From Prostheceraeus crozeri (lineage: Eukaryota > Platyhelminthes > Polycladida > Euryleptidae), in NCBI GenBank assembly GCA_907163375.1, contig CAJQUW010009239.1:1038501-1102500 (forward strand): a DNA stretch of 64,000 nucleotides, given 5' to 3'. Under the pieces are notes generated by a model. That model had not been told where the DNA came from. It worked only from the letters and a program-made list of their open reading frames with translations, and ran no database searches. Positions within the stretch are counted from its first letter, which is position 1. Each line of letters begins with the position of its first letter. Shown here in pieces: positions 1 to 64,000 of the stretch. The position numbers and the translations under genes are program-made.

Positions 1-2930
1 ATTTCTAATTAATTTCTTGAACTCTGTTAATTTTCTCATCTGAAATGATGAAATCGGAAATTCATTAAGACTTGATTCTTTAACTTATACTGCAGGCTAT
101 CAAGGAGCTCGACTTACAAAAATTCAAAAATAGGTCCTCCCTCCTATAGGCCTATATCGTAGCATCAACTTATGCATACAATCTACATGTACATATCTTC
201 CCGCACCCCGCCTTGTATACTGGAAAGTGAATTTTGTATCGGTCTACTCGATCGTGCCCCCTAGGGCCTACCGACCAGAGTGCCGGGAGCCGGTTGCTCT
301 ATCAGCAATCTGCAACATTGAGATGGTTAATTACAACCTTAACTCTGATAGACGGTATCATGGCACACGTCAACAGCAACTTGGTTATAATAGCATTGAA
401 TATTTTGTAACAATCTAGAAACAGCTGACATTTATCACATTTACATATAAAATTACCTGTATGCCAATAGAGGTGACCTGAATGACGTCATAGCCCTCCC
501 CCCCAGTGTCATACATCAAGGCATTTAGAAAACGGATTGGGCCTGCTTAATCTTTGTACCCAAATACCGGTTCTTCCTCACATAATCCACTTGTTGCGTA
601 TTGTGAGAACAAAATGTCTGAATCAGGTTTATTCAGAAAGGCATAAAGCATACACGTAGATGAACAGAAACTGAAACCGATGATCCAGAGTCACGTAGTC
701 ACGTATGCAACGTACTGCTGCAGCATGGGAAGCATAGAAATCAACAACAATAAAACCTCCAGAACGGAGGTTAAGCTTCATGTAATACACAATAGTGGCA
801 CATAAATCGCACGCATTTTCACTTAGATACACCTGTCAACGGCTGTATCATTGGGTTAGAATCAGTCACATGACTAAATCGAAGCCTTTAATTGGTTATT
901 CATGCCCCAACTTAGTTCCCCCGGATGTACCGCGACCTTGAGTCAATTTCCATTCTAGTCAACTTCAGTTAAACAATCTATTTCTATGATGGGAAGTGTT
1001 GTCCGCCAGTGCGCGATCATGGGTATATACACAACTGAAGCGAGGTCACTTTCTAAACTCTCTAATCATACAGCCAACCAACCAGACAACAGACAACAAA
1101 CAAAGAACATCAACAGACATGTGACATCCAAGGCAGCAAGACTACATACACAAAAGCATAATTGTCTCGCAGCAAACCACAGCCAGTCACAGTCAATCTC
1201 AACACCACTATTAGAACTTTGCTCAGGCATATGATCTTCATCATCTTCGACATATCATGATCATATTGTATTATCGGACCCTTGTAGACCTTACAAGCTT
1301 TAATGTAGGCCTGTACTTCCACCAAGAGAGCTGTATCCGCATGTAACTACGCACATTCTGAACTTCTGCAAAATTTTCCTTTGATACCTGGTGATTTTAA
1401 AACAAATAGTGAAAAAATTCATAAATAGCGTTTCAGTCAGCTACATTTATTGCGAACAATTATCGCCCGATACAAATATACGAATCAAAATGCAATGAAA
1501 TCTGAAGGCAATTATTGATCATAAGAATCATTGAACAAGAAATGGCACTCATGAAGGCGGTGACACTAAGGGGACGATAGCAACGCGGTCTCAGAAAGAA
1601 CCACAGTATAGCGGTTTTCGTCCGTTGCCTTCGTCTGTCTCCGTCACAGGGCTGGGCAGAAATTGGAATCACCGATTCAATACACTTCCTCTTCTTTGAG
1701 CCTATTCAGAGACAACTCTGAAATCAATTGCACAATCGTTGACACAAGTCACTGAAACTGTATAACGTTTCAGATGATGTCCCATGAGAAGTCCTATGAT
1801 GTCCCATGATGTCCCATCGAAATGGCATCTCAGGATTGGCACGCAAGGAGGCAGTCGGGGAAATTTAACATTTTGGCAGAAAAAAATTCACAGCGTTTCT
1901 GATTAAACTGCATATAGGAACGATTATCTTGCTTATAGCATCCTTCATTAAAATTGTTCAGTTTGCTTCGGAATCGTAATGAGAATGATAAAAATGCATC
2001 CAAATAATTTGTCTTTTGTTGTCTGATTAAATGTGTCTGATTTCAGTTTACTTTCGGGCAACTGAATAAAGAATGATACATTTTCATTCCACCAGCATGC
2101 ACGTGACATTTCGATTTTATTAAAACGCTGCCAAATGTCGTTGGTTCAAACATTGCCGGTTTAACCCCAGAGGTTACTCCGTGGTTAACTCCTAGTTCGG
2201 GTAAATGGAGTAAACACTAACACTTACACTTAGGCTACACTGGACATGAACTCACCTATTGAGTGAGTGTTTCAGAGGCACCACGCTCAGCGCAGCGATG
2301 AAATTCCGAACAGGTTTCGGACATGCTCTCCGATCATATTCCATTTCGTCCTCTGAATCGTGGATCCAACAGAATCGCAGCAAGTATCGGTGATTGTACT
2401 GTAATTGTTGCACTCTGACCGTGCCTACACTAGGCAACATCGAAAAGTTTCCACCACAGAAATCTACAGTTTCCACTCTTAATTCACTGACAGACACAGC
2501 GCCACACTTGGCACTGCAGACCGCATGATGATCGCTCATGCCGTATCCATTGTTGTCTCTATAAACGAGATTTATAATCCGTCAAACTTTAAGTCATAAT
2601 TTGACAGCTAACAGATCCAGAGAGCCGGTGTACATAAACTATTTTAGACGAAAGGTGAAATTTCAAATTGTAGTTTCTTGCAGCCGTGACTATAAAATTA
2701 TGACATTATTTATTCATTAATAAAACCTAAGCTACATATACTTTCTTTTATTTATTATTTTTATTTTGTTATGTACGTATATATATTTGCTTTTTAAAGA
2801 CATTCAATTTTAAGTTAATTAGTTGTAAGTAAATTTAAGTTATCTTATATTATTAATGATATTAATTAATTAATTATTTAAGATCTGTTTCTATGATTAT
2901 AATTTCTATGTAATATTTAAATTTCATTAT
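1..2930. other. Flanking DNA, no gene recognised
   Basis: AT-rich sequence with only short chance reading frames and no recognisable protein motif. A small cluster of near-tandem GATGTCCCAT units lies around 1776-1820. The stretch 2700-2930 is very AT-rich. Nothing here supports a coding or RNA gene. Confidence 0.6.
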
Positions 2931-3215
2931 TTGTATCTCCAAAAGATGAGACGTTGTTTATCAAGCAAACAGCTTGTCACTGTGTCAGCCAGTCAAAAAG
3001 CGAAGCGCGTGCAACCTATCATCCATAGACAACTGGAGTATTGTGGGGAAGGACACTTCCCTGAGCTGAAATTGGCAGCGAAATTTGCCCGAACTATTTG
3101 CCCGATCGACTTCACCTTTAAACCACAGGTGTCTACTTCAATGGTTTACACAAAGATTTCACACAGCAATGAGCATGGTTTGTACCGGAATGGGCTGGAC
3201 GCACATGCGTCTGTG

Positions 3216-3466
3216 CCAGAGTCATAATTTTTGGCGTGGAATGTCTTCAGGTCATTTCCTATGATGTGCATGTACTTTTATCATGCATCTAATCGGCAAT
3301 GCATGTGAGAATGTGGTTGAATGTGGATAAAGTAGCTCAAAATATTTGTGTTTGCCGACATTAAGAGCCTCGCCAAATCTAAATGTGTTTAGCTTTATTA
3401 AGAGGGGTGCATGAACATGAAAGGAAATGACCTGAAGACATTCCATGTCACAAATTATGACTCTGG
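3216..3466. mobile_element. 251-bp foldback MITE-like element
   Basis: The two ends are inverted copies of each other for about 46 bp: the left end begins CCAGAGTCATAATTT, the right end closes AAATTATGACTCTGG, and the match continues inward through the block GGAATGTCTTCAGGTCATTTCCT-like sequence and its complement. There is no coding potential between them. This is the structure of a non-autonomous DNA transposon or foldback element. No clear target duplication was seen, so the superfamily is unknown. Confidence 0.7.
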
Positions 3467-3599
3467 GCTTAGTACTTTTCGTTTAATCAGAGAAAACATA
3501 GAAAAGTTCATTTTAACCAAAACTGCAATCTGCGTCCCATTGGATTTACATGTGTTTTTCTTTGATCCTGTCTGACAAGAAGAAGAACTCACTAGAACT

Positions 3600-5750
3600 C
3601 TGCAGACGTGCCGATTCGTAGGCATGGGGTGTACATCATTCTGTGAAAGTCTCATCTTCGGCCTCATTCCCTCCAGAAACTCGTTCTGGCTTTGCCGGAC
3701 TATATCAATGCAACTTCACTTGTTTCAACAGATGAACAAAGGCAAACCACAGATTCAATGGGACTCGAGTTCCTCGCAGCATTTACGCAAGTTGTATGAA
3801 GTACAGATAGCGTCGGACTGTGTGACTAGGTGTTTCCACATTTTGGACACACGGGAGCTTGTATGAAAGGCTCTATACCTTCTCAACACAATTTTGTGAC
3901 GCTATTGTAACCTCGAACACTATGATAGCGTTTCAAGCGCTACAGTCATAGAAATTGGTGAAGGAACTTGAAGTTATCTGAGTTGGAGTACTCAAGTTGG
4001 AAGCCATCATTCAGCAACTTACCTCGAGCACACGTCGATGCTTTGAAACGTCTCTACAAGAATCCGGACGTGGTGATCTGCAAACCTGACAAAGGGAATG
4101 CCGTTGTGGTCCCCGATAAGTTCTCTTACGTGGAAAAGGTCAAAGCGTGCTTGACAGATTTGTCGAAATTCAGTGTTGATCAGAAAAATGTCGACCATAC
4201 TGACAAGTTGGAGAAGACAGTGATTGACAAACTCAAAGACCTCCGGTCACGTGAGTGCATCAGTGACTCAAAGTTTAAAGAGCTGAAACCCATCGGCTCT
4301 GTTATTCCTCGTCTTTATGGTCTTCCCAAGACACACAAGGATGATTGTCCAATGCGTCCGATCTTGTCGATGACAGGATCGCCCACTCATCAACTTGCTC
4401 AGTGGGTTGCACAACTTCTCAAACCTGTTGAAGACCTTGTGAATCGTTTTTGTTTACGTGACTTATTTGAATTTGTAGATAGCATTCGTGATGTCAATCT
4501 CGCAGATCCGAAAATGATATCTTTTGACGTTTCTTCGCTGTTTACAAATGTGCCCTTGCGTGAAACTACTGACATTATTAGAAAGTTAATCACCGATAAT
4601 GAGATATTGCTTCCTTTTTCCATTGATGATCTGTGTAAATTGATTTTGCTTTGCATGGAGAATGTTCAATTTTCATTTGATAAAAAGACGGTATTGCTGC
4701 GGTATTGCTATTAGTCCGTTTGGACCAATTTTAAACAACATTTTTCTGGGGTATTTTGAGTGCACAGTTTTGAAAAACAGCATTGAATCTATGACATTGC
4801 ACTATCATAGATATGTTAATGATACTTTTATGCTTATTCCCAATACTTCTTCGCCTTCTCATTTACTATATGTTTTTAATTTTTTTCATGAAAATTTATA
4901 TTTTACTTGTGAGCCTGAATCGCCGACAGGAACTTTCCTTGATGTGTTGGTTTCACGTAGTTTAGACAATTTTGTTAAGACTTCAGTTTACAGAAAGCCT
5001 ATATGGACAGGTCTTTTGTTAAATTTTCGCAATTTTGTACCTCTCAAATATAAGTCTGGTCTTGTCAGAACATTGCACCATCGTGCCAGGAAAATTTGTT
5101 CAGACTCTCTGTTACAAGCAGAGGAATCACTTTTGTTTGACTCTTTAAAGTAGAACAATTTTCCCGAGGCATTCATTCGTCGCTATGATTGCCCACGTGT
5201 TGAACGCCCTGAAGAATTTGAACCTAAGTGCAAAGACGTTTTTCTGAGACTCCCATTCACCGGAGATTCTCATTCTGGTGTTGTCATAAAGCGTATATTT
5301 TCTTCTGTGAAACAGGCTTTTCCGTGTGTCAATCCTATTTTCTCCTTTGATACTACATTAAGCGTATTCCTGTCCGTTCTCCTAAGGATCCTATTCCTCT
5401 TGTCAGTCGGTCATATGTTATCTATGAATTCAAAGGTGACTGTGGATGCAGTTACATTGGCCGTACTGACAAGAACTTAGGAAAACAGATAAAGGAACAT
5501 TTACCTCGTTGGCTACAAAGTTATGTGAGAAGGTCCAGTCGTGACCAACCGTCATCTGTATACAGGCATGCAGTCGATTGTAATGATTTTAAAGGATTTT
5601 CTTTTCCGTCTTATTTTTTTATTTTATACAGTTCTTTCTATGTCACTTCTTTGCGTATTTTAGAAGCCTTGTATATTTTGAATCGTGCACCACCACTTTG
5701 TGTTCTTAAAGAGTTTGTATATAATTTATTGTTGCCCTGGCAGTCTTGAT
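3600..5750 (+). pseudogene. Penelope-like element: reverse transcriptase with GIY-YIG endonuclease, decayed
   Basis: Retroelement polymerase that would copy RNA into DNA at a chromosomal nick. The longest open piece (3968-4714) has the Penelope-type signatures CKPDKGNAVVV, PRLYGLPKTHK and SFDVSSLFTNVPL. The next piece (4662-5153) continues with a GPILNNIFLGYFE-type motif and the catalytic box read as YVND where YVDD is expected. About 5430-5600 encodes CGCSYIGRTDKNLG followed by IKEH, typical of the C-terminal GIY-YIG endonuclease of this family. An N-terminal remnant is visible around 3624-3860 (ESLIFGL). Several frameshifts separate the pieces and a catalytic Asp is changed, so the copy is dead. 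It is not related to the Polinton downstream. Confidence 0.85.
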
Positions 5751-5951
5751 TGTCAATATCTTTTGTGCCATCTTTCCGTCCGTCCGTCTTGAGTTTTAAT
5801 CATTGCATCTGTGTGCGCATTTCACTGTGATGTCACTTTAACTCGGCCGTATCGCATGACTAGAGGCCTCGAAAGCCCTCGCGATGTCTATATATTTTAA
5901 TTAATTTACATTGGCGACTCTATTCCTTCTGAAACAGTCTGTCATAGCCGA

Positions 5952-6218
5952 TCAGGATCGGCGCAGACCACAACGAATGACCCAAGATTCTCTAGCTTGT
6001 GCCACTCTTGTCCAGTATTGTCCTAGAGAGTCGCGCCATCTTGTAGCTGGTCGACCCCACGAGCGCTTCACTTCCAACGGAATCCACTCGGTTATTGCTC
6101 GCGTCCATCGATTGTCTGTCCTTCGGAAGAGGTGTCCGGTCCATCTCTTCTTCGATTTGTCGGTCAAGTCGACCGTAATATGATAGTAATATTGTTGTGC
6201 AAGAAAGCCTGTATTCAT
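5952..6218 (-). pseudogene. Non-LTR retrotransposon 3' fragment (reverse transcriptase C-terminal tail)
   Basis: The minus-strand reading frame contains RWTGHLFRRTDNRWTR, then VKRSWGRPATRWRDSL and a Trp-rich tail. This series (RWxGHxxRRxDNRW, GRPxTRWRD) is characteristic of the C-terminal end of endonuclease/reverse-transcriptase proteins of LINE-type elements. Only about 85 residues remain, as expected for a 5'-truncated copy. No reverse transcriptase core lies upstream on this strand. Confidence 0.75.
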
Positions 6219-6294
6219 AATGGAGACAAAATGAATTGAAAGCAGTCATTTGCGAATGTGTTATTTAGTTTTTTTTAATTCGAGAGCTACTGCA

Positions 6295-7423
6295 ATTTTC
6301 TTCCTAAATTCGCGCATGAGCTTCTTTTCATTTTTAATTTGTTGATGGTGATCTGCAACATCAGTAAAACGACAAGACAATTCTTCCGACAAGACGTGAT
6401 TCCAGTTGTCTTGCGAGTTACGGAGCGTCAAACATCACAAAATCCCATTTGTTTATCTCGTAGATTCATGTACTTCCGAGTTTGATACATTCATTTAAAA
6501 GCTCAAAATGAGTTTTGTCATTTTCATGATAATGAATCTTTTAGGGCAGAAATCTCCATCAGCAGGCAGAAATACGACATTCCTTGTAACCGGTAGCTTG
6601 CCCGAATCTGCTGTTGAAGATGATGACAACGTCATGACAACCGATGTTATTGTTGCAGATAAACAAACAGACTGCCAAAATCAGAAAATGAAATTTACAG
6701 AATTTATATCATGTGCAACACGCTTTGATTCTTCATAAGATCTATCAACATTTACCTAGATCATCGTCAGACCAAGCAGTTGCCATTGACGAAAAGTCTA
6801 TTGTAGTCCCACTAACATGCGCAAAACGTAAAGTCGGAATTCCATGGACAAGTCTGTCTGTTGAAAAAGTCGGTGATACAAAGTCGAATTTCAGTTGAAA
6901 TGAGAATTGTCTATCTCACATTCACCGTCTGCTGCTTAATTCACAAAGTCAATAAATGAAACATGTTTCACCCAATATGATAATGTGAATAATTCACCTA
7001 ATGTGAATCTCATTTTCTGATTTTGGCAGTCTGTTTGTTTATCTGCAACAATAACATCGGTTGTCATGACGTTTTCATCATCTTCAACAGCAGATTCGGG
7101 CAAGCTACCGGTTACAAGGAATGTCGTATTTCTGCCTGCTGATGGAGATTTCTGCCCTAAAAGATTCATTATCATGAAAATGACAAAACTCATTTTGAGA
7201 TTTTAAATGAATGCTGAATCATTGTGAGTGAATCAATGAGTGTATCAAACTCGGAAGTACATGAATCTACGAGATAAACAAATGGGGTTTTGTGATGTTT
7301 GACGCTCCGTAACTCACAAGACAACTGGAATCACAACCTAAGAATTGTCGTTTTACTGATGTTGGGTGACTATCTAAAAATTTAAAATGATAAGAAGCTC
7401 ATGCGCGAATTTAGGAAGAAAAT
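6295..7423. repeat. Large inverted repeat, arms about 410 bp, spacer about 300 bp
   Basis: Left arm about 6295-6702 and right arm about 7003-7423 are inverted copies with high identity. The same 60-residue reading frame (MSFVIFMIMNLLGQKSPSAG...) is therefore read forward at 6508 and backward from 7193. The outer ends share AATTCGCGCATGAGCTTCTT and its complement. The spacer contains no recognised gene. The structure fits a foldback transposon or an inverted duplication; no protein of known function is encoded. Confidence 0.8.
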
Positions 7424-7429
7424 GTCAGT

Positions 7430-8709
7430 TATAGATCTCTATGTGCACTATGTGCTTCAAAGACGATTTCTATGCCATGCAATGAGGAAAAAGTAAATTA
7501 TAGATTCCTGGCATATTGCAAGCAATTACATAGAAATCTGCTCAGTGTGGTGATATATCGCTTGCATCACTCTTACCAAGAAGCGGAGCGTAACAATACG
7601 GCTGCAGCACTCGTTTGTCTGTCAATCCCGGTCTCCGCCCTCGATCAACACTCGTGATGCAACCTTCAATTGTCATACACATTGTCAATGAATGTCTGAT
7701 GCATTTGAGCGGCAGAATGCATTCAAAATGTACCCGAGTCACCCGTTGAGCCTATGACCCGTGACCCGCATTGACCCGGTACTCATGACTCATATTTCCA
7801 GATGCTGAATTTACATCTAAATCAATCATAAATTATTACTTGTTTAACAGATTATGATCATGTGTTTATATGATGAATAGATTAAGAGTGAAATGACCTC
7901 TGAAATGAAAGCAATTGCTTATGAAAAATTATCCAAATTATCTCTAGAATAGAAAAATCATGGTTTTACAAACATTGACAGAATATAATTTTAATGCATG
8001 TAGGCCTGCATATTTCATTTGGAATTAACATAAATTTTCAAATCTTCATGCAATTGCCTGAAAGCATTCACAACTCCGGTATGGTAACAGAAAATACTAC
8101 CAAGTTTCTGTAAAATCCAAGGGAGACAGTGATCATTTCCACCACTTCCGGAGTTATAAAGGCTCTGTTATAGATGCATTTAATGTAGGATGACTTTCGG
8201 ATCCAGAGCTGCAGCCTTGTAAAACAAACACGGACCGCACCACAACACTTAGAATAGAAAATTTCTGTTTCCTGTTGTGCCATCATTGAAGATCATTCAG
8301 TTGATCAGTAGTGAAAACCCAAATCAAAATTGATAAATACATTCATTGAAAAGCGGATCTGCAAAAACCGGGTCAAAGAGGTGACCCGGGCGACCCGCAC
8401 TAAAAAAGCTTTTCAGCTCTGATGGTGAAACTTAGTAATTGCATTTAGCATAATTCTGGTTCAAAATTATTTTGCAGCTGTTGTTACATAAGCGTATTTG
8501 AGTATTTCAAAACAAGTTTCATTGCAGTACTGCAATACAAATACCTGGCCACAGAAGTTGCCAAGAAAAGAAAAGTTGACTCAATTTTCATGCCTGAAAA
8601 CTTTTCGCCACTATAGTCACCACGAAATGCCTCAAAACGTAGCCAATCAGAGTACACTTAACCAATGTGTGGGCGAACGTGTTTCTGATAGTCACACAAT
8701 TTCGTAGTA
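7430..8709. other. Flanking DNA, no gene recognised
   Basis: No convincing reading frame. Clusters of the pentamer/hexamer GACCCG occur at about 7730-7790 and 8365-8400, suggesting remnants of a repeat. The stretch ends at the Polinton target-site duplication. Confidence 0.5.
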
Positions 8710-8715
8710 GGCATT
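8710..8715. repeat. Left target-site duplication of the Polinton
   Basis: GGCATT directly precedes the left terminal repeat and is repeated immediately after the right one at 29413-29418. Six base pairs is the known target duplication length of Polinton/Maverick integration. Confidence 0.95.
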
Positions 8716-8977
8716 AGTAGTTAGTATTGCGGACGCACTGTTAGTGGATACGAACATGGATAGGAACATGTAAATAGGAACCGCGTTCCGATTGATAGCC
8801 GAATTGAGATCATACTTAATGATTCGGTACACTTATTTGTGTGTTGGGATCGGAACGGCTTGTTCCGAAATTGAATTAGAGTATGTGAATTAGAATAGGG
8901 ATGCGAACATCTATTTCGGTACTTAAACAGATGTTTGTTTTGAGACTGCTTGCTCAAATGCGACAATTGTAACCATT
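8716..8977. repeat. Left terminal inverted repeat (262 bp)
   Basis: Begins AGTAGTTAGTATTGCGG and matches the reverse complement of 29039-29412 almost base for base. The match fades after position 8977. It contains a single copy of a unit that is present four times in the right repeat. Confidence 0.95.
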
Positions 8978-9052
8978 AATGACAATTGTATTGATTTTCA
9001 TACATAGGTTAAGTTATGAATACGTGAAAGTTGTTTGTTGATGTGAATATTG

Positions 9053-9555
9053 ATGACTAGTTTCCCAATGTCATGGATTGTTCCAAGAAACTTTGGTTAT
9101 TCGCTAAAGGCTATAGAAACTGTTACATATCTAAATGAAAATATCAAAGCTGCTGATTTAGTTGAACGACTAATGGATCTGGATGAGCATACCATGAATG
9201 CTAATTTGGATCGTAGTTGGATAGAAGATTTGACAATGCCACATTATAAAGACAGTGAAATTAGGAGGATGAAATTGGAACTTTCTGAAACGGAGATAAA
9301 AAAGTGAAACCTTCAATTGATTTATCGAAATGTTCTATCAATGAAAGTGACTTCAGAAAGAATTTAGAAGCAGAGACGTTTGAATTATTATGTGAACGGA
9401 ACTGCATTAGATGTTTTGAACGGGAAAAATCCCTTCTCTTGTTACCATGTTCTCATTTTGTCATGTGTTCTACATGCTATATACCCTTGGAAACTACATT
9501 TTGTCCCCTTTGTGATGAAGAAATAATTTCAACAGTTACTGTATATCGTTCATGA
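9053..9555 (+). pseudogene. IAP-type RING-HC protein in two overlapping frames
   Basis: The downstream frame (from GTG 9304) holds a complete C3HC4 RING: in its own numbering Cys34, Cys37, Cys49, His51, Cys55, Cys58, Cys67 and Cys70, with the spacing and the closing FCPLCDEEIISTVTVYRS seen at the C-terminus of inhibitor-of-apoptosis (BIRC-type) ubiquitin ligases. The upstream frame (ATG 9053, TGA 9305-9307) is a helical segment (LKAIETVTYLNENIKAADL) with no BIR domain. The two frames meet at a run of six A in the context ATA AAA AAG TGA, and the RING lies in the -1 frame. This is either one gene broken by an indel or one joined by -1 ribosomal slippage. The likely role is an E3 ligase acting on host proteins; that is inference. 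Confidence 0.75.
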
Positions 9556-9602
9556 TGAGTCATCATGCGTGTCTGTGATTGGTTGCTATTGTGCAGCTTT
9601 TG

Positions 9603-9610
9603 TATATAAG
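9603..9610 (+). promoter_or_regulatory. TATA box upstream of 9666
   Basis: TATATAAG (followed by G) 56 bp before the start codon at 9666, with an ATTGG (inverted CCAAT) at about 9578 and a TGAGTCA AP-1-like site just upstream at about 9557. The same TATATAAGG octamer-plus-G occurs before the gene at 28602. Confidence 0.65.
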
Positions 9611-9665
9611 GTTATCACACTTCTATTACAACCATACTTGTTGAGGATTGTAGACATTAATAAAC

Positions 9666-10277
9666 ATGCCATTTACCACGATCATTCCTGTTTCAATTAT
9701 TCACAAAGACAATCTGTTTACTAGCAAAATTTTCTACTCTGCAAATGATGTTATTGGTTACAAAGCTGATCTCATAGATCTGATGGAGGATATTGTCACA
9801 ATCTACCATTGTGAAGATGATATTGAACTTCAGAAACTCTTAATGAGGACATTGACCAATGCCCTTACGCGAGTACTAAGATTTTGGCTAGATGAAGTGC
9901 TAATGCCTCTGAGTTTGACGGAAGCTATTCCACAGAGTTCTCGTTGCTATTGTGAAATGAGAACACGGAAATTGAAGACTTGTTTGCATGATATAATCGT
10001 ATTTAACCACTATGAGGAAAATGGTGGTAAATTCAAGGTGGACATGTTTACCGGACCCCCGTCGATGAGCGTCAATGTGGCAGTGCAAGATGACCGGGAC
10101 ATAATCAAGTTTAGAGCATCCTATGCTAATCTTTTAAAAGTCTTCGCTTCAAAACCATGCTGTTCATGCTGTCCTCTATCAAAGAATTTAATGTGTAATA
10201 TAGAACAGCTTATAACTGCAACGACTCAGACCTTGAGTGATGTTGATGACTGCGACCTACCATCTGTTACCGTTTGA
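9666..10277 (+). CDS. Uncharacterised 203-residue Polinton protein
   Basis: Open frame with its own TATA box. I do not recognise the family. The N-terminal 90 residues look helical (ADLIDLMEDIVTIYHCEDD, then LTNALTRVLRFWLDEVL). The middle is basic and Cys-rich (CYCEMRTRKLKTC), and the C-terminal third has a tight cysteine cluster (KPCCSCCPLSKNLMC), suggesting metal binding. There is no signal peptide and no clear membrane segment. It is intact in this otherwise decaying element and lies between the RING gene and a small basic gene, so it may be an accessory host-interaction or virion protein; that is inference. Confidence 0.7.
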   Translation: MPFTTIIPVSIIHKDNLFTSKIFYSANDVIGYKADLIDLMEDIVTIYHCEDDIELQKLLMRTLTNALTRVLRFWLDEVLMPLSLTEAIPQSSRCYCEMRTRKLKTCLHDIIVFNHYEENGGKFKVDMFTGPPSMSVNVAVQDDRDIIKFRASYANLLKVFASKPCCSCCPLSKNLMCNIEQLITATTQTLSDVDDCDLPSVTV

Positions 10278-10343
10278 CTTTGTTGCATGGAACTAAGCAA
10301 AAATGTATATTTTCATAAATGCTTTGCTTTTTACACAATAAAA

Positions 10344-10736
10344 ATGACTGCAAAACGAAAGGCATCTTTTTCTCGGAAGAATGGTGCTTTTAGACCTTCA
10401 AGTCAGTTTCAGAAGGCGTTGCTTAAGTTAAACGGCATGCGAAACAATAAAGTTAAGTGCAAATTAATTCAAAACTCAAGTGATGATTTCATCCGTGATT
10501 TGGCTTTTGCAATACGCAAATGCCTCCCAATATACAAGCCTTTATTGAGTACTGATTCTCTAAACAGCATTAGAAAATTTTCAAATCCAAGAAGCAGTGA
10601 TATGAAAAGGCGGAACTTAGTTCAGCGTAGAGGTGGTGGGTTTTTGAATATGTTGAATGATATTGGAAACAGCATTTACAATGTACTCAAAAGTCCACTA
10701 GGGAAATTTGTAGCAGGTGCCGCAGTGTTGCTGTAG
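10344..10736 (+). CDS. Small basic Polinton protein with GGG site and hydrophobic tail
   Basis: About 130 residues starting MTAKRKASFSR; an in-frame ATG at 10287 would add 19 residues, but the inner start gives the basic N-terminus I would expect of this protein type. Order of parts: Lys/Arg-rich head, a central helical segment (DDFIRDLAFAIRKCLP), a basic stretch ending NLVQRRGGGFLNML, then a short hydrophobic tail (SPLGKFVAGAAVLL). Proteins of this pattern recur in animal Polintons. The GGG is close to the kind of site cut by adenain proteases, so it may be a precursor whose hydrophobic end is released in the particle, as with adenovirus pVI. That parallel is inference. The frame is intact. 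Confidence 0.7.
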   Translation: MTAKRKASFSRKNGAFRPSSQFQKALLKLNGMRNNKVKCKLIQNSSDDFIRDLAFAIRKCLPIYKPLLSTDSLNSIRKFSNPRSSDMKRRNLVQRRGGGFLNMLNDIGNSIYNVLKSPLGKFVAGAAVLL

Positions 10737-10790
10737 ACGACGAATCATGGATTGACACGTCATCATTGATTGATGACTCATGTGAATATG

Positions 10791-10800
10791 TATATATAGG
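10791..10800 (+). promoter_or_regulatory. TATA box upstream of 10888
   Basis: TATATATAGG 88 bp before the ATG at 10888, preceded by ACGTCATC (CRE-like) at about 10767 and TGACTCA (AP-1-like) at about 10774. The arrangement resembles the promoter before 9666. Confidence 0.6.
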
Positions 10801-10887
10801 AGAGACGCGCTTGTACTCTTTAATCACTTTCAAGCTATCATTCATCGCTGACGGTTGAAAAGCTCCGAATAAGTACAACATTGAATT

Positions 10888-11639
10888 ATGTCTCAAAAAA
10901 TGTTTATAGTTAGAGAGGAGAGCGACTCATTTGAACGTGATCTCTTTAAATTCCGGCCGACAAGGAAGGTTCAAGGGATTGGAAATACCTTTTAGTTCCA
11001 AACGTTGAGCTATGGTGACGATGGTTTCTACCTTCAAGTTCCATTTTTCCACAGTAATGGTATGTCTTCATCTGGATATAGCAACATGAGACAAATGCGA
11101 GTAACCTTTCCGAAATGGCAGCAGATGACACTCAAAACCATCGACTCTTTGGCGAAGGAATGCGTTGTTGCCCGAAAGTGCTCCTACACATTGGAGGAAG
11201 GCGTTAGAGGAAGGAATTGGCTATTGGCTATAAGGAATTACCCGAGTTCGATACGCTATTCTTGAAATTGTCCGATCACTTTCAAGCATTCGATCTACTT
11301 AGAAATAAAATGGAGTGTGATGATCTGAAGCGCGGACGATACATGGGTTTAATACACGTCAACGGACTATACATTGGTGCTCACGGCTCAACCGGAAAAG
11401 TGGCATCGTTACAAATGAAAGTTCTACAGTTGGTTTATGAGCCAATGCGGATTGATAAGTGTCTAATCACCATCGACAAACCTACTTCAAAAGATGGGAG
11501 GGATGTTGAAGAATGGAAAAAGCGGGGACGGAAATCCAAGGAAGGGAGTGTTAAATTGAAATTGAAACGCCAAGATGCTCAAATTGACGCGAGAAGTTAT
11601 TTTAATGCTGACATTGATGAGGAAACACAAATGCTGTGA
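10888..11639 (+). pseudogene. Conserved-looking Polinton protein of unknown function, broken
   Basis: One reading frame runs from ATG 10888 but has an in-frame TAG about 36 codons in (near 10996). It continues in the same frame to about 11215, where it shifts -1 into the frame that ends at 11639. The parts read as one protein of about 250 residues: a short acidic/basic head (SFERDLFKFRPTRKVQG), a middle with FYLQVPFFHSNG and RVTFPKWQQMTLKTIDSL, then GRYMGLIHVNGLYIGAHG and a long Lys/Arg-rich tail (WKKRGRKSKEGSVKLKLKR). The beta-rich middle plus basic tail might suit nucleic-acid binding, but I do not recognise the family. A poly(A) signal AATAAA follows at 11666-11671. Confidence 0.65.
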
Positions 11640-11747
11640 ATGCGAAATGAAAGTTTCTAAATGTCAATAAAGTTGTTATGGAACATGACTTGTTTTATTC
11701 AAAGCAAACTGGTGGGTGTTGGTCGTTAAAGCTTTTGAAATTTCAGG

Positions 11748-12420
11748 ATGACAGATTTTCGCCTATTCACTGATCGCACAATGTGTGTGGCCGGACCAAG
11801 TCAGTCCGGTAAAACTACTTTTGTAACCCAAATACTACAATTTAGAAATGAGATGTTTAATAAAGAAATTAAAAGAGTTAAATGGTATTATGGTATATTT
11901 CAACCACAACTACATTCTGCACTTCGCCAGAAAGGTTATGATGTGAAGCAAGGGTTACCGACAACTGAAGACATCAAAGCAGGTGACTTAACTGAGCTAG
12001 ATGATCTATTGCGTGAAAGCAAATCATCGAAAGATGTAACTGAAATGTTTATTCAGACAGCACATCATAGGGAAGCCTTCATAATCTATATCACCCAAAA
12101 CATTTTTGATGGAGGGAAAGAGCAAAAAATAGGAGTTTGAATACACATTATTTGTCAATATTTAAAAATCCAAGAGACAGCAGTAGCATAGCAGCAGTAG
12201 CAGTAGCAGCAGAGACAGCAAATATATATATCATCTCAGTAGACAGATATTACCTCAACAACCTAAAGTTCTTTCAAAAATATATGAAGATGTAACTAAG
12301 AAACCACATGGATATCTATTTATTGATGTAACCCAGGAATGTCCGGAACGACTTCGATTTCGAACTAATATCATACCTAATTCCGTTGAACCAATGACAG
12401 TTTTGTCGGTTCACAGCTAG
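11748..12420 (+). pseudogene. FtsK/HerA-type genome-packaging ATPase, broken
   Basis: The motor that would pump the element's DNA into capsids. The open N-terminal piece (11748-12140) has Walker A GPSQSGKT at residues 16-23 and an acidic LDDLLRES segment near the expected Walker B, then FIIYITQNIF. The frame breaks at an A6 run (12124-12129); the -1 frame carries the next conserved block (LNTHYLSIFKNPRD). An AGC-rich tract follows, and the C-terminal block (KPHGYLFIDVTQ) lies in a further frame, ending with TAG at 12418-12420. At least two frameshifts and a simple-repeat expansion make it non-functional. Confidence 0.88.
12178..12222. repeat. AGC-rich microsatellite inside the ATPase gene
   Basis: Imperfect run of CAG/TAG/AGC triplets (GTAGCAGTAGCAGCAGAGACAGC) followed by a TA run. 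It replaces a segment that is normally unique sequence in this ATPase family. Confidence 0.75.
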
Positions 12421-12461
12421 TTTTAAGCAATATACTTTGTTGCCTTATTAGTATTACAAAC

Positions 12462-13112
12462 ATGTCGTATTCAAAGATGGTAGTCATTCCTCAAGAGGAG
12501 TATGTACAATTGACTACATTACAAAGTGCACAGGAAGTCAAAAATATAGATCAACCTATTACGAATCAACTTAAGGAACTCACACAAAAGGATATGGAAA
12601 TTCAGAAGATTAAGGATCCCTATCGACGAATGCAGTTAGCAGCTGAAATCATTGATGAGAGGCGACAGATTCGTGATAAGTTGCGACGATTTATAACCTT
12701 GTCAACACCTCGACCATATCGTGTGCGCGCTCAGCGATTATTTGACTTCATTGATCCACATGTGAAGTTCAATGAGAGAGGGGAGATAATAGATGAAACA
12801 ACTGGTGATGTTATTAGAAATAGTCACATAGATGACCTTCTACAATATGTTGTCAGAGATGTAAGGCGAAAACTAGGTGCACCACAAGGGTGGTCATATT
12901 TTCAGAAAATTTTATCTGATCAAAATGTGCCACACAATATTATTGGAGGACCGACTGTGAATGAGTTGGACAAGGGTCACTTACAAGATGGATCAAAATG
13001 TAAAACACCCACGATGGCGGTCAAGCGAGAGCTTCATGATCTCGATGATCTTCAACCAAAAAGAGCTACTAGGCGCTCAATGCGTGTTGGAAAGGATTAT
13101 AGTAAATATTAA
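12462..13112 (+). CDS. Conserved basic/helical Polinton protein, 216 residues
   Basis: Intact frame from ATG 12462. It opens MVVIPQEEYVQLTTLQSAQ, an N-terminus of a kind I associate with many animal Polinton proteins (xVLVPEHEYxxL), then has a charged helical region likely to form a coiled coil (KELTQKDMEIQKIKDPYRRM, EIIDERRQIRDKLRRF). The middle contains RLFDFIDPHVKFNERGEI, and the C-terminus is Lys/Arg-rich (PKRATRRSMRVGKDYSKY). The function is not established; the basic tail suggests a nucleic-acid or core-associated virion protein. It sits between ATPase and integrase. Confidence 0.7.
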   Translation: MSYSKMVVIPQEEYVQLTTLQSAQEVKNIDQPITNQLKELTQKDMEIQKIKDPYRRMQLAAEIIDERRQIRDKLRRFITLSTPRPYRVRAQRLFDFIDPHVKFNERGEIIDETTGDVIRNSHIDDLLQYVVRDVRRKLGAPQGWSYFQKILSDQNVPHNIIGGPTVNELDKGHLQDGSKCKTPTMAVKRELHDLDDLQPKRATRRSMRVGKDYSKY

Positions 13113-13216
13113 GCAAATATAAATTAAGCTTTGCTTCTCTCATATCATGTCGCTACAAAACTTTTGCTGCTGTTTGAAATCTGCGCTCGAAGGTAAAGGA
13201 GAAGAGGGCATAGAGG

Positions 13217-14366
13217 TTGATATCAATTGTGTTAGCAGTTGCTGTTCGAGTAATACGCGTGCAAATCAGAACAAAGACGATGAGTACAGCAGTGAAACTC
13301 AGAAAGATTTATTACGACTTAAATCACCCCGCAAGTTTCAGTCGTCCGGAGGTTCTAGCTCGTGCAGCAGGTGTGGGAATAGAGAAAGTCAAGAAGTGGT
13401 AAAGGAGTCAACCGACTTACACTCTTCACAAAAATGCGAGAAAGCGGTTTCCAACGAGAAAATATGTTGTTAACAATATAGATAGTCAATGGCAAGCGGA
13501 CTCGGCTGACATGCAACAGATATCACAGTATGGCTATAAATACATCTTAACCGTAATAGATATTTTATCTCGCTATGCTTGGGCACGTGCGCTGAAATCT
13601 AAACGAGGACCAGAAGTTGAAGCGGATTTTTCAGAGCATTTTCGATGAGGGGCGTGTTCCGCAAAGAATACAGACCGATCAAGAGAAGGAATTCGAAAAC
13701 TCTCATGTACGAAGTCTCCTTAAAAGTCATAGTGTGGAATTGTTTAGTGTCAAAAGTGCTTATAAAGCTGCCATGGTTGAGAGGTTCAATCGCACACTGA
13801 AGACAAAAATATGGCGCTATTTCACTGCAAAATATACACATGTTTGGGTAGGTGAGCTGCAGAAATTTGTTAAGAATTACAATGAAAGCTACCATTGAAT
13901 CATTAAGATGAAACCAGTTGATGTTACCCCAGATAATGCGATGGGTGTATGGCTTCGATTGTATGATAAGAAAGCGAAAAACATTTCCAATGAAAAGAAA
14001 ATTAATGTTGGTGATAGAGTTTGGATTTCAAAGGTTAAGTCTACATTTGAGAAGGGGTATCTACCTAATTGGACTGAAGAAGAGTTTTTTGTAGATGAAG
14101 TAAATACAAAATTTAGACCCACCATGTATAAATTAATAGATTACCATGGCAATCCAATTGAAGGAAAATTTGACTCTTATGAATTGCAAGTAGTACTAGA
14201 CAGAAGTGAAGAGGTGTATATGATTGACAAAATAATTAGGAGGAAAGGTCATGGCAATCAAAGGAAATATCTAGTTAAATGGAAAGGATATCCTGATTCA
14301 TTCAATAGCTGGATATCGCACCAGGATCTACAAAATGTGGACGTGGGAGACACTCGTAACTTTTAG
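13217..14366 (+). pseudogene. Retrovirus-like integrase (rve) with C-terminal chromodomain, broken
   Basis: Would insert the element into the chromosome. The N-terminal block KIYYDLNHPASFSRPEVLARAA is the typical Polinton integrase start (13217-13402). The catalytic Asp region follows near 13481 (SQWQADSADM...YILTVIDILSRYAWA), then QTDQEKEF (second Asp) and MVERFNRTLK (catalytic Glu) in 13617-13898, giving a D,D-E triad. A TGA at 13896-13898 interrupts the same frame, which reads on to 14366. The last ~45 residues form a chromodomain (EVYMIDKIIRRKG...KYLVKWKGYPDSFNSW). There are several frameshifts between 13400 and 13620. The overlapping Cys-rich frame at 13147 is a shadow in another frame. 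Confidence 0.9.
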
Positions 14367-14406
14367 GCTAATATAGCATGTGACTTCTTCCATATATGAG
14401 TTTAAC

Positions 14407-15969
14407 ATGTCTGCTAACTTCAACATCATTCTTCCAAGCAATAGCAACCCCAAGATATTTCCAAGTAACAAACCATCTCTATACTCTGTTGAATTCGCTA
14501 ATCCAATTACTCTGCATGGACCCCATGAAGTTGCTCTAACTTAAATTACTTATTACAACGATATCAGTTTGCTAAAGAACAACTATTTTGAATTACATAA
14601 AGAAGTGCGAGAGAAGGATGATTGCTTTCGCATATTTCAAAATAGTCTACATGGTACATGGGCTTTTCATCATCTAACTTTACATCCTTTTTCAACATTT
14701 TTACCATCTGTCCAAAACATGATTAAAATTCAAAAGGCATTTGCGACGTCAACTTTTGATTCTAAGGTTCCCACAATGAGCTTGCAAGATACAGAAAAGG
14801 AAATCGGTAGAATCTTTGAACAAATAAATGATCTCTTCAAGCCGACTTTGAATAAATTCTACAAACCAGTCATAAAGGGGTCAACAAAATTGATGAAGGA
14901 AAGGAAGCATGTTCTTCTTGCATTAGGTAAGGATTTGAGTCATACTTTTGGGTATTCCAGAACAACTTTCTAATCAAGGCATTGGTACAATGGACGTGGG
15001 TGGAATTCGGAGAGGAAAGTCACTGATTTTCAATGTAGAAATGTGCCATTGTAAAAAAGGAACATCCGAGTAAAACATTAATTTGAGGTCATTAGAAGTG
15101 TTGAAGACTTTGTAGGAAAGTTTCAAGGATCAGTGCCAGAAACGTTAATGACTTGTGAATATAAAAAAGAAAAAGTAACTTTATTTACTGTTGAAACGGA
15201 GGCAGAATTTATTGTTTTTACTAAAAAGACACCATTGGAAAAGTCTGATTCCGCTGTTATTGAATTCGGATCTGAAATGATTGGGATGTTTAAGGGCCTT
15301 GAAAACGCACCTTGGTTAACAGAGTTAAATGATACATTCAAGGTTCAATTGTCCTCTTCTAAACTCAAAGCATCAACAAATGCTTCATGGGATATCCACG
15401 TATAACGGGAAGACATATTGGGTGATGATTTGTCTACTTCCAGTGAACTTGTAAAAAGAGTTAATTTGAACATTGAAGGCTTGAAAATGCCATCTGAATT
15501 GTGTACAAAGTTAAATGAGTTTGGTGTAGATTACCTTGATGCAGATGAATAACACTTTTCTTATGATCCACATAAGAAACGCATGATTCTAAAGGTAGGG
15601 AAGAACTCTCTTATCAAGCTGGATAGCGTGTTAACGACCACATTGGGATTCTCAAAATCACCTATTTATGAAGTCACATTAATAGGCGATACAGCCCCAT
15701 CACTAGAACGTGATATAAGTAACTTATGCGTCTATTGTAACATTATTGAATATACAAGGGTTGGCGACATTGAGGCCCCACGTCTGCGCACATTTCCTCT
15801 CTCATCCGTGAGGAAGCAACTAATCAATCGAGAATTTATTAACACGATGTATGCACCAATGAGCAGAAATGTCATCAATAGAATTGATATATCAATTCAT
15901 GATGACACAGGTGAAGTAGTACCATTCTGTGGTGGTGCTACTGTTTTAACACTACACATCAGGACATGA
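14407..15969 (+). pseudogene. Polinton minor-capsid/PX-type protein with six in-frame TAA codons
   Basis: A single frame from ATG 14407 to TGA 15967-15969 (about 520 codons). It begins with FNIILPSNSNPKIFPSN and LYSVEFANPITLHG, a start shared with a conserved Polinton structural protein, and ends VYCNIIEYTRVGDIEAPRLR ... IDISIHDDTGEVVPF ... TLHIRT, which I associate with the C-terminus of the same family. The assignment as minor capsid (penton-like) is by family and by position just upstream of the capsid block. The frame never shifts, but it contains TAA at 14542, 14971, 15052, 15079, 15403 and 15550, so the copy is inactive unless read through. Confidence 0.75.
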
Positions 15970-16018
15970 GATTAAGGCTTTACGCTATTGTAGGATCTAT
16001 AATTATCCACAGGACATA

Positions 16019-16501
16019 ATGTCAGGCATTTACAGTGGTCCATCCTATCAGAGCGGCTATCCCGTGTTTGCTGGAGGTAGACGACAAGTTGGAGGAGGCA
16101 TATTCGGTGCACTAAGACCTATGGTTCTCCCAACACTCAAAAAAAATGGCGTACCATTCACGAAGCGGGTTGGAAACAGAGCTTTAGACTTTGGTGCAAA
16201 TGTTGCAGCTGATGCACTTCAAGGGGAGAATATCGGTGAATCCATGAAATTGCCTGCACACCAATCTGCCATAGACGCATACCATGATTTAACAAAGACG
16301 AGGCGTACAGTTCGGAAGAAACGTAGGAAGTCAAGACAAGTTGGATCAGTCCGAGTTACTAAGCAAAGGCCTAGGAGAAGTAAAAAGCCCACCAGAGCAG
16401 CACGTTCTAAATCAAGACGTCGTGTGAAAGCAAGAAAGCGCAAACGAAATTCCACAGCGACTGGAAACAAGTCAAAACAAAGGAAGACAACATATTTGTA
16501 A
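16019..16501 (+). CDS. Basic GG-motif Polinton virion protein, 160 residues
   Basis: Intact. Begins MSGIYSGPSYQSGYPVFAGG, has RRQVGGGIFGALRPMVLPTL (a GG site of the kind cut by adenain-like proteases), then a segment TKRVGNRALDFGANVAADAL. The last ~65 residues are extremely rich in Lys/Arg (RKKRRKSRQ ... RSKSRRRVKARKRKRN). This layout matches a small conserved Polinton protein encoded directly upstream of the major capsid gene and compared with adenovirus core/minor proteins. It is probably a DNA-binding core protein processed by the protease at 17791. The processing role is inference. Confidence 0.75.
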   Translation: MSGIYSGPSYQSGYPVFAGGRRQVGGGIFGALRPMVLPTLKKNGVPFTKRVGNRALDFGANVAADALQGENIGESMKLPAHQSAIDAYHDLTKTRRTVRKKRRKSRQVGSVRVTKQRPRRSKKPTRAARSKSRRRVKARKRKRNSTATGNKSKQRKTTYL

Positions 16502-16511
16502 AGCTAATACG

Positions 16512-17794
16512 ATGCAGAGTATCAATTCGGCTTTGTGTTTCTTTGATTCACCACCTCATCAAACTGACATTATTACCTCAACTATTGTAGACATAGTCCC
16601 CACAACAAATATCGATGGTAACCAACAGCCTATTCAGTTTGATATACCTGCTAATCCTCAAGATTATATTGACTGCCAATCAATTGATTTAGAATTGTGT
16701 ATACAAATTAAGAAGACTGATGGTACCAATATTGATTCAACTAAGGGTAAAGTGGGATTGACAAATCTTCCTATTGCCAGTCTATTCTCAGATGTGTATT
16801 TAATATTGAATGACAAACAGATTGAAGGAGGGGATCGAGCATATCCCTATGGAGCATACACAAATACAATGACGCAATTTCAGAAGCAAGCTAAACAGTC
16901 ACACTTGCAAGTTGCCGGCTGGTATGATGATCAGCAAGGGAAATTTGATGAGGTTTCAAATGGAGGTTTAAAAAACGAATGGAATTGACAGCAGATTCAA
17001 AGGAATTATGCTTGAAAGGACCTGTCTATCTTGATTTCCTTCGTCAATCTAGATATCTACTATCACAGGTTAAAATGCAAATAAAATTTATTCGTGCAAA
17101 TCCTGAGTTCGCGTTAATGGCTTTTGGAGCTACAAACTATCAAATCAACATAAGTAGTGCCGTGCTCAATGTAAGGAGAGTAACAATGAACCCGTCAGTC
17201 ATCAACGAGCATGCGACAGGATTGAGGAAAAGCAATGCAATATATCCAGTTAATCACAGTGTGTTAACAAACTTCACAATTGGTGCGGGATCATCCTCTC
17301 ATGCCTACCCAAATCTTTTTCCCACTGCGATGCCGAAGGCGGTGTTTATCACATTTGTGGAAAATGAGTCATTTATTGGTGCTTTTGAAAAGAATCCATT
17401 TAATTTTTAACACTTTAACGTTAGTAAACTAGCACTCTATCAGGATGGAAAATTTGTTGCTTGCAAAGCTTATGAGCCTAATTTTAAAGAGGGCAAATTT
17501 GCACCTGAATATGGTTCTACTTTCACTGCACTGAGCATGTTTAACACAGATGATTTGAATGGAATTACAATGGATATGTACAAGAATGGCTACTTCTTCA
17601 TTATATACAATCTTACAGTAGATGCAGATCTAGGCGGTGAAAGCGTAGGAGTTACGAAGCCTGGTAATCTACGACTAGAGGTGTCATTTGAGTCACCTTT
17701 GAAGAAAACAATTACTTGCCTCATTTATACTATCTATGATAGCAAAGTTGAAATAACGAGAATGCGAGACGTAACTGTCAGCTATCAGAGATGA
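16512..17794 (+). pseudogene. Major capsid protein (double jelly-roll), one frameshift and one stop
   Basis: Hexon-type shell protein. The first piece (16512-16988) has the typical N-terminal strand series (IDCQSIDLELCIQIKK, SLFSDVYLILNDKQIEGG, YPYGAYTNTM). The second (from about 16979) contains GPVYLDFLRQSRYLLSQV and ends with FEKNPFNF at a TAA (17408-17410). The same frame continues HFNVSKLALYQDGK, which normally follows directly in this family, through to TGA 17792-17794. The first break is a -1 shift at A AAA AAC (16970-16976). The stop codon overlaps the protease start in the sequence ATGA, a tight junction suggesting shared transcription of capsid and protease. Confidence 0.88.
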
Positions 17795-18252
17795 GTAACC
17801 TAAGCAACACCGAAATCTTGAGGAAAATGGGAAATGCTCATCCCTACTCCAAGTCAATATTTCTTGATGTCTTTTCTAGAGTCAATTTACCTAATTCAAT
17901 TCCTTTCTATCCTTGTTCGCTTATCATCAATAGGGACAGCAACAATCTTACTGGTAAACATTGGGTTGCAGTGTACATCAATCGCTATAAAGTGGCTGAA
18001 TATTTTGACTCTCTTAATCTACCTCGCTTACATGACATTGCACTATGGATGAATAGGTTCTCCTGGACGATTAAGAAAGTTACATCGTTTCCACTCCAAA
18101 GCAATGTATCTCTCATGTGCGGCGGTTATGTGCTATATTTCGTCAACGAGAGACCATTGAAAAATAACTGTAAAAGTGTTTTACAACTTTTTTCAAAAGA
18201 CTGCTATAAAAATGATGTAATTCTTACAAAGTATATTGAAATTGTTTTGTAA
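17791..18252 (+). CDS. Adenain-like cysteine protease, 153 residues, intact
   Basis: Processes virion precursor proteins at GG-type sites. All catalytic positions of the adenain/Ulp1 fold are present in order: His57 in GKHWVAVY, Asp73 in EYFDSL, Gln103 in PLQSN and Cys110 in MCGGYVLYF. The length is near that of other Polinton proteases. The start ATG overlaps the capsid stop by four bases (ATGA at 17791). The stop codon TAA overlaps a poly(A) signal AATAAA at about 18251-18257, so this is the last gene of the plus-strand block. It is one of the few core genes of this copy without a break. Confidence 0.93.
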   Translation: MSNLSNTEILRKMGNAHPYSKSIFLDVFSRVNLPNSIPFYPCSLIINRDSNNLTGKHWVAVYINRYKVAEYFDSLNLPRLHDIALWMNRFSWTIKKVTSFPLQSNVSLMCGGYVLYFVNERPLKNNCKSVLQLFSKDCYKNDVILTKYIEIVL

Positions 18253-18441
18253 TAAAGTTTTATTTTATATGTAAATATCCCTGTTTTATGTTCCAAATCG
18301 TTGGGTTTAGAGGGAAAGCAAACCATGTTTACATTTCAATATGTATTTACAAATGTACAGTTCTTTTCTAAATATTTACATAGCTACAATGTAGATTTCA
18401 CAAATATTTTTCTCAAATCACATAGGATGGGAGGAACATCA

Positions 18442-18908
18442 CACTAGACGAAATGACCTACTTAATCTTACTAAGGAAATCTTACAAGTTCTGACCAGAA
18501 AGTACCAGTCGTGCTAAGTCTTTTTAGCAAATCTGATTAGATCTAATAAGATCTTATTTGTGATTTTTAAAAAATCTTTTGAATAGAAAAAAGTCTTATA
18601 TTTTGCGTTAGTCTATATATATCCAGTGCGCCAATGATCCAGCAAGATCATTTAACAAGTAAAACCACTGATATCGTCTGATCTTCGCACTGTAATCGGA
18701 CTTCAAGTTTTAAATTTCAGTTCACTTTTTTAATTTCAATTATCAGCTGGTAAGATCTGAAAAGATCTTATTTTGCAAAATATAAGACTTAGTAAGTCTG
18801 GTACTTTCTGGTCAGGAAATGTAAGATCTTAAATAAAATAAGTTCTTATCAGACTTTGCAAGAATCTGATCAGACTTAATAAGACTTAGCAAGTCATTTC
18901 GTCTAGTG
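18442..18908. mobile_element. 467-bp non-autonomous CACTA (EnSpm)-like element
   Basis: The ends are inverted repeats CACTAGACGAAATGAC...; both outer ends start CACTA, the signature of the CACTA/EnSpm superfamily, and a CA dinucleotide flanks each side as a possible short target duplication. Inside are inverted subterminal copies of CTGACCAGAAAGTACCAG (18491-18508 and 18798-18815) and many AAGTCTTA/AAGATCTTA units, also typical of CACTA subterminal repeats. There is no coding capacity. It lies in the convergent gap of the Polinton and interrupts the 3' end of the minus-strand TBP-like gene. Confidence 0.75.
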
Positions 18909-19829
18909 CATTTATGTCTTTAATACCGGTTATCACAATCTTTCCATTATGGAATACATGAACATGATATGGGTGCCAGTTAGTCATCTGTGCTGCTGGA
19001 AATAGTTCCACTTCATAAGTGAGATTATTTGATGATGTGACTTTACGAAAGTCATAATGATAGTTCAATTCACATAGCACAGTCATTGTCTTCACTTCCC
19101 ATTCAGATAATGAGTCTCTAAGTAAATTTTCCAATGTAGAATGTAGATATGGTAGATCACCATCAGTGAAGCCACCAACACACTGAATTGTTCCATTTGG
19201 AAAGAATAGGATAGTCACATATTTATCCTTCCTCTGTAGAGGGTCTTCTCAGATGTAGATTCGTTGTCGGCTTCATCTTGTGTTTTATTAATAACCATTG
19301 CTTTCGATTGGAAATGTTGCGCTCGATTTCTTGAAGATTGAGTTTTGAGTTTACTTTTGTAGTTAACATGCGATTCACGACTTCCATCCGCTTGATGTCC
19401 TCCATCCTTAATGAATGAAATCATATGTGGTAGTATCTCTTTTGTAAAGTTTCTCCATGTGACGTCACTGAAACGGAAAAATCGATAGTCAATATCTTCC
19501 CTCTTTGGTGAACAGACGTATAGCTTGACGGTAGAGTCACACTTTATCCATACCTTTTGATCGAGTGGAATCTTCATCCGTGTCTTATGGTTGTCAATCA
19601 GATCAGCGAAGTCTTTCAGTGAAGATAATGCGTCAAGGCTAATGCATGCGCCACGATGTTTTCCACCACTATTTGTCATTAAGTGACGAAAGACTACTTT
19701 CTTAGAATTTGTTATGTGAATGCTTTGTGAGTCATTTAATTTCCATGTTCTAATGTAATGAGGCATGTTTTCAAATATAAACCTAAATTTATTTGTTTGC
19801 ATAAAGGTTGCTATTTTACATCTCAACAT
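18886..19829 (-). pseudogene. TATA-binding-protein-like gene of the Polinton, 3' end cut by transposon
   Basis: Two overlapping minus-strand frames (19829-19215 and 19218-18886) meet at about 19215-19235 and look like one gene with a -1 shift. The second frame matches the TBP core in order: ILFFPNGTIQCVGG (cf. the ALIFSSGKMVCTGA strand of lobe 1), a helix-like stretch, VKTMTVLCELNYHYDFR (cf. IQNMVGSCDVKFPI), TYEVELFP (cf. YEPELFPGL) and VHVFHNGKIVITGIK (cf. LIFVSGKVVLTGAK of lobe 2). The first ~200 residues are basic and unrecognised, with no convincing first half of lobe 1. The last codons (ALDEMTC, stop at 18886) lie inside the CACTA-like element inserted at 18442-18908, so the natural C-terminal helix is lost. 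Probable role: element-specific transcription initiation; inference from fold similarity. Confidence 0.7.
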
Positions 19830-20007
19830 ATCGGAATGATGTTGAGTGCTACGTCTTCAATTCATAGCAAGACTACCTATGTTTTAGTAATTATTTCTAC
19901 ACATCGGAAAATTGTAGAAATTTTATTTTATATTTAATCTACCTATATATTAGTAAGTATAACTACGCAGAAATGTAGTGATTGGTTAGTTTACTTTGTT
20001 AAATTTC

Positions 20008-23000
20008 TTAAACTTCTACGTCACCTGTAGCAGGAAGGCATCTCCTTTTCTTTGAAGGTGGGGGAAGACCTAAACTATAGTGTCCATATGGTAGAGATAG
20101 ATTTTCATTTAACCAACAGCGCTTATCCTCCCAAAGTGAAAGTCCTCGCTTTCTAAATGATTTTGTAGTGACTACGTGATTTTTTGAATTTATAATTGTC
20201 ATTTCCTCATTTGTATCTTTCTCACTGTAGTACTGCACAGTCCTATAATCATTATGATGTAATTTTTTAACTGCAGCTCTCTGCACTCCTTTTGCCCGCT
20301 TGATGCTATCACAAGTTGAATCTAAATATTTCATTGAATACATTTTTGGTTTTAGCAAGATCATTTCCTCAAGCAAGTTTCCCGAACACTCATCCTTAAA
20401 ACAACCTAATCTGGCTCTGTTTGTAGTTGAGTATAGTCGGTGATGACTGTCATAGTTTGAAAAGTCAAATTTTTCACCAAAATATAGCAGTACATCCTCC
20501 AGGCTGACAGATGGTGAGGTGTACAAACATAGGAAAAAACTATCGGTATCACCTCCACAAAGCCGCGTTCTATTTATCAGTGGACATCTTTTCAAATCAT
20601 TGTAGTATAACTGGTACATTTCCAATTTGCTATAGTCAAGTCCCGCCTGACCAACATAAATCAATTTATTCAACATTATTGAAGGTTTATACATTTCCAT
20701 ACCAACTAAATCTTCATCAAATATCTTATGCTGTACATATAGAGGATGGTTTCATAATTTTCGACATTATTCCACGCTGTTTACTAATTTGAATTTTCTC
20801 CTTCGTCTTACATTTTCCATTGTTTTACCACATAAATATTTATTTTTCAACTTATAAAATGACTTTTCAAAGTTGGTACTTGATTGAGCTCTCTTTTGTG
20901 AATTCATATCAATGTACGTTCTCAACCATGGCTTTTTTGTGAACTTTATACCGTTGTGAATTTCTGTGATTTTCATACCAATGGATAAATAGAATTTTAA
21001 TATTGAATAGTGTACAACATAATTTTCCCTATTGCATTGATGAAGCAAGAGTTTTTTAGTTGAACTGAATTTAGTGTCTGGTCTTATTGTCCTATGTAAA
21101 TCCTTCATATAAGTTGAGAACATATTTTGCTCTACGGTCTGCATCTCTGGCGCTAATGGGAAATCGGCAGTGTCATCATGTATGTTTGCAGGATATTCAA
21201 AGTTCAAATCAAAAATATAGCCAATTTCACCATCATCATCGATAGCTTGTATATTTTCTTCGTTTAGAAAATAACTTACTTCACTATCACTCAACCATTT
21301 AATATTTGAATGTGGTAGACTGTTACTGAGCGAAGAACCGTAAAGGTTATTGATATCAATGTAGGATAAGTGACGACTTTCATTTATATTATTTTGTAAT
21401 TCCGAAATGCGTGCACGTGCTCTGTGAATGTTCGTAAAAGTCATTCCACCCCTTATTCCCCTTTCGAAGAGATTATACATACTTTCATCTTGTATGTATT
21501 GTGGAGGATCATTAGATGTCAAATTTAAAGCTGAAGTAAAGCTAAGATGTGGAAGGCTAACGAAATGGACAGGATCTACTTCATCTTCACTTTGACTTAG
21601 TGACCTAAAAACTTCAAAAATATCTGCCAGTAATAATACATCTAGTTTCAAATATGCGAGCATGTAATCACCAAAGTTGTTACAATTGAAAGAAACCACG
21701 CATTACTAGCGTGCTCATATTCTTCATCTGAACAATGTTCACGAGTGAGATCATTATAAAATTCACATTGTGGTGGCAGACATTTTTCCAACAATGTATT
21801 TAGACTTTTGAAATAACGGTTGGGAAACACTCCCTTTTGATAAAGAATATCATCTGTTAACAGGGGAAATTCATTTCTTAGTTTTCTACATGTTCATAAA
21901 CTTGCAATCCTCTTGCTAACTCACTCAATGATGCACTTAAAAATTGATGAGAATCTAAGAATTTTAACTCAAAGTAGATTGTTTTTCATTTGTATTCGTT
22001 CACAGGGACGCTGGCGGATAGAGTTATATACTTTTCAGCTGTTGCTGCTACTACTTCCAATTTCCATGACTTCTTCTTTCCAATTGCTTTATAGCAAACG
22101 ATATGACTATCATAATTCTTAAAATTATGGAAGAAGATGGGTAGTTCCCGCCTAATTAGTTTTAATCGAAGATTGCATTTACTGCATATTGTTTGTCTAT
22201 ATCTTCCTGTTAAATGGTCGTGATCTCTTACCTTTATGCAATTATCACTAAATGCAGCTTTACATTTATTACAATTTTTTACATTTTTATGTTTTTCTTC
22301 TTCATCAGAAGAAAGAGACATTGGTTGCCGGCTTATTGCACGCTGATTATCATATACGTTTTGAGCTATATTTTCTAGGTGATCCAAGAAGTCCATAATA
22401 CAATTCTCTCCTTTGAAGACATAATATTTGCTTTCAAATCTGGACTGGAGAGCTTTATGCCAAACATGATAAACACCAACTGCTGCCGGTTTGTGTACTT
22501 TATTATCGATGTAGCACTCTATATCTGCATAAACAACTAAAGAAGGACTTAATTGATATTCCATGCTACTTGTACTTACCTCTAGTTGTTTAGGCATTCT
22601 TTCTATTTGTGCCTTTCCACGAACACAAAATTGATAATGTCGCTCCAAAGTTGTCTTATATGTAAACGATTGGGTACATCGATCGCAGAAATTTTTGTAT
22701 CTTCTATTTATTTTTCTATATAATCTTGATAGTTTTCTGATTCCACAATAGTGTGCACGTTCATTGTTTATAATTAGTAGTGTATTCACAGTTCGTTTAC
22801 CAATAAAGTTGCTGCTATATCGAACACCTTTTAATCCTTTTTCGTAAACGTGAATGTTGATTTTAATGTCATTATTTTTCTCTAACTTAGGAATATCTTT
22901 AATTGATACGGTTGTAGAGATGTCATTCATATTTAGTTCAGATGTCCATTTACTATATGATTTTATCTCATTCCTAGAATATGATACATCATTGTAATGT

Positions 23001-23909
23001 AGCATTGATAGAACTGAATACAAGAAACAGTCAGTTGCATTTGAATGTACATTAATTACAGCCTTTGAATCTTTCAGACTCTTTGGTAAATTAAATACTT
23101 CTCCACCAGAAAGTCGTGGACTAGTAATAACATTGAATTCTATATTTAGTATTTCATCTATAATCCAATTGCTACCCTTATTTGCAAAATCTTCAATATG
23201 ACTTGAGAGACTATTTAAGTTATCTTGGAACCATGTATCATAGTCATAAATAAAGTTTGTGGATGATGAAGTAAAGTGTGCGAGAAACGTTTCATCTTCC
23301 TGAGGATTTGATCGCACATAACGAATTTGTGCTACCAGACGACCACGTAGTTGAAAATTTTCTAGAAGGTTTGACACTAAGTTCTCTAATATAGATCGCA
23401 TACTTAATAAAAAGGAAGTCATATCTACTGTGTGTGCTGATGGTGTGATGTCGTATACACGAGCATGACCGTTGATGCGTGCTTTCGCTGAGACTTACAG
23501 TTCCATGATTATTTTGTATATTCATCTCACTATTAGTATTATGCATATTCATAGGCTGACGGAATTTGCTTATAGAATTATGCGTTTTACCACAGCGGGA
23601 GCAGCATTGCATAAAGATCAAACCATCATTTGAAGCGCTGATTGGTATATGTCTAGACGTTTGTTCAACAGTACTAGATTCAGGTATTTGACTATCATTA
23701 GCTGAGATACTTCGAAGATTTGAATTTAAATTACAATTACTTGGTTGCTTATCACAGACTAGATTGTGTCGCTTTAGATTATCCTGTCGCTTCGTTTCAT
23801 ATGGACACTTCCTACACTGATAAGTTTTTCCCAACTTACAAAACTTTTCATGACGTTGCAAATTGCTATTAAGAGTAAACGTTTTTCCACATTTAGAACA
23901 GACAACCAT
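20008..23909 (-). pseudogene. Protein-primed DNA polymerase B with N-terminal zinc fingers, broken
   Basis: Replicates the element's linear DNA. Pieces in order of translation: 23909-23292, two C2H2 fingers (CSKCGKTF...H..C and CRKCPYE...H..C); 23422-21986, a conserved Cys/His domain (Cys132, His224), another C2H2-like finger, Exo I YADIECY (Asp300, Glu302), an endonuclease VII-like zinc site (CNKC ... RDHDHLTGRYR ... CSKC) and Exo II FHNFKNYDSH; 21830-21648, the LPPQ/DEEYEHA spacer; 21699-20767, Exo III YLKLDVLLLAD, motif A YIDINNLYG and motif B KNKYLCGKTMENV; 20700-20008, motif C GGDTDSFF and the KxY-type LLKPKMYSM. Frame changes near 23.4-23.5, 21.8-22.0 and 21.7 kb, with TAA at 20767 and further stops at about 20752, make it inactive. 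Confidence 0.92.
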
Positions 23910-23944
23910 GTTTATTAAACTGGTGATGATTGTAATTTTTGCAG

Positions 23945-23982
23945 ACTATATATATATTTTTTTTCATCGTCCTATGACGTCA
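23945..23982 (-). promoter_or_regulatory. TATA box and CRE upstream of the polymerase gene
   Basis: On the minus strand a TATATATATAG run (plus 23947-23957) lies about 40 bp before the polymerase ATG at 23909, and a perfect palindromic CRE, TGACGTCA, sits at 23975-23982. The layout resembles the promoters at 9603 and 10791. Confidence 0.65.
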
Positions 23983-24094
23983 CAACTATTACTAGCCAAT
24001 GATATTTGTTCCAATCTATGATGAAATAAGAAGACAGGACTTCTAACAATTTTTTTTCCATTTGAAGTCAAAACAAAAAGTAAAAGTAAAAAGT

Positions 24095-26555
24095 TTACAT
24101 TTTCTGACACTTGACCCTGTCGCTGTGCGACAGTTTGACATGGTGGCACTGCTCACAGCAGTCGGTCGTGTCCTCCATGCGAAACAGCCTAACTCTTGTG
24201 ATGTCCCCATCACGAAACAATAAATGCATCAGCGTCTCACGCTCGAACTGATGACTACCTCTGGCTACAGAGGAAGACAATGGTAGGTTTGACTGTGTTA
24301 AATTTCTAACGGACACAATCAAACCCCTATTCTCCTCCCTGAGCTTACTTTCTCTCTCCTCAGCCATCTTCAGGCGTTGCTGGCACAGTTTCAACTTCTC
24401 CTCTAGCCGCTCATCATTCTCGATAGTATCATCTAGGTCGACATTATATTGTAAAGGAGCAGGAACAGAGACTGGAGCAGGAACAGGATCGGTGCAGGAG
24501 CAGGAACGGGAGCAGTAACAGGGACTGTAGCAGGAGAAGGATCAGGAAAGGGGACCGGAGTACGAGCAGGAGTTCGATATTGAAGGATCGGTGTAGGGGG
24601 CAGCCGAACGCTGCAATTTGGCGACGCACGGATCCGGGAGAATGAGATTTCTTGTGATGCGAAATCATACATATCCTGAAATGAGAAGAAATAATTGTTT
24701 ACTATCTATATATCCTTATACTATCTATATATCCTTGAAAATAGATATCACTGTTATAATTTTAGAACAGCATTTATCAAGAGAAATCATGAGATTTAGT
24801 TATTAATTATTAAGTTCGGTACTTACAAGGGAAGGCCTTGCTTCATCCTCATCAGAAGATGTGGTCGATGTTGAAGAGGACGAGTCGCTACTCTCGTCTG
24901 AATCATCCCTCTCATGGGATGAGGACTCCCGTATCGTGTACAGACGCTCCTCATTATCCTCAACGGAAGTGGTAGTCGCAGGTGTTGAGGCGACGCTATT
25001 AACCCTGGACTTTTTCAGGGATAAGGATCTCATTACCTGAAATGGTAGAAAAAGATACAAGGATAATTGAGCAAATGGATTATGTATGATGTATTAAGAA
25101 GTGGTGAGAGGAACTTATAATAACGACTATAACAACTGTACTTACGGGACGTGGGCTACTTGTTTCTTCTACCGCATTCATCTTGGGTACCGGTGGCAGA
25201 ATTTTAAACAGCTGTAAAGAGAAATAACATATTATTTTACATCAAAGGTGATTAATTTTTATCAACATGACTCACAGTTTTCACTTGAGGCAACTTTTTG
25301 ACAATCTTTGTCTTTTTCTTCGCTTGAGACCTCTGAAACTGAAATGTTTTTAAAAGTTAAATTTACTTCTTAACATTATTCATTTTTTATTTTAAATTTA
25401 GCATGTGCAGTTATCAGTACTCACCTCTAAATCACTGGATGAAGAGTCACTGTCCAGGAATTCTTTTGATCTGAATTTTCTTTTTGTTGGGGGTTTTGTA
25501 GGGGGTTCTGAGGGTTCGGCGCATTGGCTAAGAATTCCTTCTGCAGCCCTATCCTCCTTCGCGAAAAGTCAAGCCAATTTGTTTCTTTCAGCTTTCGATG
25601 TTAGGTTAAGTCCACCCCTGCCATTCTCCTGCGCACAGGATGCATGCCAGATGATGAAAGCTTTAGACTTTTCATCGTTGCCCATTTCTGTGCTTCGCAC
25701 GTAGGCTCTGCAGGTGAGGCAGTAGACATAAGTGCAGCCCTCCTTGAATTTACAGTCTTTATGGCTACGCTTGTTGGCATGTCGCACCGGTTGTTTGCAA
25801 GCTTCACGGTAGTGGAAAATTAATCGTTGGCGTGCAACGCTTGCATGACGAAGCATTTCTGTAAGTCATGGAAAACGTTTGCCATTACATTGTCTGTTAG
25901 CAAATATGAACTCATTTAAGTAACTATTGTATAAATATTGGAAAGTAATTCTACAGTCATTAATTTTCTGACAGAGATATATATTTTTCGAGATAGAAAC
26001 CGAAAGCCGAAATGTTGAATTTATCCTGAAAAGGGTTGTTTACATATGAACATGAAATTGAAATCAGCTGATGTATTATTATTTTATTTCGAAATGAAAT
26101 CATAGAAACGAAACTAATGTTTTAAAAAAGATAAACATCTGACTTTGGTTAAACAACTATTAATTTGTAAATGGTCCACAGACCATCACTTTGAAAACAA
26201 AATTAGCATTTGAATTATTTACAAATTTGAAGCACACTTTGGAAATGTTTATCTTTATTTAAACACTTCATCATATAAGCTTGTATGCTTTATAGGTTTT
26301 GACAATGCTATAATTGTTCATGAAAATTAATAATTCTGTTTAATAATATAACATATAGTGTTCCTAACTTAAGATCCAGCCACATGTTTTAAACTATCTG
26401 GTTATAAGAACTTAGTAATGTTACTACTCCCAAACTATATAAAGTAGTGAATAGAATAATGATGAACTCACTTCAGAATTGCAGTTATAAATCGATGAAA
26501 CGGAGAGACGGAGAACGAGGTCTGCTATGCACACAGAATAATTCAAAAATTAGTG
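24095..26555 (-). pseudogene. Spliced six-exon gene inside the Polinton, function unknown
   Basis: Minus-strand exons: non-coding 26472-~26555; 25425-25858 (ATG at 25856); 25276-25338; 25146-25211; 24827-25036; 24095-24675. Each intron has GTRAGT-type donors and CAG or TAG acceptors, and coding exons 3-5 are 63, 66 and 210 nt, all phase 0, so they join cleanly. The product has a Cys-rich N-terminus (CKFKEGCTYVYCLTCRAYV ... HASC, perhaps zinc-binding), Ser/Asp/Glu-rich low-complexity regions (DDSDESSDSSSSTSTTSSDE), a Pro-Val-Pro-Ala repeat region, a coiled-coil-like segment (KLKLCQQRLKMAEERESKLR) and a C-terminal CCEQCHH...C cluster. There is a TGA in coding exon 1 (25569) and a 1-nt slip within the Pro/Val repeat near 24.45 kb. 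No known family recognised. Confidence 0.65.
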
Positions 26556-26576
26556 AAGAACGGAGCTCTACAACTT

Positions 26577-26585
26577 CTTTATATA
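26577..26585 (-). promoter_or_regulatory. TATA box of the spliced gene
   Basis: TATATAAAG on the minus strand, about 30 bp before the proposed non-coding first exon. That exon ends at a GTGAGT donor (plus 26466-26471). The exon contains no ATG, and the first coding exon starts with an ATG two bases after its acceptor. Confidence 0.6.
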
Positions 26586-26946
26586 TGATTCTAACAAAGG
26601 AACCATGAACAAAGACCGGATGTCATCATAACATCACATTGGTATAGCAAAACAAACTGTTGAATTCAAACAAAACTAAACAGCTGATATATTTTAATGA
26701 TGAAATAGAAAAGTGCCATCCAAGTCTTTGATGCTAGAGTGGTACATGTAACCGCGAAGTTCAACCAATTAACATGTGATGAACATTGATTCCCTGCAGT
26801 TCTAAACATTTAAAAATTCTACTAAAGTTAAGGATTTCATATAATTTGAATTATCATCTAAATTCAAATAATAAAGAAAAAGCCATTAAGTTTTAAGGAG
26901 TTAAATCCAGACTGCATCATAAAACGCGCAAAAATCGAAATTCAAA

Positions 26947-26985
26947 TTTCGCGCCAAAATTCGAAATATCAAATTTCGCGCCAAA
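26947..26985. promoter_or_regulatory. Two E2F-type sites
   Basis: TTTCGCGCCAAA occurs twice, at 26947-26958 and 26974-26985, 27 bp apart. It matches the E2F consensus TTTSSCGC on either strand. Cell-cycle control of the element is possible but not shown. Confidence 0.45.
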
Positions 26986-27003
26986 TTTAAATTTAAAGAC
27001 ACC

Positions 27004-27069
27004 TAGGGTTAGGGCTAGGGTTAAGGTTAGGGTTGGGGTTAGGGTTAGGGTTAAGGTTAGGGTTAGGTT
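27004..27069 (+). repeat. TTAGGG-like telomeric tract
   Basis: About ten units of GGGTTA with variants (GGGCTA, GGTTAA, GGGTTGG). It is degenerate, so it is an interstitial tract rather than an active telomere. Confidence 0.85.
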
Positions 27070-27168
27070 CTAGTTATGCAAAAAAAAGAATAGCTATGGC
27101 ACCCGGAGCCGATGGGTAAATAAATTTTCGAGTGCGCGAGGCCCTTCCGCCGTGTATGAAGTATATGA

Positions 27169-27193
27169 AGGTCAAAGGTCAAGGTCAAGGTCA
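27169..27193 (+). repeat. AGGTCA direct-repeat array
   Basis: AAGGTCAAAGGTCAAGGTCA followed by AGGTCAT: four nuclear-receptor half-sites with 0-1 bp spacing. It may be a simple repeat or a binding array. Confidence 0.5.
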
Positions 27194-27300
27194 TGTGGAG
27201 GTCTATGCATTATGGTCATTTCGAGTGATCAAACTTTAACTTTGAAAATTTTAAAAAACTTGAAAACTTTGTTATTTTTGAGAAAAAACTTAGAATTTTT

Positions 27301-27630
27301 CCAGTTGCATACGTCTGCATACAACAAGGATTTTTTCATTGAATAGGTACATATGCTATATAATTCGAAAGCTCTTTTCATTTTGATTCCAATGATGTAT
27401 TGTATGCAATATGTATGACACCATCCGAAGCAGCTATAGCCCTCTGAAAGATAGGTAGAATTTAGTTGAGAAACTTAGAAATTTGAAATCATAAATTTTT
27501 CTTCCTGCATACACTTGCATACAACAGGAATTTCTTCATCGAATGGGTACATACCTTATATCATTAGAAAGGTCTTTTCATTCTCTAGCCAATGATGTAT
27601 TGTATGCAATATGTATGATATCATCCTAAG
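27301..27630. repeat. Two-copy direct repeat, period 200 bp
   Basis: 27301-27430 and 27501-27630 are about 80% identical (both contain CCAATGATGTATTGTATGCA and ATGTATGA). They are non-coding. Confidence 0.75.
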
Positions 27631-27955
27631 GTGAAAAAAAGCATTCAAAAAACACTGTAAATCTATTCAAACTTTCATCCAATTTGACTATCATTTGACA
27701 CAATTTGACTCAATTTGACACACATTAATATTTATTTCAAATTTGTTCTAGTATGTTCGGTGCTGTTTCAAAGTCTCAAACAAGTGATTTGAAATATATA
27801 TCTTCGAAATATTAAACTTAAAAATACTTATAGGTAGCTATTTCAGAGATGAATATATCTATCCCCAGTTCCCATTCAAATCCTATCAGAAATTCGATTT
27901 GTGAAATTATAAAACAAGATTGCTCATTTATGTAAGTGTTATTAAAGATAAAAAA

Positions 27956-28360
27956 TTACAAATTGTCAATATTGGGGAAAGGAATCAGTCTCTTCTGGTC
28001 AACTCGAACACATACTCTTGTCTTTTTGGGGGCACCAGGGCAGCGGCGAGGCGTGGCAGGATCCATTATGCTGAACTCCAGCGCAGTTGTTAAATTCTTT
28101 TCTTCAGGCTCTAATCGCACACATATCCGCTTCATGTTTGTTTTTCGTGGAGCATTTCGAACCTGACTTCCGCGTGTCTTGACTGTTATAAGAGCTTCCA
28201 CCGGTGTTTCGATGATACTCCTCTGTAGTACCAAACTTTCATCTTCTGATGATTCTGGATCAGGAGTTACAGGTCCTCTTACGAACACTCTGGGTTCGCA
28301 TGGCGATTCCGTCCTTTCAACAGGAGAAGTGGGAGGTGCTGTGATACGTTCCATTTTCAA
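27956..28360 (-). CDS. Pro-rich 134-residue protein with an internal repeat, unknown function
   Basis: Open minus-strand frame from ATG 28360 (a second Met is two codons later) with its own TATA box. The N-terminal half is rich in Pro, Ser, Thr and acidic residues with several TP/SP sites (TSPVERTESP, VTPDPESSEDES), likely disordered. The C-terminal half contains two related basic units, APRKTNMKRICVRL (from residue 70) and APKKTRVCVRV (from residue 110), which may be peptide-binding motifs. No family recognised. It is divergent to the gene at 28602, with about 240 bp shared between their start codons. The frame is intact and it is probably an accessory early gene; the latter is inference. 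Confidence 0.6.
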   Translation of the reverse strand: MKMERITAPPTSPVERTESPCEPRVFVRGPVTPDPESSEDESLVLQRSIIETPVEALITVKTRGSQVRNAPRKTNMKRICVRLEPEEKNLTTALEFSIMDPATPRRCPGAPKKTRVCVRVDQKRLIPFPNIDNL

Positions 28361-28443
28361 TGTAATTAGAATAATATAGATAAGACAGCTGATAATATGG
28401 TACTTGAGGATTAGAACCTTTGATGAGAATTAGTGCACAGCAA

Positions 28444-28455
28444 GGACTTATATAC
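28444..28455 (-). promoter_or_regulatory. TATA box of the 27956-28360 gene
   Basis: GTATATAAGTCC on the minus strand, 84 bp before the ATG at 28360. Confidence 0.6.
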
Positions 28456-28515
28456 TTTTTAAACAAAGGAATTCCCAACAGCCAACCAGAGAGGTTCCGA
28501 TTTTCCCTAAAGGAA

Positions 28516-28524
28516 TATATAAGG
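28516..28524 (+). promoter_or_regulatory. TATA box of the 28602 gene
   Basis: TATATAAGG on the plus strand, about 78 bp before ATG 28602; identical to the box at 9603. With 28444-28455 it forms a divergent promoter pair. Confidence 0.6.
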
Positions 28525-28601
28525 ATGTCATTGTTCCAATTAAGCAAGTTCTAATCCTCGTGACTTGAGTAGACATTAAGAATCTATTACGAATCTATTT
28601 C

Positions 28602-28895
28602 ATGATGAGTACCCAGAAACAACTGTTCTGTTACCAAAATGAAAGCCAACTAATTATGGGTGGAGCGTTGGATACGAATGCTAATTTGTGTTGCGGATGC
28701 AAGGTGGAACTCTGGAAAACGCTGATAGTGACAGCACTCCAAAGGAGAAAAGGACTGTCGGCGAAGTGTCCTATACACGAGTGTGAACACGACTTCACAA
28801 ACAATGCAACATTCCTCGAATGGGCCGAGGACTTCTTGAAGTTAACGGAATCCCCCGAGGGACGTGACTTACCTTCTTTCATTTTTTATGATTAA
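28602..28895 (+). CDS. Small Cys/His-rich protein, 97 residues, unknown function
   Basis: Open frame starting MMSTQKQLF with its own TATA box. It has CCGCKVELW at residues 30-38 and KCPIHECEHDF further on, giving a C-x-C ... C-x2-H-x-C-x-H arrangement that could bind one zinc ion. It ends with an acidic helical tail (LEWAEDFLKLTESPEG). No family recognised. It is the outermost gene at the right end, mirroring the RING gene at the left end. AATAAA-type sequences follow at about 29010-29020, just before the right terminal repeat. Confidence 0.6.
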   Translation: MMSTQKQLFCYQNESQLIMGGALDTNANLCCGCKVELWKTLIVTALQRRKGLSAKCPIHECEHDFTNNATFLEWAEDFLKLTESPEGRDLPSFIFYD

Positions 28896-29038
28896 TTACA
28901 CTTACATTGTAAACCTCTTGTTTTTATTTCACAAATTCTGTAAATGGGATTCTGATTAGCAAATAATAGAACATTCATAACATAATTTCTAATCTGTAAA
29001 CGCATTATGAAAATAAATAAAAATGTTATGATAGTCAC

Positions 29039-29412
29039 AATGGTCACAATTGTCGCATTTGAGCAAGCAGTCTCAAAACAAACATCTGTTTAAGTACCGA
29101 AATAGATGTTCGCATCCCTATTCTAATTCACATACTCTAATTCAATTTCGGAACAAGCCGTTCCGATCCCAACACACAAATAAGTGTACCGAATCATTAA
29201 GTATGATCTCAATTCGGCTATCAATCGGAACGCGGTTCCTATTTACATGTTCCTATCCATGTTCGCATCCATTGGCAATTCGGAACATGTTCCTATCCAT
29301 GTTCGCACTGGCAATTCGGAACATGTTCCTATCCATGTTCGCATTGGCAATTCGGAACATGTTCCTATCCATGTTCGTATCCACTAACAGTGCGTCCGCA
29401 ATACTAACTACT
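29039..29412. repeat. Right terminal inverted repeat (374 bp)
   Basis: Inverted copy of 8716-8977, ending in the complement of AGTAGTTAGTATTGCGG. It is 112 bp longer than the left repeat because of three extra tandem units at 29246-29357. Confidence 0.95.
29246..29380. repeat. Tandem expansion within the right terminal repeat
   Basis: Units starting CATGTTCCTATCCATGTTCG at 29246, 29286, 29322 and 29358 (40, 36 and 36 bp, then a partial copy), separated by TTGGCAATTCGGAA. The left terminal repeat has a single copy. The expansion accounts exactly for the length difference between the two ends. Confidence 0.9.
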
Positions 29413-29418
29413 GGCATT
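29413..29418. repeat. Right target-site duplication of the Polinton
   Basis: GGCATT, identical to 8710-8715. Confidence 0.95.
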
Positions 29419-30792
29419 TATGAGGCGAAGTTTCTAGCGTGCTTGGTTTGCTTTGTACAGCTTTAATGCGAAATTTCATGGTGACTGTTGGTGTCAGACA
29501 TTTGCAATAGAATCAGTTTTACGAGTCTATAATCTGTGATCAATCCAATACAAAAGGTTAGGAATAATGAGTTTAGGAAGCATGCATGGTAACTCGACAA
29601 TACTGACGCCCATAAACTGGAAAAATTAATTGATTGGAATTTTTACTACGGTCGAAGAGCAATTTGTGCGAGCTTTCATGTAATACACATTTGAGGATGT
29701 GATATGTTTACTCTCATGAATATTTTGACTAGCTGAATGGGAAGCATGTTCCTTGTATTGCAATCACTTCAATTCTAATTCAAAAGTCTCTGGCTAAGTA
29801 TATGTTTCATATTTTCTAATTATCTTCAATGAATTCAAACTATGGTAAATCTGATGATACACAGATGATCGAACTGCTCAGAGTGGTTGTATTTCAGCGA
29901 TTGAATTAGAAAATATTGCACTCGTCGAATACAGGAGAACAGAAAATATTAATTATCATCGCAGTATAAATTGTTATCAGTGTATTTGCATGTTTCGTTA
30001 TTCACAATGGTTTAAAAACACAATGATGCCAAAAAGGCAAGTCTGTGACTGTGCAAATTCTACAATTAAATATTAAGTGTATTAGTATGCATCTTCGCAG
30101 TACAATCTATTGTGAAAACACAGTTTCAATTATCCCTTGCGGTCAAAAGACAATCGAATCGATCTTTTCATATAGATTTGGCACTGACATTTGTAAGTTA
30201 AAAATCAAAGAAAATCATAATTGCCGTAAATGTTTACCAATTATACAACTCATGATCATCTTTCCATCTTTCAAGAAAGACCTATTACATTTTCATTGAT
30301 TCATCAGCATAAATGCTGCGACTTTCGCTTTTTTTTAAATATTAGAATGCCATCATTTTCTCAATTCAATATAACTTCTGTTTTAGATACTTGGCCATAC
30401 ATTTTATTTTATTTTTTTCTTTATCCTTTTTGCGAATGCCTAAAACTAGACTATATCAAAATGACGCCTTTTTTGAGGAGTTTTTCGCAAAAAAGGAAAG
30501 AAAAAATAAATGTAACTTCAAGTTTCGCTTAAATTCTCTTATTGATTTTGCAATTTTCATTAACTGGTAGCTCGGGATTCCAATCCCGGGATTGGAGGGT
30601 CAAAATCTCGGGATTGAGAAATAGCTGCATTCCTTCTAAAGTAAGACAAATTGTCGAAAATAAAATTGTCGATAAGATAAAAATACCTTTTATTGATGAA
30701 AAAATGGAAATCAAAATACAATAATGAATATAGCCATAATACATAGTTGCTTGGTTAACTTTAGCCACAGTAAGAACGAAACTATGAAAGAA
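29419..30792. other. Flanking DNA, no gene recognised
   Basis: AT-rich; only short chance frames. A GGGATTCCAATCCCGGGATTGG cluster of short repeats lies at about 30570-30620. Confidence 0.5.
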
Positions 30793-31561
30793 CCCTGTGG
30801 GAACGAATCTTGCGAAAAGCTGGCGAATGTCAGCTGCAGAATATCATGCTAAAGTTCAGTCATATTTGCGGGATATTTGCTGGCGAAGTTCGCCGGCGAC
30901 AATTCGCGCTCTATATGTCACCTTTTACTTTTGACTTTCTTATTTTTTTTTAATAATCCGCCTCTACAGTCGAGGCTCTATTCTCTCCCTCACCTCCTCA
31001 CTATCCCCACATGGCTAATCTATCTAAGAAATAAGTGCAGACTATCATTCTTTGATAATGATTAGAATATAGAGAATCCGCATATATCAATTTTCGCAAC
31101 ATCTCTTGACATTCAATAATTTACAACAATGACAAATATTTGAATAATATCATAGTATTTACTGCGACATTTATGGAAGATAAATACTTCTTTTAGTTTA
31201 AGACTTCGTGAATTAAAAAAGATCCTTTTTTATCAGATCAGACTGAGAATACAATACATTTTCATGTGAAGGCAATATACGAACATTACTACTTACCACT
31301 AATTAGTTGCTACAATATCCATGATTTCGCCGGCTGGCGAAAAATCAGCTCGCATTAGTAAACAAATATCTACCAACTAATTATAGCAACTTTTTCGCCA
31401 CCTGTCGTTTTTTAATTTTACACATGTTTTTGGATCAATGATTACAATTTTCACATGCGGAGATGGTTTTTACACGAAAATGAACCTTTAAAAAAATTAT
31501 CCACAAAATCGCTACCTCGCCAGATAATCTGTTGATATTAGCAAGATGCGTTCCCACAGGG
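30793..31561. mobile_element. 769-bp non-autonomous DNA transposon-like element
   Basis: The ends are inverted repeats: left CCCTGTGGGAACGAATCTTG, right the complement of CCCTGTGGGAACGCATCTTG, one mismatch in 20. The interior is rich in TTCGCC/GGCGAA units in both orientations, such as TTCGCCGGCGA. There is no coding potential. An AA dinucleotide flanks both ends. The superfamily is not assigned. Confidence 0.75.
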
Positions 31562-32740
31562 AATATCATGTAGGCCTAAGTCACTGTACGATGCGTTGTA
31601 CACTTTATTTTGCGAATGTAGCTTATTTTATTTTGATTGCATGCAATTATCCGATTTGGCGAGCGAAGGTGCTTTATATGAAAACCACCAGTCCCTCAGT
31701 ACGGGAAGCGTGTCCATCTCTCAAAAGGGTGGCTGGTCATTTCAACACGACAAACTACCTCATCAGATCCTCAATTCAGACACCGATCAATCATTATGGC
31801 TCACTATGCCGCTGCAAAGTCGCACTTTCAGAAGCTTTCTACGGCACGCACAGATCGATTCTTTTCAACACCGCAGACCGAAGCGGCACAATATATTGCT
31901 TGAAGGAACATCGACAGAATTGATAGTCAATTATAAGATAGAATTTGATATCAAAGTCTTAATTCTTGTTTCCTCAGTGATAACTCGCTCACAAAAGTAC
32001 AAACTCCTATTGTCTCAGACGGTCGCATGCTCAAAAGCAGTTCTATGGCTAAATTATCTAACAGCGGTTTCAGCCTAAAGCAACTTGGTGAACTGATTTG
32101 TCGTTTATCATTTTTGTTGTTGACTTTCATTTTTTAACTTGTAAATACGACTGTTTTTACTTTCAAATGTTGTGCATTCCTCACGCTTCTCATCATTGAA
32201 GAAATTAAAAAAAGCGGCATTCAATACTAAGTTTCAATTTAAGTAGCCTCCACTCTTGCCTAGTTTTGAAATGAAGAATCTATGAGAAAACAAATTTGCA
32301 GTGGTGATTTATGAATGATGCATATCCAAATACGTCCAGCAGATTCTATATGATAATTTCGACAATGAAACAAATGCCGCACATCAAAATTCTAGATAGC
32401 TTTAACGTCACTACTCCCCCCCCCCAGACTGGGGGCTTGGACGGAGCTGACAACGCTGCTTCAACAATGTTGTTCGAAAATAGAGCACTTTGAAATACTT
32501 TTGATTTTAGATTTTGCGAAACGCAATCCCAAGATCCCACATTCATAAGGACATTTCATGACTTTTTTAAGTACATTTACGAACTTTGTGGACACCCTGG
32601 ATGCTGAATGCTTGTAGAGTTGTGTACCCACTTACAGATTGAGAATAACGCGAGCATTAATTTTGCTAATTTGAAATTATATATGTCTATACCATAATCA
32701 TCGAAAAAAAGAAAGAAAAAGCTCGTTATTGTCTTCGAAT
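31562..32740. other. Intergenic DNA with a SINE fragment
   Basis: Short open frames at 31546-32078 have no recognisable motif. About 32404-32453 is a minus-strand 3' fragment of the SINE-like repeat that is also found at 40955-41134: both read GTCCAAG...GGGGGGGAGTAGTGA followed by GTT. Confidence 0.5.
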
Positions 32741-32742
32741 TG

Positions 32743-32748
32743 TTTATT
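32743..32748 (-). terminator. Poly(A) signal of the RARS2-like gene
   Basis: AATAAA on the minus strand about 120 nt after the stop codon at 32867-32869. Confidence 0.6.
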
Positions 32749-32866
32749 TACAAAGTCATCGGATATCTCTTCAACTGTACATTCAAGTTACCCACAAATA
32801 CACACGCGCATTTTCTTGGCAACTTCAGTCATCGTATTCAGATCCGAATCATGGTAATTTCTGCTT

Positions 32867-32953
32867 TCACAACTTGTGAAGGGGCTTTATGCCAAGCAGT
32901 TGAAAGCAGTTTCTCATAACTTGTCGACTCGCCAAAAATAGCGCTAGATTTGC
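32867..32953 (-). CDS. RARS2: RARS2 terminal exon
   Basis: Encodes [20 protein letters not shown] then PLHKL and TGA at 32867-32869, matching the LFxAxRxVLxNGMxLLGIxPVxxM C-terminus of mitochondrial ArgRS. Confidence 0.88.
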   Translation of the reverse strand, partial: ANLALFLASRQVMRNCFQLLGIKPLHKL

Positions 32954-35900
32954 CTGCAATGAAAAAACCAAACTAAGTTTAATGAGTCAATATGGGGTAA
33001 TTTCAGTTTTATCAATTCTCCCAGCACAATTTCATCACAAGAGAATGGACCGTGGAATTAATTTTATTAGAAGACATTTATAAATTCAATTCAACAACAG
33101 AAGACAATGTATTTTACGACTGACTTGCTGAATGTTGCTGTAACATGTGTTCTACTTGATTTGGTGATTTTAAGAAACATGCCTGCTGCCTAGAAACATA
33201 GGAACAACTACCAGAATTCTTCAATGTGCCATAACTATACTATGCACTGTTCGCTGCAGTTACACACGATTAATAACCACGTGACACGGGCTAAAAATGA
33301 AATTAGCATCTAAGGTAAAGTCCATTAGCTCTAACCGAGCTTCAGCACCGCTGGACATAGCTAGATACAACAGCAAATGTATTGTACAATGAAAAATAAG
33401 CCAATTGGTCTATAGTTGACGATGAATGTTTGAGAACATGATAATTTCACAGCGTTTTTATTAATTAAATTGGGAGCTGGCAAAATGCCTACAAATACTG
33501 AGAGAAACAAGCGTCTATTTCAACATCTTTATTGTTCTTTCAGGCCTTTTAGCCATTACACCGCACAATGTTTCTGATCTAATCACAAACATTTGGATTA
33601 GAAATCACAAACAACCGGATGGATAGACTTTTCCCCGGCAAAAAAACCCAGAAACATGTTTTTTTGCTTGTGGTTTGCTCTTTTTAATATCAAAAGTGAA
33701 AAATCAGCGTCAGGCCAAATACAATTCAGCCGAGCAGCTATGCAATAGACAAAGTTCTTTTTCAAAACATTGTTTAGAAAGGTACAGACGATGATATTTC
33801 GTACAATGTGACGTTGAATCCGGTAAAAAAGATTTCGCCGATTAATAGTATAGATCTACACACTCGAAGCTCCTTAGAGACGGTCCGCAAGCTTATCCAT
33901 AGCAAATTGGTAGCGGGCCACATCATGAAACAAATGAGCCTTGTGGGCCGCTAGTTCTACTATACAATAGAAATCGGAGTTTATCCATGAAGTAGTGGAT
34001 AGTAAATCAAACAACAAAATATGACGTTAGAAAAAGGGTCTACTAACAAAGAGCACGCAATCGTAAAATCTCAGAGAAGCCGCTTCCGATGGTTGCTCAA
34101 TCGAGACTGCATTTCAGCCGTTTTTCTTACCCGTGCACTTGTTTCATCCGGGTTATCAATAACTCGAAGTTCGGTAAAGCAGCGGCCGATTTTGGAGCTA
34201 CAATCAAATGAAAATGAAATGTAACAACATATCCAAGAGGCGTTTATTTGTTTTCCATGTGACAATACTATATAGGAGACAATTTTGTGATTTAAAGCGT
34301 TCAGTATGTTCGAACAGTATTTGTCATGCCAAGATGTATGTATTTGGATTGATGGGACTCAGCAGCAAAACAGAAGTTCATCAAAGAGGAGCACAAAATT
34401 AAGAAATTTATTCAGCGGTATTTCCTATTTAAGCGTGACATATCCTATTTCCACTGCACATCTTAAACTTGGGGTGCATGTGAAGACAATCTAAAATGCA
34501 TGTCTGCAATGTTAAAATTATCAAGTCAAGTAGTCCCCTCCAAAATCCCTTAATCAATAATTTCAACACAAAAAGAAGCTCCGCAATGATCATTGGTATG
34601 TCTTCAGTTTTGGACTAATACAAAATTTTATAAAATGATCGTTCCAGGCTAGTTTTGAACTCAGTATAAATCAGGCTGTCCACAAAAAAAATCTGAGATT
34701 CAATTTCAGTACTTTTTGAGAGTACCGTCTAGCTCTAAAACAATGTTCTACGAATTTGAATCACCGATTGAGCCATTTCTGAAATTACTAGGTTATTCAT
34801 GATTTTAGCTTTCCTCTTTTACTTTAGAAACTATTTTGTTATGCGTCATGAAATTTATTACAAGCGATTATAATTATACACAGGGCAATTTTCTCTTAAA
34901 AAAATAATTTTTGTTTCGGGAACATTTCATTGACCATACTCCATCATTCTAAACATATGTGCTAAAACCATGACCAAAGTTCATTATTGTTGATAAACAA
35001 CAGAGGTCACTGCAACAACAAATTTAATTCCTAATGCAACAACTGATAATTGCTAGAAAATAAGGAAAGACTATCGCGTGCCTATCAATCGTAGACAACT
35101 CGATAATATTCAATATACACTAATATGAATGTAAGCACTGTATTTATGTAAATGATTCCATCACCAGAACGTGTAAGCATTAAACCTAGTAAACTTTATT
35201 ATACCTGGCAGGAAACAGATTTTCCGGATTTATGAAATATCATGTCGTATTTGAAGAGTGCAACGAATCTTATGCTAGCTTAGTTCATTCTTTTGCACTG
35301 TGACCATTAACTAAAAACTATTAGATACCCATGCTTCAGAAACGTTGTAAATTACGAGTAGTTTAGCTTGGGTTCATGCAGTTCAACCGTGAGCGGTTTA
35401 ATCGACTAATATTGCAGAGAAGCCGCCAGATGTCTTAATCCGTAATGAAAAGTCGCCATCATTTATATTGTATCGAATTATGAGCCTAATTGTCACAAAA
35501 TATGCCACATTTCTTTGTGTTACCTAGCACAAAAAATACAAATACATGCTAAGAAAACAAAGCTAGATGCTAACGATTGCTAGAATATAAAGCATGATTA
35601 TCGCATGCATATCAACCGTTGACAAATCAATAACAAGAAACTGGGCTAATTTAGGCCCTATACCATGTGATTTATTCCATTCCCCAGGACGTGAAAACAT
35701 TAAACCATTAATTATTTTTCAACATACGAAGCCTCTTATGAAAGTTTTTTACACTGAAAAATGCTAAAAAAAAGTATAAAACCGAAAGATAGAAACCATC
35801 ATTTGTAACTATTGAGTAATTTGACGAACCGGTGATTCCCAATGTTCATCCTTTTCAACATGAAATCAAATATTAATTGATAAAAAATTTGTCCAAAGGC

Positions 35901-38900
35901 TCAATCACAAATTAATTGCATTTGATAGAAACATCGAGCTGTGGTCAAAAGATGAAGGTGAATTTGATTTAACATCTGATCTAATTCTATGGTGTGTGTA
36001 CTGCTATAAGGGTGGTCAGATGAACTTTCGTACTAAATCGCAAATATATGATGGGCCTTGCTTCTATCACTATCCTCAGTAGGAAAGAAGGCTGTCACAT
36101 AAAATACCTCTATATAATCACTTTTCATACACTCAAAATCTGACCGGATTTTTGTCGGATATGGAAAAAATTTGGCACCTACCAGATTTAGAAAAAATGC
36201 AAATATTCCGTCCAGTGTATCCCTAATGTATATTAAGTCAACTACAAAGATGGAACTGGCTATCATGAAAAGTGAACGTGGAGGAATTAAGTAAGAGGAA
36301 AATGTAATTATTTTCGTTTTGAATATCAGAGTTGCGGAAACAGTCAGAATTTTGACAAACATCAGACGTTTGAATATCAGAACATGGTAACAAATAATGC
36401 AATTACGCATCATAGGCGGGGGAAGCCAACTGAATAACTAAAGATCCGATTTGCGTATATAGAATCCATATGCGTAAATCGGATCCCTAGCTTTTCAGTT
36501 ATATGTATTATGTATCTATATAATCGATACATCGATGTAGTTCTCAGTTTTATCGATTTCATAGGAAAATGTAGAAAGAATTAGCAATGTTCGAGCACAT
36601 TTTCACATTCTTCACTTCCGCAACTTCGCGAAGTTAGAAACTAGGTAGTCCAGATAAAGAAAATAAGGATATCTGTATAACAAATGGCCAGACAAAATGA
36701 TGGAACCAAAGCTAGAGAAATTATCGCATCGCAACGAATTAGTTAGGCTAACAGTATTAATTCATAGAGTCCTACAACAGAACATGTGATTGGGTGTGAA
36801 CCCCTGAAAATTAGAATAAATCAAAGAGAAGTGCAAACATGACTTTCTGTCACTACAAAACCTTTAAGCTTCTAAGTCTGCCTGAAGATGTTGATGAATA
36901 GTCGCTCAATCTTCGCTGAAACTTGAGCAGTTGACAGCATCAATTTTGAAGAGTTACCAACTGAATTAGCTTGATTTTGACTGCAATTATCTGATTTGAC
37001 GTATCAAAACTACAGATCCGCCAAAACTTCTTTGAATATCCAATTGCTTCATCGACTTGAAAATGAAATAGACATTATTTTGGTGTAAGTTATTTTGCAA
37101 TTTTAAGTTGCTTGTTTTTAGATTTTACGAAACGCAATGTCTAGATCTCACATTATAAAAGACATTTTGATGATATTTAGGACTTTTTAGGACATTTAGA
37201 ACTTTGTAGACACCCTCATTAATACATCAAGGAATAACCTCTAAGATCTAATAAACTAGACTAATCATGAGTAATCTATCATTTTTTAATAATTACCATG
37301 CAATCACCGCCACTCCTAACTTTGTTTATCTTAAAAAGTGTTATGGCCTCTTTTACAGAACTATCCAAGTTAGGAAAGAAAGGATTGATATTATGAATGA
37401 TAGTCAGGAATTATGACGAAAAACGTCGAATAATTACCCCAGCAACTTTATCAGGATAAATGATTCCTAAAGATTTTGAGTTTGGATCAGGGCTTTCAAG
37501 CACAAAAGATATCAGCAGCGGATATCTGACTTAAGACATTTCTTTTTGAACCTCCATTTAAGTTTCCATTTTTATTTTCAAAAAAATAAATAAAATGATC
37601 GACGTTTAGTGAGGGCGCAAGAAACATTCAACTGATTAATTTTCGCTAAGTATGCCCTATGTAATTCAAGATGAGGTCATTAAGAAGAGCATCTAACAGT
37701 GAAAGTGTTTCGACAAAATTTAAATACTGAACCGATCAAAATCAATAAATAAATTATGCGATTCTCGTCATCGCATGAGAATTATATTCGTAAGAAAAGA
37801 AGCAATGCACTCACGTGAGTGTTCGTAGGTAATGCAGCAAATGGCATGGCTCAAATGTCTCGTAAGAGGACATCACGACATCTTCGTACCTGAAATTGAA
37901 GACAAGAACGTAGAAATAATGTCGACTGTTCAAGAGAATCTCCACAGCTTAATAAGTTCACAAATAGTCTCTAGTTGTAGTGAATATATGATGGCGATGC
38001 ATTTGATTTGTAATATCGGTATATCAAAACATATTCATCAATAGTTTTACAGATTTCAAAACATGCTTAATTTCAAATAAATTAATCAATTTTAAACTTT
38101 AACACAAACAAGAAAGTATAAATTGCGAAATTCACACCCAAGTCACGAGGTCTACATCAAGGAACTAACAGCAATTTTCAACAATGTTCCAAAAGCAAAA
38201 CATGCATTATGCAGAAATCTTGCCATTGATTTTTTTACTACGACGTCAATCGACACAATATTGAGACTGCTTCACTACTTAGATTCATAAACAGCTTTCT
38301 TTTCAAGTTAGAGGCGATCTGGCATAAATTTTTTCAGGGTTCCCGACTCGCACTCACAAATGGTCGAAAATAAACAGTACGGAACCAAAAGTCAGAACAC
38401 TTGTTATTCATGTCATCATCTAAATTTTTCCCAGAAGTAAGAAAAAGCATCGTTTCCTTATTTGAAAGGCGATTTCCATTTTCCAAAGAAAATTTTTAGT
38501 ATTTTACTTTGAAAAATAAAAACCGCCTTTAAGATAAGGGAACAAGTCATTCCTCTTACTTCGAGGCAAAACGAAGAACCTGCCTTACAAGACAACGATC
38601 TGGACATAATCTACACAACGAAATCCATTGACATATTCAAGTCTTCAGGAAAATCCCACAAAAAATTCTGACGTATTGTAAACCGATTTTCACCAATTAT
38701 CCAATATCAACAACCGACTAACTTGAAACAGCTTCTAAATTTCCAAACTTTCGGTTTACATCAAAGCATAAATTGTTTTCTGATAAAAAAGAAAATATTT
38801 GCGATTACAGAGTCCGGTTCGACAATTCAACTTTAATCAACAAATCACGCTGATACTCGTTCTTTAAGGGAAACTTTTGTACTTACTTACTTGACGGTTC

Positions 38901-41900
38901 TATGACGGAAAACATCGAGGTTAATCTAGGTACTAAAATATATTAAATAATATGCTCACATTTACGTGGCATTTCTCCATAAACAATAATTACATGAAAG
39001 TAACACACTTGCGAAGTGACACTCATCAAAGACAATTCAGAAAAAAGCTTCACATCATTAAACAAAATGTTTACGGTTTTAGGGCTAAATTCTACTTCTA
39101 GACTCATCCAAATTTACAGAATATGGCTCAAAATCGAGTGCTTTACGGATCTGCCAGAAGCTAATTCCGATTTCATATGCTATCAACTATTGCTAAATTT
39201 TGATGAACAACGTTATAGTTTACCAACAGGAACATAATTGCGTAAAGCTGTCATATTAGCTATATCGTGTTGATCATTCATAACTTGTCCTCTTCCATAT
39301 CACCCCTTCTTCTATCTAAGCATTATTACCTGCAGTATATAAGGATTCTTATTGCTACTAAAAATCATGGCAATTTCAGTAGATTTCAATGCTAGGTCCG
39401 CTGGGAGGAGAGCAAAGAGAATAATATTTTGAGTATTAGCTGTGATCTCCTTGCCTCTTCAGATTCTCACTTCCATTTGTCCGGGTATTATCTATCACAT
39501 AATAGACCCCCCTCCCACCCAGGTTCTGATGTCAGCAGATGTAATCAGTGCCACACAACGTGTAGTTGCATGCTTGAGCATTGCTGATCATAATCGAGGC
39601 TTTACTTGTTGAGTTCTATTAGCATTTTCATTAAAATCTAGTTCCCTTTAGGAAAAATTGGACCACTTAGGCCTATCATTACTAGGTGAAATGTCTGAGA
39701 AAAGTAATGTTTCAATCTCGACTTACTGCAACAGGAATAACATCATGTCGGACAGTTTAGGATCCCGGAGAAGCTGCGCCCATCCTTCCTCACTCACACG
39801 CGGCTCAATTCCTCTTTCAGTCGCATTTTCAATTAAGCTATGAGAGAAAGATGTGATGGAATGAAGATCGAATTTCAACATAGCGGTCAGTCATTTTATC
39901 ATTTAGTCACACATCCCTGGATTTACAGAATGGATAGAAGTAAAGTAGTCGCACAATGAACTTTTACCGCTTAGCTAATACCAAAACGTGATACATTGCT
40001 TAAGGGACATCACGAAAATCTAACAGTTTCAACTACAGGTACTCTTTCATAAGGCAAAGCTTTCTGTCACAAAATCAATAAACATGACCGATTTTACAAA
40101 TGAAATCTATAGCACATAAGCAAACAGATCCACAAAATTCCGCCGGGAAGTTTGTCACATTGGTGAATCTCCTTCCCTTTGGTCTTTTATCAAGTAACAT
40201 GAAAATGCTCGAAGAATGTCAATTCGTGCAGTTATTTTTTCAGCTTTCTGAGTGTAAATATACATCTAATATGCGACTCGCATATGCGACATCAAATTGA
40301 TTGGTGGAACATTGGTGACAGTGTTGGTTTTCTCGGGGACCCAAACACACGTTGAACACTGTTGGCAGTTACGATGTAGACATTCCCCAACAAATGTTGC
40401 CACCACTCAAAGTGCTTCTCTGCATAGAAAAATTCTGGGATGCAGAGTGTTGATATCATATGTGGGGTACACATTCGACCAATGAAAACGATTAAATAGT
40501 CCATTGGTGCTAAATGATAAATACAAGTAAACCTAACTATCGTTGAGGAATCGTTTACTATAAATGGTGACAAGATGTGAAATTCTCCCGGTAATAGTTG
40601 CACACATACCTCATGGCTGAAAAATTACAGAAAGGGACTTGCACGGTTAGAAAATGGTTGTGCAAGACGACGAAGAATTGTTTTTCTAGAGCAGCCTCAG
40701 CCACATAAAAACCGCTGTAGTGAGGACATGGTAAAAATCCTTTATAATTCCTTTCAATAATCGTTTTAACAGTGTTTTCAAAATAAGCTCATCTAGTTCA
40801 TGCCATCAATGAAATCTTCGGAACTGTATCTCTTGCGGACTTCCAGCTCTAACGACCTGTGGTTTACTAATGGCATTAAGTAAACAAAACTGCACACTCG
40901 GAATTTATACATGTTCTAAATTTTTCGATATTCGGAGCTAGAGACGACTTCTCTGCATGATGATGATGAATGAACATCACTACTCCCCCCCTTGGACTGT
41001 GCTGACATAGTCAGACTTTAATCTGGAGCGTTGTGATCTTTTAGTCCAGATGTCCTTCCAATAACACTTTCGGTACTCGAGCTCTGGACCAGGAGATTGC
41101 TAGGCTAAGCACTTAACCACTGTACCACGGAGACTGCATCTGTTGGCGGGTCCAAAAGATCAAACGCTTTCACAAATAATTCGCTGCACTCACCTGTTCA
41201 GTCGACAATGGCAATACTGCGGTTTGATTCCATCAGATCCATTTTGAAATTCAATTCCAACGGGTTTATTTCTTGGATGTTGAAAAATGGCTTCCAGCAT
41301 GACTGACAAGCTAAGTGTCTCAGCGACTTGGTCAAAATCAGAAGTGATTTTTGAAGAATCTGGAAAAAAAGTTGAAACATTTCGAAACACTATACAAAGA
41401 TGACTTTTTTCTCGAACATGGACTGTATTTGAAGGTGATTACATTTGAGACTTAGGACAATTTTTGAGCTAGAAACAATTATTGTACGACAATCATCCTA
41501 ATCATTTTTTGTTTGACAAATTCGCTTTACTATCACACTAAAAGTGGGATTGCAAGTTGCGGGTCGTAATTGCTGCGTCAGGTCGCGTCTCTCGAGACAA
41601 ATAAGAGTGTCTTCTTGCTACAACGATATGGCTGCAAAGAGAGGTCATTGTTTTTTCCTTGCTAGTGTGAAGAGGATTGTGTTATTGATTGACAACATAA
41701 GCCTTATTGAAAAGATTAATACCAATGGAATTTAAACACCACAAGAGTGAACAGACCATTATTTACCCGGAGGATCAAGCAGAAATTACTACAAACAAAT
41801 CATGAATACCTCACGACCAATAAGTACCAAAACCTTAGATAATTATACTCGCAATATAAATACATATATATATATATATATATATATCTTATATATAAAA

Positions 41901-44900
41901 TGCAAAACGCCGACAAACTCCTCCTAAACCATGACACTTAACGCCAATATGATACTACCATTTAATAGAACAAAACATTTGTAGTTAAAACCGTCCGGTC
42001 TCATTTCCCAAAGTATCATAATTACAGAGAAAAGTAGACTGTTGTGTAAATTCTTACCGAAAAAATATTAATTACACAAGTAACTACATTAAATTTACAA
42101 ATGAACTCTTCATTTGCTTTCAAAAATTGGCTCGCTATACATGCGTCTCATTGCTTCTAATGTTTCACGACGGATTCAGCAACAGCCAATGAGAGCGCGA
42201 TCTAAATAGTAAGACAGCCAATCAGTGTAGGCGAATAGTATGCAACAATGTAACTAGCACTGTCTTAATTTAACATACTTATGCATATAAATCCTGGACG
42301 AAGTCCGGGGGCCTTACTAGTATATATATATAATAAAAAAATAATATATATAAATAAAGGAATTTCAAAGTGAGTGTCATAATTTCTATGAGAAATCAAT
42401 GCTTTTTTACTAAATGAAACACAGCGAACACCTTGCACCATGCATTATGAATGCGATAAACGTAGGACGATACAAAAGAACGCCAGGAAAAGGTGAAGGT
42501 AAGCATAGATAGTTGTGAGGCATTAAGGGTCGCGGCCTGACATTGAGCTTCTGGTCGAGATGAACCAGAAACTTTTTCTAATATTCTGGGATCACTCAAG
42601 GTAACGGCCGTAGGGTCCTCGGTTCCAAGATTTTCACCTAAGCTCCCTTCACTCCACCACTTCACTTTTCACGCAGATTTCATTCATAAAGCAGCAGCTC
42701 CTTTTGATTATTTTCTTCAGCATTAAAACCTATCATAATTGTTTTCTTTCTCTTTCTGCTTATAACTAGCACGTGGAACTCCAGTATGTTTACCGTTACT
42801 TTTCATTTACTTGAAAAAAACTACTTTTTAATATCGTCAATGTCACAATCTCTTTAAGATACGAGTAGTGTAAGCCAACGAATATCAAAAAATGTTACTT
42901 ACACTCATGTAATCGCTTTTTCATAGCATTGACTCGTGTATCCAAAATATCATGAAGAAATAATGCCTTTCCTTTTCGCGTGCTCTGGCCAACCACTGGA
43001 CCGAAAGGTACATGAAATCCCCATGGTTTACACCTATGAAGTCAATGCAAACATGAATTAAAGCAATGACACTCGATACACTATATGATTAATTAATTAA
43101 TCATCATGAAATTTAAGTGACACTTCCTTCCATTAAGCTTCGCTTTAGGGTGCTACTTAGGTGTGAAACTGAATATATCTCGGCTCATCGATTAACAATT
43201 TTCGAAAGGTTCGAAAGAGAGAATGCCTAAAATGGAAATAAATCTGCTAATGTAAACGAGGCATTGGTCCAAAAATTCATGCAGAGGTGAATTATTTATT
43301 TGTTTATTATTTTATTATTTATCTATGAATTAATTATTTATTTTTTCACAAAACTTCATTTATTGTGAAAATCACATTACGACAAAGTAATTTATTTCCT
43401 CACAAATTTAGTTCCTTAAATCCTGAAAGAATTTCATCAGTCATTCGAAAAGTCATAAATATTGAAATACATAATTCCCCTCATCATAATATTTTTCAGC
43501 AATTCCTGCACACAGATTAATAACAAAATTATTCGCGTCATAAAAACGCCACATTTTTGTCACAAGTCTTCGGCTGTGATAAGAAGGCCAGCAGATCCTT
43601 GCTAGGTAGCGTTCCTACGATCCGCTACACGTCTTCCTCAAACCTCATAGATCTGATGACGGACTAGAACAAAGAGGACAACATCTTTTTTTAATTTAAA
43701 ATTTTGACTTGTACGCTACAATATCAATGGCTCATATGTCCATGAAACAGTTTCCAATATGATTCTTCGTGAGGGATTTCATTCCGTTGAATGGTAATAA
43801 GTATGGTCGAAGAGAATATGTTGTCTTCAAAATTTGATAGGATGAATGATTTTCGGCATGCCTTAGGTTCATTTAGTGCGATGTCCACCAACTATTTGAT
43901 TGCATCATACTCGGCAATATGGGACTGTTGCTGTACCCACATTGAGAACTCGAAAAGAATCAATGATCAAGACGAAACAGTGGCTAGACATAGCTGGACA
44001 GTCTACTGACGGTTGCGAGCATCCAATGTCTGACTTTTGGAGGCAACTTCTCGTCTTGATACAAGGGTTTATCGATAACCAAATGATTGAAGATGTACGA
44101 GTAAGTATCAAAAAGATATTTGAAATTCGCATCTCTCTTATAATTTGACAAACATTTAGTCAAGGAACATGCAAACGAATCAAACGGGTGTCTTCGAGCA
44201 CCCATAAGGTCTCTGGGGATATATCTTCTGATCAATCCAGTATGTTCTATTTCTATCGATTGAAATTGCATTAACGGTGCTTTGATTAGCTATGTAATTA
44301 AAGAAAAGGTGGATAAAGTAGCTGGAAAGTAGCTGGAGTAAATAAAACCACGTAAAATTTCCTCCACTGAAATTAAAGTGTTGCTGGAAATATTTGCGAA
44401 CTCGCATGAATCAACGTCCGCAGGTAAATAATCTCTTTGCTTACTAGAGGACGAGAGAACGTTGATTCCTGCAAGTGTGTAAACAATTGAGTGATACAAA
44501 CGCTCGAAATTTGTGAATGCCTGATTGAGTAACATTTTGGTTTATACAAATATAACTTTGATAACAAAATCGGATGCTGGAAAATCAAAACAGAAAATAG
44601 AAGTTCAACCAACCGAACTCTGATCGGCGCCGATTTCCTTCTTAAAATCATTTTGTAATGCTCTGATGATCTAACCGTCAGTTTAGAAAATCGGGTTGAC
44701 TATGAATTAACCCTTCCGACAAGACCCAGTTTAACAGGGCATCGCTGATCATCGAAGGTAAAAAAGCAGATAAACGAAGAATAGGAATGGTGACGATAAA
44801 GGAATATAATTGTGCAACAGCATAGTAAAAAGATATTCATGTATAACTCATAACTGCATAACTAAGTATGCTAATATAAAGAAAGCTGAAAATAAGGTGG

Positions 44901-47900
44901 TAGAAGAGTGAATAGGCAAATATGGGGATGTAAAATGTATAATAACTAAGTAAGAAATGATAACTATATAACTCATGGGAACAAAAGTAGAAATAACGAT
45001 AAAGAGCATATTGAAAACCAGATAACATATCCGGTAATAGAAATACTCGTACATAAGACAAATTAACCATCAAATAGTCAACTCTCCATAGGGCTTAGCG
45101 GAAATTTATTGTCAATTCTCTTGAATGCTTCAACACTGACAGATGTTGGGAATGCCTCCAAAGGAAGCCTATTTCATATGCTGTCCTATGAAAGAAGGAT
45201 ATCTAAAAATGCTCTGTACGACTGAGGAATAGTGACAATGCATGAATTTGCGTACTTCCTCTTACTCTATTTGCTTACTTCTTTAGTCACTTCCTCTTAT
45301 GCACCAGGCAAAAAGAACAGGGACGTGGAGGTAGCAGAAGGAAGTTCGTCAGAACAAAGACTGATAATAGCGACAGAAGAGAAAAAGACATGAGACTGTT
45401 CCATGGTGTCCGAGTGATGCCAAGTCAAGTGAGACTAGCATCATCTACCAGAGTTGAACACTGATCAGTCATAGGTCATTACCTAACAAGGACAGCAAAA
45501 ATAATATTCAAGGAATAAGCGCAGAAGAATAAGATCAGCTGCTTGATACAACAGAACCCAGCAACCTATAATTATTTCATTATAAAAATTATTGTAAATC
45601 ATTGACATCATTAAAAATTTCAAACTTACTTTTCAATCGTGTCCGAGTAACCCAAACGCTTCAGGGTGTCTTCCATGTACAAAAAATGCCTTGCTTGCTC
45701 TTCCATCACCTGAAAATATTCATGTTTAAATGAAGCTATTTGATAAAACTTTTTCATATAAAGACACTAAGGTTGTAATCGACTTGTGCTACACTTTTAA
45801 TTATAGAAAGCAAAACATGCAAATGTTATCAAAGGGATCTCGTCTTCCAAGTTTCTCTAAGAAATAGAACGCTACTGCTTTTTATTTCGTATTAAACAAT
45901 CATAATAATAACTATCAAGCTTTGTTCGAAGAACTTCAAAAGGATTGATAATCATTTTACAATATTTACTTAAAGATTCGTTACATTCATCAGTTTCAAA
46001 GAAAATAACAATTTACACTGAATTCAATGATTTCAACACCAGATTCCTTCATCTAAAAAAAGATTCTTATGACTCTACGACCACTACTTCGATCACAGCC
46101 GAACCATCTCAGAAACACTGGACGATTTACTCTAGAAGCAAATAAAGTCATGTTGGGAAGTGCATCTGTCACAGTTAATTAGCAAATTGCCTCCGACATT
46201 CTATCACTAGTATGCGGTATCAATTCAGATGCTATAAATACATGTATAAACATTGAATTACTGCGTTGTGTAAAGTAGGCTTCCTAACTATTGCTGATAT
46301 TCGACTGGTATCCCAATGATCCAGGACCAGATGTTTGGAGTTTTAGGTAGTAGGATAGCTCAGTTGATTAAGGTCCGCGCCTTGGTATGGATGTGCAAAA
46401 CGTCCAGGATTCGAGTCTGCCAGCCTCCAGACGTACCAAAAATACAAAAATAAATGGGGTATAATCATAGTATGAATTCATGCGCAAAATCAAATGTATG
46501 ACTATGTAATGCTTCCATTACACCTTTTATGCGAATGAAAGCAGAAAGAATTCATACACATGATCATAGTATGACTCTTCTTTAGCATGATTCCTTCATA
46601 GCATGACTATAGTATGATTTTTCATGGTATATTCACATTGCGATTTATTCTTTGTATGATCACGGCGTGATGTTTTATACAGTAGTATGATTAAGGCAGG
46701 ATTTTTTCAAAGCATGATCATAGTATGATGTTTTCAAAGTACTAGTAGAAGCACTTTTTCAAAGTGTGATCAGTGATCATGAATCGATTTCAATAGTATA
46801 ATTATACCATGACTTGTCACTATTGTCATATTGTTTCCAATTATCAATATTTTCTTCTGATTCATAGAATGGTGTTGAACGATCTAACTTGAACTACTGA
46901 ACTCCAAAATCAGAAATAATGCTCAAATGTTAAATGTTGGTGTTGAGTGTTTTATGATGTCAATTTCTCAATTATCAAAAACCAATTAAACTCATTCAAC
47001 TTGTCGGCTAAGAGCAATTCCTATTGATCAGCTTTTTTAGATCACATTAAGAGTGCAACATTCATTTAATCAAATTATCATCACAGTTTTAAGATTTCGA
47101 GCAGTGACTATGGAACACAGATGAAAATTCCAAGAATTCATTTCCTCAAGCAGCGTTACAAATTCCGGATTGAAAAGTAAGAGAGAATGCTTGTTCACTG
47201 AAAATCTTTTCATCAAATCTTTTCTTTGATTGAATATTGACTTTTATTGATGGTCCTTTGCATTGATCAATGATTGTCGTCAAAGTCGTGGTAATAATAT
47301 CAACAGTAATAATCGTAGCTTGCTTAAGGTGGGTTTATACTCCACTCTGCAGATGTCTGCAGAGTGAAGAATTCAACTCGGTGAACTCTGTGGAAAAGTA
47401 GGTCACCTACAACATAGCCGAGGTGCTCTGCAGACAACTCTGCAGATGAAAAATACAGTTATCAGAGTTGCCTCTACAGACATATTTAGGAAGCTGAACA
47501 ATGTTGAACTTTGCTATGAAGCTCTGCGGAGGTGTAGGCGTTGATGCTCGCATGATGTTGTTTTTCAAGGGGAATCCTTCATCTCCAATAAATACAGGGT
47601 GATTTTTAATTGACGCAAGATTTAAAATTGTTTTTATTTCTACTTAGTCGACATGAAAAATGAAGTATTATACATTTCTGAACACCTGAAACTGGGGAAT
47701 TTATGAATATCAAAGCGGTTAAAGCATATCTATAATCTCCAATTTTTAAGAAATTTTTATATTTTATCTTTGAATTTCATTACCATTGAATTACTTCATT
47801 TCATTGAACTTCCTTTAATCACAACCATAGAAAAATTATTGATATTAGATATGAATAGAAAAGGGTAGCAAGTGAAAATCAGACGCATTCTATCATCAAT

Positions 47901-50900
47901 CTGATCACACTTCTATTAATTCATTTTGCCTTTGAGATCTTGATGGTGATAATTTCATTGTCATGAACTGTCAATGAAAAGCATTTGCAAAGCGATCAGT
48001 AAGCGATGGAGCTATGAAGCCTCGATGAACAGCGTTTACAGAGCTATCAAGTGTGGAATAAAGGCTTGCAACACACGGCACTGTTGTCAAATGATCAAGA
48101 TGTCTCTGTCTACTGAAACGAGAATTGAATTGATATTCCGGTACGCTCAAAATCATGAAAGTTGCCTTCAAACATTACGTGCATATAAGACCAAACACAA
48201 GTTGCATAGAGATCCATTCGCTGTCACTACGATTCAACGATTAGTGACTCGTTTCAAAGCTACCGGTTCTGTAAACGATTCTCCAGGAAAAGGACGTAAA
48301 AGTTTAAGAGAAGAGCGCGAAGAAGAAGTGGAAAAGACTGTTGCTGAGATAACGAGTGGCCGCGAAATTCCTTGCTGTTCCACCCGTGAGATTTCGGAAG
48401 CGACTGGATTTTCTCAATCTGATGTGTGGACAGTTCTTCGTTCTTCGCAAGCAGTTGAGATGGTATCCCTATCGCACACGTGTCCATCAAGAAATAACGG
48501 ATGGCGATAAGGTCCATCGACTTGAATTCGCCAACTGGCTGCTTACGAATGAGGACCTTATCCAACGCATCCTGTGGAGCGACGAGGCAAATTTCACGCT
48601 TGACGGCAGCATTAATCGGCACAACTGTGTCATATGGAGCCCTAGCCCAGTCAATGTTTTGGTTTCGAAAGGGCTTCATCCTGAAAAAGTGACTGTCTGG
48701 TGTGGCATATCGTCAACATTCGTTTTGCAACCCTATTTCTTTGACTCCACAGTCACTGGAAACAATTACCTTGGAATGTTGGAGCAGCACATGTTGCCAC
48801 AACTGGATGAGAAGGGAATCAAAAACTCCACTATCTTCCAGCAAGATGGAGCACCGCCCCATTTTCATGGAGACGTGACTCAATTCTTAAAGGCACATTT
48901 CCCCAATGATCAAGTCATTGGAAGAGGGCATTCCATAAGATGGCCAGCAAGATCTCCGGATTTATCCCCTCTCGATTTTTGGTTTTGGGGACATTAAAGG
49001 GTCGTGTCTTCCACCACACTCGTCCTTCCACAATGAATCAGCTAATGCACAGAATAGCAGAAGAATGCAACAATTTTTCTTCAAGTGAAATACAAAGTGC
49101 CATTGCAAACCTCCTCCTACGACTGCACCTTGTTGTAGAAAGCGAAGGTGACGTGATTGAACATTTGTTGTAAAGTTTTCAATGATTTTATGTAATGGAA
49201 TATAAAAATTTCTTAAAAATTGGAGATTATAGATATGCTTTAACCGCTTTGATATTCATAAATTCCCCAGTTTCAGGTGTTCAGAAATGTATAATACTTC
49301 ATTTTTCATGTCGACTAAGTAGAAATAAAAACAATTTTAAATCTTGCGTCAATTAAAAATCACCCTGTACATATGGAGATTTCATGCTGGTCTCTGGTAA
49401 GAAACTTTCCTCTGGCAGCGGCAGATTTTCCTCGCAAATCGATTTGCCGAAGTTGGATTCAGAGAAGACGGTGCTGTCACAGCAATGCCCGCATGCGCCA
49501 ATATCCACATGCGTAAATACATGTAAGTAGTTTGCATCGACGGCGGCCATCAAAATGATGGAAAAAAATTTTCTTGTAATTATAGAACAGAGAGCCGGAA
49601 TTAGGGGGAGCAACGATGGCAACGTGTTTACCGTCAATGGCCCCCACACAATTCGTCGGCGATTTGCTGGAATCTTTCAGCCGTCGGTGGAACCAGAAAT
49701 TCCTCGTGTAGTGCCATCCACAAAGCTTCACATGTCTCTTTGAATATAAGTGAGACAGAAGCTTTACTAATTCGGTAGTTGATGGCCATGCTTGCTTGAG
49801 AATCCCCACTGCCTAAGATACACAAAGTCAAACATAGTCTTTCGGCGCAACCAATGGGCTGGATGTGCATTCTCTCATGTTGAATGAGCGGTTGAATCCT
49901 GCCAAGCAAGTCACTGAAGCGAGATTTAGACATGCAGAAATAATTAAAAAACATGTCATGGTCACTGATGAGATCAGGAATTAGAAGTTTATATTGTCCA
50001 CGATCATATGCCTTCGCCGCAAAAAATCTCTCACGTAGGTAGAGCGGATACGTCTTCTTTTTCGGAGTTTGAGGATCAGTAGCAGTTCAAGTTCATCATC
50101 ACTGCAGCTTCCCATTGCGAATTCTGATTTCTACATACAATGCAGGAAGTATAAATGGTGTGCTCTGCAGAGGTCAATCAATCATCATGTCTAGACATCT
50201 GCAGACCTTTGCAGAGGTATGTTAGTCATAGCTCTGCAGAGTCTGAGGAATGAATTCTACATACATGTTAACTCTGCAGAGTGGAGTATAAACCCACCTT
50301 TAGTATGGCTTTGTGCCTTGTGTTGATAGTGATGAGTAAAAAGGAAGAAAATTTAGATAAGAAACTTTGAGAGAATTATGACAGATTATATTCTACTATG
50401 AATAACATTAAAGCACTTCGCCGAATGAATTGACAGTAATTGCTGCTCGTGCTGAGAACATAGCAGTACTGTTCATTCTCATTTCCATTTGGAGACAACA
50501 TAGTAGTGTTTAAAAAATTCGAAACTTTCTAGCTTATCGTGTGCTTTCAATCAGAACAGGCTGATAAATATCAAGGAAATGCCCTTGGAAACATGCTCTT
50601 TAATTCTTTTCGCCACAGCGGCTTTTCGCTGACATTCCATATTGAATCAGAGATTCTCAACATCCTGAAATCAAAACATTCCTTAAAAGGATATTGCTGT
50701 AATAAGATTTTTGTATTCAGAAGTTCATTTTATTTTATGATAACACCGATAGCAATGCCATTTTCATGAATTCACCGAAACATTTCAATTTTATTCACAC
50801 ATATCCCGTTGCACATTCACATGCATAGATTCACATACGTAAGACATGTAGATGACAGTGAGTCACATAATTGGGTTTTAGATGTTAAGGAAACCAACTT

Positions 50901-53900
50901 AGTAAATTCGTCAACGCGCCGAGTATTATTGTTCTTACATTTCTTGGAAAATGAAACGAACTGCATTGATTATTAAAGAGCTCTTTTATATTGCAGTAAG
51001 GTTTTAAAGAAACATGCATCTGAAATATCTAAGAGAATGCAATATTCAGGAAACAAACATAAATTTCGGCATGAAACAATAAATCATCATTAAAAGCCTG
51101 GCTAGATATTTAAGAAAAGGATAGCCTTAAGATTCAATTGATACTTCGCCAAAGAAATTGGAAGAAAGAAAAAAGAAACAAGAAAGGAAACGAAATTGTT
51201 TCCGAAAGGATGGAGCCATTGAGTCAGTCACTTCTGTTACAGAAACCTCTGGTTCAAAATTGAAAAAGAAAATTCAAGATGAAATCCCCAAAATCAAATT
51301 GAAAATAAAGATTACTGAGAAAGCAAGGTCACTGAAATCAATTGTACAAATCTACTTAAAAGAAAAATGTGATGATATAGACTGCCTTACATGTCAATCA
51401 CTTGGAAAATAATCATGTCTAAATCACAGAGTTACTTTAGCAGATTAAGTACATAGAATGTGGATTTTTCTATAGGACATCCAAAAATGGAAGAAAATTG
51501 TTAATTTCTTGTTCACAAGAAAACTTGAAGGACTCATGTACTGAAATGAATCGCGACAGAAGGCTTTCAAATCTTCCCACAGGTTTCAAGAGAGCACGCA
51601 TTTAGCGAACATGAAGGTACATGCTTTCATTAATTTCCACCTTCAGCTTCTATTCGACATGATCCATAAAAATCTCCTTAATAAGTATACTCGTATAATA
51701 CCTCCAAAGTACAAAGACATATTGAGTGCTATATTGAGACTATTCATGTAAATATTCCTTTTGTAGGTGACAAGGCTTTGTCTTTTGTGAAGTCTTCTCT
51801 GAGAAGAGCATTTTAAGTACTTACCCTACGACTAAGTCTTATGTTTTTAGTTCCACTCGGCGCCTTCCTGTCTCGAGCTCCAAAGAAAGTTACCTGTCCC
51901 TGTTCAACCTAACATAGTATATTCTTTCGCGTGTACCGAGGGAACAGGCATATTGATAGAACAGGTCGCAACCTTGGCATCCAAATCATGGAACACGCTC
52001 ATAAGTGGCTACTTGATGGTCATCAGCGTCCACCACGTACATGTAGTTCTCCTCCTCCTCACAGTGTCATTACACGTCACTTGCTAACTCATGGATGTGA
52101 CGTCAGTGTCGGAGACAATTTTACCGTGTTATTAAGATAACATCATTTTAACATTTTTGCGCTGTCTGAAAGCTCTGGCTATCAAAAGATCGAAATAATT
52201 GCTGAAGTTCTATGCATTCATAAGGAATTCGTCACAGGTTTATTGCCACCGTTGTGAAAGAAATGTGAGATGTCCACTGCCTCTAAATTTTCAAATTTTA
52301 TCTGTCATTCCCGCGTTGCACCTGATGGAGAGCGGACAAAAAGTTTCGTGTATGCTCAGTGCCAAATAAATTATGAAGATGAACTGGTGTCTTTGGTTAT
52401 TATACAAATTATTAAAGGAGATAAAAACCTTGTCAAAAAACAAGGGTGGCAAATGCTCTTTTATTAAGTGATTTACTTCCAGTTCTTATTTATTGATCCT
52501 TGGTCAGTTAAAGCGAAAATCAATAAAGCAATGTTGATTAAGTATGAAATAAATTACATGGAAAACTAAAGCTGGAAAGTGTAAAAAATCGCTTAGTGAT
52601 TCAACTGCGAAAAAAATCACACGCACCATTTGGTCAAGGTATTAATGTTCAGTAACTGAAGGGAGATCACAAATTGAGCCACTCATTCGCCGCAATTAAA
52701 GCTGGGCAAGTTTTTTTTTCCGGCACTGATTTCAAATTTGGGTCTGCAGCTATATAAACATCAATATTTAATTACATTGATTGATTAATGAAATTATCCT
52801 GGCAAAAAATACTTCATACTCAACGAAATGACTCACCACATAGTGCATTCGATCACAGTTGTATGTTTGAATTCGATCAATGGCTGCTGCAATATCTCTG
52901 CAATGGAAGCAATAGGTTGGATTTATTTCTTAGCAATTAGTCAATGTTCACTGAATATTCAAAAGAATATCTCATCAAAAAATACGATGAGCTGGTTGCA
53001 AGCGGTCAACTTAGATCATGACGGTCTGTTGCATAAACAGTGAATTATCTCAAAAATATCGAAAATTGAAGTCGAAGTTATTCTTCATTCAGAGAGTATA
53101 ACGAGGAACAAATTCAGGCAAATATTACCGGGTAAACAGCAGTTCTGTCTCGACAGATTTCAATCGAATTTGTCAAATGTAAATCGAACGCTTCTCTCAA
53201 CATCGGTTTTACAAGAATCAATACAAGGTAAGATACAACTCTAATTGAAGATAGCAATGCCTCAAATGAACAAAATTATCAAATTTGAAAGATTGCGGAG
53301 TACGAGGTTTCATTAAAACATATCAACATGACACATCGGATATTGAGGTCTAATTGCACTTACCGTGAAAGGTATAAGGAATTTCCTGACGAAGTTATCA
53401 AACCGCGTCGATGACCATCAACCTGAGCCAAGTCGATGGAGCCGCTATGAAAAATAAAATAATCAAATGAGCATCCTATTCAAATAAAATGATGATGCAC
53501 ATCAATGATTCCAAGGACGGGTGTGATGAAAGCTACAGGGTCAATGCCGACCACACAAAGGTGCTTCGGGGATAATCGTAAATCGCGGGGGCACCGTAGG
53601 GGTTCTTACATAGAAATATAGATAATTGGTAAAAATTCAATTGAAAATGTATCGCAGCATCAGGATGCTTTCTCAGGGTAAAGCAACTCATCATCCCGAT
53701 AATTATGACAGGGTGACCGCGTTGTTTGCTTGAAAAAAATCGAATACTTTCGAGTACACGAGATCTAGAAAAAACCGAGCAGATAAATGTATATGAAAGC
53801 ACAATAGCGACAGCAATCAAAAATATCTATATTGAAAGAATGAAAACAATGCGAACAGTAACAATATCAGTAAGACTTGTTAGGAAGATCTAATAAATCA

Positions 53901-56900
53901 GTTACATCATCTCATCTCTTCGTCTTTTCCTAACCGATTGAAGCGTAGCACGAGCTCTGTGAGGGAGAATCTCTGGGTGTGCCACCACTTGCCTAAGGTG
54001 AACACCCTGGCTATGAAGGTAAGGAGCTGCGTTACGTCTCCTTTCACAAACTCTTTTTTGTGTGTGCCATTAACCATTTACAGGAATAGAAATCTGAGAA
54101 GTTGCTGAATCAGACTTAAAAGCACATAAAAAACACGAACCCATCAGTTAAAAGAATTACAATTCACGTGATGCAGAGAAAGTACACTAAATCAATTTAA
54201 TATCACAGCAATCCAGAAGTTTTATTATTAATTCGAGCAAGTTCAACCATCCGAATTTCGACACCAACATTCCGAAAAATGATGTTTCGTTAACGTGCAC
54301 GTCTATCATTACGAAGCTTGTGAGAATTAATTTTTATAATAGTAAGTTATATGTAGAAGCTATATGCATGTAATAAGCATGATCAGAGTAGTAAGGCTGT
54401 GAAATACTTTCATTAGTAGCGATTAGTAGTAATGTTTTCAATCAGAATTCGAACACATCAAATAGAATTCGATCACATTCGAGTATATTCGAGCACATGA
54501 ATTCAAAGTCGAGTACATTCGAGTATATCAGCGAAAATCGAGTACACGCGGCCACCCTGTTATGAGTACATAAGCGCACAAGTTCAAAATAAGGTGTTTT
54601 CAGTTGCATGTATACCGTGGTCTACGTAAAATCTAAGACGCCTTTTCCAGGTCATCTTCTGCCTACCACCAGATCATCTTCTGTTTTCGTGGTAATTCTG
54701 GTTATTGTTGATGTCACCATAACACACTCAAAACTTCTAAGACGCCTTTTCCGAACTTGTGAGAGCCCCAGCTTTCATAGCCGCAGATGCGAACTGATCA
54801 GATACATTTTGTGAAGACGCGGTTTTTTGATTTCGGCGAAACCGAGGGACTGGACCAAAGTTTGACGTTGAAACGCCTGAATGCAGCTGAAGCTCTACCA
54901 ATGCGCCGATTTAATTGCGTTTCCAAGCAGCAGCCATTTGAAATGATGGTGGAGCCCGGGTAAGCGAATTTATTGACCTTCTAAAAGAGTTCCCCCAGAC
55001 AGAAATTCAAGAATTTTACCTTTTGCTGTATAAATATAAAGACCGATCTTAGATGCAAACTTGATACCTCATCAACAAGGATTTGCATGACGTGGCTACT
55101 TTCTGACAGGAGAGCAACATCTGGCATGTGTTAGATCGCAAACGGGCAAGCGTACTGCCATATTTAGCTGCGCATACAAAAAAGTATGCATTTAGGAGCA
55201 GTGCTTGTCATTATCAACATCGTCATTGCCACACAGTTCTACTTGTCTCGATTTGCCGCTCTCCAATAGAAGTCGATGCTACTGGTCGAAACTATTAATC
55301 TAGGATTCTACAGATAATTCCGCTTACATCTGCATGTTCTATGCTGTTACAATGAACACAAGCATCCTGCACGCATACTGTGCCACTACGGTAGCCACTG
55401 TGAACTGGATTTCCCCAATTCCCCGAAATCTCAACCCAAGCTTTTGGTCATTCACTTTCAATTTTACCCGCAAACCTGACTTTCAAGTGAGATGCCAAGT
55501 AGCCATCTACATTTGAGAAGTCCAAAATGCTTTATCAATATCAATTGTTGTGTCCGAATTGCTGCCAATTAGCCGCAATCAGAATTTTGTCGACTATATG
55601 ATTTTATGTAGCTCTATTCTACTTTGCTAAGTTGCGTTCATAAGTTTGCAATAGCCAACATGTTTCATCATCGATATCATCGAATCGGAAACACCGCACG
55701 CACCAGCATGAAAAATTACAAAAATTGGCGGTTTTCACAAAAATTGTCATGGGTTGGAAAAGCAACCTTTTAATAGTAGCCACAGCTAAAACAGAATTAA
55801 ATAGGATTTCGTGGAAATGTATGTAAGGATGCTACTACCAATAAACCACAAATTTCTAATTTAAGTGCACCAGCTTAGGTTTCTGCAGGTACTTGAAGTG
55901 CATGATTAGAAATCTCAGAAATCATGATAATTTTATATATTTTTGACAATTTTCCTTTTGATGCATTATACTTTATATTTTGGAGTTTCAATCAATAAAA
56001 AATGATAGATTGTTAAGTTGATTATGCATACTTACTCAGGCATTTGTACTGCAAGGCCCCTGTCAATCATTTCATGTGCTAGCTCTTTAGCTGTCTTGTT
56101 ATAACTGGATTCGTAGTGATACTCACTAAATTCAATTCCCATTCTCTGAAAAAGAGAAAATGCTGCATCAATCGTGGCAAAAAAATGTATGAAATAGAGC
56201 ACTGATTCGGACAAGTTACTCTGTTTTCATAGCAATGGATATCAAAAATAGTGAAATTATGAAGATTAGCACTTATGCTACTATGAATGGCAATTTTTTC
56301 ATCTAACATTTGACAGAGGAATGATAATAAAATAGTATTTCACATGTTTGATGAATTCATCATTCTACTGATATTTCAGTAGAGTCAGTAGTAGTCCTAG
56401 CCCATTTCTGTCTTCATCTTTTCTCTGTTAATTTCCGATAGTCCAATGTCTCGATTTCAGCATGCATGCGTGACTTTTTGGAATTTGAATGTCTATAACT
56501 TTCAGTGCAAGATTATTTGGAATCCTCTTGTAAATGACGCTATCTTATGATTAGAGTCATTCAAAGCGCTTAAGATAATATTTATTATCATGAGTTAATT
56601 TTTATTTTATTGCCAAAATTCAGTGGAAGAAAAGCCTATTTAAAGTTTTCAAAATCATAGCAGCCGAGACTCGAATAATTCGTGTAGACAAATCACGGTT
56701 GTTTACTTCGCCAGCCACTGTGCATTTGGTAGAGCAAGAAATCATGCATTCCTATCGGTGTTACGGTACTATAGTTTCTGGCACTAGCTTTCTGGTCGGA
56801 AAATTAAATATGGCTTTTATATGATCATGGATTCCCACTACGAATTAGTGCCAGGTTGAGCATTCCTTTAAGAAGATCAGTGATAGCTATCTGATCGAAA

Positions 56901-59900
56901 ATTAAAGTGATGGAAACAAGCCCTTTTTTTAATCTGTAACAAGCCCTTTCATACCAACATTTTTATCTGTAATGTGTATTTTCAACATAACATTATGCAT
57001 GATCAAATGAACTTTACAAAAGTTTACAAAACTGATGAAATCATTCATTTGCAAAGAGGTATTGGATTGGTTTCATTAGGTGAAGGAATACTTTCTGAAA
57101 TCGCAAAATGCACTACATAAGAAATTTGACAAAGTTTCATTTGACAGCAATATTCCAAATGTATATATACTAATAAATATACTCCAACCAGGCCTTCAGG
57201 CGTCCGAACGTTTGGGACGTGTCCGAAAATTTGCGGAACTCTGATCTATTCCGTGTCTAAACTAAGGCGGTGCTGTTTGGTTTTATCAATGAGGCATTTG
57301 TGATTTCAGTAATCGATTCGGTTCGACCTATAGCTCTCAAAACCTCATTTCATGCTATTTTAAACATCATTCAAATAACGCTTTGGTACACATGAAGAAA
57401 TGAAGCACTCAGTAATGGATGACGAAGACCGCTAGGTGCACGAATTTTTCTGTTCACTGACGATCGAATGTGCATCGCACATCTTTGGATGCCAGCTCTT
57501 TTCCTCTGAGTTTACTTGTTTAAATTTTGACTGTCTTTCAATTCTTTTCAATTATATGTGAGAGCATGGGGCAAGTCAGAAGCAATCTGGCTTGAAACAA
57601 ATTCCTGTACGCGAAGGGTAAAGATGTTCATTAAGATTCATTGATTTGATTCATAGTCAGCCTATCACATAGCAAATCATAATTACCTTATATGTTTTCT
57701 TCAGATCTGCCAAAGAAACATTTCTGAACATATTCCAAATTTCACCGAAGGGTTCTGAAACAAAATTTTTTGATCGATGATGAATCTTAAGACACATGAT
57801 GACATTCAATTGTGATCAATACTCCGAAAAAAATTAACTGAACATTTCAGATGGCATCCGAGTTACATAGAGTTGTGGAAGACTGTCGAATACCATCTGA
57901 TTACCAAAATATTCAGTTGTCGATATAAAAAGGAAATAGATGAATTTTGTAAGAATGCGGTGTGAAGCCTATTAAGTCCTCGCTATATTCATTGAAAAGA
58001 GCTATTTTATTATTCATTGGACACATTAATAAAGTAGGATCTTTATCATAAGTCCTGTGAATAAAAAAATAAATAAAATAAATTCACAAGGCTTATGATA
58101 AAGATCCTATTTTCTGATGTTATCTTATGATTACAAGCGTTTTATTTCAGCTCTCATGTCTTAATGCGAAGACGCTCTTCAATTTTTTTCAGATTTTTTT
58201 GTAATCACATCGTTCGAGAGTCCGGCCTGAGTTCAACAGTTATTTCTTCAACAATCAATTTCTTATTCGATGACTTCTTTGTAAGCATTTTTATAGGGAA
58301 TGTGATCGTGGACAAGTTTAGAATAAACGCTTTTTCTAAATGTCAAGAATGTCTTTCAAAAATCTCTCAACATCTTGAAGTAAGCAAAATTGATACATCC
58401 AGAAATGCATGGTCATTATTTTGTCACGAATGACTGTCGCCCATACGGTCAAACTTTGAAGCAAGGAGAGTTCTAACCAGTAGATTGAGTCCAGGAAAAG
58501 TAGTCGAATGAATATCCCTATCCGAGTACGAAGTCACAGCTGGGATATTTGGATTACGAGAAAGATTTGATCGTCCGCATACAATTTCAGAGTAGGGGTG
58601 CTGAGCATTCATCCCTTTTCCTACAGTTTACCTCCAGGGAAAGTGCTATGGTCACACTTAATTTAATATTTCCGACGCTTTGGATATTCGTCCTTTGGTG
58701 AGGCAAATGAATGTATGCGGCCTTATTATATTCAGTTGAGAGAGAAAATGCCCTAGCCAATGTTTGTCATCTATCAAAAATTTGGAAATCCAAGTCAATG
58801 GTGTAAATATGAATATTCAATTGATATGTCGATCATACAAAACAAACATTGACTTGGATCCAAACATTGCTGATCATTATTGACTTGGAATTGCAAATTC
58901 TTGACTACTTATTTACATTTCCAGGAGGTAAATTATTATCGAATGGACAATAATGGAACAGAGAGTTAATCAATTGAATAGACATGTAACAAACCAGAAA
59001 TGGGAACGGAAATAGAATTTTTCACCGAATAATATCAATTCCTCACTTTAAACAGAAGGAGCATGATAATCTGCCGAAAGAATGAAAGGCTCTACGTTAA
59101 ACTCGCATTCGTGATGTTGTGAATTACAGACAGTTGTACCAGCGCAACACCACTTACACCAGTTATGAATATAGGAATATCCACTTTAAGAGGACATAAA
59201 TGCATAGATTCCGAGGACACGTCGGTGTCCGAATTTTGCATTTAGTGTCCGATAGAAGTGGATATTATTGGTATTCTAACCCAATGAAGATGAAATATAA
59301 ATGAATATAAAATGAAGATGAAATATAAAAAATATAGAATTCATTATTATCATTATTAAATCTATGGCGATGTCCACAAGCAATGATTCTTAAGTGACAA
59401 TCTGTGTTTTTAATATTGGTATCTCAAAATCTTTGCTCGAAAATTCTGACTGTTGCATAATTTCTATGGAGATCTGACATAAAGTGCTTCTTACGGACAA
59501 TAACGCCAACTACGGTAATGTCAGCTGATTGATGTAGAAATCGACATGATTTCCATCTTCATTGGGTTAGAATTATGCTTGTGCTCGGTATCTGCTCTTC
59601 CTTAAAGGAACTCATTAACACTAAATTAGACAAAAACGATGCATCTATAATTTAACCCTATTTGACAGATTTGATATTTCATACGGTATGCATTGCAATG
59701 ACAGATGATGACATTCATGTGAGCGAATTCACAAACGCGACAAAGTTACAAATACTTCGGAGTGTGAGGAAATACTAAATTACACTTATCCGGTTAAGTA
59801 TGTCATCGCTACTGAACAAGGAACCGGTTTAGACGATTTATCCGCTTGGATGCTAATATCAGCATACCTCCAACACATTACTTTGAATTAAATGCTCACT

Positions 59901-62620
59901 GCAATATTTTACTTCTGACACAAGCACGTAAAACATTGGCAGACGATTTCAATCGATCATTGTCGTTCTACAAGACAAAGTAAGACGAAAGATTTCACGT
60001 ATTTTTGCAACTATCGATCATCACTTGCACTTTCTCTTTGAAAGGAAACCTTGTCAACATATTTGTTAGTGGGCAGCCAGTATTGACGCAATTGTTGTAT
60101 ACAGTAGAGCAATGTTCGCAACGCCTGGTTGCACCATCCGGAAGTAGGTAATGCAACTCATTGATACAAGTCAACCTTAAGTCAACTGAGAATTCTAGGA
60201 GATCATCGTTTTGCCAATAAGCATGTCCTGTTTTTCGGTGTAATTGCGATCATAATAATAACTGAACGAAATGAAGCAATTTCTGATTACATTCTGGATC
60301 CTCTCAAATGGTTTGATATTCACGCGCAGTGTCTGTCTGATGAAACGTGCTACATGAAACTACGCAAGTTTACTTTAGCCGCATTATTGCTAACTGTCAC
60401 AAAAATCTATAAATTGCAGAGCTGTGCGCCGGTATATCATTCAAGACCAAATTGTTTCCACGACGCGTAGAATTTATTAGTTCCGAATTTTCGACCAACA
60501 GTTCACTGGCCATCATCAGGGAGGATAAAGGTAAAAGCGAACGCAAAGCATTAAAAATCAAGTTATCACGATATACTGAAGGTAGTTGTGACTGGTCAGT
60601 GGTCACGGTTAAAAGTATGCGAGCTGGCAAAGTGTGCTAACTCTCTAGAAACAGCCGTTTAGCCATCTTTTAGCAATTTACACATTTCAAATTAATGAAG
60701 ACAATAAGAGGAATAAGAGGTGCAGCATTTCACATTTTTGTCCAATTAGCCTCAGGTGATTTTACGGAAATTAACGTAGGAGATATATGCATACGTATGC
60801 GGAGAATTCCAAAATTGCACTACATGCTTTGCTAGTTGCTTGGAGTTGAATTGCTGGACCTGAAGACCCTTAGCAGCATGCATGCATAATATTTTTCATT
60901 ATCAATATCTGTATTATTAAAAGTACAAGTCAAATTATAGTGTAATAGTCATGACGTAGGGATTTCAGCATTTGTGGCTATGCAGTTCATTTTGAAATTT
61001 CATGCATACTGATTCAGACGCATTGACTACTGGTTGAAGTATCTAGGAGGCCTTTATAGTATAGGTTGCGCTTTGAAGCAGAAATAAGCTCACTCTCCAA
61101 CAGAAGTCAATGAACGATTTCTATTAGAAAGTTTCCCCTTTTTTGATTAGAGGAAGTCGGAGCTTCAGAAGCATTATTATACACATTTCTAGAAATGCAG
61201 CCTTAGTACAATACTAAATGTCATTTACAGACAAATTTCTATAAGAAGTTTACAAAGCGAATGCCTAATTTCATTTACAGATAAAATCCTGTAGCCTACC
61301 AAGTCTATAATTGATTTTCGTTATCTGAAAATTCACTTTAAATGTAATGTGCGCCGTCATCAGCTACACAGTAGCATATGATGCGCGCTATGAACATTCA
61401 ATAATTACATTTTTATTATCACATCATGTTCAAATTCTCTTACCGTGAGATCTTCGAAAATTGTCACTTCTGGACGCATTTTCTTCCCTGTGCATTCGGG
61501 TATACACCTAAAAGGGGGAAGTGTAGTAAATCATGGGATGCTTTTTTAGTACATCGGTAGAAATTCATACTAAAGCGCTATACCAGCAGGTTGAAATTTT
61601 CTTTCAGTAACATGTTCAAACAATGAGAAGACAGCTTGAGGTATGTTGTTGTATTGAAAATCAGTCACAAATTTTCGCGGTCGACCGACTTGTTCAAGTT
61701 ACTGAGGTATAACTATGTAACTTGAACCAGGCGGTCGACCGTGAAAATTATTGATTACTTCTTAATACAGCACCTCGGATCAAACTGCTTTCTCATACGT
61801 TACATCAATACAGTTTTGTACGGAGTGCAGTAAACGAATATGCTACGCATCCCACAACCTCGAGAATGGCCACAACCTCCACTAGCAGCAAGATGGGCAA
61901 GAAAGGAACTTAGAAACACATTTGGCGTCTCATCACATCACTTTGTCCTTTCACTTGAAATCATGCCTCGCAAGCTGATATGAGTTGTCTCGAAACGTTT
62001 GCGGCACGCAACACAGTGCTCTATTACGTCCTATAACTGAAATTAAAACTGAATTATAACCACCTTGTAAAAGAAAGGCTAATTTCTTGTATAAGAGTTG
62101 ACCATCTTTGTACATCGATTTAATTATGCATTGTGATTCCCCGTAACTCAATCGTTATACCTGTATGACCTAGACAAACCAATTAGTAGCCTAAATAAAA
62201 AAAATCCCGAATACCTCAAAAAGATGCTTTGTACCATGTAACTTCAGCTTTTCTTCGCTTCCAAACCTCTGAAATCCATCCACAAGTTTCGCTGTAAGAT
62301 AAAAACAGATACTTAACACTCGCATCACCTCGAAGAATCAGCCATGTTTCACGAATTCTTGCGTACAACCAGTACCAGCACAATATGATCAAATACTACT
62401 TTAAACACGGAACTAAATTTGGGACGGATCCATACCAGCCCCAATGTTCTTTAGTATGCTACAGTTCTGCTATGTCTGAGACTTAAGATGTTCGATAGTT
62501 AACGTTATAAAATTCTACAAATATGCTGTCAACGCGAGATGACTTTAGAACTAAGACAACTAACCAACAATTGAGTGACAAATATGGCCGATCCATTTTT
62601 GACGACCGAGGTCCTGAACA
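32867..62620 (-). CDS. RARS2: Mitochondrial arginyl-tRNA synthetase, 14 exons, N-terminal exons not found
   Basis: Would charge mitochondrial tRNA-Arg with arginine. Minus-strand exons: 62565-62620, 62215-62291, 61444-61507, 57687-57754, 56036-56145, 53364-53444, 52837-52897, 45630-45709, 42903-43033, 41194-41359, 40643-40714, 37815-37889, 34131-34197, 32867-32953. Every junction is in phase with no internal stop, giving about 390 residues. The recognisable order matches Arg[13 protein letters not shown]...[73 protein letters not shown] (KMSKS-like loop); the anticodon-binding domain from [11 protein letters not shown] through [11 protein letters not shown]; and the C-terminus [12 protein letters not shown]. 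All but one intron is GT-AG. The first exon carries WIGH where HxGH is expected and the GDWG block is not seen. The amino-terminal domain lies beyond the recognised part. Confidence 0.85.
34131..34197 (-). CDS. RARS2: RARS2 exon ([17 protein letters not shown])
   Basis: Matches the LxVxDxPxExxxAR segment near the C-terminus. GTAAGA donor. Confidence 0.82.
36428..36500. repeat. Short foldback hairpin
   Basis: Arms GATCCGATTTGCGTATAT and the complement ATATGCGTAAATCGGATC around a 7-nt loop, with partial outward pairing to AACTGAATAACT. It lies in a RARS2 intron. Confidence 0.7.
37815..37889 (-). CDS. RARS2: RARS2 exon ([21 protein letters not shown])
   Basis: Matches the FDEVLxxSxxxxxPxHIVxYLxxL segment of ArgRS. 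GTGAGT donor, TTTCAG acceptor. Confidence 0.88.
40643..40714 (-). CDS. RARS2: RARS2 exon ([15 protein letters not shown]) with a GC donor
   Basis: Joins in phase with both neighbours only if the donor is GCAAGT, the consensus of GC-AG introns. The protein corresponds to the LxEPxxxxILxHLLR helix of the anticodon domain. Confidence 0.6.
40955..41134 (-). mobile_element. tRNA-derived SINE
   Basis: The minus-strand head reads GTCTCCGTGGTACAGTGGTT (A-box-like) with a B-box-like GAGCTCGAGTACC, a ~100-bp unrelated body including GTCCAAGGGGGGGAGTAGTG, and an (ATC)n tail. The 3' part recurs at 32404-32453, supporting a dispersed family. Confidence 0.7.
41194..41359 (-). CDS. RARS2: RARS2 exon, start of anticodon-binding domain
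   Basis: Encodes [18 protein letters not shown] and [12 protein letters not shown], matching AExxGxxAxxxQD...GVFLQYTHARL. The canonical Gln-Tyr-x-His-x-Arg-Leu is kept. GTGAGT donor. Confidence 0.85.
41864..41888. repeat. (TA)n microsatellite
   Basis: Uninterrupted TA dinucleotides, in a RARS2 intron. Confidence 0.9.
41889..42320. mobile_element. Possible Helitron/Helentron-like non-autonomous element
   Basis: The segment lies between two TA runs. Its right end has a hairpin GGACGAAGTCC followed by GGGGGCCTTACTAG, reminiscent of Helitron-type 3' ends (hairpin then CTAG). No coding sequence. The family call is uncertain. Confidence 0.35.
42903..43033 (-). CDS. RARS2: RARS2 exon with the KMSKS-like loop
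   Basis: Encodes [19 protein letters not shown] and [11 protein letters not shown], the VxFGxVxGMSTRxGxxVFLxDIL motif of ArgRS that stabilises the ATP transition state. GTAAGT donor. Confidence 0.9.
45630..45709 (-). CDS. RARS2: RARS2 exon ([16 protein letters not shown])
   Basis: Matches VxxxQxxHFxQxFxMLKxMGY; the His-Phe and Gly-Tyr positions are conserved. It is separated from the preceding exon by a 7-kb intron that holds several mobile elements. Confidence 0.85.
46351..46430 (+). mobile_element. tRNA-derived SINE head
   Basis: GGATAGCTCAGTTGATTAAGG (A box) and GGATTCGAGTC (B box, about 46408) are spaced as in a tRNA promoter, but the arms do not fold into a convincing cloverleaf. A repetitive tail with ATGATCATAGTATGA units follows. 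I therefore prefer SINE over a functional tRNA. Confidence 0.55.
46545..46770. repeat. Degenerate tandem array of about 27-bp units
   Basis: Repeated variants of CATGATCATAGTATGA followed by TTTTCAAAG-like spacers. It lies directly downstream of the SINE head and is probably part of its decayed tail or a minisatellite. Confidence 0.6.
47595..49367 (+). mobile_element. Tc1/mariner-superfamily element, 1773 bp
   Basis: Begins CAGGGTGATTTTTAATTGAC and ends with its complement; TA duplicated at 47593-47594 and 49368-49369. The inverted repeats are about 167 bp and read as identical, which points to a recent insertion. The element is inserted in the Harbinger transposase gene. Confidence 0.93.
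48103..49173 (+). pseudogene. DDE_3/mariner-type transposase, two frameshifts
   Basis: N-terminal helix-turn-helix region ([20 protein letters not shown] ... [18 protein letters not shown]), then the catalytic core: [11 protein letters not shown] (first Asp), [11 protein letters not shown] (second Asp) and [17 protein letters not shown] (third Asp). I count about 42 residues between the second and third Asp. The frame changes near 48.45 kb and near 48.98 kb, so no full-length protein is made. ATG 47974 is in frame further upstream, but 48103 gives the usual N-terminus. Confidence 0.88.
51620..52140 (+). pseudogene. Second Penelope-like fragment (RT tail and GIY-YIG domain)
   Basis: 51650-51750 encodes [20 protein letters not shown]-like sequence, and 51931-52140 encodes [21 protein letters not shown], the YIGRTxRxLxxRxxEH core of the Penelope GIY-YIG endonuclease with YIG changed to HID. 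It is 5'-truncated and frameshifted, in the 7-kb RARS2 intron. Confidence 0.65.
52837..52897 (-). CDS. RARS2: RARS2 exon ([20 protein letters not shown])
   Basis: Matches the DLAAAIDRxxxYxFDxMIYV motif of class I ArgRS. GTGAGT donor, phase 0. Confidence 0.9.
53364..53444 (-). CDS. RARS2: RARS2 exon (SGNSLYLSR)
   Basis: Encodes [10 protein letters not shown] and [12 protein letters not shown], matching the VxRSDGTSLYxTRD motif where the catalytic fold resumes. GTAAGT donor. Confidence 0.85.
56036..56145 (-). CDS. RARS2: RARS2 exon ([19 protein letters not shown])
   Basis: Matches RLGVxFDEYxGESFY, a strongly conserved ArgRS segment, followed by a helix ending [14 protein letters not shown] donor. 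Confidence 0.88.
57687..57754 (-). CDS. RARS2: RARS2 exon ([18 protein letters not shown])
   Basis: Matches the LWxKFRDLSIEEYxxxY segment of ArgRS. TTTCAG acceptor and GTAATT donor. Confidence 0.8.
58035..58109. repeat. Hairpin, 28-bp arms
   Basis: TAGGATCTTTATCATAAG at 58035 pairs with CTTATGATAAAGATCCTA ending at 58109; the arms differ at two positions over 28 bp, around an A-rich loop. Confidence 0.75.
59273..59573. mobile_element. 301-bp MITE-like element
   Basis: Ends ATTCTAACCCAATGAAGATG and its complement, ~24 bp inverted repeats with one mismatch; no coding content. Confidence 0.65.
61444..61507 (-). CDS. RARS2: RARS2 exon (VYTRMHREE)
   Basis: Continues HLFE with [17 protein letters not shown], matching VYVxVNKE of the family. 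GTAAGA donor; phase 1 end. Confidence 0.75.
61651..61768. repeat. Foldback with about 50-bp arms
   Basis: Core CGGTCGACCG with GTTCAAGTTAC on one arm and GTAACTTGAAC with CGGTCGACCG on the other; the outer sequences GTATTGAAAATC and its partner also pair. It probably represents a small foldback MITE in a RARS2 intron. Confidence 0.7.
62215..62291 (-). CDS. RARS2: RARS2 exon, catalytic domain ([11 protein letters not shown])
   Basis: Encodes [17 protein letters not shown] then GTKHLFE, matching the GFQxFGxEEKL...HLFE stretch of mitochondrial ArgRS. Ends in phase 0. Confidence 0.8.
62565..62620 (-). CDS. RARS2: RARS2 exon with the HIGH region
   Basis: Encodes [15 protein letters not shown]. 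It aligns with the class I HIGH signature segment (KxFHxGHLRSTIIG), but the first His is Trp. TTGCAG acceptor, GTTAGT donor; ends in phase 1, matching the next exon. Confidence 0.6.
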
Positions 62621-64000
62621 CTGCAAGATAAGCATCAATACATGTTCAAAACCTAGTCTGATTAGAAGTTAGAAAATCCGAAATATCACTTTTTATCACG
62701 ATTTTAATTAGTGTTTTGTTTACATCATGAAGCTATTGTCACACTAAAACTTCATTTCACATCACGTATCTTGTCTTAAAGCATGATGAATTATTTTTCA
62801 GGCAAATTCTGGTTCCCAATGCATGTATTTTGCTAAGTGAACTTCGTGATGGATTTAAGTCGGTCGTTTATTTACAAAATGCAACGAAGCTAATTTTGTT
62901 CAAGACAAACTGAGAAGAACGAATGACTAGAGCAATCACAGAGATCAGTCGTGCTGAAACAAGAAATTCATTTCTGCAAGTCTCCCTGCATTGTAATGCG
63001 CAAAATATGTAAAACCAAATTTTGGAAAGAATTCCACCAATTGGTGAGATTGGCTTCTTGTTTAGAATGCCAGACAATAGAATCAACTATAATCATCATC
63101 GTACAACAATTATATAATGTCAGAGAAAAAAGCAGGAAATAGGACATAGAAGTCAGGATATTGTCATACGATGATTGTATATATGTGTGTGAACGTACAC
63201 ATTAAATGCGCACATTGTTGATCAACAACATTCCTTCAAATTTCATGCGAAGTATTGGTGACTAAGTTACATTTATGTCACTAAAAGGCTCCATAAACGT
63301 CGCTGCTTACCCAACGCTACGCTAGACGCTCTATGAAATTGGAAACGGAGGCTAAATACAACGCACGCATACTTCATCCTCCATCAGAATAGATCTGTGG
63401 AAACTTCCACTACAGTTCCACTAAAAATTCAGGAAGTAAGGCCAAAAGTACCAGAATATACTAATCCCACCTTGCACACTGTGTTTGAAGTTGAATTCAG
63501 GAATCTTCCAATAAAGGAAAGTTATATGGTTGCACCAACCTGGAATCATTGTGACCCTACTATTCAATTTTTAATCCTATAGAAGTACAGACACTTAACA
63601 TTAACAATTTGGTACATCAAAATCACTAAACGGATTCATAATGGAATTGTTCTCTAGCAAAATTAATGTTACATTGAATTATTTGTTGTGACGTTCAGTC
63701 ATCTGTTGTCTTCAAATGTACTATACAACACCAACATTGTATATCATCTGAAAGGAAAAATATCTGATCTTGAAGATGCACTGTATTAAAGGGCTCCATC
63801 AGTGAATGTCTGCCAACCACATGCAAGTACTCCAACAAAGCCATTTTTCTCTTACGGAAAATATAACGTTAAAATGATGGATTGAAAAAATGAAATGTGC
63901 GTCTATGTATAGGCGAGTAAGAATGCTTATTGATAAGCATGTGTATTTTCACTTGCTAAGCGTACGGGAATCAATGAAGCTTGAAATATTTCAGAAATTA
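62621..64000. other. Upstream of the first recognised RARS2 exon; no gene confirmed
   Basis: Expected to hold intron or N-terminal exons of RARS2. A GTAAGC donor near 63308 preceded by a short Arg-containing frame from ATG 63377 is possible, but its phase does not fit the next recognised exon. Nothing else is recognisable. Confidence 0.4.

Follow-up and report, generated by a model that had tools for sequence, protein, structure and literature searches.

In eukaryotes, nearly all transcription is initiated on one platform, the TATA-binding protein (TBP). Some DNA viruses (giant viruses, mirusviruses and herpesviruses) encode a TBP, or a mimic of it, themselves: an excerpt of PMC10132985 lists TBP among mirusvirus functions, and one of PMC10675990 mentions TATA-binding proteins of endogenous elements that putatively derive from mirusviruses, within a genome that also harbors Polinton-like viruses. 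Cellular TBP contacts TFIIB through two glutamates (E284 and E286 of the human protein; PMC7221094); according to the same paper, position C.L3.2 is kept in only about 40% of the known viral TBPs, almost all of which are accompanied by a viral TFIIB-like protein, and it is suggested there that these viral TBPs use their own TFIIB. Among beta- and gamma-herpesviruses, TBP is likewise replaced, at the virus's own late promoters, by a vTBP (KSHV ORF24, EBV BcRF1; excerpts of PMC4893493 and PMC12529657); ORF24, which is without the TFIIB glutamates, makes direct contact with polymerase II (PMC12529657, same excerpt). No 20-kb integrated element has been so reported in the literature searched: a search on Polintons or Mavericks together with TBP returned no description of such a gene, though the adintovirus and nematode Polinton papers PMC8502044 and PMC10748475 may mention one, and term look-ups found neither 'TATA' nor 'TBP' in PMC11071296 and PMC10120064, and none of 'TATA', 'TBP' and 'transcription factor' in PMC11071308.

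Here such a gene is described within an element of the polyclad flatworm Prostheceraeus crozeri. The window--that is, the whole stretch of DNA that was analysed, 64,000 nucleotides in length--sits in contig C7668 of the searched genome (2.05 Gb in 14,165 contigs). The element is Polinton-like by its long terminal inverted repeats and by its 6-bp target duplication, which is exact and flanks it at 8710-8715 and 29413-29418 (Table 1); because its polymerase and integrase genes are split into several ORFs, it is considered a decayed copy. To its left lies a large imperfect palindrome (6289-7429; arms of 212, 116 and 61 nt, 89-98% complementary), and about 10.7 copies of the telomere-like unit TAGGGT occupy 27004-27067, inside the element near its right end.

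Table 1. Features of the Polinton-type element and of its genes, in window coordinates.
Feature	Position	Strand	Remarks
Polinton/Maverick element, decayed copy, 20.7 kb	8716..29412		Terminal inverted repeats and exact 6-bp flanking duplication
Left terminal inverted repeat	8716..8977		Complementarity of the two arms 97-100%
TATA-like octamer (candidate)	9603..9610	+	Pattern TATAWAWR; 63 nt before first left-end ORF (9666)
Putative packaging ATPase fragment	11748..12140	+	P-loop matches below cut-offs
Retroviral-type integrase fragments with C-terminal chromodomain	13617..14366	+	rve E 9.5e-4 (below cut-off), Chromo E 4e-10
Major-capsid-like gene, two ORFs	16512..17410	+	Homologues in other families, 36-51% identity
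Putative cysteine protease, convergent with TBP gene	17791..18252	+	Weak Pfam Peptidase_C48 match, below cut-off
TBP-like gene, second half of lobe 1 and lobe 2	18886..19248	-	Pfam TBP; frame 19248-18889 open
TBP-like gene, first half of lobe 1	19250..19405	-	Frame other than that of 19218-18886; overlaps ORF1; aligns with start of sibling frames
ORF1, 204 aa	19215..19829	-	PUR-alpha-like double repeat predicted at about 19766-19389, then disordered tail overlapping TBP frame
Family B DNA polymerase (PolB) region, several broken ORFs	20008..23909	-	Polymerase motifs A, B, C
TATA-like octamer (candidate)	23949..23956	-	Pattern TATAWAWR; 47 nt before first PolB-region ORF (23909)
Right terminal inverted repeat	29039..29412		36-bp tandem repeat inside (29245-29377, 3.6 copies)

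The other genes of the element were assigned with the help of homologues at related loci. Judged by domain matches, the RVE integrase that is a feature of Polintons is present: the homologue at locus L014 scores above cut-off both for rve (E 1.9e-10) and for the chromodomain. The protease homologue at the same locus matches Peptidase_C48 and adenovirus endoprotease, both below cut-off, as is the AAA_14 match (E 1.1e-3) of the packaging ATPase homologue at L017. The capsid-like gene is a candidate for a double jelly-roll major capsid gene and has no Pfam or PDB match. Within the PolB region the N-terminal part matches Pfam Endonuclease_7 (endonuclease VII-like; E 4.7e-6) and a zf-C2H2 zinc finger, and the polymerase domain itself finds no match in Pfam, PHROG or PDB; a pattern scan detects family B motifs A, B and C in the window PolB, a candidate for the protein-primed type, and in its relatives. 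No RNA polymerase gene was detected in the 20-kb element.

The preliminary description of this DNA had recognized four motifs of the TBP saddle in a 110-aa minus-strand frame (19218-18886), and all four are indeed found there. The match of this frame to the Pfam TBP profile (PF00352; 39 bits against a cut-off of 22.9, E 7.3e-10) is, in terms of sequence statistics, far beyond chance; solved TBPs are matched from E 9e-5 by the single window sequence and from E 6.7e-24 by a 22-sequence profile, and all 25 members of a TBP alignment (A1) match PF00352 at E <= 0.01. The two-lobe architecture likewise held up, in that the predicted structure of a full-length relative (P0020) is a saddle and the lobes of sibling copies are supported by sequence; neither of the two outcomes that the preliminary description named as counting against its reading was thus observed. 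The 110-aa frame, however, contains only part of this saddle, namely lobe 2 and the latter half of lobe 1, whose first half is encoded in another frame (19405-19250). Hence this frame--the main part of the segment 18886..19248, whose GTG at 19218 is merely the first start codon met by the ORF listing--is most of a broken gene. Aligned against three siblings, the window copy lacks 17 bases inside lobe 1, which causes a frameshift, and from about position 18900 its 3' end does not align with them, the last residues of the ORF being unrelated sequence. Beside this truncated end lies a pair of inverted repeats (18479-18827; 44 nt, 86%), which may mark a small element whose insertion cost the gene its original end.

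Many further copies occur in the same genome. When 150 of 10,069 candidates for the window family were scored--so that the counts for this family are lower bounds--all 150 places (the window's own included) matched over the full query; nearly all of the others are 93-94% identical to it, and most have a TBP frame open over 194 codons, stop to stop. In a Pfam TBP search, which scored 150 of 10,983 candidates, all 150 exceeded the cut-off; four of them are exons of two host genes, TBP itself and a TBP-like one, and 146 remain. The two lists look disjoint by eye and together give 296 scored TBP-like element loci in this genome, many of them near-identical in protein, which suggests that Polintons have recently undergone a massive expansion here.

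The surroundings of the gene were read at loci all of which had been picked through their TBP match, and no Polinton lacking the gene was seen among them. At eight loci examined over 10 kb, representing four other families by sequence, PolB is present in every case and the capsid-like gene, the integrase and the convergent protease are each present in six; thus the location proposed earlier for this gene in other Polintons, between PolB and the protease, applies throughout as regards PolB and in six of the eight loci as regards the protease. Among 30 loci (ten of the window family, its own included, and 20 picked for variety) the convergent protease is seen in 20, and ORF1 lies upstream of the TBP gene, on the same strand, in all 30.

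Codon comparisons, computed for 14 pairs of TBP genes, point to purifying selection between subfamilies. For L047 and L051, which belong to two subfamilies, dN is 0.121, dS 0.433 and their ratio 0.28; the eight pairs with dS >= 0.13 give whole-gene ratios of 0.24-0.34, several of these pairs being near or beyond saturation. The six closer pairs give 0.39-0.99, values that would be expected of decaying copies but likewise fit a dispensable gene.

ORF1 had been regarded as a possible further part of the TBP, but is a different gene. In a structure model of its relative P0135, tandem PUR repeats are predicted with confidence over residues 13-138, and a fold search leads to PUR-alpha, although at only about 6% identity and a Foldseek E of only 2e-3; a Pfam scan of 17 members at E <= 1 and a comparison with PDB sequences gave no PUR match. 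ORF1, for which 16 homologues were found, is therefore predicted to be PUR-like by fold and not by sequence. At L014 (5335-5708) and L015 (4224-4571), both of a 234-codon family, an apparent second, tandem ORF1-like sequence was seen by eye upstream of ORF1.

Which functions the element TBP may have retained can be approached through the residues by which TBP contacts DNA and TFIIB, numbered here as in yeast TBP. Out of 112 proteins of at least 150 aa, 68 with the motifs of a more canonical 'group C' were set aside and 44 were counted, only four of which come from this genome with their Polinton context seen, the other 40 being database proteins grouped by sequence and at least one row (P0126) being of doubtful group. 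Three of the four intercalating phenylalanines are kept (F116 in 44, F190 in 44 and F207 in 43 of the 44 rows), as are T215 (44 of 44) and N69 (39 of 39), whereas 40 of 43 rows have proline at the position of F99 and no more than 35 of 43 retain N159, so that affinity for TATA boxes may be weak; in the window family the residues at V122, T124, N159, V161 and L205 are replaced. A set of three intercalating phenylalanines is also found in some accepted TBPs, according to an excerpt of PMC5825884. Of the two glutamates that contact TFIIB, C.L3.2 is retained by 42 and C.L3.4 by 43 of the 44 rows of this Polinton-type sequence group. As for possible promoters, TATA-like octamers lie 47-94 nt upstream of three ORFs that are presumed to lead their gene blocks in the window element, within which the pattern TATAWAWR matches 22 times, a raw count with no chance expectation attached; in the other families looked at, no TATA-like octamer stands close before PolB. 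At the right end of the element, a TATA-like octamer at 28454 precedes a minus-strand ORF (27956-28360) that is without a Pfam match.

Homology, predicted fold, genomic position and purifying selection between subfamilies having been established by computation, the reading favored here, with a probability of roughly two in three, is that the gene is a genuine two-lobe TBP homologue and a standing gene of several Polinton families, and that its product acts at the element's own promoters through TFIIB and polymerase II of the host, its preference for DNA being altered. In the nucleus, the protein would bind and bend AT-rich element promoters through its kept minor-groove residues and would offer its glutamate stirrup to host TFIIB, whereby host RNA polymerase II would be recruited to the element's genes; the change of F99 to proline, together with the other groove changes, would shift promoter preference away from host TATA boxes, and the PUR-like partner may help to open, or to hold, single-stranded promoter or origin DNA. 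It is the retention of the TFIIB glutamates, unlike in most known viral TBPs and in KSHV ORF24, that points to recruitment of host TFIIB and polymerase II. The window copy can no longer act in this way, because its TBP gene is broken. For the element class, we infer, in support of what the preliminary description had raised as a possibility, that it brings its own transcription initiation factor.

The arrangement of the two genes raises another possibility: in nine copies of five families or subfamilies the TBP gene is always shifted in frame in the same way, with 65-112 codons shared with ORF1, as might be expected if programmed frameshifting joined the two into a single PUR-TBP fusion protein, and at L015, L044 and L050 stretches of both genes stand in one open frame. 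Those three loci may, however, be just mutated copies, and in the database relatives TBP (77-189 aa) and ORF1 (133-199 aa) each occupy a frame of their own, so that a fusion, while the strongest of the alternatives, is unlikely.

Somewhat less probable still, and about equally so, are two readings that assign the protein a different target. The first is that it acts on host transcription, by titrating host TFIIB or by occupying host TATA boxes, and thereby shuts down or reprograms host genes. The kept glutamates and several kept groove residues would suit such a role, as would the result of a Pfam scan in which none of 21 window ORFs (of a decayed copy, small ORFs left out) was a TFIIB homologue; on the other hand, the replacement of F99 and, in the window family, of the five further groove residues argues for an altered rather than a host-like DNA preference, and the gene is tied to ORF1 at all 30 loci read for this. 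The second is that the TBP fold and its PUR-like neighbor serve replication or packaging, by bending the terminal repeats or by covering single-stranded intermediates. Single strands are what PUR, Whirly and PC4 folds bind, and the window family has both genes beside PolB and on its strand; yet TBP and PolB are on opposite strands at two of the eight 10-kb loci (L012 and L016), and the TFIIB-contact glutamates are conserved, for which we know of no role in replication.

That the gene is a mere passenger, a host TBP captured by chance and functionless in the element, is highly improbable: the window copy is broken and six of the 30 TBP frames that were read are truncated or otherwise incomplete, but the gene recurs in several families with a dN/dS of 0.28 between subfamilies, and in a 68-row tree a 100/99 branch separates the Polinton-type TBPs from host TBP. 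The Polinton side comprises 42 rows, among them the four families entered from this genome, and the other comprises cellular TBPs and group C, a split to be read with the caution that most group-C rows had been dropped beforehand and that long branches are flagged as meeting there.

Group C includes proteins from Mercenaria, LOC123565296 among them, and from metagenome-assembled genomes (MAGs) of Sedimenticola and Thiodiazotropha; we infer that the latter are clam-symbiont assemblies containing host DNA. Two of the Mercenaria proteins (P0096 and P0102) are related to the element TBPs, and one is annotated as 'TATA-box-binding protein-like 1', a label under which an element gene may have been mistaken for a host gene. 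A scan of a genome contig collection with the group C profile found no relatives, nor did searches of a viral contig collection with the TBP alignments (window ORF, A1, groups C and B), the capsid-like gene, PolB and ORF1; as the PolB and capsid-like queries were also null, the viral collection seems to be without such elements, and the absence of TBP from it says little. A broader proposal, which we consider evenly poised between right and wrong, is that an old and diverse Polinton lineage, probably of animals, has its own promoter-recognition module, consisting of a TBP and a PUR-like single-strand binder encoded by overlapping genes, which works with the host's TFIIB and polymerase II while recognizing other promoters; that, among eukaryotic DNA elements known to possess a general transcription initiation factor, these are perhaps the smallest; and that the group-C TBPs of clams and other sources represent a second such lineage.

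More generally, a virus-like element with its own TBP suggests that such elements direct the transcription apparatus of the host toward the genes that they carry. A working protein could allow Polintons to activate their genes without depending on host TFIID and the factors that regulate it, which bears on their escape from silencing, and would offer a small natural system in which an alternative TBP still uses host TFIIB. The gene also provides a sequence handle for Polinton classification, and a warning that database 'TBP-like 1' entries, such as one from Mercenaria, may be element genes.

Compared with eukaryotic and archaeal TBPs (PF00352), the element protein has the same two lobes, the YExELFP stirrup and the residues F116, F190, F207, T215 and N69, but is only about 15-22% identical to solved TBPs, mostly has proline for F99, and is encoded in a mobile element beside a PUR-like gene. 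It is comparable with the virus-encoded TBPs of giant viruses, asfarviruses and mirusviruses, and its best match in BFVD is a named giant-virus TBP (E 6e-11); unlike in the published viral TBPs, however, both glutamates are nearly invariant, and the ORFs scanned include no TFIIB homologue. It differs from the herpesvirus vTBPs in being a compact, full TBP that has the TFIIB glutamates. As for the element itself, Polintons or Mavericks and adintoviruses share with it the terminal inverted repeats, the 6-bp duplication, the PolB motifs, the chromodomain integrase and the putative protease and capsid-like genes; to our knowledge, their gene sets include neither a TBP nor a PUR-like gene. A known protein family and a known element class thus appear here in what seems to be a new combination, with a new partner gene.
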